From Buxus sempervirens (Eukaryota; Streptophyta; Magnoliopsida; Buxales; Buxaceae), in the NCBI GenBank assembly GCA_947561395.2, contig OX387193.1, forward strand, positions 33,802,255-33,866,254: a stretch of DNA of 64,000 nucleotides, read 5' to 3'. Below are positions 1 through 64,000 of the stretch, in pieces (the first letter of the stretch is position 1; each line of letters starts with the position of its first letter). The notes beneath the pieces are model-generated. The model saw only the letters and a list, made by a program, of their open reading frames with translations. It searched no databases and had not been told where the DNA came from. A program made the translations under genes and the position numbers.

Positions 1-511
1 CTATCACGTGTAGAATCTCACGATCATACTGTTTTCACATTGAAAAATGTGAAAATTATTTACTGTTGTATACCTTGCTGTTTTAATGAGATACTATCAG
101 ATGCAACATTTCTTGGTCATTAGTTTTTTCAATGAAAAATGTATTTTCATAGTTTTCAATGTGAACGCAGAAGGGCCGCATCTCATAAACTGCGGTCTCC
201 CCCAATTTCAACTATGTCTGAAGGAAAGAATTTCTACGGCTTTATTGTAATAAAAATGCGCATAAGGTTATTGTCACAAAGTCATCCCCAGATAAGTGCC
301 CATTTTCAAGTGTCGGAAAGAAAATGGAGCTTTCTTTTCCTGGACTGAAAACGACTTGGTAGGTTCCGTTCGGTTTGATTTATCGAAAGTGAGCAGGTGA
401 GCAGGTGAGCAGGAGAGACGGAGAGAGAAGAAAGGGATTGAGGAGTTCTGTCACGGAGAAAGCATTAGAAATTAGAAGCCTTGCTTAAACCCTAGAGAAG
501 AACGGAGAATA
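1..511 (+). promoter_or_regulatory. 5' flank and probable leader of the trihelix gene
   Basis: AT-rich upstream DNA that turns purine-rich from about 385. A GAGCAGGT-like unit is repeated three times near 391-415, followed by GGAGAGA tracts, which is typical of plant 5' leaders. A telo-box (AAACCCTAG, 487-495) lies just before the ATG; such boxes are common in leaders of genes expressed in dividing tissue. No convincing TATA box was identified and the transcription start cannot be placed. A short open frame at 139-348 has no recognisable similarity and is not annotated. Confidence 0.4.
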
Positions 512-1873
512 ATGTTAGGGGGAGGAGATAATGAAGCTCTTGGACGAATGAGCTTTGTGTCATCTCTACCGCTTCAACTCAACCCGGCGACGATATCCGG
601 CGAGATGGCTTCGTCGAGCTTGACGATCAAAAAGGACGACAGGGTCCCTCAATGGAGCCATCAGGAAACGAGGGATTTCATTGCGACCCGTGCTGAATTA
701 GAGAGGGATTTCACCGTCACGAAGCGAAACAAGACGCTTTGGGAGATCGTCGCCGCAAAAATGAAGGAGAAAGGGTACCGAAGGAACCCTGAGCAGTGCA
801 AATGCAAGTGGAAAAACCTCGTCAATCGTTACAAGGTTATTCGAGAGCGCTATATGTTTCATCACGTATTCGAACCTTTTTTGTTTTTCTTCATGTTCTC
901 TGTTTTCATTTTTTCTCTAATTGGTGAATGCGGTCAGTCGATTTGATTCATAGCTCTTGTTTCCAGATGAAATTTTGAGATTTGAATGAAAAGCTTTCAA
1001 TTTCCTTGGTCGCATTTCAAATTCTTTTCATACAGATCAGGTTTCATCCTAGATTCGAAAATCTTCCTCTTAAACGATTCCTTCGACCTAATTGATAAAT
1101 ACAGCTAATGGAATTGATTCGTCCCTTTTTTTCAATTTTTTCGGTCTTACGTACTGAAACCAATTAGAAATTTGTAGTTTCTCTAGGCATATTAATGATT
1201 CTTCGAAATTAGGGTTTGATAACCGGATTCTCTTATTTAATTCGATTTATTGTAATTTATTCAGGGAAAGGAGACATCAGATCCGGAGAATGGTCGACAA
1301 TGTCCGTTCTTTGAGGAGCTTCAGGCGGTATTCAATGAAAGAGAGAAGAACATGCGCAGATTACTACTCGAATCCGAGGCCAGCAGTGGCTTAAATTCAA
1401 AGAAAAGAATGAAGAAACTCGCCGGAGGCGATCGGTCTTCCAACGAGTTCTCAGATGACGAGGGCGACGATGAAGAAGACAGCGATGACGAATCACGGCT
1501 CACACGAACTGGTAATCTTCGTAAACGAAAGGGAGACAAGGAGAGACCATTAAAAGCAACTGTGGATAAGTCCGCGAGGAGTAATAGTGGGATTGACAGC
1601 ATTCATGAAATCCTTCAGGAGTTCTTACAGCAGCAGCAAAGGGTGGAAATGCAGTGGAGGGAGATGATGGAGAGAAGGGCACGAGAGAGGCAGATGCTTG
1701 AGCAGGAATGGCGGCATTCAATGGAGAAGCTGGAGAGAGAGAGGTTGTTAATGGAGCGAGCATGGCGTGAGAGAGAAGAAGAGAGAAGGATGAAAGAAGA
1801 AAGCAGAGCTGAGAAGAGGGATGCCCTCTTGACATCTTTGTTGAACAAACTGATCCATGAAGAGCATCTTTGA
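512..1873 (+). CDS. GT-3-type trihelix transcription factor, two exons
   Basis: Nuclear DNA-binding protein of the trihelix (GT factor) family, GT-3 clade; the family binds GT elements in promoters. The coding sequence is join(512..835, 1265..1873), 310 residues. The donor AAG|GT and acceptor CAG|G join in phase 0, and the downstream exon stays open from 1265 to the TGA at 1871-1873. Residues about 45-108 form the trihelix domain, with the three helix tryptophans at W48, W77 and W100 and the CKCKWKNL helix-3 signature. Exon 2 continues with the PFFEEL segment, an acidic stretch (about residues 170-185), a basic RKRKGDKER patch that may be a nuclear localisation signal, and a long charged C-terminal helix ending LLNKLIHEEHL, as in Arabidopsis GT-3a/GT-3b. 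Start: the ATG at 512 is the first in frame; M13 (548) is an alternative. No frame damage is seen. Subclade is inferred from remembered family features, not from an alignment. Confidence 0.88.
836..1264 (+). other. Intron of the trihelix gene
   Basis: A 429-bp GT-AG intron. The donor is at 836-837 and the acceptor AG at 1263-1264, preceded by a T-rich tract (TTATTTAATTCG...TTATTC). The sequence is T-rich (TTTTTTTCAATTTTTTCGG), as plant introns are. Reading through the donor gives a hydrophobic tail and a stop at 944-946, so retention would truncate the protein just after the DNA-binding domain. Confidence 0.82.
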
Positions 1874-2829
1874 AAGGGGGAAGTAGAGAGAGGAAGATAA
1901 ATCTTCCTGAATCCTGACAGGGTTTTATATATCTATTTGGAAACAAGATTAGAGAAGAATGAGAGAAGAATTCCCTTTTGTTGAATAGAGGGAAGAGAGA
2001 AGCTTCTGTTCTAACAAAAAGGGTGTTGCATACATAAATCTTATACAGGGAAAAATTGGGTATGTGGGTATACTACAAAGAGATGCCGAGATCATTTGAT
2101 AACTTCAGGCATCTGGGGTTTTTATTTTTTACTTTCATTTTGATTTGTATACGTCTTGGAGAGGTTGGTGTTTGGTTTGGTAAACTAGGTGGAACCTTCA
2201 AAGATTTTGGTGAGGTTCATTGTTTTATCCTTGTGACTGATATTTATTTTTGGAAAAAAGCCAAAAGTTGGAAGAATTCCAAGTTAATGTTTGCATGAAT
2301 CTATTTTTGATTTTATGATGGGAAATGCTGTTGTGGTTGCTAGAAATGCCATTCTTACCCAGGCAAAGTTGGAAACGAATTTTACTAAAAATAGTTGAAT
2401 TCAATAAAAACACAAATTCCTAATATATAGATCAAAATAAGCCAAAAATACAACTAAAAACGGATTTTCCTTACTCCTAAATGAAACTAATCAATTATTT
2501 TATAAAATAGCAAATTTGTTAATTTGAAAGTCTAAACAATGGAATTTGGCCGAAATCCGTTGCAGTCACGGCATAGTGTGTGGTGAGTTGTGATCTTCAT
2601 GTCGTTTCCAACTAGAATAGTTATTTTCAGCCAATTCCAGCCAAATTATTAAAATGACCAAAATGCCGTCCATACACAAAACAGCTTCTAATGACCACAA
2701 CGATCATTGATCTTGTTCTACATCAGGAAACCTCAAATTATTGAAAGGATCTGGATAAAGCATATTCCTAATGACCTACTTGCATTTTCCAGGGGTAGTT
2801 TCTGCAATCAGACTTTTCATATGACCTAG
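1874..2829 (+). other. 3' UTR and AT-rich intergenic DNA
   Basis: Purine-rich GAGAGAAG tracts continue for about 130 bases after the stop codon, then the sequence becomes AT-rich. A possible poly(A) signal AATAAA is at 2403-2408, which would give a 3' UTR of about 550 bases. From about 2420 on there is no coding sequence or recognised repeat. Short open frames here look like chance. Confidence 0.4.
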
Positions 2830-3382
2830 TGGCTGTGTTTGGAGACTTAGATTTGGGGGGAAAAGAAAAGAAAGCTAAAAAAGAAAAGAAGAGAAAAGTA
2901 AAGAAAAATATTGATTTTCTTTCTTTTTCTGATGTTTGGATGAGATGAGAAATGAAAAGAAAAAAATAATATTTTAATAAGATGATGGGTTGGGGTGGTG
3001 GCTGGTGGTGGCGGGCGATAGTGGGTGGTGGTGTCGGTGGGCGATGGTGGCGGCGGCTAGTGGTGGTGGTGGTGGGTGGGTGGTGGTGCCAGGTGGTGGC
3101 GGTTAGTGGTGGTGATGATAGGTGGTGGTGGGTGGTGGGTGGTGGGTTGTAGTGGTCGTGGATGGTGCTAGTGGTGGGGTGGATGGGTAGTGTGAATAGT
3201 GATAAGTGATGGTGTGTTTTCTTTTCTTTCAAAATTCCTACCTTTTTGGAGAGAATTTTTTATATTGGAGAGAAAGATGGAGAGAAAATCTAATTTTCTT
3301 TGATCTAAACCAAACAAGAGAAAAGAAAATTTTAGCATTTTCTTTTCTTTTCTCCTTAAATCCTGGGTTCCAAAGACAGCCA
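2830..3382. mobile_element. Probable hAT-type MITE
   Basis: A 553-bp non-coding element with imperfect terminal inverted repeats. The left end starts TGGCTGTGTTTGGAG and the reverse complement of the right end starts TGGCTGTCTTTGGAA. The match continues into GGATTT/AGATTT and an AAAAGAAAAG purine tract on both sides. The TGTTTGG end resembles plant hAT MITEs. I could not find an 8-bp target duplication: the flanks TGACCTAG and AAGTCTCA do not match. The boundaries and superfamily are therefore tentative. Confidence 0.45.
2990..3180 (+). repeat. GGT/GGTGG-rich minisatellite inside the MITE
   Basis: About 190 bases of degenerate GGTGGTGG and GGCGGTGG units, strongly G/T on the plus strand and A/C on the minus strand, in otherwise AT-rich DNA. 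The array sits in the middle of the putative MITE between its two purine-rich arms. Long open frames through it (for example His/Pro/Thr-rich on the minus strand) come from base composition and are not genes. Confidence 0.7.
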
Positions 3383-4044
3383 AAGTCTCAATAGGGAAAA
3401 AGTTTCTCCTGTGACCCATTTTCTTGGACAGTGATCTCTGATTCTTAGGAGCCATGTAATGTGGCTCTTAAATTAGACGCTTTCCAGCATCAAGTAAAGA
3501 AAAGAAAGATATCACTTATCAGGAAAAATAAAAAATAAAAGAAGAAAAAAAGATGCCAGTCCCCCATCCTTTAATTTCCTTTCCGTTCTTTTTTGATTCC
3601 AGTGAATTTTCAGTATATGAAGAGTTCCGGTTTTTCCTTTCATTCATGATTGATTGAGTAAATTGATCTGTTAAGCAGCTTGGCACATTCTATCCCATTC
3701 ACGAAAAAAAAAAACTAATGAGCTCAAAGTGTTTGTAGTGAAGAAGTAAGAAGATTTTTTAAGCCATTTTTTATATTCAACATGTGTACATATGCATAAC
3801 TTGAGCACATTCGCATAATGGTTATGCATAATTTGCACTAACATGGGTACATATGCAACAAAGTATAAAAGCTAAATAATTTGAATAAGATTAATGAACT
3901 AATTGTTTATTAAAGTGATTTTGCTGATTTTAATTATTTACCACTGCTTGACATGTGAACGCGTCTTTGTTGCTATTATTTCAGCATTGACCACACAAAC
4001 ACCAAATACATTATTCATCTATCAATAAAAAAATATATAAAAAA
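3383..4044. other. AT-rich intergenic DNA
   Basis: Non-coding, AT-rich, with simple A-tracts (for example near 3704-3715). No gene or recognised repeat is seen. Its last nine bases (4036-4044, TATAAAAAA) are the left copy of the target duplication of the large foldback element. Confidence 0.5.
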
Positions 4045-4385
4045 GGGAAAATTAATTTTTAGTTATACTTTATCAAAATATTTAAGATTCATTCCCCAAA
4101 GTTTGGACTTTGTGCGATTCAAGCACCTTTATCAAAAGATTTAAGATTCAGTGGCATTTTACTGTTAGAGACCATTTTCTTCCAAGAATGCCCTTTTCTC
4201 ATTTAAATAAAATAAAAATTAAATACACACGTTTCCAAGATTACCATTGTTACATTTGGAATTGATTGAATTAAGTATATTTCCAAAAATGCTCTTTACC
4301 CCAACTTTCTTATTTTTTGTTTTTATTTCTTTTCAAAAAAGAATAAAGAAAGAAAAGGACGAGAGAGAGGGTCTCAATAAAATGA
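4045..4385 (+). repeat. Left terminal inverted repeat (unique part)
   Basis: Outer, non-satellite part of the left arm. It contains TTTAAGATTCA twice, a stretch reading AAGAATGCCCTTTTCTC, and the GAGAGAGAGGGTCTCAA block at the junction with the satellite. Each of these is found as reverse complement at 24080-24422, in the same order and spacing. Identity looks above 85% by eye. Confidence 0.85.
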
Positions 4386-4786
4386 CTTGTACAATAGTGT
4401 ATCTTGACTTGTACAGTTATAAAATAATCAGTACCATTCAATCAAATCACACATATATATATATATATAATATGTGCCTATAGAGAGACTTGTATATCTT
4501 TACCAAATGACTTGTACAATTTTATATACCGACTTGTATGATTCAATCAAATGACTTGTATCTTTTATCAATCGACTTGTACAACAATATACACTAACTT
4601 GTACATCTATATAGATTTATACCCATCTATCAAATGACTTATACAATGCTAAGTACTGACTTGTACATTTATAGGAGAACTTGTACAACTCAATCAAATG
4701 ACTTGTACATTCTACCAATTGACTTGTACAACAATATATACTAACTTATATGACTAAATAGACTTTTACCTTTCTATCAAATGACT
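4386..4786 (-). repeat. 147-bp satellite, left arm, segment 1
   Basis: Tandem units with the core ACTTGTAC roughly every 20 bases, read here in the ACTTGTAC orientation. About 2.7 monomers. The array is interrupted at 4787-4791 (TGTAC), the target duplication of solo LTR 1, and resumes at 10342. Confidence 0.85.
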
Positions 4787-4791
4787 TGTAC

Positions 4792-7700
4792 TGTAACGCC
4801 CCGGATCCGAGTTACGTAGAGAAACTATAACTCATCTTCGGAGGTTAATAAATCACACAGGATCGCAATATCAGAGTGAAGGAAAAACATGAATACAACA
4901 ATAACTATATAATCAGAGTACGCTAAAAACCCAAACTGAAATAAACTCACATGACCGAGCAACTACCCGCAGGAATCATCCTCTCCAAGAGCAGCTGAAA
5001 ACAAAATAAAACAATACGGAATGAGATACGAATATCCCAGTGAGCAGCACATGCATGCACAATTACATTTAGTTCAGTTCTAAGACATGCCACGGTTACA
5101 AAACATATACAGTGACGATAACACATAAAATTCGAGTAATCCGTCAACATCCCAACAATCCAATCGATATAAACGCAGAAATCCATCATGTAACCCAAAT
5201 TAATAACCTCGGTATCAAATCTCGAATACAGCCATGAAATCAAGTATAACCAGGTAACCATACATCGATGAAATCATAATTTCAAATAACTCACGGTTTT
5301 GAAATACTGGAGAGTTTATCATGGGCCACGCCGCACCAATATAGTATTTTATCATCGGCTACTCTGCACCAATAAACCAGCGAATAAAACATATTATATC
5401 AAACAAAATCAAATACCAACATTGGTCAATGTCATGTAGTTGCTTACATTGGTTAATTGACATGCCAAGGCGACATCCACCCCTCAATGTACACAGTTCC
5501 GGCCTACTCAGGGTTTCGGACACTATGAAATGAAGGCCTACTCAGGGTTTCGTCATCCAATGTCAGCCTACTCACCGGGTTTCGGCATTGACAACCAGGC
5601 CTACTCAGGGTTTCTGGCTGCTCTACACCGGCAGTGGAAACACTCAAAGCCATGCAATTACACCAACGAAGTAATAACATCACATTACTAAGCTTAGACT
5701 CTGGATCCAGGCAAGTTAAACCAGCAGTAAGTATAAAACTAGCAATTCAACCCAAGGTGTTTTCCATCATGTAAAACTGACATATAGATCAACATGTTCA
5801 AGTGCATAACATGGGTCACTCAGGACCAGCTTACTTCCTCATGGAGTCCTCCAAGTAAATTCTCAAATAATTTCCCATAACAGAATAAGAGATAATTCTA
5901 AACTGGCCACCGATATAAAACAATATTCAAGTAAATCATTCCTGAAGTGCACCTTGCATTCAAAGGTGAACTAGCATAATAGTGTAGATGAATTTCAGCA
6001 AAACAAATATGGTTTCAAAACTGACTTTTCAAAAGTAAACACATTATACAGATACAATTACAGCATCCAAACTTCGATTAAACATAAACTAGCAAAACAG
6101 CTCCTAGATTCTCAATTTCGCTTTCATAATCCAAATCAATCAAACGAATGTCATAAAACCTTGTAAACACATTTTGGATGAGTGGAATAGTCTTAGGATC
6201 CTCTATAAGGTCATCATACAAAAAAAAATCAATTCCGAGACAAAAAGTTTTGGGACCTCAAAATATTCTAAGTCTGGTTAAAAACGTTGACTTTTGGTGT
6301 ATAATTTTTCTAGACAAATTAACAGGAGTTTCGGGCTCAAATTTTGGTTGTAGTCTATTGCAGGGTAAACACATCTCCTAGAATTTTATGGGCTTCTGAA
6401 TCACTCATCTGGGTATCAAACCCAAAATGGAATTTTTGATAAAAATCGGGAAAACTGGAAATTTAGGCATGAACTGGAAAGTTGACTTTTTAATGGCTGG
6501 GAATTGGACCTTGGAAGTATTTTTATTGATTCCAAATGAGGGGTAAAACCTTATTTACATGTAAAGACTTAAGTAATAAGGGCGCTGTTTTCAACAATTA
6601 AAACTCATTTGATCCATCTACACCTAGGTTTATACAAATTCATAAACTAATGAGCATCCTAAAATTTCATTAACACTAAGTTAGTTCCCATAGATTAGTT
6701 TTTATGAGGTAAAACCATCAAATTCTGGGTATATATGATTTGCCGCACTTAAAGTGAAAATTGGGTGGGTGTGCTGACCTCAGGCCCTTGGCGCTAGGTC
6801 GGCGCTAGGTTGGCGGACCCAAATTTTTACATGCGCCAAGCTGCCGCTGAGGGGAATAGGTTGGCAGCAGCTTGGCGGAAGCTCCCCTGTTTCTCGATAA
6901 TGATTTTTTTCTCACTGTTAACATCAAATAGCTATGACTGTCCTAGTTTCATGACTCTGTAATACTTTTTCTATGATCCTACTACTTTCAACAGATGATT
7001 CAATAAAAAACAAAATTAATCTAACACACTTCATATTACGACTCTAAATCTCATCGAATAATCCACATTAGAAACTAAAATTCTTCCACAACATGCAGTT
7101 TGGTAAATCTCAGAAAACAAAACCCAAAACACAGATTAAACCGATGCTACTCACCTGATTCGAATACCCTCAAGTTCAGAAACTCCTAGGCCTCGACTGA
7201 GCACCAACGGCAGCGATTCTCACTCCAAAATCTCTGCCGCTCACCTCCGATCCCAAATCCTCCGCCCAAAAGTTCCAAATCTGATCTCTTGGTCCGAAAC
7301 GACTGAGATCTAAAACCTGCTGCCACCAAAATCTTCGACATAAGAAATCTACCACTGGTTTCCCTCTCAGCCACTCCAACTCACAGCTCACATTCACCTT
7401 CTTATTTTCTTCTCGATCTGATTGAGCAACGGCCGCAACTCCTCCTTTGACCCTTGCTTTCCTCCACTGTTTCACGAATCTTCCTTCACATTTGATCAGC
7501 CAAACCCTAATTTAACCCAACAGGGACCTATTTATAGGCCGATGGTAGTGCTCAAACCACTTAACTTATTCATGATCCCATGTATACTCACATACACCAT
7601 TTCTCTACAGGATCATCCTCTTAACCGTTGATTAAGAACTTGCCACTCCACCAATGGCCTATACTAGCATCTTACCTAAGAAAAAAAAATTTGGACATAA

Positions 7701-10341
7701 TATTATTATTCAGCTAAATTTATAACCATCACTTGTTTTAAATTAAATCTCTTCTCATTTAATTTCCAGAATTCCAAAATTGCCCTTGCTCGCTATGTAA
7801 CGCCCCGGATCCGTGTTGTTCAATAAAGATATAATACGTCTCACGGAGGTTAGGCAAGGATCGATAATTAAATATGATTGCTGGATAATCATCTAACTAT
7901 AACCTGTCAGAGTGCACAATTTGATTCATCCAAGAAATGTAACGTTTAGACTTAACTAGAAACATATGGTTCAACCCCCAAATAGACTTTAATACACCTC
8001 AAATATTCAAAGTACTCAAATTCGAAACAAGATAACCTACAAGTCTAAGGAAGGTAATAGTAATCTTCCTCCCTATAAGCCTCAGCAGTATCTACCTCAG
8101 TAGTCGCCTCACCACGAGTATCTGAAAATCACAACAAAACAGCAGAGTGAGATACAAATATCTCAGCGAGTAGCACATGCATGCAGAAATAGTTAATCAC
8201 AGTTCAAAGCTATGCATCTATAAACGTTCCGTACGATTAAACAACTCATATCAATATCAAGTTCAAACCAAAACCCATCTCATCTGTCAAATCACATCTC
8301 AGTTAAGTACGACAACACATCGATCGGTCAATGTCATGACTATCGTTTAGTTGATAAATTAAACATGCCAAGTAGACACTCCACACCTCCATGTACACAG
8401 TTCCGGCCTACTCAGGGTTTCGGAAACTCTGAAATGACGGCCTACTCAGGGTTTCGTCATCCAATGCAGGCCTACTCCCCGGGTTTCTGCATTGACAACC
8501 AGGCCTACTCAGGGTTTCTGGCTACTCTACACCGGTCGTGGCAACACACAAGGCCATGCAATTCCAACAACCAACAAATAACATTACATTACTAAGCTTA
8601 GACTCTGGATCCAGGACAAGCTAGACCAAAACAGTAAAACATCTTATAATCTCAATTCCACATTTAAAGTAAAACCATTCATTCCACATCATGTATATCT
8701 CATTATAGTTCATCACCTGTCCCTCTGGACCAAACAGTATCTCAATACTTTCAGTATTTCTCATTTCCACAAAACCATGCCATTTGAATACAAACACATT
8801 TATTTATAACAAGACAATACATTTCAGCATTTCCCAAAACAAATGAAACCAGAAGTCAATAATTTCTCAATTAGAACAGTGTATAAGTTCGAGGAGAAAA
8901 CGACTAAGAACTCCTAGAGTTTTGGTATCCAGCACAACATATATAAAATAACCCACACTCATCCTTAGGAATCTTTAAGAATTTGCCACTAGCATTCTCC
9001 TAGGAATTAAATAAGAAATGCAGGTTCCAAGGTTACCAACAAGTGATTGGTGAAGTGATATAAACCCCAAGACATCAAATTCCCCCTTGGTTCAGTCGGA
9101 AATCAAATTCGGTAAGTTAAATTGGGTATGCGCTCACTTCCTGAAGTGAGCGCCAGTCGGCGGATAGAAAATAGGCGAAAATGGACCATGCGCTCACTCG
9201 ACGCTAAGTGAGTGCGAGCTGAGCGGGAGAAAGGCGCGAGAAGAGCGCGGGATAGGCGCGAGAAAAGCGCATCGGTTTTAAGTAGGCGCGAGCTCGGCGC
9301 CAGATCAAATTTCTTAGGCGCCTACTTCCAGAAGTGGGCGCAAGTGGGCGCCAAGTGGGCGGATACCCACTGCGAATTTCGAGTCTCTGTTATTTCGAGA
9401 TCTCCAACTCTGGCTGGTTTGTTTAGGTCTGTTATTGCTCCATTACACTCCTAATGCTCCCAGAAGACTTCCCAACCCATTTTGGATTTAATCTAAACAT
9501 CTTTAATTTCACATTAATTTTCAATCTTCGTTCGTAACTCGCGGTATTCTAGAAAAACCCAGAACTCACAATACGACCATGCATTTCAAAATACATCACG
9601 AATAAACTAAAACCTCGGTTTTAAATCAGTGCTACTCACCAGTATGCGCTTAATCCTAGAACAACAGCTTCTTCCACAATCGGCCGAGCACGACTCCGAC
9701 TGCGCGCGAAGATGAAATGGTAGCCGAACAATTCCTCTGCTCGCGAGAGAGATAACCCGCAGAAATCCGACTCCAATAAACTCCTGGCAGTCCTTCCGAT
9801 TCTTGTTCTTCACGGGAATACCCTAATCGCCATTTCAGCCGCAATCGCTAAATCGCCCAGCTCTCCAAATAACGAGACTAACGAAAAATTATTTCCTTAA
9901 GTATGATACAAGTATTCCTACAAACCCAAAACCCTACTTTCCCTTTTTGGTAATCCTTACCTCACGAGACATACGCCGCTTGATAACTTTCCAATTTCCT
10001 TGATCCTATGCGCGCTCGCCCACTGGAAACCCTACCTGTTCCGGCCACTTAGGTTAACAAGCTCCCAAGCTATATTTTAATAATAATAATAATAATAATA
10101 AAACAAAAACAAAAAAATAAAACTCACCAAAAATCAGGGTCTTACACGCTACCATACCACCAACCCTACTAATGAAACTAAAATAACGGATTTGCCTTTT
10201 TTTAATAATTTCTCCTATTTTATTTAATTATTTTTCTCTAAATAATTCCCTTTTCTCTATTTCTAAGATTTTCCATTAATTAAACTAATTAACAACAAAA
10301 TCTCAAAATTTTTAATGTTATTAAAAATTCGGGAATTTACA
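4792..10341 (-). mobile_element. Solo LTR 1 (TGTAAATTCCC...GGGGCGTTACA), carrying nested solo LTR 2
   Basis: Plus-strand ends are TGTAACGCCCC and GGGAATTTACA, flanked by TGTAC at 4787-4791 and 10342-10346. Without the nested copy it is about 3.19 kb. I place the LTR sense strand as minus. Relatives then start TGTAARACC and end GGGGCGTTACA, and a TATA-like CCTATAAATAGG lies on that strand at 7527-7538. It holds no gag or pol, so it is a solo LTR or an LTR-sized derivative. Internal features are a direct-repeat block built on CCTACTCAGGGTTTC (5500-5615) and a GC-rich patch (6785-6890) with GGCGCTAGGT repeats. Assignment to a chromovirus such as Tekay/Del is inferred only from the end motif. Confidence 0.85.
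7796..10146 (-). mobile_element. Solo LTR 2, nested in solo LTR 1
   Basis: A 2,351-bp insertion with plus-strand ends TGTAACGCCCC and CAGGGTCTTACA and a perfect 5-bp duplication CGCTA (7791-7795 and 10147-10151). Read on the minus strand it starts TGTAAGACCCTG and ends GGGGCGTTACA. It carries four CCTACTCAGGGTTTC/CCTACTCCCCGGGTTTC units (8404-8520) and a strongly GC-rich block at 9125-9370 with GCGCGAG and AAGTGGGCGC repeats. No coding domains. Short open frames, such as a 76-codon one at 8365, recur in solo LTR 4 only because the LTRs are related. Confidence 0.88.
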
Positions 10342-11218
10342 TGTACAATACAATGTTCTGACTTGTACCTTTATAGGGGTACCTGTACCACTCAATTACA
10401 TGACTTGTACCTTCTATCAATTAACTTGTACAACAATATACACTAACTTATACGATTATATAAACTTATACCCTTCTATTAAATGACCTGTACAATGCAA
10501 AGTACTGACTTGTACATTTATAGGAGGACATGTACCACTCTATCAAATGACTTGTACCTTCTACCAATTGACTTGTACAACAATATATACTAACTTGTAT
10601 GCTTAAATAGATATATACCTCTCTATCAAATGACTTGTACAATATACAATGTACTGACTTGTACCTTTATAGGGGTACAGGTACCACTCAGTTTTAATGA
10701 CTTGTACCTTTTATGGATTGACTTGTACAACAATATACACTAACTTGTACGCTTATTTAAACTTATACCTCTCTATCAAAACTTGTACAATATTATGTAT
10801 AGACTTGTATCTTTATAAGGGGGCCTGTACCACTCAATCAAATGTCTTTTACCTTTTATCGATTAACTTGTACAAAATATATACTAACTTGTATGCCTAT
10901 ATAAACTTAAACATTTCTATCAAATGACTTATATAATACAATGTATCGACTTGCACTACTATAGGGCCACTTGCATGAATCAATCAAATTACTTGTACCT
11001 TGTATCAATTGACTTGTACAACAATTTTACGTTAACTTATATGCCTATATCTCTCTATTAAATGACTTGTATAATGCTATATACAGACATGTACACTTAT
11101 AGGGGGAGTTGTACCATTCAATTAAATGACTTGTACCTTTTATTGATTGACGTGTACAACAATATACACTAACTTGTACGCTTATATAGACTTATCCCTC
11201 TCGATCAAATGACTTTTA
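10342..11218 (-). repeat. 147-bp satellite, left arm, segment 2
   Basis: About six monomers in the ACTTGTAC orientation between solo LTR 1 and solo LTR 3. The first five bases are the right copy of the TGTAC duplication. Sub-repeats such as AATGACTTGTAC, ACTAACTTGTA and CTATCAAATGACTTGTAC recur in the same order in each monomer. Confidence 0.85.
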
Positions 11219-11223
11219 TAATG

Positions 11224-14200
11224 TGTAACGCCCCGGAACCGGGTTACGTAGAAAAACCGTAATTCATTCCCAAAGGGTTACTTATATACACAAGATCGCT
11301 ATATCAGAGTGAAGGATAACATGAAATAAAAAATAATATAATCAGAGTTAACTAAAAATCCCCAACTCACCTGAAACAAGTATATACCCGCCTGTATCGT
11401 TCACTCTGAAATCTGAAAACAAAACAAAACAAAAGGAATGAGATACGACTATCTCAGCAAGTAGCAGCTCAAATATATTTAATTTAATTTCTAAAACATG
11501 CACGATTAAAACATACTCAACGATTAACCATGGATAAATCGATTAATCCAACTAATCCGGCAAAACAATATCAAACCACAAAGTAAGGTGGGACTAGTGA
11601 AATTTGACCACTTTGTAAGGTTAAGTTCTAGTTCCAAACAGTTCCAGTCCGAGAACCTCTGCCAAATTTGATACCTCTGTAAACTGATTCCAATATATAT
11701 CGTCTCTTGGTGGAAATCACAAGACCTCACCATCTCCAAGGGTGGAAATGGATATCAATCCAGTCTGAGAACCACTGTCGAAACTGTTGCCAAGAATAGA
11801 CCTCACCCCCTCATGGGGTGGAAACGAAGTTGCTGCAGCACATCCCTCATGGAAGGCCTCTTTATATGAAGGAAACGCGTAAAATAAATCCCTTTTAGTT
11901 CGCAGCACTTCCCTCATGGAAGGCCTCTCCGCATAAAGGAAATGCATGAAGGAAGCTACTTTAACCAAACAAATTAGACAGACTTCACTTATTAGCTAGA
12001 TTATGGATCCATAACGTGCTATGCCCTAAATAGCGTAAATAAAGACCAACAAGTACAACAAAAGCTTTGCTTCAAACCAAGTATTTCGATGTGCAAAACA
12101 ACATATATCCAAGTGAGAATAAACATAATATGGGTCACTTAGGGCCAAAACCTACTCCCTCATGGATGTGTCCAAAGTACTTTCTCATGAAACAATTTTC
12201 AAGAATAAAATACATGCAATTCTGATTCCAATTTTCAATTAAGAATACAGTAATTAAATAAATCATTCGGCAAACACTTAGAGTATTCAAATCTGTCTCC
12301 ACAACACAAATTCAATAAAATTCTATTAAAGAAGATATCACCCCAAATCTGGAGTTTCTTACGTTAAACCCATTATATAAAAATAAATCCAACGTTGAAA
12401 CTTCCGGTTAAACACAAAATAGAAATAACAGCTCATAACTTACACCTCTCTTCACTTTACTTTCATTTTGTAATTCAAAGACCTTAACCAGCAAATTATT
12501 AAAAAAACATAATAAAGACAATATTCAGGTCATGCAGTACTTTCCACTAATTTGATGAGTTTAAATCAGCTCACAGTTTCCCGAATAACTAGTTCTCTTC
12601 ATGCATAAATTCAGATTTGCAAGTCTTCATTTAATTGACCTCAAATCTAATTAGTTCTTAATCCTTATTATCAATATAAATTCTCTGTAAGTTTCTAATG
12701 TCATTTGCATGCTAAATGAATTTAAATTAGCTCAATTTAATAAGATTAACAAGCTAGAACTTTAGTTATACCCCAATGACCATTGCTTAGTTCCCCAAAA
12801 GACCATTTCTCTTAGGTTAATCCATAACATAGTTTTGATCCAAAAATAAGCTCAAAGGAGTCTCACCTATTTGTTGCAGAATTATAATCGTGAACATGTC
12901 ATCATATTCCTTTAAATTCTCATGTCAATTTATCTTCCATAAAATGCATAACTATAGCTGTAGAAAATTTATAATATGTTTTTGGAATTGTGACTTCCAG
13001 CAATTCGTTTAATTCATAATATTATTCTGTTCTCCATAATAATTCTAGATGCCTGAGATACTAAATAAAACTTAGATGAAACTAATTGAACAAGTTTAAA
13101 ATGCTGAAACTATTTTTATATTCAATTATCTAAACAGCTGCATTTTACCTTTAGAAATTGAGCTGGTGCTGACCCGGGGCTGGCCTGGATAGGTTGGCAC
13201 CAGGTTTGTACCCACAAAAAATTGAACTGGCGCTAACCTCTTTGAGGTTAGCCCCATCTAGCATCAGGTTAGCGCCAAGCATTTTTTCCACTTCCGTAAC
13301 TTCCAACTTACGGCAAATGCATTTCTTAAAGGACTGAACCAAATCACTCCAACCAAAACACTTCTAACATGATGAAAATCATCCTAGTAATACAATAATA
13401 CTATTTCGAATTTAATCTAATTAGGCGAATGATAAATCATAGATCAAACGTTAGTCTACGAATAGAATTTTGCAACTTCTGTTTTCATCAAATCTAAACC
13501 TGTTAATGTACAACTCATGCGATCAAAGTTGTTAAAAAGGTGCTACTTGCCTGTCGTGTGCTTAACTCCAACTTCACCAGAAATAGCAGCAAAATCAGAT
13601 GTCTCTCCGCGCTCAGAGTTTCCTCGACGAACTGATCTGAATTGGGACTTGGACGTCTTCTGCTCCAACAGATCAGTCACGAACTCCACTCACGAGCAAA
13701 GCTTCTCCCTTCGCTTGGATTCCTCAAATTCAAACTCTAAACCTCACTTCCACAGATCTGAAACCCTTTTCTTAACTTCCTAGCTTTACGTTACGATGGT
13801 TAAGCTTCTTCAGCAATTAAACAATCGTAACTGTTTTGAGCGCACGGAGTTGACGATGAATTTCCTTACATTAAGAAAACTCCTCAACTCCTTCATGATC
13901 CGGTGGAACTCTACTCCACCGATTGCCTACACCAACCACCCAATAACCATTGATAATTTGATTTAATCACCCAAATCATTTCAACAGCACCACCTGAATT
14001 TTATTTAATTTAATTTATATATAATATTTACTATTGAACTTATAACAAAACTTACTTACCCTTATTTTATTAAATCCGACTTTTGCTAAATTCCCAAATT
14101 GCCCTTGTGACACAACTACCTGAATTATCCCTCATTATTAATTTTTAATAATATTAGCAAATTCTTTATATTAGGCTAATAAAAAATCTGGGGTCATACA
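11224..14200 (-). mobile_element. Solo LTR 3
   Basis: A 2,977-bp insertion with plus-strand ends TGTAACGCCCCGG and GGGGTCATACA, flanked by TAATG at 11219-11223 and 14201-14205. Read as minus it starts TGTATGACCCCAG. It belongs to the same family as LTRs 1, 2 and 4, but its internal repeat is different: a unit containing CCCTCATGGAAGGCCTCT occurs twice (about 11845-11950) in place of the CCTACTCAGGG units. The GC-rich patch is at 13160-13290. No coding domains. Confidence 0.87.
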
Positions 14201-14360
14201 TAATGTTATGTATTGACTTGTACATTTACGGGAGGCATGTACCACTCAATCAAATAACTTGTACCTTCTATCTATTGACTTGTATAACAATATAAGCTAA
14301 TTTGTATGCCTATATAGGCTTATAACTCTCTATCAAATGACTTGTGTATTGCTATGTACT
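14201..14360 (-). repeat. 147-bp satellite, left arm, segment 3 (innermost)
   Basis: About one monomer in the ACTTGTAC orientation, from the right TAATG duplication of solo LTR 3 to the start of the central spacer. Confidence 0.75.
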
Positions 14361-14440
14361 GAATAAAATGACTTATACAATTTTCTTATAATATCATCCA
14401 TAAGTCTATATAAGCATACATTTTTCCTATAATATCATCT
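14361..14440. other. Central spacer of the foldback element
   Basis: About 80 bases between the two oppositely oriented satellite arms. It contains a tandem duplication of a unit with CCTATAATATCATCTATA-like sequence followed by a TCTATATAAG motif. Satellite orientation changes from ACTTGTAC to GTACAAGT across this spacer, which makes it the loop of the palindrome. Confidence 0.7.
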
Positions 14441-14561
14441 ATACGTCTATATAAGTGTACAAGTCAGTACATAGCATTATACAAGTCATTTGATCAAGAG
14501 GGATAAGTCTATATAAGCATACAAGTTAGTGTATATTGTCGTACAAGTCAATCGATAAAAG
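14441..14561 (+). repeat. 147-bp satellite, right arm, segment 1 (innermost)
   Basis: Slightly less than one monomer in the GTACAAGT orientation. It ends at GTACA (14562-14566), the target duplication of solo LTR 4. Confidence 0.75.
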
Positions 14562-14566
14562 GTACA

Positions 14567-17494
14567 TGTAAAACCTCGATTTTTTGCTAAGCTTTTATTT
14601 ATTTATTATTTATTTAAAATTCATTATGTGTACATATTAACTTAAGTAGATACGGGTATACGTAGGGATTTCGGTGGACGAGCGTACACGGAATCAATGA
14701 TTTTCAAAGGTTGTCGAGAGGCAATATGTATGGAAGGTATTTATACTAAAGGGGAAATTAGGTTTTGAGTAGAAAAAAAATAATAAACAATATAAAATAG
14801 TAGATAAAATAAAATATATGCAAAAGTATGAACACAAGGATTTATGGACAGGTTTAATCAAAATTTATTTATTGCTAGAAATTTGTGGTCATTAGTTGTC
14901 AAGGAGAGTGAGGTGGAATATTAATACGTAATTAATTATCAAACTTAAAAATATGGTAGTGAATAGGAAATTAGCCAATAAGTAAATACGGGAAAGCCAA
15001 GTTGAATGAGGGGCAGAAAGGGGATTCCGAGGGTTAATAAAACCTCGAGGGTGAATTAGGTTAAACTTTTGCGATGTTTTATAAATAGGTAACTCATATA
15101 AATTTTCGGGGATTTGGGGGAAGGTTGCTACTCTGAAATTAGGGCGGCTACTGTGGCGATTAGGGTTTCGCTGGGAAGAGATGAGAACCGCGAGAGCTAC
15201 GACCGGATTAGTGGAGTCGGATTTCAGTGGGTTATTCCTCTCGCGATCAGGGGATAGTTTGGCTACCTTCACATCCTCGCGCGGAGCCGGAAATCGTGAT
15301 CGGCCGGTTGTGGAATAAGCTTTTATTCTGGGATAAGCGTATAAGGGTGAGTAGCACTGATTTAAAACCGAGGTTTTAGTTTATTCGTGATGTATTTTGA
15401 ATTTCATGGTCGTATTGTGAGTTCTGGGTTTTCTGGAATACCGTGAGTCCAAACGTCAGATTGAAAATTAATTTGAAATTAAAGATGTTTAGATTAAATC
15501 GAAAATTGGTTGGGAAGTCTTCTGGGAGCATTAGGAGTGTATTGGAGCAATTACAGACCTAAACAAACCAGCTAGAATTGGAGATCTCGAAATAACAGAG
15601 ACTTGAAATTCGCAGTGGGTATCCGCCCACTTGGTGCCCACTTGCGCCCACTTCGGGAAGTAGGCGCATAGGAATATTGACCTGGCGCTCAGCTCGCGCC
15701 TACTTGGCGCTCAGCTCGCGCCCACTTAAAATCGATGCGCCTATCTCGCGCCTATCCCGCGCTCTTCTCACGCCTTTCTCCCGCTCAGCTCGCGCTCACT
15801 TAACGTCGAGTGAGCGCATAGTAAATTTTCGCCTGTTTTCTATCCGCCGACTGGCACTCACCTGGCGCTCACTTCAGGAAGTGAGTGCATGCCCAATTAT
15901 ACTTGCCGAATTTGATTTCCGACTAAACCAAGGGGGATTTTGATGTCTTGGGGTTTATATCACTTCACCAATCACTTGTTTGGTAACCTTGGAACATGCA
16001 TTTCTTATTTAATTCCTAGGAGAATTCTAGTGGCAAATTCTTAGAGGCTTCTAAGGATGAGTTTAGGTTATTTTATACATGTTGTGCTGGATACCAAAAC
16101 TCTAGGAGTTCTTAGTTGTTTTCTCCTCGACTTTATACACTGTTCTAATTGAGAAATTATTGACTTCTGGTTTCATTTGTTTGAAAAATGCTGAATGTAT
16201 TGTCTTGTTATAAATAACTGTGTTTTGTATCCAAATGGCATGGTTTGTGGAAATGAGAAATACTGAAAGTATTGAGATACTGTTTGGTCCAGAGGGACAG
16301 GTGATGAACTGTGATGAGATATACATGATGTGGAATGAATGGTTTTACTTTAATGTTGGAATTGAGATTATACGATGTTTTACTATTTTGGTCTAGCTTG
16401 TCCTGGATCCAGAGTCTAAGCTTAGTAATCTAATGTTATTTGTTGGTTGTTGGAATTGCATGGCCTTGTGTGTTGCCACGACCGGTGTAGAGCAGCCAGA
16501 AACCCTGAGTAGGCCTCGTTGTCAATGCAGAAACCCGGGGAGTAGGCCTGCATTGGATGACGAAACCCTGAGTAGGCCATCATTTCAGAGTTTCCGAAAC
16601 CCTGAGTAGACCGGAACTGTGTACATGGAGGTGTGGAGTGTCTACTTGGCATGTTTAATTTATCAACTAAACAATAGTCATGACATTGACCAATGTTGGT
16701 ATTTGATTTTGTTTGACGCGATATGTTTTATTCACTGGTTTGTTGGTATTTATGGTTCATGGAATATTGTTTACCGATTATTGGGTATTGTACCTCCCGC
16801 CGGTGTAGAGCAGCCAGAAACCATGAGTAGGCCTGGTTGTCAATGCAGAAACCCGGGGAGTAGGCCTGCATTGGATGACGCAGTCATTTCAATATCCGAA
16901 ACCCTGAGTAGGCCGGATATACATTTGGAGGCGTGGGCATTGTTATGAGAAGGCTTTGTGTTATATGACATTGGTATATCTGGAATTATATCTTGAGATA
17001 CGAAATTATGGTTAATTGCTATGTTGTTGTCAGTTAATCATTATTTTATCGATATCTTCGGGGTTGGAAACGGATTGTTATTGCTTGATTTACCTGATGG
17101 TTTTTCGCACTGATATGAATTGGATTATTGAAGATTAGTCGGATTATTCGGAATATGTGTGTTATCATCATTGTATATGGTTTATAACCGTGGCATGTTT
17201 TAAAACTGAAATAAATGTATTTGTGCATGCATGTGCTGCTCACTGGGATATTCGTATCTCACCCTGTTGCTTTCGTTTTGTTTTCAGATACTCTTGGAGA
17301 GCTCGATACTTGCGGGTAGTTACTTGGACATGTGAGTTTTATTTTAGTTTGGGGAATATTTTAGCGCACTCTGTTATATAGCTATTGTTGTATTCATGTT
17401 TTTCCTTCACTCTGATATTGCGATCCTGTGTTTTATAATAACCTCTGGAGACGAGTTATGGGTTTTTCAGGTGACTCGGATCCGGGGCGTTATA
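14567..17494 (+). mobile_element. Solo LTR 4 (mosaic of LTR 1-like and LTR 2-like sequence)
   Basis: A 2,928-bp insertion with ends TGTAAAACCTCG and GGGGCGTTATA (last T mutated from the family TTACA), flanked by GTACA at 14562-14566 and 17495-17499. A TATA-like TTTTATAAATAGG near 15077 fits a plus-strand sense. From 14567 to about 16680 it follows solo LTR 2, including the GC-rich block (15610-15890) and the CCTACTCAGGG units (16497-16615). From about 16690 to 17494 it follows solo LTR 1. The switch falls at CATGACATTGACC (about 16679-16691). A second CCTACTCAGGG block lies at 16800-16920. No coding domains. Confidence 0.87.
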
Positions 17495-17663
17495 GTACAA
17501 GTCTCCCTATAAGTGTATATGTCTGTATATAGCATTGCACAAGTCATTTAATAGAGAGATATAGGCATACAAGTTAACATATAATTGTTGTACAAGTCAA
17601 TCGATACAAGGTACAAGTCATTTGATTGATTCGTGCAAGTGGCCCTATAGTAGTACAAGTCGG
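17495..17663 (+). repeat. 147-bp satellite, right arm, segment 2
   Basis: About one monomer in the GTACAAGT orientation between solo LTRs 4 and 5. It begins with the right GTACA duplication and ends with GTCGG (17659-17663), the target duplication of solo LTR 5. Confidence 0.82.
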
Positions 17664-20247
17664 TGTGAGACATGGAAAAATCACCTACGTGATCTCCTAA
17701 TCATCACACGAGATTCACAAAATTATGGAGTTGTCACCATTCATATTAAGGTATGAATGGACACCAAAGTGAGCATAAAAAGAACAAAATAGAGCTTAAG
17801 TAGTTCTAATTCATAGTCTAGTCCAGCGATTAGATAAGGGGGTTAGGTTATGAGTAGAGGAAGGTGTTAGGCACCCCTACTCATCCACACAAGGTGTTTG
17901 CCATATATTACTCATGCTTAATATGCTTGTAAACAAAAATACTCAAAAGTAATATGTAAAATAAACAAATAGATGTGTGATTCCTCTATATGAGTAGTCC
18001 AATAAATCCTAGACACTTTCTATGGATATATCACTTCTAGGACTTCATGATTAAGTAAAAAATCAAGGCAAAACTTGAAGAAAAGCAAACTAAAACAAAT
18101 CTGGAAAAATCAATTCAAGATTAAGCCATTTTAACTTGGAAAACTCAACCAACCATAAGTCATTCAATTTAAACTTAAATTGAGTGAAACCAAAGCCATT
18201 TAAAAGCTTATATGAAGTAGAAGATTCAATAAAAATTTCAATTAAATCCAATTGAAATCAAAGAAAATACACTTGTCTAAAGTTGCTGTTGTAAAACAGT
18301 AAAAGCGATAAGTAGCCAATTTTGAAAACCTATTAGTGGAGATTGGCTCCATATAAATCCTTGAAAATTTGTATGAATGAACTATGAGGTGCTATCTTTC
18401 GAATGGAATAAGCCTCACTCAAAACTTAATCTATTTGTAACTTGTGTGCCCTCTCAAACACGCCTAGAAGATAACAGATTGACTTTGTAATCTGCTACTG
18501 GGCAGTACAAGGTCAATCAAACACACAGAACTAAAATTAAAGTGAAAACTCATGAAACTACTTGGATTTGAAAGTAGACTCATAAAAGAAGACTCAGGAA
18601 TTGAAATCACTCAAATCGGAGTTAAAATGAGCCATTGATACTCAATCAAAGTGACAAGTTCAGCAATATGATTTGATATGACTTATCAACTTTAATAATA
18701 TGGCTTGAAAAATTGGCTCCATATAAATTGCTGACATTTTACAAGAATAAACTAGACATCTTCACCTATCTCATGTCTCTGGAATCATTCATAAATTCAT
18801 CTATATGACGAAGTTATGAATGATCCAAAATAAGGTACAGGTTTTGTCCAGATCTGTAAAATTGAGTGAAAATCAAGCCAAAAAAGTGTGTGTGTGTGTG
18901 TGTGTGTATGTGTGTGTGTGTGATTGATCTATATGATCTGAATTGAAATCATTTGAAAGGAGTTGAAAAACATCCAAAAATATTTAGGACATGGATTTGG
19001 CTCAGATCTCTCATTATTTGGAGAGGGAGAGCGAAATAAACCCACATTTAATGAAATTTGTTCAAATAAGAGAGATTAGACCATGAGGTCTTCACTAGAA
19101 CATTAAAACCAATTAAAATTAATTCAAAAAGTCTTGAGAGATTGCTCTAAGGCCTCTGATCTTAGATCTACTATATTGAGCATAGTAGATCTAAGATCCA
19201 TGCCTATTTTGTCAAAAAACAAGTGATGTGTGCATGAAATTGTGTAGGAAATCAGATTTTAAGGAGAGAATTGAGATTTAAGCTATAGAGAGCATAGATC
19301 TATATAATTTCTCCAAATTTAAAACAAGATCACATACAAATAGTAACCACACACAAATCAACATGAGTCATGCAATTATCTTATCACAAATGGTTCTAAA
19401 CCTAAGGATCCATTCTAACACTTATTTTCCCTATTTCTTTCTTCACGTTTTATGGCTAGAGAGGGTGCTTAAGGTACTTTAAAGCATGGTTTTTGGGGTT
19501 ACAAAACACACAAAGGACCTTATCTACAGAAAGGTAGAAGAAGAGAGTGTGCTTGAATTGAAATAAAAGAGGAGAGAAAGCTTAGAAGCTTACCTTGGTT
19601 GCTTAAGTGCTTGAGTGGAGAATTGAGCAGAGGTTCCCTTCTTCTTCAAGAGCTCTTCAAACTTTAGATTATTAGCCATTTGCTAGAGGAGAGGCAATCT
19701 ATTTATAGGCAAGACCAAGGGCAATAAAGTCCTAAGGGTAGACACAAAAGTGTGTCTTTACCCTTCCAACTCAAGTCTAAAGCATGAATTGGAGGAATTT
19801 GGCCAATTTTAGAGGCTAAATTAGGGAATTCACACTTCTCAAATAGAGGTAAATATGTAATAAGTGAAAACTCACAGGGTTTTTCAATCTGGAATAAAAC
19901 ACTTGTATCCGAAAACTCATGTCGGATACAAATAAATTCTTTGTATCCGACATATTATTTCGGATCAAATTCAGTTACAACCATGTGCAATTACTGATGT
20001 GGCCTAACTGTAAAAGATTCGAAGTCCCAGCTCATAGGCATGATCCGAAATATTATTTCGGATACACATATAAATTTTAAGTCTGACATATTATTTCGGC
20101 CACAAAATAAAAGATTTTATCCAAAATATATTTTCGGCTACAATAAAAATAAACATATCCGAAATATAATTTTGGTCAATCAAGATTAAATTCTTTTTAG
20201 CATGTATTTATTCATTGTTTTATACAGTGCGATTTGGGGTGTCTACA
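17664..20247 (-). mobile_element. Solo LTR 5 (TGTAGACACC family)
   Basis: A 2,584-bp insertion with plus-strand ends TGTGAGACATGG and GGGGTGTCTACA and a perfect duplication GTCGG (17659-17663 and 20248-20252). On the sense (minus) strand it begins TGTAGACACCCCAAATCGC, the same start as the Ogre-element LTRs here. A CTATAAATAG TATA box lies at 19708-19699. Upstream of it, at 19904-20160, is a cluster of short inverted repeats with TCCGAAA/TTTCGGA stems. A (TG)n microsatellite is at about 18890-18922. No coding domains. Confidence 0.87.
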
Positions 20248-21534
20248 GTCGGTACATTGTATTATATAAGTCATTTGATAGAAAGGTATAACTTTATACG
20301 GGCATACAAGTTATTATATATTATTGTACAAGTTAATCAATAAAAGGTACAAGACATTTGATTGAGTGGTACAAGTCCCCTTAAAAAGATACAAGTCTGT
20401 ACATAATATTGTACCAGTTTTGATAGAGAGGCATAAGTTTAAATAAGCGTACAAGTTAGTGTATATTGTTGTACAAGTCAATCGATAAAAGTTACAAGTC
20501 ATGTAATTAAGTGGTACATGTACCCCTATAAAGATACAAGGTAGTACATTGTATTGTACAAGTCATTTGATAGAGAGGTATAAATCTATTTAGGCATACA
20601 AGTTAGTATATATTGTTGTACAAGTCAATTGGTAGAAGGTACAAGTCATTTGATTGAGTTGTACAGGTCCTCCTATAAATGTATAAGTTAGTACTTAGTA
20701 TTGTACAAGTCATTTAATAGTGGAGTATAAGTCTATATAGTCATACAAGTTAGTGTATATTGTTGTACAAGTCAATTGATATAAGGTACAAGTCATGTAA
20801 TTGAGTGGTCCAGGTACCCCTATAAAAGTACAAGTCGGTACTTTGTATTGTACAAGTCATTTGATAGAGACGTATATGTCTATTTAGTCATACAAGTTAG
20901 TATATATTGTTGTATAAGTCAATGGATAGATTGTACAAGTCATTTGATTCAGTTGTATAGGTTCTCCTATAAATGTACAAGTCAGTACTTAGTATTGTAC
21001 AAGTCATTTGATAGAGGTGTATAAATCTATATAGATGTATAAGTTAGTGTATATTGTTGTACAAGTCGATTGATAAAAGATACAAGTCATTTGATTGAGT
21101 GCTTAAGGTCCCCCTATAAATGTATAAGTCTGTGCATAGCGTTGTACAAGTCATTTGATAGAGGGGTTTAAGTCTATATAGGCATACAAGTTAGTGTATA
21201 TTATTGTACAAGTCAATTGATAAAAGATACAAATCATTTGATTGAGTGCTAAATGTTCCCATATAAATGTACAAGTCTGTACATAGCATTGCACAAGTCA
21301 TTTGATAGAAGGGTATAAGTCTATATAAGCATACAAGTTAGTGTATATTTTTGTTCAAGTTAATCGATAAATGGTACAAATAGCCCTATATATGTACAAG
21401 TCAATACATTGTATTATACAATTCATTTGATAGAGAGGTATAAGTCTATTTAGACATACAAATTAGTATACATTGTTGTACAAGTCAATTGGTAGAAGGT
21501 ACAAGTCATTTGATAGAGTGGTATTGTGAGACAT
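20248..21534 (+). repeat. 147-bp satellite, right arm, segment 3 (longest clean array)
   Basis: About 8.7 monomers. The anchor AGTCATTT occurs at 20561, 20708, 20855, 21002, 21149 and 21296, five successive steps of exactly 147 bp; earlier steps are 146 and the last is 125 (a deletion). Each monomer splits into seven sub-repeats of 22, 18, 22, 21, 22, 20 and 22 bases with the shared core TACAAGT. The first five bases are the LTR 5 duplication and the last five (GGTAT) that of LTR 6. Confidence 0.9.
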
Positions 21535-23626
21535 GGAAAATCAACTAAATGACTTCCTAATCATCACACGGGGTTAATAAAATGAAGGAGTCGCCACTAT
21601 TCCTTTTTAGGTGTGAATGGACACCAAAATGATCAAATAAAATAAAAAAGGCAAAATTAGAGTTAAAGTAACTCTGTTTTAAGATTAAATCTAGAGATGG
21701 GTAAGGGGATTAGCTTATGAATAAGGGAAGGTGTTAGGCTCCCCTATTTATCCACACAAAGTGGTTGCTAAGTACCGCTCATGCTTGAAAAACTTGCTTG
21801 CTAATAAAACTCAATCAAAAGTAAAGAAAAAGAACAACAAAGATGTATGGTTCTTCCATATAAATGGCCCAATTAATTCTGGACCCTTCATATAAGTACA
21901 CCATTTTTAAGGTTTCATGACTGAATAAAAAATCAAAATAAACTCAAAGAAAATAAACCTAAAGTAAAACTTGGAAAATTGGCCTTAGGTTAAATCATTG
22001 AAGTATTGTAAAATCAACATGAAACAAGTTGAAATCTTTTGACAAAAGCATTGAAGAATAAACCTGTAACCATTTAGGGTAAAGATCTGGCCTATATCTC
22101 TCATTAATTGAGAGGAAGAAACCAAATCTACCCATATTGATGAAAAAAACCTCAAAAAGGGAGAGTTTAGGCCATATAATCCTTTCTCAAAAGTAAAGCA
22201 ATTTTGAAATCATTTTATGAAATCCTAGGGATTATTTTAAGGCTTTTGATTTCAGATCTACCATATTGATTATGATAGATCAAGAATCCTAGCTTATAAT
22301 AACCAAAAGAAAGAAGGAAATTGTGAGGAGGGTGTAGTTGTGTGGAAAATCAAAACATCTAGGAGGAGGAGAGGATCTGATGCTATGAACAGCATAGATC
22401 CATGGGATTCCTCCAGATTCAGAATAAAATAAGAACACAACATAAACAGAATATTAAAAGACACATATCAGAGATTATAACATATAGGGTTCTATCGTAC
22501 AGATCCATTCCTGTTCTCCTTTCCCCTAGCTCTCTTTTCACGTTTTACAGCTAGAGAGGATGCTTGAGGTACTTGGAGTTAGGTATGGGGTTACAAATAC
22601 AAAAATGCCTTATTCTACAGAAATGGAGAAGATCAGACTAACCATAGAATTTAAGAAAAGAAAAAGGGGAGAGAGGCTTACTTGGGTTTGAGAAAGCAGA
22701 GAGGCAGGGGTTCCCTTCTCCACTTTGAGCTCTTCTAGCTTCAATTCTCAGCCCTTTGCTTGAGGTGAGACCCTCTATTTATAGGCAAACCCAGGGGCAT
22801 GGTTGGTCACAAGGGTATGCCAAATTAGGGTTCTAGAATCTTCCAACTCAGTTTTAAAAGTTGGAGTAAATCTAACAAACCACGGAGGGTAAAAAGAGGA
22901 ACTCGAATCTCCTAGAGAGAGATAAGAGTGTAAATAAGGCTCAGAAATCGAGTATTTGAGAATTTGCACAAATTACGCATGTTCGCATACTATATGCGGT
23001 TTTGTCCAAACCGCATACCATATGCGGACAAGACCAAAATGGCCTGTTTGCACAGGTTCTACATAGCCTTGGCCTTTACCTGCATAGGCAATACTTATTT
23101 ACATGTAATATCATTTAAGTAAATGTCATCGTATTTTTTAATATTCATTTATTTAAGATATTACATGTAAATAAGCAAACACCCCCCTCCCCCATTTGAA
23201 TCCATTAAAAATAGTTCCAGACCCAAATTCCAAGTGAATAAAAAGTCAACTTTCCAGTTCAAGGCTAAATTCCGGTTTTTCAGGTCCGGTAAAAAGATTC
23301 AACATGTTAATACCAAGGTATTTGTCAAGATTTAAAGGCTCAAAAAATTCATTTATGCAATAACATTGCTAAAAACCTGATTACCGGGAAAAATTATCTT
23401 GAAATCTTGCTTAAAAAAATATTTCATTTTTTGGGTCAAAAGTCAACAAAATTCAACCGGAAAAGTTTGACTTTGCGCAAAAGATTGAATTTCGGCCTTT
23501 TCTTTTGTGGTTGTAGATTCAAATGGGTTAAGGCTCTCAAACCCAATGCTAAGAATTGAAAATTTCAATAAGATATTTCTCTCCTTCAAGATTTATCATA
23601 AATTGTGCAATTTTGGGGTGTCTACA
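21535..23626 (-). mobile_element. Solo LTR 6 (TGTAGACACC family)
   Basis: A 2,092-bp insertion with plus-strand ends TGTGAGACATGG and GGGGTGTCTACA, flanked by GGTAT at 21530-21534 and 23627-23631. On the sense (minus) strand it starts TGTAGACACCCCAAAATTG. A TATA box is at 22784-22775, followed by a leader with close matches to the LTR at the window end (CCTCAAGCAAA, GGGAACCCCT, CAAGTAAG). Two short palindromes with CCGCATA/TATGCGG arms are at 22984-23027, about 200 bp upstream of the TATA box. No coding domains. Confidence 0.87.
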
Positions 23627-24079
23627 GGTATAGGTCCTCCTATAAATGTACAAGTCAGTACTTAGCATTGTACAAGTCATTTGATAGAGGGGTATAAGTC
23701 TGTATAGGCATACAAATTAGTATATATTGTTGTACAAGTCAATTGATAGAAGGTACAAGTCATTTAATTAAGTGGTACATGTACCCCTATAAAGGTACAA
23801 GTCAGTACATATCATTATACATGTCATTTGATAGAGGAGTATAAGTTTATATTGTCATACAAGTTAGGGTATATTGATGTACAAGTCAATTAAATGAAGG
23901 TACAAGTCATTTGATAGAGTGTACAAGTTAATACATTAAATTGTACAAGTCATTTGGTAAAGATATACTAGTCTTTTTACAGGCACACACACTGTATATA
24001 TGTGTGTGTGTGTGTGTGTGATTTGATTGAATGGTACTAGTTATTTTATAACTGTACAAGTCAAAATACGCTATTATAC
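23627..24079 (+). repeat. 147-bp satellite, right arm, segment 4 (outermost)
   Basis: About three monomers in the GTACAAGT orientation, running into the (TG)n microsatellite and the unique part of the right terminal inverted repeat. It is the mirror partner of the outermost left array at 4386-4786. Confidence 0.82.
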
Positions 24080-24422
24080 AAGTCATTTTGTTGAGACCCT
24101 CTCTCTCCTCCTTTTCTTTCTTTATTATTTTTTGAAAAGAAATAAAGACAAAAAATAAGAAATTTGGGGCAAAGGGCATTTTTAAGAATATACTTAATTC
24201 AATCAATTCTAAACGTAACAAGGGCAATCTTGGAAACGTGTGTATTTAATCTTTATTTTATTTAAATGAGAAAAGGGCATTCTTGGAAGAAAACAGTTTG
24301 TAACAGTGAAATGCCACTGAATCTTAAATCTTTTGATAAAGGTGCTTTGAATCACACAAGTCCAAACTGTGGGGACTGAATCTTAAATATTTGATAAAGT
24401 ATCACTAAAAATTAATTTTCCC
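24080..24422 (-). repeat. Right terminal inverted repeat (unique part)
   Basis: Reverse-complement partner of 4045-4385. It includes TTGAGACCCTCTCTCTC at the satellite junction and CTAAAAATTAATTTTCCC at the extreme end. Just inside it a (TG)n microsatellite near 24000-24020 faces a (TA)n tract at the equivalent left position (about 4453-4470), so the simple repeat has diverged between the arms. Confidence 0.85.
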
Positions 24423-24431
24423 TATAAAAAA

Positions 24432-24594
24432 GGTACTTGTTAGGTGCACCATTAGAGAAGTAGAAGATAAATTAAGAACTCTCACTTTCAATTGTCACTT
24501 CTCTTTTAGAAATATCTTTAAAAGTTTATCAAAACTCTACTTGGGTTTAATTGCAATGCAATCAAAATGTGGAAATTGGTTTGGGCCAGCTTAC
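24432..24594. other. Short unassigned flank plus LINE target duplication
   Basis: AT-rich sequence between the foldback element and the LINE, with no gene seen. Bases 24578-24594 (GGTTTGGGCCAGCTTAC) are the left copy of the LINE target duplication. Confidence 0.5.
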
Positions 24595-25521
24595 TGGTCA
24601 TCTTTTATCCAATAGACTGCCTAATATTGATAATGTTTGTGTGTTTTGTCACAATCATCAGGAAACTGTCATGTCTGGAGGCACTGCCCTTTTTCAAAGG
24701 TAGTTTGGCTTAGAACAATGGGAGGAACTTTGAAGATATCCGAACCACAAGATTCCTTCTTTGATTGGTTTACCTATCTAGCCTCCTTAAAATTGTCTCA
24801 TCCTACTGATAATGTTATGGATTTTTTTGGCACAGGTGGCAAATTTTGGGTGGTTGATTTGGAGAAGTTGCAATAAAGTTCTGTTCCATGGAGGAAAAAT
24901 TTCAGTTCATGAGACATGTATGCAACTCCAAAACCTAAACATTGAATCTTTGTTTTTCAAATCTTTTTGCCAAGAACCATTGAATACCAGAGTTAAATTG
25001 GATATCATGTGGAGGAATCAAGCACATCCATTTACCAAAGTAAATTTTGATGGCGCCTACCGGAAATCCCAATCTCGAGCAGCAATTGGTGGTGTTCTCA
25101 GAGATAAAAAGGTTGTTTCCGTGGAGGTTTTGCGGTTGAATGTAATGTGCATAATGCATTACTTATTGAAGCATTTGCAGCTCTTGAAAGCATGAAGATG
25201 GCGTCGGCGTGTCAGTTCAAATTCATCATCTTAGTAGGCGATTCACACACCATCATTCACCTTCTTTCTCACCCAGATAGCGATATTCCTTAGAGGTTAC
25301 TTGGAGTCATTTCTCAAATTCATTTGTTGTCTTTAAATTTTAATATTGTGTTGTTCTCCTGGGTTTTTCTTGTTGGCCAAATTTGCCCTTGATAGTTTTT
25401 CTTGCTCCTGGGTTTGTTCTCCTCTTGCTTGTATCTCTATTCCCCTTTTGGATGATGCAAGGGGTTATAAGTTTGTTCGCTATTAATATAAGGTTACGTT
25501 TTTCACCCAAAAAAAAAAAAA
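24595..25521 (+). pseudogene. 5'-truncated LINE (L1-type) ORF2 C-terminus with poly(A) tail
   Basis: The last 0.9 kb of a non-LTR retrotransposon. Translation shows the end of the reverse transcriptase zinc-binding region (CVFCHNHQET, then a CPF-type motif) and an RNase H domain of the RVT_3 type. The latter begins KVNFDGAYRKS and continues with the IGGVLRD strand, an EAFAALESM helix and the GDSHTIIHLL segment. Reading frame changes and stops occur between these pieces, so it is dead. It ends in a 13-A tail (25509-25521). GGTTTGGGCCAGCTTAC before it and GGTTTGGACCAGCTTAC after it (25522-25538) are a 17-bp target duplication with one mismatch, showing target-primed insertion of a truncated copy. 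Confidence 0.85.
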
Positions 25522-25744
25522 GGTTTGGACCAGCTTACCAACTTTAACTAAATTGGGATAAAATATTTTGTTGTCATTGTTATGATTATGTCTTCTTGTT
25601 TATTATTGATCATGGTTTTATGATAAGAAGTGCTACAATAGTAAACTCAATGATGGGTCCTATCCAAATCATGTTACCATGAAAGGTCGAAGGATGTGAT
25701 TTAAGGAGGTCGTGACAGTTGCAAAAACACGATGGATCTATTTG
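25522..25744. other. LINE right target duplication and non-coding DNA
   Basis: Bases 25522-25538 repeat the pre-LINE sequence. The rest is AT-rich with no gene seen. The 3' end of the first copia element should lie here but no LTR matching 47872-48122 is present, so the copia 3' part was lost. Confidence 0.5.
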
Positions 25745-27108
25745 ACAACTCTGATAATTCTCCATGTAGGAAGGCCTTCTTCCCATCAAATTGTTGCAAT
25801 GGCCACTCTAGGTTTGCAGCTAAAGACAACAACACCTGAACATTGTTGACTTTAGCTACAGATGCAAATGTCTTTGTGTAGTCGATCCCATAGGTTTGGG
25901 TGTACCCTTTTGCCACAAGTCTTGCTTTATAACGTTCAACCATGTCATCTGCTTTGTACTTCGCAGTGTAAATCCATCGACATCCCACTGGCTTCTTCCT
26001 TGGTGGACAATCAACAAGTTCCTAAGTTTTATTTTTTTTGCAAGGCATTCATCTCTTCATTCATAGCAACTTTCCATCTTGGGCCAGCTAAGGCTTCCTG
26101 TACATATTAGGAATAGCTACAGTAGATAATTGATTGACAAATGATTGATTTGATTTAGACAAATTTTGGTGAGACACATAATGACTCATGGGATATTTAA
26201 CTTTACTAGAAAGTTCCGGTTCATATGTGGGTTTAGGAATACCTCTGGTTTGACGCTATGGCAACTGTTTTATTGGTGGTTGAGACACTCTATTAGGAAC
26301 ATCCTCAGTAGATGATTGGTGTGATATAGTGACAAGAGGCTTGCACTCGAATAGGAATGGACTGATGCCTTCTGATTGTGTTATTCCTTCTGTTTCACGG
26401 ATGCCTTCTGGTTGTGTTACTCCTTCAGTTCCTGGCCATTCGTCACCATTCAAATCCAGTTTAGCAATATTTTCTGCTGTTTTTGTGACAGAAGGTGTTG
26501 CAACATCTCTAGCAACATCGTTAGAACTATTCTCTGTAGCAGCAGTAGTTTCTTCAGGGATCCGAAATTCATACTGTAGAAAATCATAATCTAGAGTCTG
26601 AATTTCCTTCTGGTACTCCCCTTGAAGTTCAAACTCAGATAAGAAATACACCTCATTTTCATGGAAAACCACATCCATTGTGATAAACATGCGTCAAGTT
26701 GGAGGATGATAACATCGGTACCGCTTTTGGTGTATAGCATATCCAACAAAAACACATCGCAACGCTCAAGGAGCTAACTTGTTGCATTGATGTTTATAGA
26801 GATGGACAAAAACTACACAACCAAAGACATGAGAGGGTAAATTTGGGACGCTTGCTGCACCAACAGTATTAGTAAGAACTTAGAGTGGTGTCCGAAAGGC
26901 AATAGAGCTAGAGGGAACTCTATTGATCAAATATGTTGCAGAAGTAGGTGCTTCTCCCCAATAGAATAATGGCATATGGGCTGCGATCAAGGAGGCACGA
27001 ACAACTTCCAACAAATGTCGATTTTTTCGCTTTGCAACTCCATTATGTTGGGGTGTATTGGAACAAGTAGTTTGATGAATAGTACCATGGGCTTGCAAAA
27101 ATTGCTGA
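25745..27108 (-). pseudogene. Ty1/copia element A, downstream half (integrase end to reverse transcriptase start)
   Basis: Minus-strand remnant that continues the pol interrupted at 45780. At 27098-26880 is the integrase core end (CSNTPQHNGVAKRKNRHLLE, YLINRVPS). At 26690-26256 is the linker after integrase (VVFHENEVYF and an acidic, Thr/Glu-rich region). At 25988-25750 is the start of reverse transcriptase (CRWIYTAKYKAD, RYKARLVAKGYTQ, the GIDYTKTFASVAK motif and KKAFLHGELSE). The first residue of the usual DVKNAFLHG motif region is altered, frames change between pieces, and the sequence stops before the YVDD motif. Transcribed toward lower coordinates. The last five bases (27104-27108, GCTGA) are one copy of the Ogre target duplication. 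Confidence 0.85.
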
Positions 27109-29426
27109 TGTGCGCACCTAAACCTGGCCTAGATCGCACACCGGGCGCACCTTCGGTGCGTGCCTCGGGATTTTCAGAGTCGCCACTGCCTGAGAGTGCA
27201 GGCAGACACGGTTTTGCCCTAATCGGGTCTAAGTCTGGTCTGCGGCTTATTAGAGATCTAGCTAAGTCCTCGGTTACGGTTCGGGGAAGTCCTAAAGACA
27301 CCCCGGTCCGCCCTGTCGGTTTGACAGGTCCCTCGGGTCTCCCTGGTTTTTGAGTCAAGTTCACCCTTCCTAGACCAGCATGCTACTTTGTTAGGTCTGG
27401 CGGGGCCCTCTGAAGGTGTGGGTCCCTTTTTATTTGATTTTATCTTTTTATTTATTTAAGTGAAGTGGGTCGGATCCGGGTCCCGCTGGAAGACCCGTGG
27501 GTTGCCATGGTTGGGCCTTGGGCCCAGTTGGGTTATTGGGTAACCCATTTGGTTTTATTAAGTTTTATTTATTTACAATTTTAGTTTGGGCTTAGTGGGC
27601 TTGGAATGGGCCCATTAGCCAAAGTCTAGTGGCCTGGACCCGTTTTATTGAAAACGGGCCGGGTTTTGGGCCGGTCAGAAATGGGCCCCACAAGTGGGCC
27701 AAAGGGATCTTAATGGGCCTATTCAGGCCCAAAGTCTAAAAATGGGCTTAAAATAGCCCAAGTGGTTTAAGGGGATGGTTTAAACCGGTTTAGGCCGGAT
27801 CCGGTCCAACCAAACCAAGAAATTACACTTTTTACATTATTTCGCATTTCGCCCGTGTTTGCTCTACGGTCCAGCCTGCCCGTGAATGGATTCCGGTCCC
27901 TTCTGCCCGTGAATCAGACACGGTCCAGGCTGGACCGGCCTGAGTTTACGGGCGCAATCAGTTCTGTGCTTTTGCTGCCGATTCTTCTTGGGATTACTCC
28001 GGCGGCTTTCTCAGGTATTCTGGCAACTTCAGTGGTGCTTCTAGGCCCTTCGAATTCCCTTGTAGCCTTCAATTGGCCTAAAAGGCCGGATTTTTCTTCT
28101 TCTTTCTCCTTGGGTTCTTTGCTGGAAGATCAACCCCTTTGCTAGTTGTTCATAGCTGCTTCTTAAGAGGGGAAATGGATGATTTATAGGGGATATTAAG
28201 TGTCCTTAAGAAAAAGCTGGATCTTTCCATATTAAGGGATTAGAAATAACTATTTTGTTCTTAAAAAAACTTTCTTTTCTTCCTTTTTGGCAATGGTTTT
28301 ACTTCTGAATTCATATGGCATCTAATGCAGTTAGTTTATTTTGTTGGCTTTGTGGTTCTCCAAAGAGTTGGGCAGCGCTTCCGCGTCCTCCCAAATTTGC
28401 CGGATTGAAATGGGAAGGGCTTGGTTAATGTGGATGGATTTAAAACCAAATTAAAGGGGATTTGGGCATGGTTTTGGGGTAATTTTAGAGCATAAGGGTA
28501 GTTTGGGTATAACAAGAGGTTTAGGTTAGGAGTGGTGGAGGTTGAACAAGGTTTGGCCGTGGAGTGCACCAAGAGGGAGAAGGGAGCCAGCAAGGAGGAA
28601 AGCTTGTTCCAAATGAGGGGGGTGGCCTCTCTATTTATAGGCAAAAATCCCGTGCCCGTACTTGAATTACGGGCATGCCTTGCCCGTACTTCAAGTACGG
28701 GCGTGCCTTGCCCGTAATTCAAATACGGGCGAAAAACGAATATTTGCAATTATCGCAGATTCGGCCGTACGGGACGCGTGTCTCGCGGTACAGCGACGCG
28801 TGTTGTCCTTCTAGAAGCGTGCCCGTACTTTAAATACGGGCATGCCCTGCCCGTAATGTAAATACGGTCCCGCACGTTTTAAAAATGTGTGGATTTCAAA
28901 CCTTTATTCAATTTGGCTTATTGCAGGATTTTTATCCGATTTTTCGATTATTTTATTAAAAAAGCGAGATTCTTTTTATTAAAATATTATTAAACACATT
29001 TATCTTATTTATTTTATTGGTTTAGTCCATTTTTGCTGCCTTTTTGCCACATGGGCAGTTTTTCTGAAACTTCAACTGCTCATAACTTCTTCATCCGGTG
29101 TCCGATTTCTACAAACTTAGTGTCGTTGGAATCAGCTCGGAACCACCTATCCATTATGATTAAGTTTGGCAGCTGAATTGGGGTCGAGCAAAAAGTCAAC
29201 TTTTTGCTCCCCAAAAGTTTGACCAGCTCATATATTTTTCATCTGGGCTCCGATTCCAGCAAATTCAGTTGCGTTGGAATCGTGTCGAAATGCTCTTTTC
29301 AATGAGATGAAGTTTGATGGCCAAATTCTCTTAAATCAAAAAGTCAATTTTTGACCCCCTCAGGGTTTGACTTTTAGTTTAACTTTTCATTTTTTATTTT
29401 GGGGGTGCAAAAATCAGGTGTCTACA
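27109..29426 (-). repeat. 3' LTR of the Ogre-type element
   Basis: On the sense strand it starts TGTAGACACCTG and ends GGTGCGCACA. A CTATAAATAG TATA box is at 28640-28631. Just upstream of it (28654-28860) lie five inverted repeats with arms GCCCGTA(A/C)TT and their complements; the one at 28682-28702 is perfect apart from its central base. Sequence downstream of the TATA box is rich in GGGCC and CCCGT motifs. A short hairpin CGCACCTTCGGTGCG is at 27146-27160, about 40 bases before the LTR 3' end. Confidence 0.95.
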
Positions 29427-29440
29427 GCTGCCCCTCTTTG
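29427..29440 (-). promoter_or_regulatory. Polypurine tract of the Ogre-type element
   Basis: On the sense strand AAAGAGGGGCAGC directly precedes the TGTAGACACC start of the 3' LTR. This is the expected position and composition of the plus-strand primer for reverse transcription. Confidence 0.8.
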
Positions 29441-29765
29441 CTGGAGTCACCTTTTGGGGATGAACGGCAAAGAAGAAAAAGAACCTTATTTTTGTACCCT
29501 GCATTTCTGTCGACATGGTCGACGAGCTCACTCACTGAATTGTTTTTAAATGAAAGGGAAGTGTCAGATGTCTGGTATCACCTCCTGATTTTGGAATCCC
29601 TATACCCTCTTTCGGGTTTGAATAAGGTTGTTCCTTAGTTTTCTGTCTTAAAAAAGATAGGATTAAATTTGAGCTCATCAAAGCCTGTTTCGGTGTTGAT
29701 GCAAGGCACTTAACAATGTTCTTTTCTTTTTGTTTTGTTCCATTAAAGCTTTTAGTGACTTCAAC

Positions 29766-29824
<59 letters not shown>

Positions 29825-31310
29825 AGGCCAGGGTATGGGTTTGGGAGTGCAAGTGGGAGGACGGGAGGAAGCTTCCGCGCTGCTGTCCATCATCTCGGAG
29901 ACCACACACACTTATTCTAGCCTATGCTATTTACAAAAGTGAGAATCAAAATTTACAAGAGGGGGCGAATTGGCCCATTATTGCTCTTTCTTGTTGCTTC
30001 TCCTTGCCAGGTTCTTTCTCTTGTCGAGGCATTTAAAGCTTCTCTTCCCACTTATGAGCATCCACTGGGGATCTGGTGGGAGCATGATCTGTCTAGATGA
30101 CTCTCTGGGGATTATTGTGATGTTTCTTTTTGCTCTTGAAACTTTGTTGGAAGGTCTGAGCATCTTGACGATCTTCTTTCTTCTGCTGGGGATGAAAGGG
30201 AAGAAGCCTCTGCTGGGGAATGAAGGAACAAAGTATCCTCCTTATGTTCATCTTGCATCTTTCTTCCTTCTTTGAACCTGTACAAGGAACAAAATGTCAG
30301 ATATGTTCTGCTTCATTGGGGGATATGCAGGGTTGGTTTATTCTAAGCCTTTGATTCATCACAATCAAAAGTGGCTATTGATTAAGGCCATGAACCCCTC
30401 TTCACGGGTTAGCAGCACAGATGGGGAAATTCTAAGAATAGTTAAGCAGAATAATTACGGAAAAACACAGATGTGGCAGTGTGTGTTTGTGCCTGCAATT
30501 ATCACAAAAGTCAATCCTTAAGCCAGACATAGATTAGAGTGCTTGGTATTTTTAGCCTTGTCATCATAGGCCTTGGAGCGTTGACTCAAACACAGTCTGC
30601 CAATCTGGGCCCTTCAGGTTACTTGGCTGTCCCCACTTGGTGCACTGTCCATCCTGTTTCTGTTTTTGCCGCATTTCCCTTTTTGCTTCTAATCAAGGTA
30701 TGACCAGCTTTTTTTTTTTTTTTTTTTTTACGACCACGACTGACCCTTTTTGCACATAGCGCCCTTTTTGGGTTTTCACCATGCCTGGTCCTTTTAGGGA
30801 GAATCCAATTCCAGAAAACGTAGATTTGGCTGTTTTGCTCAAGATCATTCACTTTGGGATCCGAGAGGTCTTCAAGATAGGACGAAATGTAGGCTAGGCC
30901 GGGGTTTTGAAAGAAAGATAAGTGGCCCAAGAAGGCTGTGATTTTATGGGTCTGTACAGTGCTCCTTTTATTGTTGGGGCTTACATCCTGGCTTATTTGG
31001 TGTAGGGTTCATATTTCCCACATCTTACTTTGTACTTGTTTTTTCTTTTCTTCTTTTTCTTGATTTTCTTCGCAATTGCTCTTTTTTCTTGATTTTCTTC
31101 GCAATTGCTCTTTTTTTTTTTTTTTTTTTTGTGAGTTAGGGCCAGGAATGCCCATTTGGATGTGAAGGAATACCTGTACTAGGTTTGAAAAGAAATTTCC
31201 AGGCCCAAAAGTGTCTAACTAGGGGAGAACTTTTTGGGGTGCTTGAAAGGATTCACAGGTTTGGGGGAAAGTCAAGGATGGCCTCTCTTCATTTCCTAAT
31301 TGGAATGATC
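29441..31310 (-). other. 3' untranslated region of the Ogre-type element
   Basis: Non-coding stretch between the pol stop and the PPT. It contains long A-tracts on the sense strand (plus-strand T runs at about 29773-29819, 30711-30730 and 31110-31130). A 29-bp direct duplication containing CTTGATTTTCTTCGCAATTG lies at 31059-31110. No extra ORF with recognisable similarity is seen. Lysine- or phenylalanine-rich open frames here derive from the homopolymers. Confidence 0.7.
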
Positions 31311-34300
31311 TCAAGGATAATACAGTTTGACTGCATCTGCATTTATTGGCTCAGGAAAAATAGTTCCGTCCATCTCTTGTAAGATTAGTGCTCCTCTGGA
31401 CAGAACTTTATGTACTATGAATGGTCCTTCATAGTTTGGCTTGAATTTCCCTCTATTGTCTTCTTGGTGAGGGAATATCTTTTTCATAACAATGTTTCCC
31501 ACCTTGAAGTGTCGTGGTATCATTTTCTTGTTGTAAGCTCGTGCTATTCTTTGCTGATAGAGTTGTCCATGGCACAAAGCTCTGATTCTTTTTTCATCAA
31601 GCAACTGCAACTGGTCAAACCTTGATTTTTCCCACTCAATGTTATCAACTTCTGCTTCTTTCAGGATTCTGAGTGAAGGGATCTGCACTTCTACGGGAAG
31701 GACTGCCTCCATTCCATATACAAGAGAGAAGGGAGTTGCTCCGGTTGAGACCCTGATTGAAGTTCGGTATGCATGCAAAGCATATGGCAGCTTCTCATGC
31801 CAGTCTCTGTAGGTGACTACCATCTTTTCCAATATTTTCTTCAGATTTTTGTTGGCAGCCTCTACTGCCCCATTCATCTTGGGCCTGTATGCCGTGGAAT
31901 TTAAATGCCTGATCTTCAAATCTTCACACATCTTGTCCATGTCCTTGTTATTCAAATTTTTGGCATTGTCTGTGATAAGTGCTTCAGGCACACCGTAGCG
32001 ACAGACAATATTATTTCTGATGAATTTCAGTACATGGGATCCTTTGACCTCTGCAAAGGACACGGCCTCTACCCACTTGGTAAAATAATCTATTGCAACC
32101 AAGATGAATCGGTGCCCATTCGATGCCTTTGGATGGATTTCTCCAATCATATCAATTCCCCAAATGGCGAAGGGCCAAGGAGAAGTCATTGAGTACAAAG
32201 TGTTGGGCGGTGCATGAATATTGTCAGCATAAACTTGGCATAACTGGCACTTCCTTACATGGATATGGCAATCATGTCCCATAGTCAACCAGTAATAGCC
32301 CATTCTCAAGATTTTTCTGGCTAGCATGTGCCCGCTCATATGTGCGCCACATTGTCCCCCATGGACTTCATCAATCAGCTGTTGTGCCTCTTCTTCTGTT
32401 ACGCATAGCAGCAATGAATCATTGTAGGACTTTTTGTATAGCTTGTCCCCACTAAGGAAGAATTGTCTTGCCAGCTTCTGAATCGTGCGCCTCTCAGACG
32501 CTGTGGCATTCTCTGGCAAAGTCCTGTTTCTCAGGTATTTCATTATGTCTGTATACCAGGGTTCCCCTTTTGGTTTGCTCCTTTCAACATTAAAACAGTA
32601 GACAGGAGAATGCCGCACCTCTATCTCCAATGGTTGTACCCAAGTATCGCCAGTGATGGTTGCCATAGATGCCAGTGTTGCCAGGGCATCTGCAAACTGA
32701 TTCCTATCTCGTGGCATATAATCAAATGTCACGTTTTTGAACTGTCCTTCCAATTCCTTAATCAGTTCTTGATATGGCACCAACTTTGGATCCTTAGTCC
32801 GCCAATCCCCCATTACTTGGTAGATGATTAGACAGGAATCACCATAAACTTTTAACTCTTGGATATTCATTTCAATTGTGGCTCGCAAGCCTAACACACA
32901 TGCTTCGTATTCTGCCATGTTGTTAGTGCAATCGAACAAGAGTTTTGCTGCTATTGGATGATGGACTCCTTCTGGGGAAATGATTACTGCTCCAATTCCT
33001 TTCCCATTAATGTTGACGGCTCCATCAAAGAACATTTGCCATCCGGTTTCCTTTTCTACTGACTCAGCACACATAATTTCATCATCTGGCAACCCGGTGA
33101 GAAGTGGTTGATAGTCGGGCACAGGGTGTTCTGCCAGGTGATCTGCCACTGCCTGTCCCTTTATTGCCTTTCTTGTGGTGTAGACAATGTCATACTGAGA
33201 TAAGATAACCTGCCATTTGGCTATCCTTCCAGTAGAGATTGGCTTTTCAAAAATGTACTTCAGGGGATCTGTATCTGAAATCAAGAAGACAGTATGACTG
33301 AGGAGATAATGCCGGAGCTTCTGAGCTGCCCATACTAATGCGCCACAGGTCTTCTCGAGCAATGTGTATCTTACTTCATAATTTGTAAACTTTTTGCTCA
33401 GATAATAAATTGCTTGTTCCTTTCTTCCTGTATCATCATGCTGCCCTAGGACACATCCGGCCGCTGTTTCTGTGACTGACAAGTACATGATTAGGGGTCG
33501 TCCTGGTACAGGGGGAACCAAAGTCGGCGGACTCATCAGATAGGCCTTGATTTCGTCAAACTCTTCTTGGCAAGCTTCATTCCAAACCACTGGGTTATCC
33601 TTCTTTAGCAATTTGAATATTGGTTCGCACACGGGAGTCATCTGTGCTATGAACCGACTGATGTACTGTAATCTGCCAAGGAAACCTCTTACTTCCTTCT
33701 CTGTGGATGGGGGAGGCATCTCCAATATTGCCTTTACTTTGACAGGATCAACCTCAATTCCTCGTTTCCCAACGATGAATCCGAGTAACTTCCCTGAGGT
33801 AACGCCGAATACACACTTATTTGGGTTTAGCCTGAGCTTGCATTCCCTGAGTCTGTCAAACACTCTTCCAAGATTCACCAAATGATTTTCCTCTTCTTTT
33901 GACTTTGCAATCATGTCATCCACATATACTTCCATTTCTTTGTGCATCAGATCATGGAAGAGCAAAGTCATTGCCCTTTGGTATGTAGCACCTGCATTCT
34001 TCAAGCCAAAGGGCATCACTTTGTAGCAGTATGTGCCCCAGTGCGTGATGAAGGATGTCTTTTCCATGTCTTCAGGTGCCATTCTTATCTGATTATACCC
34101 AGAGAATCCATCCATGAAGGAGAACATGGAATGAGTTGCAGTATTATCAACTAGTATATCAATGTGTGGCAGCGGGAAGTCATCTTTCGGGCTTGCCTTG
34201 TTCAGATCCCTGTAATCGACACACATCCTGACCCTTCCATCTTTCTTGGGGACTGGCACGATGTTTGCTAACCACTCTGGGTAATCTGTAACTTTCAAGA

Positions 34301-37300
34301 ACCCAGCTTTTAACTGCTTGGTGACCTCTTCCTTGATCTTCAGGGCCCATTCTGGTTTCATGCGTCTGAGTTTTTGCTTCACTGGTGTGGCCTCAGACTT
34401 TATAGGTAACCGGTGCACAACTAAATCTGTGTCTAACCCAGGCATATCCTCATATGACCATGCAAACACATCAATGTAGGATTTTAGAAAATCAGTTATC
34501 TGTGTTTTCTGTAATAATTTCAGCTTTTTACCAACTTGAAGAATCCTTGGCTGTGCTGTGTCACCTATGTTGATGGGTTCAGTTTCCTCAATGTTAGCCT
34601 GGAGATCTTTTTCATGTCTGTCCAAGGCAAATTGGATTTCAGGTGGGGTTTCCCATGATTCATCATTATCCTCAAGTTCAAAAGAATCACTGGGGATAAT
34701 TTCTGAATCATCGGGTTGTGATGAGCAAGTGTCGTTATCTGACTCCTGCTCGACACTTTGGACTTCTTTTTGTTCTTTTTGTTTTTGTTTGATTTTGGCA
34801 GCCTGATTATCTATCTCGTGCTCCGAATTTTTCGGGTGTGCGTCGAGATTGATACTAAGGTTGCGATTTTGAGTTTGCTTACTTGCAGAATTATTCACAG
34901 AAGCGGAAAAATAATCAAAAGACTTCACGCATTTATTAAAAAGTGCAGCAATATCTACAGGGGGAATTTCAGAAGTGGAAGAAACTCCCTGTGGTAGTTC
35001 GGCTTTGCGAGTGGCAAGTGGCGTCGAACTCCAGTTCTGCAATGCGTGCTTGTCCTTGGTTACAGCGGTCACCGCATTTACCTTTCCAGTCTGTATCATG
35101 CTGATGCTGCTGTCAGAGGAGATGCAGATGGGGTCATTAGCTGTGCCCTTCTTCGGTTGATTCTGACTCGAATCCTCTGATGATACACTGATCCATACCC
35201 CGCGGCGGATGACAGTCCCTGGTACCCGAATAGTGACTTCATGGGGTGGTTCCACCTTAGGCAGTGTCTTGGTTACAGATTTTCCTGATGATTCGTCCCT
35301 CCTGCTGGAAGAATGTTCATCAGGGGCCCAGTTACCATAAGTCTCATGATAAGCCAGCTCAGTGGGCAGTCCCAGTACTTGAGGCATATTCTGGAACATC
35401 TGACCCAAACCATCCTTGGTACTTGGGTGTATAATGCAGATAGAAGGTGGGGGAGACCTTTGCCTTGGAGTGGGTTCTCCTGAACTATTCTGGCTTTCCA
35501 TCATGTAGATGTAGTGAGCTGGTTCTTCTTCTTCAGCCTCAGTTGGTGGTGCTTCGACACTATCTGATGGATAGGCAAATGCTTCTTCTGGGATAGCTGG
35601 TTTTTCGGTGTCAACTGACTGCCAAGAGAACAAAGCAGACAGTTCTTCCATCATCCCACTGAGAGCTTCTGAGTTTTCTTCTATAACTGTCTCCTGGGGC
35701 AAGGGAGGTTCATCCCATAACCTTTGCAGATAATTAGCTTCCGCTTGCTCAACTGGATCATTGAACTCATCGCCCCATCCCTGGGGGACTATGTTCTGAA
35801 TGGCCTGTGCAGCTTCCTCTTCCATATTGGCAAAGTGATGGTATAACTGACCCTGTACACAGATGGGCCAGTGTGGGTCTCTTCCTTCTGCTCGTGCCCT
35901 CTTCCGTTCAGCTTTCTTGCCAAATAGCCTGGCATAGTCTTCAGGTTCAGGAACAAACCCCAATCCAAAGCCCACAGATTTGTCACAGGGCTGGATTGCA
36001 GACTTAATGCCTTGCTTGTATTTGCCCAAACCATCTCCTACTCGGAGGCCCCAGTCGGCGCATTCAGCAGCACCGAACATGCTCTTCCTTTTCCTTCTGC
36101 GGGACAAGTCTGATTGCAGAGGAGTAGGAATGCTGTTTATCTGCACCATTTCAATGGCTTGGAAGTTCAGGGAAGTAGGCAGCTCATAATCAATCACGGG
36201 TACCCCTCCTTGTTCAAATTCTCTGTGATTTTCTGCGTGCACCGTGATCAATTGATTTCCCGAAATAAATCGGATCATTCGATGTAAGGTGGACGGGACT
36301 GCACCTGATTGATGTAACCAAGGTCTTCCAATCAGCAGATTAAAGGAGGCATTGATGTCCATCAACTCAAAGGTGATGAAGAAGGCCCTTTCAGCAATTG
36401 TAATTTCCAGAGTAACTTCCCCCAGGGAATCCTTTTTGGCATTGTCAAACCCGCGGACATTGTTGGAGCTAGGTTTGATCAATTCAGCATTCAGCTGCAG
36501 ACTGTGGAAGGTCCTGACTGGGCAGATATTCAGAGCTGACCCATTATCAATCATGACCCGTCTCACTATTAGGTCGGAGCACCTCACAGTGATAAACAGA
36601 GGCTCTGTATGGTTATAACCTTCAGGGGGCAAGTCTACTGAGGAGAAGGAGATTGCTTCTGGCGTAGCAATTATAGACATTACTGTCTTCAGCTGTTCAG
36701 GGCTGATGTCGTCAGGCACATGAGTATCACCCAGTATTTTCATGAGTACGTCTTTATGTTTGTCTGAATCCAACAAAAGGCGCATAATGGATATCTGGGC
36801 TGGTGTCTTATTCAACTGCTGCACTAGATCATACTCTGGAGTGAAGGCACTATAGTGGAGCTTTTCAATCTCCTCTTCTGGGGCCTTCCCTTTCTTCTTA
36901 TGGGTCTGTGGAAATTCAGTAGCCACATCTTTCCCTTTTTCTTTCCTTGTCCTTTCTTCACTAGTCTCTCCCTCTGGTGCAGGTGGAGGGTTAGGGTTGA
37001 TATATCGACCAGAACGGGTAATCCGATCGACTTCTCTTTCAGTGGAAGTGATGGTAGAATCATGGTACATGGGTAGGAATTGGTAAGGTGGAGGCACAGC
37101 GGAGTAGGTTGGGTTAAGGTGAAGTTGGTGTAAGTTAAGGGTGGGTGGTTCTAGCATGAAGTCCACGGGTTCATTGAATGGGTTCATCATGTCGAAGATG
37201 TTTAAGGGAGGTGAATCTGGGACAGGTGGAGGGTAAAAAGGCTCTGGTTCGGGAAAGTTGAAATACACCAGAGGGAACCCCAAGAAGGTTTCTTCGTCAT

Positions 37301-37577
37301 CATCTCCGTTGATGACGCAAACTTGCTGCTTTACTATCCCTTCTTGGAGGTATATCCTGACAATTTGCCCCGGTCGCCCAATCAACATAGAGGGGTCAAA
37401 ATGTATTTCATTGCCTTGGTCACTGATGACCTGATGTACTGTTCCACTGCCAGAAGCCTTATTATGGTCTGGGAGGGGGTTAGTGGTTGTACCAGTAGGT
37501 GGAGTAGGTGCTGCTGGTGCTGGGGGATCTACAGAGATCTTCTTGCTGTCTATCAGATCCTGTATATCATGCCTCAA
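31311..37577 (-). CDS. pol: Ogre-type pol polyprotein: protease, RT, RNase H, archaeal-type RNase H, integrase
   Basis: An uninterrupted 2,088-codon frame. The aspartic protease has VMIDNGSALNICP at about residue 344. Reverse transcriptase (about 1040-1300) shows KKDGRVRMCVDYRDLNKAS, SFMDGFSGYNQIRMA and the catalytic YVDDM at about 1218-1222. The first RNase H (about 1370-1450) has YYLSKKFTNYE. A second RNase H (about 1513-1635, WQMFFDGAVN, NMAEYEACVLGL, QFADALATLASM) is the archaeal-type domain typical of Tat elements. Integrase has an HHCC zinc region (HMSGHMLARKI, CHIHVRKCQLC, about 1740-1780) and the DD35E core (WGIDMIGE, ITDNAKNLN, NGAVEAANKN). The ORF coordinate begins at a TTG codon, but the frame is continuous with gag upstream across one TGA, so the protein is probably made as Gag-Pol. 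All catalytic residues I can check are present. Confidence 0.93.
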   Translation of the reverse strand: MRHDIQDLIDSKKISVDPPAPAAPTPPTGTTTNPLPDHNKASGSGTVHQVISDQGNEIHFDPSMLIGRPGQIVRIYLQEGIVKQQVCVINGDDDEETFLGFPLVYFNFPEPEPFYPPPVPDSPPLNIFDMMNPFNEPVDFMLEPPTLNLHQLHLNPTYSAVPPPYQFLPMYHDSTITSTEREVDRITRSGRYINPNPPPAPEGETSEERTRKEKGKDVATEFPQTHKKKGKAPEEEIEKLHYSAFTPEYDLVQQLNKTPAQISIMRLLLDSDKHKDVLMKILGDTHVPDDISPEQLKTVMSIIATPEAISFSSVDLPPEGYNHTEPLFITVRCSDLIVRRVMIDNGSALNICPVRTFHSLQLNAELIKPSSNNVRGFDNAKKDSLGEVTLEITIAERAFFITFELMDINASFNLLIGRPWLHQSGAVPSTLHRMIRFISGNQLITVHAENHREFEQGGVPVIDYELPTSLNFQAIEMVQINSIPTPLQSDLSRRRKRKSMFGAAECADWGLRVGDGLGKYKQGIKSAIQPCDKSVGFGLGFVPEPEDYARLFGKKAERKRARAEGRDPHWPICVQGQLYHHFANMEEEAAQAIQNIVPQGWGDEFNDPVEQAEANYLQRLWDEPPLPQETVIEENSEALSGMMEELSALFSWQSVDTEKPAIPEEAFAYPSDSVEAPPTEAEEEEPAHYIYMMESQNSSGEPTPRQRSPPPSICIIHPSTKDGLGQMFQNMPQVLGLPTELAYHETYGNWAPDEHSSSRRDESSGKSVTKTLPKVEPPHEVTIRVPGTVIRRGVWISVSSEDSSQNQPKKGTANDPICISSDSSISMIQTGKVNAVTAVTKDKHALQNWSSTPLATRKAELPQGVSSTSEIPPVDIAALFNKCVKSFDYFSASVNNSASKQTQNRNLSINLDAHPKNSEHEIDNQAAKIKQKQKEQKEVQSVEQESDNDTCSSQPDDSEIIPSDSFELEDNDESWETPPEIQFALDRHEKDLQANIEETEPINIGDTAQPRILQVGKKLKLLQKTQITDFLKSYIDVFAWSYEDMPGLDTDLVVHRLPIKSEATPVKQKLRRMKPEWALKIKEEVTKQLKAGFLKVTDYPEWLANIVPVPKKDGRVRMCVDYRDLNKASPKDDFPLPHIDILVDNTATHSMFSFMDGFSGYNQIRMAPEDMEKTSFITHWGTYCYKVMPFGLKNAGATYQRAMTLLFHDLMHKEMEVYVDDMIAKSKEEENHLVNLGRVFDRLRECKLRLNPNKCVFGVTSGKLLGFIVGKRGIEVDPVKVKAILEMPPPSTEKEVRGFLGRLQYISRFIAQMTPVCEPIFKLLKKDNPVVWNEACQEEFDEIKAYLMSPPTLVPPVPGRPLIMYLSVTETAAGCVLGQHDDTGRKEQAIYYLSKKFTNYEVRYTLLEKTCGALVWAAQKLRHYLLSHTVFLISDTDPLKYIFEKPISTGRIAKWQVILSQYDIVYTTRKAIKGQAVADHLAEHPVPDYQPLLTGLPDDEIMCAESVEKETGWQMFFDGAVNINGKGIGAVIISPEGVHHPIAAKLLFDCTNNMAEYEACVLGLRATIEMNIQELKVYGDSCLIIYQVMGDWRTKDPKLVPYQELIKELEGQFKNVTFDYMPRDRNQFADALATLASMATITGDTWVQPLEIEVRHSPVYCFNVERSKPKGEPWYTDIMKYLRNRTLPENATASERRTIQKLARQFFLSGDKLYKKSYNDSLLLCVTEEEAQQLIDEVHGGQCGAHMSGHMLARKILRMGYYWLTMGHDCHIHVRKCQLCQVYADNIHAPPNTLYSMTSPWPFAIWGIDMIGEIHPKASNGHRFILVAIDYFTKWVEAVSFAEVKGSHVLKFIRNNIVCRYGVPEALITDNAKNLNNKDMDKMCEDLKIRHLNSTAYRPKMNGAVEAANKNLKKILEKMVVTYRDWHEKLPYALHAYRTSIRVSTGATPFSLVYGMEAVLPVEVQIPSLRILKEAEVDNIEWEKSRFDQLQLLDEKRIRALCHGQLYQQRIARAYNKKMIPRHFKVGNIVMKKIFPHQEDNRGKFKPNYEGPFIVHKVLSRGALILQEMDGTIFPEPINADAVKLYYP

Positions 37578-37580
37578 GTC

Positions 37581-39002
37581 TCAGCATCGATTTGTGGAAT
37601 GCCCGGGAGCTCCAGAATGGTATTCGCATCTTTCTGCTGTATTATAACTTCGTGAGTTAATCATTCTGGGGTTAGGAGGCTTGATTTGAAGGTACCCCTT
37701 CTTCAGCAGTGTAGCCAATAGTTCTGCAGGTGCATAAGGCAGTGGGGTAAATACCCTCTTCATTCTTGCCTCTGCCTCTTCTCTGGTTCTTCTCACAGGC
37801 TGTCCCTGACTTTCATTCCTCTGGGCAATATGATATGGCTGTGTTGGCTGTACATAATTAATAGCCTGAGTTTCCTGCCTCCTAGGCTCTTGCCCCTGAT
37901 TTCTGTTACTCTGTCCTGTTGCTGCCCTTCTCTGTGTAGGACCTTGGCCACTGCCATCTATCTTGCCAGCCCTTATAGCATCCTCAATTCTGTCTGCCGT
38001 CAGAATCAAGTCATTGAAATTGGAAGTACTTTGCCCTAGCAGCAAGGAGAAAAATGGCTGTCCAAGTGGTGCAATGAACAAGGAGGTCATCTCTTGTTCA
38101 AGTAGTGGGGGTTGGACTAGGGTTGCCAATTCTTTCCAACGCTTGGCATATTCTCTAACTGATTCCTGATTCTTCTTTGTCATCCTCTGCAGCTCTGCCC
38201 TGGTTTGTACAATTTGACTGTTCAAACGGTACTGCTGGATGAACGCTGCTGCTAAATCATTCCAGGTCTTAATCTTGGTTTTGTCCAAGCTCAAAAACCA
38301 AGTATATGCTGCCCCTGTCAGCGACCTCTGAAAGAACTGTATCATAATTTTTTCATCTTTGGCATATTGACACATATCTCCAGAGTATGACCTGAGGTGG
38401 TTTAACGGGCATCCGGTGCCATCAAACTGATGCAAGTCAGGGCATTTGAATTTTGGTGGAAGTTGAACATCGGAGAAAAAGCAGAGGCTGTCTAAAGTAG
38501 CCTCCATGGGGACCGCACTGGGTCGTAGGCTTTTCAGTTCTTCACGCAAAGCATCTACCTCTGACTTAGTGGCTGCCATCTTTTCATCAAACTGGGCCTG
38601 CTGTGTTTTATACCAATCCTCCTCTTCCTGCCCCAGTTGGGCAGGCGCAATAATCTGTGGAAGAGGCACAGCTTGCGGAGGTGGAGGTGGTACCAACGGA
38701 GCTGGGTACGCAGGGTATGGTGGTGGAGCATCCGCCTGTGGTGGAACAATTGGTTGCTGCAGAGTCACTGTTGCAGCAGGGGGAGCCATCCTGAGTTCTC
38801 TTAATTGTGTCATTAATTCTTGAATAATAGTCCCCATGCTGTCTATCCTCTGTTGCAGATCAGTCACTGTCTGTGCCTGGCTGGACTCTGCCTGGTCTTG
38901 CCCTGGCGAGGTCTGTTCCCTTGACTGTTCCATTCCGAGTCTTTTCCTTGATCTTAACAGGTACGGGCTTCGGGAAGCAATTTTGGTACCTGCTTGAAAC
39001 AA
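37581..39002 (-). CDS. gag: Ogre-type Gag, ending at an in-frame TGA
   Basis: 473 residues. Structure: an N-terminal glutamine-rich helix; a proline-rich linker (about 85-120); the retrotransposon Gag core (about 185-345, FKCPDLHQFDGTG, FFQRSLTGAAYTWFLSL, WNDLAAAFIQQY, VREYAKRWKELA); and a C-terminal CEYHSGAPGHSTNRC (459-473), the degenerate zinc-knuckle-like motif of Tat elements. The TGA at 37583-37581 follows that last cysteine, and the same frame continues DLRHDIQDLIDSKK into pol. In the second Tat element of this window the corresponding stretch (STDACLVLKHAVQDLLD) reads straight through. The stop is thus either a recent nonsense change or a programmed readthrough site. Start chosen at the first ATG; M24 is an alternative. 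Confidence 0.9.
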   Translation of the reverse strand: MFQAGTKIASRSPYLLRSRKRLGMEQSREQTSPGQDQAESSQAQTVTDLQQRIDSMGTIIQELMTQLRELRMAPPAATVTLQQPIVPPQADAPPPYPAYPAPLVPPPPPQAVPLPQIIAPAQLGQEEEDWYKTQQAQFDEKMAATKSEVDALREELKSLRPSAVPMEATLDSLCFFSDVQLPPKFKCPDLHQFDGTGCPLNHLRSYSGDMCQYAKDEKIMIQFFQRSLTGAAYTWFLSLDKTKIKTWNDLAAAFIQQYRLNSQIVQTRAELQRMTKKNQESVREYAKRWKELATLVQPPLLEQEMTSLFIAPLGQPFFSLLLGQSTSNFNDLILTADRIEDAIRAGKIDGSGQGPTQRRAATGQSNRNQGQEPRRQETQAINYVQPTQPYHIAQRNESQGQPVRRTREEAEARMKRVFTPLPYAPAELLATLLKKGYLQIKPPNPRMINSRSYNTAERCEYHSGAPGHSTNRC

Positions 39003-40663
39003 CCATTAATTAGTGCAATTTTTACATGGTTTATGCGGTCAAATTATCAATTTTAATGATTACAGATCTATTTTAACTATCCTAAGATAGTTGGGAAAGA
39101 GAACCCAAATGAATTTAAAGATTGATTTATTTGAGTTATTTGAAGAATGACTGGGAATCTAGAACCTGATCTATTTTAGCCAAACGGCTGGGGAAGAGAA
39201 CCCGGGTTTAGACTGGTCTGTTTTAGCCAAACGGCTGGGGGAGAGAACCCTAAGCTGATCTGTTTTAACCAAATGGTTGGGGAAGAGAACCCGATTTAGA
39301 CTGGTCTGTTTTAGCCAAACGGCTGGGGGAGGGAACCCTAAGCTGATCTGTTTTAACCAAATGGTTGGGGAAGAGAACCCGGTTTAAAAGATTGGTTTGA
39401 GCTTAGTATCACGAGGTTGGACTATGTTAAGTCTCGGCAGGGGATGAGCTAAACAGCAGCATCCAGGTGTACCTTAACCAATTTTCAGTTTAATCTCTGA
39501 TGGTTTTAGCACCTAACTTCGGCTAGTAGTTCCCGGGCGTGTCTTAGCTAGTCGTTGGTTTAATCACCATTGACTTTGATGCCTCACAACGGGGAAGGCT
39601 ATGCCAGGACGATCCTCCACCAACTTTCTGGTTTAAACACCAGTGGCTTCAGTGCCCTAAGAGTTCGGCTAGGGATACCCGAGCGTACCTTAGTCGTTAG
39701 CTTAATTGCTTGACCTTGGTGCCACACAACGGGGTATGCTATGCCAGGACGATCCTCTGCCAATTTTCTGGTTTAAACACCAGTGGCTTTAGTGCCCTAA
39801 GAGTTCGGCTAGGGATACCCGAGCGTACCTTAGTCGTTAGCTTAGTTGCTTGACCTTGGTGCCACACAACGGGGTATGCTATGCCAGGACGATCCTCCGC
39901 CAATTTTCTGGTTTAAACACCAGTGGCTTCAGTGCCCTATAGGCTGACCGTGTGATCTTTTTTAAATCAAACGGGTGTGATCTGAGCTCAAGGGATAGGG
40001 TGTTCTTTATTCAGAACCCTGGGGTTTTAAGGCTTAAGTTTGAAACTTGAAGGTTTGAGAGTTGACAAAGACGAGGTGTTCTTTACTCAGAACCCCTGGA
40101 TTTTAAAGATTCTTTTGGCAAGTTCTTTATTCAGATTGCCTGAAAGTTTTTTAGAGTTGATGGTAAACATGGGATGTTCTTTATTTAGAACCCTTTAGTT
40201 TAAAGATTTAAAAGAATTTGGCGAGTTCTTTACTCAGATCGCCTGAAAATTTTGAATTGAGTGTTCTTTATTCAGAACCCTTTTCTTTTAAAGATTTAAA
40301 CAATTTGGCGAGTTCTTTACTTAGATCGCCTGAAAATTTTGAATTGGGTGTTCTTTATTCAGAACTCTTAAAGATTTAAAACTCAAATTTGAAATTGATA
40401 GTTTCTGAATATGGGGAAGTTGGTAAGAATTGGGTGTTCTTTATTCAGAACCCTTGGGTTAAAGGATTTGGCGAGTTCTTTATTCAGATCGCCTGAAAGT
40501 TTTGAAGTTGAAGGATTGAGGCTAGATTGTTTGAAAAAGGAATTTGAGGATGTCTTAATTGACTTTATTAAACCTAGCACAAAATTCTTCATGGAAAAAG
40601 AAGTACAATGCCAAAATTCAACATAAGCAATTACATGATTAAAAAAATAAACAAACCCAGAGT
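39003..40663 (-). repeat. Repeat-rich spacer between ORF1 and gag
   Basis: Three tandem-repeat families lie side by side. (a) 39165-39390: about five units of 43-47 bp containing CCAAACGGCTGGGG and AGAGAACCC. (b) 39470-39945: a 140-bp unit, with the anchor GTTTAAACACCAGTGGCTT at about 39630, 39770 and 39910. (c) 39995-40510: six units of 76-98 bp, mostly 86-87, with the anchor TGTTCTTTATTCAGAACCC at 40001, 40077, 40175, 40262, 40349 and 40435. The spacer is non-coding in all frames apart from short chance frames. Confidence 0.85.
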
Positions 40664-42145
40664 CTAGCTAGGTTGGTCATCATCATAATGAGAGGACACG
40701 TCTCGCCTTTTCAAGGCACGCAGAAGTTTATTCCGCAGACGTCGGTCCTCTTTTGCGCGTCTGCGCATGTTGTCAAGCTGCTGTTGAAGGGCCTCATTGG
40801 CCTGCTTGTTTTTACGCTCGGAATCCACGTATGCACGGTGGATCCGAGAATGAGATTCCCGCAGTTCGGCCACCCTATCCCTGTATGTGTCAGGGGGCGG
40901 AACTGGGATATCATCAGAGGTGACGATATGGAGAGGAGGTGGGCTGTTTAGGCCAGTTTCTCGAGCAATCCATTGTTCGTAATTACGAACATCGGATGCA
41001 GTGAAAATGTCCTCTTGGAGTATGTGCACGTGTTGCCATTCCTTCACCAATTTTTTCTTCAATTCCCATGTAAGTGGGCCAGTTAATCCTTCCGCCTCAT
41101 CCTTGATCGGTATTCCCTGAGACTTCCCAAACTGTCTCAGAATTCGAACCGGATAGTATGGCATGGCATGGGTCAAGCCTATCAAGGCTAGGCAATGTCT
41201 TTTCCTAAAAGCTATGACGGGGGTATATGTCTGGTCAAATGTGCCTCCCCATCTTATATCCGTTTCTCCTTTCAACTGGAGAAAGTGGTCAAACCAATCC
41301 TCTCTGGAGGGTAAGTCTGGTCTAATCTCTCTTCGGGCCATCAATGTGACATTGTCACGGACGTACCCATAACGGGGGCTGACAGGTTCAGCAACCATCA
41401 GGTGATCTTGGAGCCAAATGTGTAGGAGAGGAGCGCACCCCTGAAACCTCCTAGTTCCGTTCTTGGTCATGGTCAAGGCATGATATAGCTGAGCAAGGAT
41501 TAATGGTGCAATCCGGAATTTCACTTGGAGTTGGTCCACAATTTCCATGAGGGCCAAATTAATGGTGTCTCCCCCCGTAGGAAAGAAGAGCTGTGACAGA
41601 ACCACGAGGGTGAAGGTGTCCCACCAAACACGGGGTCTTTCCTGCTTTTTGTCCCTTATCTTTTCAGCAAGGAAGGTTTTAGAGACCCGCGTGAATGCTT
41701 GGTCACCTCCTAAGGTCTGGAATTCTCCTCTTGGTAGGCCAAAGAAAGTACAAGCTTCATTCTTGTAGCTATCTTTGAGACTTGGCCTAGCTGGTTCTCC
41801 ATGGTCACGAAATCGGAGGAATAGTTCGAATTCCTCAATTGTGGGAGTCAACTCATTAGTCCCAAATCTGAAAAGGGAAAATTGGGGATCCCAGAAAAGC
41901 AGGGCTGCTTGGATCATGTCCCAATTAATGGGCACATTTAACAGGGACAAAGTTTGTCCCATGCGGTATTTCTGTTCCCAATGAATTTGCTCATCTCCTT
42001 GCAATTGCCTTGTCCAAGAATGGATCCAAGGGGTATCAAAGGCACACTTTTCTATCCTAGGGAAGCGAATTCTCTCAGTCGAGGATGAAGATGCCATGCC
42101 GACTATCCGATTGAAATTCCAAGTCAATTTAGGGTTTTCCACCAA
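40664..42145 (-). CDS. Ogre-type ORF1 protein, plant-mobile-domain-like with coiled-coil tail
   Basis: A 493-codon frame upstream of gag in the same orientation, the position of the extra ORF1 of Ogre elements; its function is unknown. The N-terminal region (about residues 35-115) includes WTRQLQGDEQIHWEQKY and FRFGTNELTPTIEEFELFL, which resembles the ELTPTLE-type motif of plant mobile domain/DUF7745-like proteins. The C-terminus (about 415-490) is highly charged and helical (YRDRVAELRESHSRIHRAY, then Gln/Lys/Arg-rich), probably a coiled coil. The frame is undamaged, fitting the young age of the element. The family-consistent start may be M17 (42097), giving a protein beginning MASSSSTERIRF. 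The domain name is inference from motif resemblance. Confidence 0.8.
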   Translation of the reverse strand: MVENPKLTWNFNRIVGMASSSSTERIRFPRIEKCAFDTPWIHSWTRQLQGDEQIHWEQKYRMGQTLSLLNVPINWDMIQAALLFWDPQFSLFRFGTNELTPTIEEFELFLRFRDHGEPARPSLKDSYKNEACTFFGLPRGEFQTLGGDQAFTRVSKTFLAEKIRDKKQERPRVWWDTFTLVVLSQLFFPTGGDTINLALMEIVDQLQVKFRIAPLILAQLYHALTMTKNGTRRFQGCAPLLHIWLQDHLMVAEPVSPRYGYVRDNVTLMARREIRPDLPSREDWFDHFLQLKGETDIRWGGTFDQTYTPVIAFRKRHCLALIGLTHAMPYYPVRILRQFGKSQGIPIKDEAEGLTGPLTWELKKKLVKEWQHVHILQEDIFTASDVRNYEQWIARETGLNSPPPLHIVTSDDIPVPPPDTYRDRVAELRESHSRIHRAYVDSERKNKQANEALQQQLDNMRRRAKEDRRLRNKLLRALKRRDVSSHYDDDQPS

Positions 42146-43442
42146 AAACTCTAAATTAGTCTAAAGCATGCAACAAGATATGCAAAAATTAAATCAATGC
42201 CTAAGCAGTTTATGCAATCATCAATCACAGGAATCAAATCCAAGCACTCAAGTTATGGGGTTTTAAAGGTTATGTCCTTTAAATGTTTGGAGAACACATT
42301 TAGGTCTTAGCCGGCCTTTTCTTTCATCTGTTCTTTCATCTGCTCTTTCATCTGCTCTTTCATCTGTTCTTTCATCTGTTCTTTCATCTGTCCCTAGTGT
42401 CGGACTAAATACAATATTTACAACTTGCCTTCGAGGGCGAAATTTACAAAAATAAATCTGAAAAGAGAATCACCTTTAGGGTTGTTGAGAACTCAAAAGG
42501 AGGGTACAAATTTGCCATTCAGCAGGTGGGCTGAAATCCTATCTCTAGGGTTTTTCTGCCTTTGTTCTGACCCATTTCTGTCTGATCTGGCCGGCTTTCG
42601 ACTGAACCAAGACCGACTTGAATGCACGGATTAAATCGGGTTAATTTCCTTAAATTAGGGTTAAGACCAACAAAGGTGGGGGTTAATGCCCCAGATTGAT
42701 TTTACCCCTATTTGTTCATTCATGTCCATGCTCATATCAGGGTTTATCAGAAGTAATAGGTGGGGAAGGATACCCAGCCCAAGGCACCTGCCTTTAAGGG
42801 TCTGAGCCAAGTACTAGATCCTTCGCGTACCATGGCAAGAAACCAATGGCGCTTGAAGAGTCCAGAAACCTGGGGAGATGGGTTTACCCTGCTTTCCCCG
42901 GCAAGCCACGGGAGCGTAGGGCTAATACCATCCCAAAAGTAAGTTTCTCGAGTGAAGAAGGGTGGCTGCTAGAGAGATCTAAGTTTTGGTTAAGAAGAGC
43001 ATTCAGATATTCAGACAGTATTCAGTTTGGGTCATCCATGCAGACTCCCTCGTGCATATCGCCCCATGCAGTTAAAAGACTCATTCACGGTGTAGTGAGG
43101 TGCTTGTATGTGCAGTGGAGTCAAGTGCTGTGTCTAATCGGGTGATTCTCAGATAATAGGCTGATTAAGGGTTCCTTAATGTCACATTTATAGTAAAAGT
43201 GCAGAACAGCATGTAATACAAGATATGGGTGGATCCCCAGGTAAGTGGGCGGGTCACATTGGTCCCTGTTAAAAACCACTTGCCTTAGGCGATTATCATG
43301 TCCGTTTGACAGGATCCCCCAATATCATGTAATTACATGAGTTCCATACTTTACTAAAGTTGGACAAAAAGTACTTCCTAAATCTGCTTATATCCACCTA
43401 GTTGACTCATTTGATAACCAGGGTCCGACTGGGTTGAGGTTT
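42146..43442 (-). other. 5' leader of the Ogre-type element, with a 12-bp tandem repeat
   Basis: Non-coding sequence between the PBS and ORF1. At 42317-42392 a 12-bp unit (plus strand CTTTCATCTGTT or CTTTCATCTGCT) is repeated six times exactly in register (42321, 42333, 42345, 42357, 42369, 42381). The rest has no recognised feature. Confidence 0.7.
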
Positions 43443-43462
43443 CCCCAGCAGAGTCGCCAAGC
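43443..43462 (-). other. Primer binding site of the Ogre-type element
   Basis: Two bases after the LTR end (GGTGCGCACA, then GC) the sense strand reads TTGGCGACTCTGCTGGGG. Its complement ends in ...GTCGCCA, as a tRNA 3' end would, and the position is right for a PBS. The tRNA species is not assigned. Confidence 0.7.
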
Positions 43463-45779
43463 TGTGCGCACCTAAACCTGGCCTAGATCGCACACCGGGC
43501 GCACCTTCGGTGCGTGCCTCGGGATTTTCAGAGTCGCCACTGCCTGAGAGTGCAGGCAGACACGGTTTTGCTCTAATCGGGTCTAAGTCTGGTCTGCGGC
43601 TTATTAGAGATCTAGCTAAGTCCTCGGTTACGGTTCGGGGAAGTCCTAAAGACACCCTGGTCCGCCCTGTCGGTTTGACAGGTCCCTCGGGTCTCCCTGG
43701 TTTTTGAGTCAAGTTCACCCTTCCTAGACCAGCATGCTACTTTGTTAGGTCTGGCGGGGCCCTCTGAAGGTGTGGGTCCCTTTTTATTTGATTTTATCTT
43801 TTTATTTATTTAAGTGAAGTGGGTCGGATCCGGGTCCCGTTGGAAGACCCATGGGTTGCCATGGTTGGGCCTTGGGCCCAGTTGGGTTATTGGGTAACCC
43901 ATTTGGTTTTATTAAGTTTTATTTATTTACAATTTTAGTTTGGGCTTAGTGGGCTTGGAATGGGCCCATTAGCCAAAGTCTAGTGGCCTGGACCCGTTTT
44001 ATTGAAAACGGGCCGGGTTTTGGGCCGGTCAGAAATGGGCCCCACAAGTGGGCCAAAGGGATCTTAATGGGCCTATTCAGGCCCAAAGTCTAAAAATGGG
44101 CTTAAAATAGCCCAAGTGGTTTAAGGGGATGGTTTAAACCGGTTTAGGCCGGATCCGGTCCAACCAAACCAAGAAATTACACTTTTTACATTATTTCGCA
44201 TTTCGCCCGTGTTTGCTCTACGGTCCAGCCTGCCCGTGAATGGATTCCGGTCCCTTCTGCCCGTGAATCAGACACGGTCCAGGCTGGACCGGCCTGAGTT
44301 TACGGGCGCAATCAGTTCTGTGCTTTTGCTGCCGATTCTTCTTGGGATTACTCCGGCGGCTTTCTCAGGTATTCTGGCAACTTCAGTGGTGCTTCTAGGC
44401 CCTTCGAATTCCCTTGTAGCCTTCAATTGGCCTAAAAGGCCGGATTTTTCTTCTTCTTTCTCCTTGGGTTCTTTGCTGGAAGATCAACCCCTTTGCTAGT
44501 TGTTCATAGCTGCTTCTTAAGAGGGGAAATGGATGATTTATAGGGGATATTAAGTGTCCTTAAGAAAAAGCTGGATCTTTCCATATTAAGGGATTAGAAA
44601 TAACTATTTTGTTCTTAAAAAAACTTTCTTTTCTTCCTTTTTGGCAATGGTTTTACTTCTGAATTCATATGGCATCTAATGCAGTTAGTTTATTTTGTTG
44701 GCTTTGTGGTTCTCCAAAGAGTTGGGCAGCGCTTCCGCGTCCTCCCAAATTTGCCGGATTGAAATGGGAAGGGCTTGGTTAATGTGGATGGATTTAAAAC
44801 CAAATTAAAGGGGATTTGGGCATGGTTTTGGGGTAATTTTAGAGCATAAGGGTAGTTTGGGTATAACAAGAGGTTTAGGTTAGGAGTGGTGGAGGTTGAA
44901 CAGGGTTTGGCCGTGGAGTGCACCAAGAGGGAGAAGGGAGCCAGCAAGGAGGAAAGCTTGTTCCAAATGAGGGGGTGGCCTCTCTATTTATAGGCAAAAA
45001 TCCCGTGCCCGTACTTGAATTACGGGCATGCCTTGCCCGTACTTCAAGTACGGGCGTGCCTTGCCCGTAATTCAAATACGGGCGAAAAACGAATATTTGC
45101 AATTATCGCAGATTCGGCCGTACGGGACGCGTGTCTCGCCGTACAGCGACGCGTGTTGTCCTTCTAGAAGCGTGCCCGTACTTTAAATACGGGCATGCCC
45201 TGCCCGTAATGTAAATACGGTCCCGCACGTTTTAAAAATGTGTGGATTTCAAACCTTTATTCAATTTGGCTTATTGCAGGATTTTTATCCGATTTTTCGA
45301 TTATTTTATTAAAAAAGCGAGATTCTTTTTATTAAAATATTATTAAACACATTTATCTTATTTATTTTATTGGTTTAGTCCATTTTTGCTACCTTTTTGC
45401 CACATGGGCAGTTTTTCTGAAACTTCAACTGCTCATAACTTCTTCATCCGGTGTCCGATTTCTACAAACTTAGTGTCGTTGGAATCAGCTCGGAACCACC
45501 TATCCATTATGATTAAGTTTGGCAGCTGAATTGGGGTCGAGCAAAAAGTCAACTTTTTGCTCCCCAAAAGTTTGACCAGCTCATATCTTTTTCATCTGGG
45601 CTCCGATTCCAGCAAATTCAGTCGCGTTGCAATCGTGTCGAAATGCTCTTTTCAATGAGATGAAGTTTGATGGCCAAATTCTCTTAAATCAAAAAGTCAA
45701 TTTTTGACCCCCTCAGGGTTTGACTTTTAGTTTAACTTTTCATTTTTTATTTTGGGGGTGCAAAAATCAGGTGTCTACA
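43463..45779 (-). repeat. 5' LTR of the Ogre-type element
   Basis: 2,317 bp, about 99.5% identical to 27109-29426 by eye. Differences include CCC/CTC near 43568, a G/C change in the CTCGC(G/C)GTACAGC stretch, and one G fewer in the GGGGG run near 44972. It carries the same TATA box, palindrome cluster and terminal hairpin (43500-43514). An open frame of 96 codons on the plus strand is present in both LTR copies and is only a product of LTR duplication. Confidence 0.95.
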
Positions 45780-46957
45780 GCTGAAGTTCAGAATTTTGAT
45801 ATTCTCCACCATTGTCACTCTGAAGAATCTTGACTTGTGCATTGTACTGAGTTTCAATCATTTTATGAAACTTTTGAAATAATGAGTTCACATCACCTTT
45901 GGATTGCATTAAATACAACCAAGTTATCCTTGTACAATCATCAATAAAAGTAACAAACCAACGAGATCCTCTCAAAGTTGAGACTTTAGATGGCCCCCAG
46001 ACATCAGAATGTATCACCATAAAAGGAAGTGGACTCAATGTTAAACTCAATAGAAATGGAGTTCGATGGCTTTTTACCATTTCACATACATCACAATGGA
46101 AACTAGAAACATCCACTTTTGCAAATAAACTAGGAAATAATTTTCTTAGATAGCCAAATGAAGCATGCCCAAGACGTCTATGCCATAGCCAGATTTCAGA
46201 CATCTTCTTCTCCCCCTCATAGCCATTCACTGTGAAGACTTGTTGTAACTTGTTTGAGATTCCTGACACCAAATCCAGGTAGTACAGCTTGCCTCGTCTA
46301 ATACCATAACCAATCGTTTGCTTTGTTTGGATGTCCTTAAAAACACAACAATCAGGCCAAAAAATCACAACACAAGATAAGGCTGTAGTTATTTGGGAAA
46401 CTGACAATAGGTTATATTCTAAAGATGGGACAACCAAAACAGAAGCTAGATTCAAAGTATCAGTGAGGGTCAAGGATCCTTCCCCAAGAACTGGGGTAGT
46501 GTTACCATTGGCAGTGGAAACAATTTGTTGTGAGGAGGGTTTAAGAAGGTTTACCTAAAGATGGGACAACCAAAACAGAAGCTAGATTCAAAGTATCAAT
46601 GAGGGTCAAGGATCCTTCCCCAATAACTGGGGTAGTGTTACCATTGGCAGTGGAAACAATTTGTTGTGAGGAGGGTTTAAGAAGGTTTACCTGTCTAGAA
46701 TCAAATGTCATATGATCTGTATCACCAGAATCAATTATCCATGCACTATTAGAAACAGGTGAAGAAATATTAAAAGCCTTACCACGGTTTTCTATAGTTG
46801 TTACTAACGCTGAGGAGGTCTGTGTTTCAACATTTGTTCTGACATCTGTTACAACATCTGTTACAACATCTGTTACAACAACAACAGTAGTTCCAGTCTT
46901 CTTCTTCTGGGATGCATGGCTATGATCCCACCATTCTGGATATCCTACCAGTTCAAA
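45780..46957 (-). pseudogene. Ty1/copia element A, protease and first half of integrase
   Basis: Minus-strand pol piece cut at 45780 by the Ogre insertion. The protease (AWIIDSGDTDHMTF, about 46745-46700) is followed by a 136-bp tandem duplication (anchor AGATGGGACAACC at 46423 and 46559). Since 136 is not a multiple of three, the frame is broken. Integrase has the pre-integrase HHCC region (IWLWHRRLGHASFGYLRKL, FHCDVCEMVKSHRTPF) and core strands (VIHSDVWGPSKVS, FVTFIDDCTRITWLY, ILQSDNGGEYQN). The reading then resumes across the Ogre element at 27098. Bases 45780-45784 (GCTGA) are the right copy of the Ogre duplication. Confidence 0.88.
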
Positions 46958-47674
46958 TCATCGTTCTTTGGTATGCCCAGTCTGATTGCAATGGGTGCAT
47001 TTATATGCAGACTTATCAACACCATTGGTGCGCTTTGGAGGGAAGTCTCTTTGACGGTCCTCTCGGTTGTGGGTTGAGCGGTTGCGGGTCATCATGGCTG
47101 AAGCTTCAGAATTTTCAGATTCCCCAACCAGAGTTGCTCGACGTACCACCTCTCTTCGAATCAATGCATAGCATTCTTCCAAATCTGGAACTAGTTCTTT
47201 GCGTAGAATCTCTCTACGAACTTGATCAAATGTTGCATCCAATCCAGCAAGAAATATGTGCACCCTTAGTCGTTCAATAGACTTTTGATATGCAATGATA
47301 TCATCAGGATCCTTCATGACAACTTTATCATGATGATCCAATTCTTGGAAAACTCCGGTTAACTCTCCATAATATTCTGAAAGAGACTTTCCCTTTTGTG
47401 TGGCTGTAAATGCCTTTTGATTTAAGGCAAACACTTGCAACTCATCACTTCCATCATAGAAGGCTTTTGATAGAGCACTCCAGATTTCATAGGTAGTGGA
47501 TAAGAGTAAATAACGCTTCATAATTTTTGGAGTCATGGACATCAATATCCATCGTTTCACTTTCTGATTTTCAGCATACCATATTTCATAGCGATCTTCA
47601 AATTCTATAGGTGGCTTCGTCTTACAACGAATATAAGAGAGTTTCTCTCTTTTGGCGATATGCATCTCCATCAA
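46958..47674 (-). pseudogene. Ty1/copia element A Gag, truncated by a stop in its zinc knuckle
   Basis: Copia-type Gag (UBN2/retrotran_gag family). The frame has VKRWILMSMTPKIMKRYL, TTYEIWSALSKAFYDGSDE, LSEYYGELTGVFQELD and the C-terminal zinc knuckle CTHCNQTGHTKER. The last cysteine of the CX2CX4HX4C knuckle is replaced by TGA (46960-46958); directly after it the frame continues FELVGYPEWWDHSHAS, the usual sequence. The N-terminal part extends upstream of 47674 toward the PBS, partly degraded. The element is therefore dead by at least a nonsense change, a 136-bp duplication and the Ogre insertion. Confidence 0.85.
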
Positions 47675-47859
47675 CTATGACCAAACATCATAATTTGATT
47701 CATTAAGAATAATTCCAGCATTAAAAATACCTTCAGATTGAACAACAACAGGAACCGATCTTGTTTGAGATGGTTCCGGCATGTTGTTGGAGGAAGAAGC
47801 CATCACGTTTGTTTTGTTGGATGTGGTGGTTCAGCAATGAGCATAACGATCTGAACCAG

Positions 47860-47871
47860 GCTCTGATACCA
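47860..47871 (-). other. Primer binding site of copia element A (initiator tRNA-Met type)
   Basis: On the minus strand TGGTATCAGAGC directly follows the LTR end ...TTTTCATCA. This is the standard plant copia PBS complementary to the 3' end of initiator methionine tRNA. Confidence 0.88.
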
Positions 47872-48122
47872 TGATGAAAATTGAAGAATTCAAATCTGGA
47901 GCAATAATCTTTGATGTATATTTCATGGGAGTATTACATTAAGAAAGAAGCTATACAATCTGGAGACATTCCAGAGAAAATCTACAGCTGTACAATCAGT
48001 TAAGTAACACTTCAAAATAGATCCTACAATTAAGGAACTAATTGTGTAATTGGTTAAGGAAGTAAATCTCCAGATCCTACAATTAAGGAACTAAATCTTC
48101 AACATTCAACTTATACACTACA
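47872..48122 (-). repeat. 5' LTR of copia element A
   Basis: About 251 bp, TGTAGTGTATAAG...TTTTCATCA on the minus strand, bounded at its 3' end by the PBS. Within it the sequence CAGATCCTACAATTAAGGAA occurs twice, 44 bp apart (tandem duplication). The upstream boundary is set by the first TG...CA fit and cannot be confirmed because the 3' LTR is missing. Confidence 0.7.
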
Positions 48123-48948
48123 AATTTTTTTTGAAGAATGCTGAATGGCACCACCAGAAGTACATTAAATTGACATCGTTAAAACCTTTCCATACTGCCA
48201 ATACCAAAAACAGATCTATAATGATTAAAAAAAGAAAAAAAAATCTATAATAATTTAAAAAACAAAAAAACGGATAAATTAAATTTCTAAAAATTAACAT
48301 GAGAAACTTTTGGAAAGCAAATTTGATATCACATTAAAAGAAAATATAATTTCAAGGTTGATTTTGGTAATTTGTGCAAATATTAAAAAAAAAAAAACAA
48401 ATTGCAACATGAATTTATATTGAATGTACAAATAAATAACTAAAAATATAAAATCTCATTCATTATCAAGATTATTACACATGAGCAAATTACATTAGGA
48501 AGGTAAATATGCCCCAGTTTCTAAAAATAAAGGGCAGACTCAAACAACAAAGCAAGTTAACAATGCAAGGATATACACTCTGTGATGGAAACGCTATCAG
48601 CACAAACCTTGAAACCGCATTTGCAAGGACTCACTTGTTGATCCATCAAGTCCATCACCCATGCTTGTCCTAAAAATAATCAAAGAAAATATATAGGATT
48701 CTTGCATTCGTTATCTGCATTACAAATGTAGTCACTCCCGTTGTTTCTGTTAGACATCATCTTGGCCGGTCAATGATACAAACCTCAACAATGTCAAAAC
48801 CGTAAACATGGTGAAATTCTCTAAGCAAGAAGTCCTGATCAATCAGCGATATCCAAACCAGGGTAAAATCAAGAGAATGACAAATCGATTGATTGAGCAC
48901 AATAATCATGAATGGCACAGAGAAAAATCGCCTATCAAGGGTGACAGG

Positions 48949-48952
<4 letters not shown>
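48123..48952 (-). other. Non-coding DNA with weak exon-like segments, gene unidentified
   Basis: AT-rich to about 48500. Between 48500 and 48950 the minus strand looks somewhat gene-like. A (CT)n tract (48953-49029) is followed by an open stretch (VWISLIDQDFLLREFHHVYG) ending at a GAG|GTTTGT donor-like site near 48785. Further on are a short open piece MMSNRNNGSDYICNADNECK and, after a TTATTTTTAG acceptor-like site, a cysteine-containing piece (SPCKCGFKVCADSVSITEC). I do not recognise a family, and no continuous model could be built. It may be a small host gene, a gene fragment or chance. Confidence 0.25.

Positions 48953-49029
<77 letters not shown>
48953..49029 (+). repeat. (GA)n microsatellite
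   Basis: 77 bases of almost perfect GA dinucleotide repeat, ending 12 bases before the LTR of copia element B. Confidence 0.95.
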
Positions 49030-49032
<3 letters not shown>

Positions 49033-49041
49033 GGAGTAAGG

Positions 49042-49192
49042 TGTTACTGTTAGTTTATGCAGCGAAAATCTCACCACACAAGCAACCCAAACGTGTTGCC
49101 TCCCAAGGTATCCACAAGTCTCAAAGCCTTCTTCCTTTTTTAGGGGTTTCTTCTCTTTAGAGTTCTAATGGTCAACCCTATTTCCAAAATTG

Positions 49193-49236
<44 letters not shown>

Positions 49237-50346
49237 CCTCTTTAAAACCCCAGGCAATGATATGACGTGGGATCCTTAGGGATCTCAATTCTCAGCCGTA
49301 GGATCAAAACTGAAAAACTAGTTTTCATTCTTTCCCTTATATTCTTTTATTCAGAATTTTGGGCTTCTACTAATTGCAATCATGCCCATTAACATATTGC
49401 AATTGACCCCCGAGAATAGGAGATTAATTTTGTGAAATCCCTTTTGCTTACAATTATTTGCTTGTTCATCCTTCCACCATACTATATTCCACATGAGCCA
49501 ATAGGATTGGAATAATATCACTGAAAAGGTCCCTAGCTCATATAATTCTTAATTCTTAATCTGTAATTCAGTTGGACTCCAAAACCTTTCTAAAGTATTT
49601 TCACAAATAAATATATATATACTTATATGTATATATTTTTGAAAAACAAATCTTTCATAAAACCCACTGGCCAGTTTTTCTTTTTCTTTCAAGTCCAACT
49701 ATATACAGATATCTTGAATATACTATCTCACTTAGAGATTGGTGGATTCCTTATTGAACATATATACAACTTTATTAATCATGCACAAGACCCAACATTA
49801 TCTGAATATTTGATCTTCAAAGACCATCATCAATTGATTCAGTCAAAGCACATGTGCATAATAAATAAATTGCATAAATTTCTCAGGTCTAAGGATGTCT
49901 AAGCTAATTGTGTTGAATAACCTTTTCAACATCAGTGATCACTTCCAAAAGGTATTCATATATGATCCAATTCAGTACATGTACTCTTACAGTGCGCCCA
50001 CTTGTTTGCTTAAGGTCAACACCTCAGTGACGGAGTTCATCACCCTATCTTATAGCAACACAACAAGTGTAGACCTTTTTCACATATTAAATATGTACCT
50101 TGGTCTAGAACAATGAGTAATACAAAGAACCGAAAAATCATAACTCCCTGCCTTTGATTCCTTAATCGTTGGCATGATTTTTCTACAATGTTACTCAAAT
50201 TTATTCTTTTCTTCGTAACATCACATATTACAATCAAATACCCATGTAAATAAATATATGCTATATATATGGAGAAACAATAGAAATGCAATAACTATCA
50301 AATAATTATTCACAAAAGGGTTTTTTGAGGGCATATTTGTCTAACA
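49042..50346 (-). repeat. 3' LTR of copia element B
   Basis: 1,305 bp. On the minus strand it starts TGTTAGACAAATATGCC and ends CTAACAGTAACA, with the PPT immediately upstream. An (AT)n microsatellite occupies 49194-49235. The base positions just outside are TAAGG (49037-49041), the expected duplication; its partner cannot be found because the 5' end of the element is lost. Confidence 0.82.
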
Positions 50347-50360
50347 TTCTCCCACTTGCA
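50347..50360 (-). promoter_or_regulatory. Polypurine tract of copia element B
   Basis: On the minus strand GCAAGTGGGAGAA directly precedes the LTR start TGTTAGAC, as expected for a copia PPT. Confidence 0.8.
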
Positions 50361-50367
50361 CTCAAAA

Positions 50368-51690
50368 TCATTCATACATGTATTTAATGCCCATAGGCTC
50401 AAGATGTTTCTCAAACACTTTCTGAGATAGGGGTTTGGTGAAAGGATCTGCAACGTTCTCAGAAGATGCAATCTTTGTCATCACCACATCACCCCTATTC
50501 ACGATATCACGTATGAGATGAAATCTCCTTTCTATGTGCTTCGTCCTCTTATGAGCCCTAGGTTCCACAGCTTGTGCTATCGCACCATTATTGTCACAAT
50601 AAATGGTGACCGGGGACTCAATGGTTGGGATGACTTCAAGTTCCATAATGAACTTACGAATCCACACAGCTTCCTTTGCAGCTTCACTTGCAGCTATGTA
50701 CTCTGCCTCAGTGGTAGAGTCTGCAGTGGTATCTTGCTTAAAGCTCCTCCAACTTATAGCTCCCTTTCCCAATGTGAACACAAATCCAGATGTTGATTTT
50801 CTATCATCAATATCTGATTGAAAATATGAATCTGTGTATCCTTGGACAGTAAGCAAATCCTCACCACCAAACACCAAGAAATAGTGCTTAGTTCTTTTCA
50901 AATATTTAAGGATATGCTTCACAGCTATCCAATGCTCAGGGCCTGGGTTGGATTGATATCTACTCACTATACTCATGGCATGACAGATATCTGGCCTAGT
51001 ACAAAGCATTGCATACATGAGGCTTCCCACAGCCAAAGCATAAGGACAATTCCTCATCTTATCTCTTTCTTTATGTCTTAGGAGACATCTTTTTAGAGAG
51101 ATGCATATTATCCCTAAAGGGTAGAAACCCTTTCTTGGCATCCTGCATGCAAAATTTAGCCAATATCCTGTCAATGTAGTTGACTTGTGAAAGTCCCAAA
51201 AACCTCTTCTTTCGGTCTCTAAACAATTTGATCCTGAGAATATAGGATGCTTCCCCGAGGTCTTTGATAGAAAATTGGTTTGATAACCAAATTTTCACCG
51301 ATGACATTGCTCCAATATCATTCCCTATGAGTAAGATATCATCCACATAGAGGATTAGGAATAACACTATACCCTCACTGATTTTCTTGTAAACACAAGG
51401 TTCATCCATGTTTTGTGAGAAACCAAACGTTTTGATTAACTCATCAAACCTGATGTTCCAACGACGTGATGCTTGTTTCAGTCCATAAATGGATTTGATT
51501 AACTTGCACACTTTGGATTCATTACCAGGAGACATGAAACCCTCTGGTTGTTCCATATAAATTTCCTCTTGGATGTACCCATTCAAAAATGCAGTTTTAA
51601 CATCCATCTGCCATATCTCATAATCATAATGAGCGGCTATTGACGATAAAATTCTTATGGACTTTAGCATAACTACTGGTGAAAAAATAA
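50368..51690 (-). pseudogene. Ty1/copia element B: reverse transcriptase and RNase H, 5'-truncated and frameshifted
   Basis: Minus strand. Homology starts inside reverse transcriptase (FSPVVMLKSIRIL near 51680) and continues with WQMDVKTAFLNGYIQEEIYM, KLIKSIYGLKQASRRWN and the catalytic LILYVDDILLIGND. A frameshift at about 51070-51090 separates this from the rest: MYAMLCTRPDICHAMSIVSR, RNase H residues in GYTDSYFQSDIDDRKSTSG, TTEAEYIAASEA, IYCDNNGAIA and KHIERRFHLIRD, ending at a stop at 50368-50370. Gag, protease, integrase and the first part of RT are absent: beyond 51690 the sequence becomes unrelated and then the 78-bp array begins. Its 3' LTR and PPT are intact. Confidence 0.88.
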
Positions 51691-51794
51691 AAAGAAAACA
51701 TGTGTCAATCAACTTTTGAACTTGAAAATTGAGAAAATTCAGCAAATTTGAAAAAAAATAAAAAAAACCTTGGTTGATTATTTTTATCAATCAA

Positions 51795-53857
51795 GTCAAA
51801 AAAAAAGTGGGACCTCTGGAAGCCCTAAAATATTCCATGAACCCTTGGTTGGTCTTTTTTGTACCAGTCAAATCAAAAAATTGTGGGACCTTTGGAAGCC
51901 CTAAAATATTCCAAAAAAACCCTTGGTTGGTCTTTTTCGTACCAATCAAGTCAAAAAAAAAGTGGGACCTCTGGAAGCCCCAAAATATTCCATGAACCCT
52001 TGGTTGGTCTTTTTCGTACCAATCAAATCAAAAAATTGTGGGACCTTTGGAAGCCCTAAAATATTCCATAAAAACCCTTGGTTGGTCTTTTTCGTACCAA
52101 TCAAGTCAAAAAAAAAAGTGGGACCTCTGGAAGCCCTAAAATATTCCATGAACCCTTGGTTAGTCTTTTTCGTACCAATCAAATCAAAAAATTGTGGGAC
52201 CTTTGGAAGCCCTAAAATATTCCATAAAAACCCTTGGTTGGTCTTTTTCGTACCAATCAAGTCAAAAGAAAAAGTGGGACCTCTGGAAGCCCTAAAATAT
52301 TCCATGAACCCTTGGTTGGTCTTTTTCGTACCAATCAAATCAAAAAATTGGGGGACCTTTGGAAGCCCTAAAATATTCCATAAAAACCCTTGGTTGGTCT
52401 TTTTCGTACCAATAAAGTCAAAAAAAAGTGGGACCTTTGGAAGCCCTAAAATATTCCATAAAAACCCTTGGTTGGTCTTTTTCGTACCAATCAAGTCAAA
52501 AAAAAGTGGGACCTCTGGAAGCCCTAAAATATTCCATGAACCCTTGGTTGGTCTTTTTTGTACCAATCAAATCAAAAAATTGTGGGACCTTTGGAAGCCC
52601 TAAAATATTCCATAAAAACCCTTGGTTGGTCTTTTTCGTACCAATCAAGTCAAAAAAAAAAGTGGGACCTCTGGAAGCCCCAAAATATTCCATGAACCCT
52701 TGGTTGGTCTTTTTCATACCAATCAAATCAAAAAATTGTGGGACCTTTGGAAGCCCTAAAATATTCCATAAAAACCCTTGGTTGGTCTTTTTCGTACCAA
52801 TCAAGTCAAAAAAAAAAGTGGGACCTCTGGAAGCCCTAAAATATTCCATGAACCCTTGGTTAGTCTTTTTCGTACCAATCAAATCAAAAAATTGTGGGAC
52901 CTTTGGAAGCCCTAAAATATTCCATAAAAACCCTTGGTTGGTCTTTTTCGTACCAATCAAGTCAAAAGAAAAAGTGGGACCTCTGGAAGCCCTAAAATAT
53001 TCCATGAACCCTTGGTTGGTCTTTTTCGTACCAATCAAATCAAAAAATTGGGGGACCTTTGGAAGCCCTAAAATATTCCATAAAAACCCTTGGTTGGTCT
53101 TTTTCGTACCAATAAAGTCAAAAAAAAGTGGGACCTTTGGAAGCCCTAAAATATTCCATAAAAACCCTTGGTTGGTCTTTTTCGTACCAATCAAGTCAAA
53201 AAAAAGTGGGACCTCTGGAAGCCCTAAAATATTCCATGAACCCTTGATTGGTCTTTTTCGTACCAATCAAATCAAAAAATTGTGGGACCTTTGGAAGCCC
53301 TAAAATATTCCATAAAAACTCTTGGTTGGTCTTTTTCGTACCAATCAAGTCAAAAAAAAGTGGGACCTCTGGAAGCCCTAAAATATTCCATGAAACCCTT
53401 GGTTGGTCTTTTTTGTACCAATCAAGTCAAAAAAAGTGGGACCTTTGGAAGCCCTAAAATATTCCATAAAAAACCTTGGTTGGTCTTTTTCGTACCAATC
53501 AAATCAAAAAATTGTGGGACCTTTGGAAGCCCTAAAATATTCCATAAAAACCCTTGGTTGGTCTTTTTCGTACCAATCAAGTCAAAAAAAGTGGGACCTC
53601 TGGAAGCGCTAAAATATTCCATGAACCTTGGTTGGTCTTTTTCGTACCAATCAAATCAAAAAATTGTGGAACCTTTGGAAGCCCTAGAATATTCCATAAA
53701 AACCCTTGGTTGGTCTTTTTCGTACCAATCAAGTAAAAAAAAAGTGGGACCTTTGGAAGCCCTAAAATATTCCATAAAAAACCCTTGGTTGGTCTTTTTC
53801 GTACCAATCAAATCAAAAAAATTTTGGGACCCTTGGAAGCCCTAAAATATTCCAACA
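51795..53857 (+). repeat. 78-bp tandem repeat array (about 26 copies)
   Basis: Unit consensus includes CCCTTGGTTGGTCTTTTTCG, TACCAATCAA(A/G)TCAAAAAA and GGAAGCCCTAAAATATTCC. Anchor spacing is 78, 77, 78 and 78 at the left end. Two monomer types mostly alternate: one with CCTCTGG and CATGAACCC, one with CCTTTGG and CATAAAAACCC, giving a 155-bp dimer. A block of nine units is itself duplicated at a distance of 700 bp: the CTTGGTTAGTC variant is at 52155 and 52855, and AATAAAGTCAAAAAAAAGTG at about 52410 and 53110. Because 78 is a multiple of three, long open frames appear on both strands; they are not genes. The array ends in an A-rich tract at 53858-53876. Confidence 0.93.
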
Positions 53858-54025
53858 CAAAAAAAAAAAAAAAAACAAATCTGGATTGGTGTTCACCTAA
53901 CCTACTTGTCTACATGTATAGGGGTGTGACTCAAGTTAAATGGAAGCTAACATGTTCTGTTAATTTTTTTTCCCGAGGTACATTTACTTGCAACCCAGGT
54001 ACAATTATTTGCAACCATTGCTCCC
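53858..54025 (+). other. A-rich junction and possible leader of the second Tat element
   Basis: A-rich tract, then about 150 bases of non-repetitive sequence ending in CCCGTGACCAGATCCAAAGCC before the gag start. No LTR, PBS or target duplication was recognised, so the 5' end of the following retrotransposon is missing or too diverged. Confidence 0.45.
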
Positions 54026-55686
54026 GTGACCAGATCCAAAGCCAGAGCCATGAACACTGAAAAGAACCAAGCTCAAGCTACTATCCCTGCTCAGGACTTT
54101 GCTCAGCTGCAAGAGCAGGTGGCCGGTCTGGCCAAGATGCTGGGAGACCTACTGGCGGCTCAAGCCCAACAGGCTCAAGCCCAAAATCAAGCGTCAACCT
54201 CCCATCAGGCACTACCACCTCAGGCCTACATGCCGCCTCCGGCTCAACCCATGCCTGAGCCCATGTCTGAACCGGTCCCTGAACCCATTCTGATCAAGGA
54301 AAATACAGCAGAATCCGAGAAAGAACTGGAGAAGGAAAAGGCCAGAGAAGAGATGGAAAAGAAGATGCTACTCATGATAGAAAGGATCCAGGAAGAACTG
54401 AAGGAAGTGAAGGGGGGAAACAGCTATGGAGGCACCACTTTCGAGGATCTGTGCATGTATCCAGACGTATGCCTACCGGCCAAGTTCAAGTGCCCGGACT
54501 TCGACAAATTCGACGGCACAAGCTGCCCTATGAGCCACTTAAAATTATACTGTGGGGCCTATGCCAGTTTGGCCGGGATGACGGCATATTAATCCAACTC
54601 TTCCAGAGGAGTTTGACCGGGTCAACTCTTAGGTGGTTTGCTACAGTGGACCATGGAAGGATCAGGAGGTGGAAGGACTTGGCTGACGCGTTCCTGGATC
54701 AGTACAAGTTTAACTCTGAGATCGTGCCAGACTGGTATGACATGATGAGGATGAGTAAAGGGAAAGATGAGCCGGTACCGCAGTATGCCAAAAGGTGGAG
54801 AGAGGCCGCCTCCCAAGTCAGGCCACCTATGTAGGAACCGGAAATGATTTCAACATTCATGGGCACACTGGGGCAGCCCTTCTACAACCATTTGGTGGGT
54901 CAGATCACCACCAACTTTGCAGCCCTGGTGCAAGTGGCGGACCGGATCGAGGAAGGGGTCAGGTCAGGAAGGCTGATAGACTACTCTACTCTGACTGGGT
55001 AGTCTGATTCCTCTGCATCGATGGCCCAGAAGAAGGGAACCGGGTTCAAGAAGAACGGGGCCCGAAAAGAAGGAGAAGTAAATCTGGTCCAGGCTCCTCC
55101 AGCCAAGAAGCCGCTCCACGTCAACATCTCTGCACCCCAACAGGCCCAGCAAGCCCAGCAGTCTTATCAGACCCCACTAAATGTCAATTTCTCCCCCTCC
55201 GTACCAGCAAACCCAAGGAGGGCTTTTACCAAGGAAGAGAGGGAGGCCTGGTTAGCAACAAGGAGGAACCGTGTCTTTACGCCTCTCCCGATATCTCTGT
55301 CCCAACTGCTGCCAACCCTGCTGAAGGGGGAGTATTTGACTCTGAAAGAGCCCAACCCGAATGCCACCAGGGGGAGGAATTTTGACTCAGCGGTCACCTG
55401 TGACTTCCACATGGGTGCACCGGGGCATTCTACAGATGCCTGCTTGGTGTTGAAACACGCGGTCCAGGACTTGTTGGACCAGAAGGCCTTGGTGTTTAAC
55501 ACTGTTGCACCAGCCCCGTCCGGGAATGATATTGGGCAGAACCCTTTGCCGTACCATAATGGGGCAGGCCCATCCAATTCTATCACAGCCATATCCACCA
55601 CGAGAAGGGCCTTTGACCCATCTCAGCTCATAGCTCCAGTAGGGACCACTGTCCAGGTCCGATTTTTCCAAGAAAAGGAAGAATAG
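54026..55686 (+). pseudogene. gag: Second Tat-type element (B): Gag, one frameshift and amber stops
   Basis: Tat Gag with a helical Gln-rich N-terminus, a Pro-rich linker, the Gag core (AKFKCPDFDKFDGTSCPMSH, then LFQRSLTGSTLRWFA, WKDLADAFLDQY, PVPQYAKRWREAA) and a C-terminal CDFHMGAPGHSTDAC motif (about 55410-55454). A net one-base loss near 54558-54564 (after YCGA, before CQFGRDDG) shifts the frame. After that, one frame (frame 1) carries the whole element, interrupted in gag by TAG at 54832-54834, 55000-55002 and 55684-55686. Unlike the Ogre-type element, it reads straight through the gag/pol junction (CLVLKHAVQDLLDQ). No functional Gag can be made. Confidence 0.88.
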
Positions 55687-58143
55687 GAGATCAACATGGT
55701 CTCCCAGAAAAATAATCATGCTGCTGAGGACATAAGCTCCTCTTTAAACCGGGTCTTCTCTCTTATGGCCCAGATGAATACTGCAAGGCCTCCATTGGTC
55801 TTCAATTGCAGTCCACCCATTTATTCACCATCCAAGCCGTCCAAGGCTCCATTGGTCGTCAACCTCGACCCCACTACTGCTTCCATCACTTCTTCTATCC
55901 CCACAAAATCCAAGCTCCAGCCCTTGGTTGTAAATGTTTAGCCAGCCCACACTATCCCCAAACCGGCCCATACATCCCGGTCCAAACTCCAGCCATTAGT
56001 GGTTAATATCCCCAAACTAGCCTATTCTGAGGCCGCTGTACCATGGAATTATAGCGAGGGAATCACGGCTACGGTTCCAGTGGTTAAAAACCAGAACTAG
56101 GAGGAGGTGAACCTCATGACGAGGTCGGGGAGATGTGCAGGGGGTAAGGAGAAAGAAAAGGAGACAGAGGCAGATAAAGAGAAAAAAGAAAATGAAGAAA
56201 AAAGGAAACAAAAAGGAAAGACAAAAATAGGAGAAGACACCCTCCAGGGTGCGGAAAATGAGGCAGTCGACCTCATAAAAATAATCAAAAAGAGTGAATT
56301 CAATCTTGTGGATCAATTGAACAAGGTCCTGGCCCAGATTTCAATACTGGGCCTTTTGCTGAATTCCGAAAAGCACAGGGAAGCATTGTTAAGGGTGCTA
56401 CAGAGTGCACATGTATCCCAGACCATTGATCCGGACCAACTTGGCAAAATGGTTGGTCAAATCTTGTCACACAATGTGATAAGTTTCTCTGAGGGTGAGA
56501 TCAGCCCAGGTGGGTGCTATCACGTTGACCCTTTGCACATCATAGTGCTTTGTAAGGGCAGCATGATTGCACGGGTTTTGATTGACAACGGTTTGGCATT
56601 AAATGTCTGCCCGTTAATCACTTTTGTCAAGCTGGGTCTGGACCAGTCGAAAATTAAACAGAATGGGCGGATAGTGAGGGCTTTTGATAGCTCCAAGACC
56701 CACTCCCTAGGGGAGATTGAACTGCCGGTCACAATTGGGTCGAATATCTTCAACATCACATTTGAGGTGATGGATATAACCACAGCCTTCAATCTGCTCC
56801 TAGGAAGGCCGTGGATACACTCGGCTAGGGCAATACCATCCACCCTCCACCAGAGGGTGAAATACATAAGAGGGCAAAGGGTGATAACAGTCCTAGCCGA
56901 AAACTTGGTGCCTCCCATTGTGTCACCTGATGTACCCTTGATAAATGTGGACTCAACTGTCGACAAGATTACGTTCCACTCGTTTCAATTCGAAACGGTT
57001 AATTTCATACCTGGGGGGTGTGAGAAAAAAGAAAATAAGGGGACTACTGCTGAGAAAATGGTGAAGAAAGTGATGGAAAAATACCACTTTCACCCGGGGA
57101 AAGGCCTGGGAGTCAATTTTCAGGGAATGGTGGAGCCAATCACGGCTAAGAAACTGGTTCCTAAAGTGGGACTGGGGTTTAAACCCCGAGGCTGGAGGAG
57201 GATGAAGCATGAAGAAGGAGAGGAAAGAAGTAAGGGAAAATTCCCTCACTTAAGGGAAAGTTTTCCAAGACCCTCATATATAATCCAATTATCTCCTCCT
57301 ATGGACCAGTCCAAACCTCCTTACCGAAACATCAACCCATTTCAAAAGCCTTTTGTTTCGGCATTGCAACCCTATAACCCAACTCCTACAGTTGAAATGG
57401 TGGGCGAGCCTGGGCCACAACCAGAGCCGCAGACAGACTTCTCTGAGGATGTTGGGGCTTTCTTCACCATGACTGAAGGCGAAAAAACTGGTACTGACAA
57501 CGAGCTACCATTCATTGACTGGGCCGCAGTAAAGATTCCGGAGGAGGTCATTTCTGGACTGGGCCCCGTAGCAGAAAAGGGCAGTACCCACCCGGTGATG
57601 ATGGCATCAGATTCTGGGCTGGAGGAGCAGGATTTCCCTATTTCCCCTGCTCCCAAGAATTTTGTAATGAACAATTGGGAGGAAACTCCCCTTACTTTTG
57701 AAGCGGCGTTTGTTCGGCAAACTAATGCTGCTTCCAAAAAAAAAACTCCAATAGTGGATTGCCATTTCCCTGAAGGTCCTAATGAGCCTTCGTCTTCAGG
57801 GGGATTATGTTTAGAAAGCTCACAAGAAAACCAAAAAGATTTTTCTATTTTTTCTAGAAAATTTAAATTTTTCAAAAGGGTCCAAACCACTTATGAACCG
57901 TATAATAAGACCGAATTAGACCAGGTTGAATATGACTTCGACTTCGAGCTCGACTTTGACCTCATGGGGATCGAAGAAGAGACCGAGGTCGAAGAAGAAG
58001 ACGTTCCAAAAGAAATTGAATACCAATTGGAACGTCATGAAAAGGGGGTCCAACATAATATTGAGGAGACCATATCCATAAATCTTGGGACCGAAGAGGA
58101 CCCAAAAATTGTGAAAATCGGGTCATGCTTGTCTAATGTGTAG
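55687..58143 (+). pseudogene. Tat element B: linker and aspartic protease region
   Basis: Same frame as gag, broken by TAG at 55939-55941, 56098-56100 and 58141-58143. The main open part is 56107-58143 (678 codons). Near its start a Lys/Glu-rich stretch follows NLMTRSGR (the TRSGR motif also precedes the protease in the Ogre-type element). Next come NLVDQLNKVLAQISILGLLL and the protease site VLIDNGLALNVCP (DNG at about residue 160-162). A G-patch-like segment with YHFHPGKGLGVNF follows, then a long acidic, low-conservation linker ending EIEYQLERHEKG. The Ogre-type element has the same order (DWGLRVGDGLGKYKQG). Confidence 0.87.
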
Positions 58144-58152
58144 CAAAATGAA

Positions 58153-61100
58153 ATGTCACGGTTCTTGGTAGATTACAAGGATGTGTTTGCTTGGTCGTAT
58201 CGTGATATGCCGGGGTTGGACACAGACATGGTGGTGCATAAGTTGCCAATTTTGCCAGGGGTTAAGCCAATTAAGCAGAAGCTGAGAAGATTAAAGCCGG
58301 AATGGACCTTAAAGGTCAAGGACGAAGTGGTCAAACAATTTCAAGCCAGATTTTTGGCAGTCTCTACGTACCCTGAGTGGCTCGCAAACATAGTGCCGGT
58401 ACCAAAGAAGGACGGGAAAGTCCAAATGTGCGTGGACTATAGAGACTTGAATAAGGCAAGCCCAAAGGATAATTTTCCGCTTCCACATATAGACATCTTG
58501 GTGGACAATACTGCGGTACATAGTCTATTCTCCTTCATGGATGGTTTCTCGAGATATAATAAAATCAAGATGGCTAAGGAAGATCAAGAAAAAACAACAT
58601 TTATCACACCTTGGGGCACATTCCACTATACAGTAATGCCATTTGGGCTTAAAAACGCTGGGGCAACATACCAGGGGGCCATGACTGCACTATTCCATGA
58701 CATGATCCACAAGGAGATGGAGGTCTATGTGGACGATATGATTGCCAAATCATGCAAAGAAGAGGACCACTTGATCAACTTGAAGAAAGTGTTTGATCGT
58801 CTCAGGAAGTACAGTCTACGGCTTAACCCGGCTAAGTGCGTCTTTGGGGCTACATCAGGGAAGTTACTGGGATTTATTGTGAGCCGAAGAGGAATTGAAA
58901 TTGACCCGGCTAAGGCCAAGGCCATAATTGAAATGCCAGCACCCAGAACCGAGAAGGAGGTTCGTGGTTTTCTCGGGAGGATTCAATACATAAGCCGGTT
59001 CATAGCACAACTCACTGCTATCTGTGAACCAATTTTCAAGCTTCTGAGGAAAGATAACCCGACGGTCTGGAATGAGGATTGCCAGCAGGCATTTGATACG
59101 ATAAAGAGATATTTGCTGAACTCACCTGTGCTAGTGCCACCAACTCCAGGAAGACCACTGATCTTGTACTTGTCAGTGTTGGAAACGTCGATGGGATGTG
59201 TCTTGGGGCAGCATGATGAGACTGGTAGAAAAGAAAGGGCCATTTACTATCTGAGTAAAAAATTCATGGAATATGAAGCCAAGTACTCACCATTGGAGAA
59301 GACTTGTTGTGCTCTAGTGTGGGCAACTCAGAGGCTAAGGCATTACTTCCTTAGTCACTCCACACTATTGATATCTTGGATGGACCCGCTGAAATATCTA
59401 TTTGAGAAACCGGCACTGACTGGCAGGACGGCAAAGTGGAAATTACTACTGTCCGAATTTGACCTCACATACATCACCCAGAAGGCGATCAAGGGTCAAG
59501 CCATAGCTGATCACCTGGCTGCACATTCTCTGCCAAAATACCAACCCTTGAAGACCAACTTTCCCGATGAGGCAATACTGTACACTGAAGAGGAGGAAAG
59601 TGAGAGTTCTTGGCAGATGTTCTTTGATGGGGCTGCCAACATGAATGGTAATGGAATAGGGGCAGTCTTAGTTAAACCAGATGGTTCACACATCCCGATT
59701 GCAGTAAAGCTGAGATTCCAGTGCACCAATAATATTGCAGAATATGAGGCATGCATAATTGGGTTGCAAGCCGCCATGGATCATGAAGTAGAGGAACTTG
59801 ACGTATACGGGGATTCGAGTCTTATCATCTTCCAAACGACTGGTGAATGGAAAACCAAGGATCACAAATTGATCCCCTATCACCAGTATTTGGAAGAAAT
59901 AAGCACAAATTTCACTCGAATTTCCTTCAACTATATGCCAAGGGTCAAGAATCAGTTTGCGGATGCTCTAGCAACATTAGCTTCAATGGTCAGCATATCA
60001 GAAGGGGTAGACATTAGACCACTGGAAATTGAGGTCCGAGATGAACTGGCTTACTGTCTCGTTCTAGAGGGAGCACCAGAAGAAGAAACACCATGGTTTC
60101 AAGATATCAAAAATTTCTTGTACAATCGGAGTCTGCCAGAAAATGCCACTGTTACTGAGAAAAGGACAATACAGAGGTTGGCGGGTCAGTTTCTGCTAAG
60201 TGGTGGACATTTGTACAAGAGATCACATAACGATATTCTGCTCAGATGTGTAGCCAATACTGAATCGAAAAGACTGATTGAAACTGTACATGGAGGAGTT
60301 TGTGGGCCCCATATGAGCGGGCACATGCTGACAAAGAAGATCTTGAGACTGGGCTACTACTGGTCGACCATGGAACATGATTGCTGTATACATGTCAGGA
60401 GGTGCCATCAATGTCAAATCTATGCAGATAATAAGCATGCACCCCCGGGTGAGTTGCACAACATGACGTCCCCATGGCCCTTTTCCATGTGGGGCATAGA
60501 CGTCATTGGTATGATTTCACCTAAGGCATCGAACGGGCACATATTCATCCTGGTGGCGATTGATTACTTCAATAAATGGGTAGAAGCAGCATCATATGCA
60601 AACATCACAAGCAACCATGTTATTAAGTTTTTGAAGCACAATATCATTTGTCGCTATGGACTGCCAAGTGCCATAGTATCAGACAATGCTTCAAATATTA
60701 AGAACAAGGACATGAAGAAGATGTGTGAGCAGTTTCAGATCACCCACCACAAGTCAGCTCCGTACAGGCCAAAGATGAATGGGGCAGTAGAAGCAGCAAA
60801 CAAAAATATAAAGAAAATCATTCAGAAGATGGTAGTGAGTTACAAGGATTGGCACGAAATGCTACCGCTTGCTCTACATGCTTACAGAACCTCGATCCGG
60901 ACTTCAACTGGGGCGACCCCGTACTCCCTAGTCTATGGGATGGAAGCAGTCTTGCCAGTGGAAGTAGAAATCCCATCACTCAGAGTGCTCATGGAAGTAG
61001 AACTGGAAGAAGCCGAATGGGTACAGTCAAGACATGATCAACTCAACCTAATAGAAGAGAAGCGATTGAAAGCACTATGTCATGGACAGTTGTACCAGAA

Positions 61101-61341
61101 GAGAATGGCCTGTGCCTACAATAAGAAAGTGAGGCCCAGAGCTTTCCAAGAAGGAAACCTGGTGCTAAAGAAAATCCTACCATTTTTGGAAGACCCTCGT
61201 GGTTAGTTCAAGCCAAATTGGGAAGGGCCATATGTTGTCAAGAAGGTCCTGTCAGGGGGTGCACTCATCTTAGCAGAAATGGATGGGTCAGATTTTCCTG
61301 AGCCAATTAGCTCCGATGCAGTAAAAAGGTATTTTCCTTGA
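58153..61341 (+). pseudogene. Tat element B: reverse transcriptase, two RNase H domains and integrase
   Basis: Open for 1,017 codons to TAG at 61204-61206, then the same frame continues (FKPNWEGPYVVKKVLSG) to a terminal TGA at 61339-61341. RT has VPVPKKDGKVQMCVDYRDLN, YVDDM (192-196) and LGFIVSRRGIE. The first RNase H has YYLSKKFMEYE, the archaeal-type RNase H WQMFFDGAANMNGNGIGA (about 487-505) and QFADALATLASM. Integrase has HMSGHMLTKKI, CIHVRRCHQC, WGIDVIGM, VSDNASNIKN and NGAVEAANKN. Clearly related to the Ogre-type pol in this window but older. Substitutions include FSRYNKIKM for FSGYNQIRM in RT and SWMDPLKY for SDTDPLKY in RNase H. Confidence 0.9.
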
Positions 61342-62324
61342 GCGAATATTTCTAGGAAATGATCTGAGGCCATTTTTCTTTATTTCCTTCAAAATTTGAA
61401 TCCTTAGTCTAGCCAAATTGAGCCGGTTCGTTTCTTGGATAAACCCAAACCGTATTTACAGTCAAATTGGGGCAAAATCAATTGGGGCGAAGTTGAGAAA
61501 AAAAGAAAAAAAAAGGAAAAACAATGAAAAATAGCAAATGAAAGCCAAGTGTGAAAAAAGATGCAAAGAAGGCAATTTGGGGAAAAAGGGTTAAATTCAT
61601 CATGACTGTAAGTCCGGTTGACCTATTTCCACACTTGAAAATTTTTGGGCCTTTAATACCCTTTCTTTCATAAACCGAGCCTAGCCTTTATTTCGTCCTA
61701 TTTTTAAGCCATCGGTGATCTTAGTTTATTCATTCAAATTTCAGAGTGAAATTGGGGATGACGGAATGTAGAAGCCGGCCCTAGTGAAAACCGTAACTGG
61801 CGCTAGCGGCAATATTGGCAAGAAGAAAAAAAAAGAATAAGAATAAAGAAAAAAAGAAAAAAAAAGATCAAAGGTTGAGTTGATCATGTGATCCAAGCTT
61901 AAAGAGAAATCAGCACGAGTACTGAGACTAAGCAGATTGGGTAACACAGTCAATTCAGGAAGGAAAAAAGCATTTGGGGATGACTCTAAAGGCCCTAAGA
62001 TGGACGGTTTTGATCCCTTATTATTACTTGGACTACCCTCTTCATTATTAAACCTGGTTTTTAATTCATCTAATTATGGGTGATTAAGTGCATGGACCAA
62101 ATTTCAAAAAATAAAAAAATATAAAAAAGGAAAAACTATACTTTGGCCAGTGATGATAAATCAAATACTTTTCATAAAACCTTTGTTTTTACAAGCATCT
62201 GAGCATTCTGAGGCCAATAATATAAAAATTTTACTTTGAATTAAATCCTTTGTCTTTCCACTATTGGAGTTGGCTTTTGTACAAAGGTAGGGAAAAAGAA
62301 AAAAAATGTGTGCAGGAAATAAGG
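61342..62324 (+). other. Non-coding 3' region of Tat element B
   Basis: A-rich sequence with several A-tract clusters (near 61498-61525, 61825-61865 and 62108-62135) and the repeated phrase ATTTGGGG or ATTGGGG. No protein-coding frame with recognisable similarity and no clear polypurine tract were seen. Confidence 0.55.
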
Positions 62325-62788
62325 CTAATCTCTGTCTCCTAGCCGCTCCTCAAGCTCCCGAATCCGAGCTGCCTGAGCTGCAATAACTCCAGAAGCCCCC
62401 TCTGCAGCGGGATCACTCAGCAAGGAAATGACCTCATCTGAAAGAGTCTGCCTAATCCTCATGCTCCTAAGGTCGGCTAAAGCATCCTGGTGCTTCTGCC
62501 TCAGTGCTCGGACTTCAAGACAGCGGGCCTGCCGATGCTCCTCAAGTTGCTTTTCCATAGCCAGACGGCGAGATACCTGCTCTGCAAGTTGCCTTTCCAT
62601 GTCAAGGCCCCGTATCCTAAGCTCCTGGGCCTCTCGTACCCATATCTGCTGAAGTCGCTTGTGGGAAGCTCTCTCAGACTCTAAAATATCCTCATAAGTA
62701 GGAGCCAAGACGACAGGAGGATCTTCAGGTACGTTAGCCTGACTCTGTATCTGCTACCTGATCCAGAAGAGATAGTCCTTCACATGGG
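62325..62788 (-). pseudogene. Antisense ORF1-like relic (coiled-coil C-terminus)
   Basis: An open minus-strand stretch facing the Tat pol. Translation upstream of the first track codon shows THVKDYLFWIR, an in-frame TAG (62756-62754), then QIQSQANVPEDPP and APTYEDILESERASHKRLQ. A long charged coiled coil follows, ending REL EERLGDRD-like before TAG. The order W-I-(R/A), Pro-rich linker, (T)Y-(E/R)-D and E-S-(R/H)-x-S-H/R heading a long helix matches the C-terminal quarter of the Ogre ORF1 at 40664-42145 (YEQWIARE, IPVPPPDTYRDRV, RESHSRIHRAY). No ATG starts it, and it is cut at 62788/62789 where an LTR begins. Extra antisense ORFs downstream of pol are known in Tat elements such as maize Grande, so it may belong to element B. 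Homology is judged by eye. Confidence 0.6.
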
Positions 62789-64000
62789 TGTAGACACCCC
62801 AAATTGCACTACAGAATGAGAAAGTAATAAAAACATGTAATTAAAGCTTAAAACAGGTCAAAAATGCATAAAAATTGACTAAGCAGGCTTTGCCCGTATT
62901 TCATTCACGGGCCGGTCGCGCCCGAGATCGCTTTACGGTCACCGTTGGACCGTAATTCATTTACGGTCACTAAAGACTCGTTCGAGTTTTATTCTTCTCT
63001 CGATTTATCTTTAGTCCAATATATCTTTAAATGAGCGAATTACGTCTTTTATTCGCTGAAGCCACCTTGGTTGGCTATGGATGGGCATTATCTCTGTCTT
63101 TCACTCTATCTAAAGGATCAGGATATATCCTCCTGGACCAACATTGCCCCTGTGTTTGCCTATAAATAGAGGGTCTTTCCTCAAGCAAAAGGCCACGAAA
63201 ATTTGAAGTCTAAGAAGCTCCAAGAGAAGAAGAGGAACCCCTACTGCTTTGCTTGCTCAATCCAGGTAAGTCCCTTTTCCCTTTTATTTTCTGTCTTCAA
63301 TTCTAGATGTAGTAGGATCATCTCTATTGCTGTAGAATAAGGCCATCTTTTGTACTTGTATTCCCAAACTTGTCTCTAAGTACCTCAAGAGTCTCTCTAG
63401 CCGTAAAACGTGAAGAGAGAGCTAGGGGAAAAGAGAACAGGTGGATCCCTAGAATAGAATCCTATATCTGTTTTTCTCCTTTTTTCTAGAATAAAGCCTG
63501 TGATTGTGTTTGTGTAACCAAACCTATCTCCAAGTACCTCAAGAATCATCTCTAGCCATAAAACGTGAAGAGAGAGCTAGGGGAAAAGAGAACAGGTGGA
63601 TCCGTAGGGTAGACCCCCATGTGCTTTAATCTGTGAAATGTGGTTGCTTTGAATATCCTGATCATGTTTTAATGCTTTTTATGATATATCTGAATGAATA
63701 ACATGAATCCATGATGTTTATAGCATGAGACCCCCACTTTTTGATAAAATTTGGATTTTTCCCACTTTTGCACCTACAGCACTATTTTCGTGATTTTTGT
63801 GGTTTTAGGCTAGAATCTTGGATTTATCATGATCAATATGATAGATCTGGATCCAGAGGCCTAAAAATAAATTCTAGGGTTTCATGATGTGGTTTTTAAA
63901 TCGTTTTTCATTATTGAGAGAAAACCCTACGGTCTTAGTTATCCCCTTTTGATGTTTTTCATTAACGTGGGTATTTTTGGTTTTGATTTTCAGATTTAAT
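62789..64000 (+). repeat. LTR of the TGTAGACACC family, running off the window
   Basis: Starts TGTAGACACCCCAAATTGC, the same start as solo LTRs 5 and 6 on their sense strands. Palindromes with GCCCGTATTT and ACCGTAATTC arms are at 62892-62967. A CTATAAATAG TATA box is at 63160-63169, with a leader matching LTR 6 (CCTCAAGCAAA, GGAACCCCT) and an AGGTAAGT donor-like site near 63264. A 155-bp tandem duplication has its anchor AAACGTGAAGAGAGAGCTAG at 63406 and 63561. It may be the 3' LTR of Tat element B or an independent (solo) insertion; the other end is outside the window. Confidence 0.82.

Follow-up and report, generated by a model that had tools for sequence, protein, structure and literature searches.

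A segment of about 20.4 kb in the genome of Buxus sempervirens is, in all likelihood, a single non-autonomous foldback DNA transposon of Mutator-like placement, which was inserted once into TATAAAAAA and was later widened by LTR insertions. The element lies in a window of 64,000 nucleotides (contig OX387193.1, positions 33,802,255 to 33,866,254), to which all coordinates refer, and it represents an old copy, interrupted by retrotransposons, of a plant transposon family that is abundant. Its palindrome is an inherited family design and not a product of the insertion in the window, since other copies show the same.

With the duplications excluded, the foldback element spans 4045-24422. The 9-bp TATAAAAAA was found exactly at both flanks (4036-4044 and 24423-24431), as the earlier note had claimed, so that the span of 4036-24431 given there takes in both duplications. 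The inverted ends described in that note were also recovered: the terminal GGGAAAATTAATTTTTAG is matched at 18/18 positions between 4045 and, inverted, 24422, while the reported similarity of more than 400 bp corresponds to an alignment of 4045-4469 with inverted 24422-23999 at 90.8% identity across 426 columns. The unique terminal part, 327 bp at each end, is 91.8% identical with gaps counted and 92.9% with gaps ignored. A local first-order model gives TATAAAAAA a probability of 2.9e-5 at any one flank site, and equal 9-mers in the flanks make up 54 of 4,004,001 pairs. The TATAAAAAA of the window element is made of A/T only, which was counted against it.

Inside these ends, the arms are built of a 147-bp tandem repeat, with ten long units on the left and fourteen on the right, in arrays oppositely oriented about a centre near 14.4 kb. 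The word ACTTGTA outnumbers its complement TACAAGT by 37 to 2 in 4045-14405, while the counts are 1 and 52 in 14406-24422 and one each outside the element, which bears out the claim of opposed satellite arrays around a spacer. The palindrome centre (14362-14474) is located between the end of the left-oriented repeat at 14348/14362 and the start of the right-oriented repeat at about 14439-14477. Eight consecutive repeat units are mirror-paired with a mean identity of 0.887 in a register selected on the data themselves, the best among the offsets compared, and only 2 of 100,000 partner permutations scored as high. The right arm carries about 720 bp without a counterpart in the left arm, partly in right satellite block 1. 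Foldback structure is evident in that the inverted arms form most of the element and hold tandem repeats.

Five LTR-type insertions, one of which holds a nested sixth, occupy 16.1 kb of the satellite arms (Table 1). All six are flanked by perfect 5-bp duplications, and five of them possess TG..CA ends, with insertion 3 ending in TA. Two LTRs of the window were compared with the insertions. The one that starts at 62789 was matched by insertions 4 and 5 (64-76%) and not by insertions 1-3 or the nested insertion, and the one at 27109-29426 was matched by none of the six. The insertions are probably solo LTRs, a reading supported for insertions 4 and 5 by the related LTR in the window. As satellite constitutes most of the element, the location of all five within satellite would be unremarkable.

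Table 1. Features of the foldback element and of its insertions in the window.
Feature	Position	Strand	Remarks
Left 9-bp target-site duplication TATAAAAAA	4036-4044	.	exact copy at 24423-24431
Left terminal inverted repeat, unique part, 327 bp	4045-4371	+	91.8% to inverted 24096-24422; 44 genomic matches to 4036-4380
Left satellite block 1	4372-4791	+	147-bp units
LTR-type insertion 1, solo-LTR-like	4792-10341	+	duplication TGTAC; TGTAAC..TTTACA; contains nested insertion
Nested LTR-type insertion within insertion 1	7796-10146	+	duplication CGCTA; TGTAAC..CTTACA
Left satellite block 2	10347-11223	+	147-bp repeat; after second TGTAC copy
LTR-type insertion 2	11224-14200	+	duplication TAATG
Left satellite block 3	14206-14361	+	satellite repeat
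Palindrome centre	14362-14474	.	spacer and degenerate repeat; 41-bp unit x2.1 at 14375-14462
Right satellite block 3	14475-14566	-	14475-14569 92.6% to inverted 11129-11223
LTR-type insertion 3	14567-17494	-	duplication GTACA; right end TATA in place of TACA
Right satellite block 2b	17500-17663	-	17492-17662 92.4% to inverted 10947-11117
LTR-type insertion 4	17664-20247	-	duplication GTCGG; kin to LTR starting at 62789
Right satellite block 2a	20253-21524	-	satellite repeat
LTR-type insertion 5	21525-23626	-	duplication GGTAT; kin to LTR starting at 62789
Right satellite block 1	23632-24095	-	part within the ~720 bp unmatched in the left arm
Right terminal inverted repeat, unique part	24096-24422	-	pairs with inverted left end
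Right 9-bp target-site duplication TATAAAAAA	24423-24431	.	copy of 4036-4044

Without the LTR-type insertions, the element measures 4,212 bp. The predicted fold energy of this remainder is -2485 kcal/mol versus -865 to -899 in four Markov controls, and 1,180 of its 1,817 predicted base pairs span more than 1,000 nt. No curated RNA family reached its gathering score in 3000-26000. The ancestral palindrome of about 4.2 kb proposed in the earlier note is matched both by this remainder and by an uninterrupted copy elsewhere in the genome (L028; 4,334 bp), the arms of which are 94.1% identical over 1,854 columns. Two further copies, L025 and L032, come to 4,118 and 4,141 bp after a single LTR-type insertion is removed from each, and L032 without its insertion is 90.6% identical to its own reverse complement from end to end. 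L035, L036, and L037 (3,979-4,092 bp) have arrays running forward and then in reverse. Asymmetric copies were also encountered, with all arrays in the same direction (L016), arrays on one side only (L027), or no arrays (L030), and an additional partial end lies outside the first end in L009 and L010. Two size classes can be distinguished, namely 0.4-0.5-kb palindromes with roughly one weak repeat unit at the centre and 4-kb satellite-armed copies with about 8-14 units per arm.

The family is abundant: 2,078 genomic occurrences of the 18-bp end were counted at up to one mismatch (five for the control), and at least 44 matches to the 345-bp end (4036-4380) were obtained, 40 of the 1,432 candidates having been scored. 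Copies elsewhere that share these ends, on which the proposed element depended, are thus present. The duplications recur as well: in strict register, 9 bp are duplicated exactly at 11 of 24 inverted end pairs versus 0 of 552 cross pairings, and with at most one mismatch at 15 of 24 versus 7 of 552. Five of the 24 pairs differ by at least two mismatches even when one base of slack is allowed, and no duplication was seen at the end pair of L031. One might still read the window as two separate satellite-bearing elements, or an array with a chance inversion, facing each other across a coincidental 9-bp repeat, given that the 4.2 kb consist mostly of satellite and that the duplication is A/T-only. 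Such an arrangement is scarcely credible, however, in view of the mirror register of eight units, the whole arrangement standing uninterrupted in L028, and the duplications at end pairs of other sites; it is contradicted by L028, L035, and L037. Self-alignment, by which the arms might have proved to belong to separate elements, likewise gives one palindrome.

The relatedness of the arms bears on where the palindrome arose. In the window element, the K2P divergence is 0.075 for the ends and 0.079 for the inner arms, and this similarity would suit a palindrome that, once the element had inserted, was either created on the spot by inverted duplication or evened out there. The same holds for the finding that the two ends of an element are closer to each other (0.031-0.088; 0.071 pairwise for the window element, or 0.095 in the multiple alignment) than the mean to other copies (0.091-0.105) in 9/9 elements tested, and for the arms of L028, which are slightly closer mutually (94.1%) than to those of L025 or L032 (88.1-92.2% in arm-length matches; 83.3% and 77.9% in matches over 3 kb). 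Against this, the mirrored layout recurs at independent sites with duplications of their own, the nearest relative is the own partner end for only 4 of 18 ends, and a tree with weak support places the two ends as sisters for only 2 of 9 elements, so that this explanation is very improbable. Local origin is refuted by the shared design, while some evening-out between arms is possible. The idea that both arms were formed by one event at the locus was dropped, as the same design is present at other sites. Since the own partner is nearest in only 4 of 18 ends, the arms may have differed already at insertion, and the age estimate from arm divergence was dropped.

Turning to the superfamily, the Mutator-like assignment of the earlier note held for duplication length and end structure, while a transposase was found neither among 99 of 141 stop-free stretches of at least 45 aa run against Pfam nor among 15 ORFs of at least 150 aa in L009-L032. 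The ORFs matched only reverse transcriptase, RNase H, zf-RVT, a plant mobile domain, and, weakly, APOBEC_C; a 105-aa frame across the right end gave no protein match at E up to 1. Among at least 120 relatives listed for the GT-3b gene, none exceeded 67%, and those with a name came from flowering plants; the gag search gave no match at E up to 1e-60. The sole domain match among the stretches was a weak COMM domain (13466-13780; 22.6 bits, cut-off 22.4), which was rejected as a captured host gene because it lies inside LTR-type insertion 2, outside the element proper. MULEs are described as having duplications of 9-11 bp with ends 100-500 bp long (PMC3310237), 9-nt duplications and G-run ends (PMC4486113), or 7-12 bp duplications and ends that can exceed 300 bp; in the family of the last report, most duplications are 9 bp long and GGG is conserved at the ends (PMC9168764). 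The 9-bp duplications at the window and family end pairs and the 327-bp unique end of 91.8% identity fall within the ranges of 9-11 bp and about 100-500 bp. With no transposase in the sequences scanned, we infer membership from duplication length and end structure, by which the family is best placed as non-autonomous, foldback, and Mutator-like. A foldback transposon of the same build from another superfamily whose duplications are likewise near 9 bp is unlikely, as the element fits the MULE features of the three reports; the lack of a transposase in the stretches and ORFs scanned would agree with it, and so would the statement in PMC4079207 that the foldback form may arise in separate lineages, with exceptions to Mutator named and Galileo, a foldback element, placed in the P superfamily in its reference list.

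Foldback elements of a similar kind already described are Tetris, FARE, Tm1, and MuTAnT. Tetris from Drosophila virilis, for which Mutator is suggested by its authors, is likewise non-autonomous, bears long foldback ends with internal tandem repeats of about 220 bp and duplications of 8-10 bp, and shares terminal parts with the short MITE DAIBAM, reminiscent of the present family; it differs in its insect host and in that the 220-bp repeat also occurs in longer arrays away from the element (PMC4079207). FARE of Arabidopsis, likewise a plant foldback element, carries a long palindromic repeat at either end (PMC4486113 and the reference list of PMC3169594) and, according to PMC4486113, is now assigned to the MULEs. 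Tm1 Mutator/Foldback elements of root-knot nematodes share composite TIRs with tandem repeats and MITE-like members, and 45 of 53 complete elements carry 8-10 bp, mostly 9-bp, duplications; in contrast to the present family, the repeat motif is about 14 bp and one group encodes a putative transposase (PMC3169594). MuTAnT MULEs of Medicago resemble the family in foldback G-run ends, 9-nt duplications, and non-autonomous copies mostly of 200-300 bp, but have TA-microsatellite targets and a putative autonomous partner, and no long satellite arms are mentioned in their description in PMC4486113. Multiplied terminal units, comparable to the second partial end of L009 and L010, characterize the multiple-TIR MULEs of tomato, maize, rice, and Arabidopsis, the tandem-end form being commoner than the single-end form in one family; these double whole TIRs, whereas long copies here repeat a separate 147-bp unit about 8-14 times per arm (PMC3310237). 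A literature search made without the species name found nothing on this very foldback family, which carries little weight.

Taken together, an element of about 4.2 kb, designed as two inverted arms that flank a short centre and each run from a unique 327-bp end into 147-bp tandem repeats, would have inserted once into TATAAAAAA and duplicated its target, most likely through cut-and-paste movement by a MuDR-type transposase produced from another part of the genome and binding the ends. LTR retrotransposons would later have landed in the satellite arms and shrunk to solo LTRs, with the element growing to 20.4 kb. As insertions pull the ends 20 kb apart, such a long palindrome can escape annotation, and the reconstruction of an interrupted copy can be proved from intact ones at other genomic sites. 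The most interesting lead is the two size classes of 0.4-0.5 kb and 4 kb. It is a tentative suggestion that a short palindromic MITE became a satellite-armed foldback element by outward amplification of its central unit, with the size held near 4.0-4.3 kb, and that the long palindromes may yield a putative hairpin RNA silencing the family in trans and be disrupted by the LTR insertions that they gather. Having some two thousand ends that can be recognised in one genome, and no fewer than two size classes, the family offers a test bed for satellite growth inside transposon ends, and it is suited to asking what keeps the length of long copies close to 4 kb and whether small-RNA silencing draws on palindromes of this kind.

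The foldback element of the window was delimited to 4045-24422. All that the earlier note had described was recovered: inverted ends, a 9-mer on both flanks and satellite arrays in opposite orientation; the span of 4036-24431 given there takes in both 9-bp duplications. The unique end part comprises 327 bp with 91.8% identity between the two ends, and when the adjoining repeat is included, the match between 4045-4469 and inverted 24422-23999 reaches 90.8% across 426 columns. The satellite unit is 147 bp, and its profile picked out ten long left-arm units and 14 right-arm ones. The window copy contains no transposase-like frame, the longest open frame of the remainder being 105 codons.

Copies with the same ends, which the earlier note had led one to expect, occur elsewhere in the 676.5-Mb assembly (window at C19:33802255-33866254). 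Of 1,432 first-look candidates for the 345-bp end (4036-4380), 40 were scored, and these yielded 44 matches. For the first 18 bases, common to both inverted ends, a search that allowed one mismatch counted 1,049 forward and 1,029 reverse occurrences, against three and two for the reversed control. Among 100 listed places of this 18-bp end, all exact and on contigs C1 and C3, 14 neighbouring pairs within 7 kb were counted by eye as facing (+ then -) and none as back to back (- then +). Duplications were sought at inverted pairs with both ends in the DNA read; these 24 comprised 11 from the 345-bp matches (window, L016, L025, L027, L028, L011/L018, L017/L019, L022/L021, L030, L031 and L032) and 13 of the facing pairs, the fourteenth, L025, being already in the first set. 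In strict register, the 9-bp duplication was exact in 11 of 24, within one mismatch in 15 and within two in 19, against 0, 7 and 23 of 552 cross pairings. When the register was relaxed by one base per side, 14 were exact and 19 had at most one mismatch, the corresponding cross pairings numbering 0 and 16 of 552. No duplication was seen at the end pair of L031, and that of L016 is uninformative in its poly-A flanks.

The long form is represented by L028, which measures 4,334 bp. No insertion was noted in it, and its arms, which hold 11 forward and 14 reverse units, are 94.1% identical across 1,854 columns. Judging from this length, those of L035-L037 and those of L025 and L032 without their insertions, the long form seems usually to measure about 4.0-4.3 kb, and the proposed ancestral palindrome of about 4.2 kb is matched by the uninterrupted L028. 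L025 and L032 each carry a single LTR-type insertion, and for that of L032 a second, less likely boundary pair fits too; once it is removed, L032 aligns over its full length with its reverse complement, at 90.6% across 4,192 columns. Within the DNA read, forward arrays on the left and reverse arrays on the right were present in seven of the ten non-window pairs of the first set, the middles of the three longest of those pairs being read only in part; the exceptions are L016 (all reverse), L027 (right side only) and L030 (none). L031 is a smaller satellite-armed copy of 2,858 bp.

In the predicted fold of the 4,212-bp remainder, positions of about 1-450 pair with 4212-3760, and those of about 451-1650 pair with 3045-1845. 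The register is thereby offset by about 720 bp, equal to about five units that only the right arm has. The fold energy is -2485 kcal/mol, compared with -865 to -899 kcal/mol for four Markov controls; the 147-bp repeat is partly self-complementary, its profile also matching the reverse strand at the same places in four other copies, so part of the predicted pairing is not between the arms. In mirror order, eight consecutive paired units reached a mean identity of 0.887, a value attained by only 2 of 100,000 partner permutations. The offset had been selected for its score: among those listed it ranked first, with a mean of 0.857 for nine pairs, the others giving 0.682-0.797. The end comparison took in nine single ends together with the first-set elements other than L027 and L030 (nine of 11). 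The within-element distance (0.031-0.088, pairwise alignment) was always below the mean to other copies (0.091-0.105), but only 4 of 18 ends had their partner as nearest relative, and the two ends were sisters in two of nine elements in a weakly supported tree. The palindrome is accordingly an inherited family design, with some evening-out between the arms possible.

The arms are broken by five stretches, a sixth lying inside the first, and all six bear a perfect 5-bp duplication; removal of the five and of one copy per duplication left the 4,212-bp remainder. TG..CA ends occur in all except insertion 3, and insertions 2-5 measure 2,102-2,977 bp. No retrotransposon domain was found by Pfam in the 99 of 141 stop-free stretches scanned, which is consistent with a solo-LTR reading. 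Insertions 4 and 5 resemble the LTR beginning at 62789 at 64-76%.

Insertions, family copies and other features (window coordinates unless a locus is named)
Feature	Position	Duplication	Length (bp)	Remark
Insertion 1		TGTAC	5,550	includes nested insertion
Nested insertion		CGCTA	2,351	in insertion 1
Insertion 2		TAATG		
COMM-domain match	13466-13780			weak, within the LTR-type insertion 2; 22.6 bits, cut-off 22.4
Insertion 3		GTACA		right end TA
Insertion 4		GTCGG		
Insertion 5		GGTAT		
L025 insertion		GATGG		element 4,118 bp without it
L032 insertion		ATCTT		element 4,141 bp without it
L022/L021		TGAAATCTT		not a simple A/T run
L035		TTGAAGTTT	3,979	not a simple A/T run; arrays forward then reverse
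L036			4,092	arrays forward then reverse
L037			4,051	arrays forward then reverse
L039		CGGTCAATT		one base of slack; not a simple A/T run
L045		TAATTTCTT		not a simple A/T run
L009 and L010	178-625 in each			second partial end directly outside main end, as in tandem-TIR MULEs; loci both on C22, 202 kb apart, 98.7% alike over 7.8 kb
L016 family member	3305-9420			all satellite arrays in one direction despite inverted ends
Trihelix GT-3b transcription factor gene, probable 3' exon	1259-1870			about 2.2 kb from element
LTR retrotransposon	27109-45779	GCTGA		probably recent, given 99.5% identity between its LTRs across 2,322 columns
Frame in this retrotransposon, minus strand	40667-42160			DUF7745 and plant mobile domain; upstream of gag frame
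78-bp tandem repeat, 27 units	51762-53854			adjoins copia-type reverse transcriptase frame 51074-51790
Second Ty3-type element, plus strand	53951-64000			frames assigned by eye as gag-like (from 53951) and pol-like (to 61206)
LTR of second Ty3-type element	from 62789			related to insertions 4 and 5

In the 18-bp-end set of 13 pairs, nine measure 405-490 bp and are palindromic over their whole length at 74-81%, and L040 measures 1,372 bp. At one or both sides of the short copies, 107-160 bp (only 60 bp on the left of L041) agree with the end of the window element at 71-78%, and the copies have weak matches to the 147-bp profile close to the centre, seven of the nine over the stricter threshold. 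Relative to the long form, the short one may represent precursors, derivatives or a sister subfamily.

The copies constitute a repeated family with exact ends, 9-bp duplications and a foldback form. Movement would be by cut-and-paste, with a transposase supplied in trans that would most likely be of the MuDR type, and the shape of the element makes a putative hairpin RNA possible. The closest design to the Buxus element is that of Tetris (PMC4079207), whose copies are non-autonomous, bear repeats in their ends and are flanked by 8-10 bp duplications, and which has a short MITE as a relative; Tm1 (PMC3169594), MuTAnT (PMC4486113) and the tandem-TIR MULEs (PMC3310237) are of the same kind. In view of these likenesses, the Buxus element is an addition to a known type of element, and its unusual point is how well a buried palindrome can be verified.
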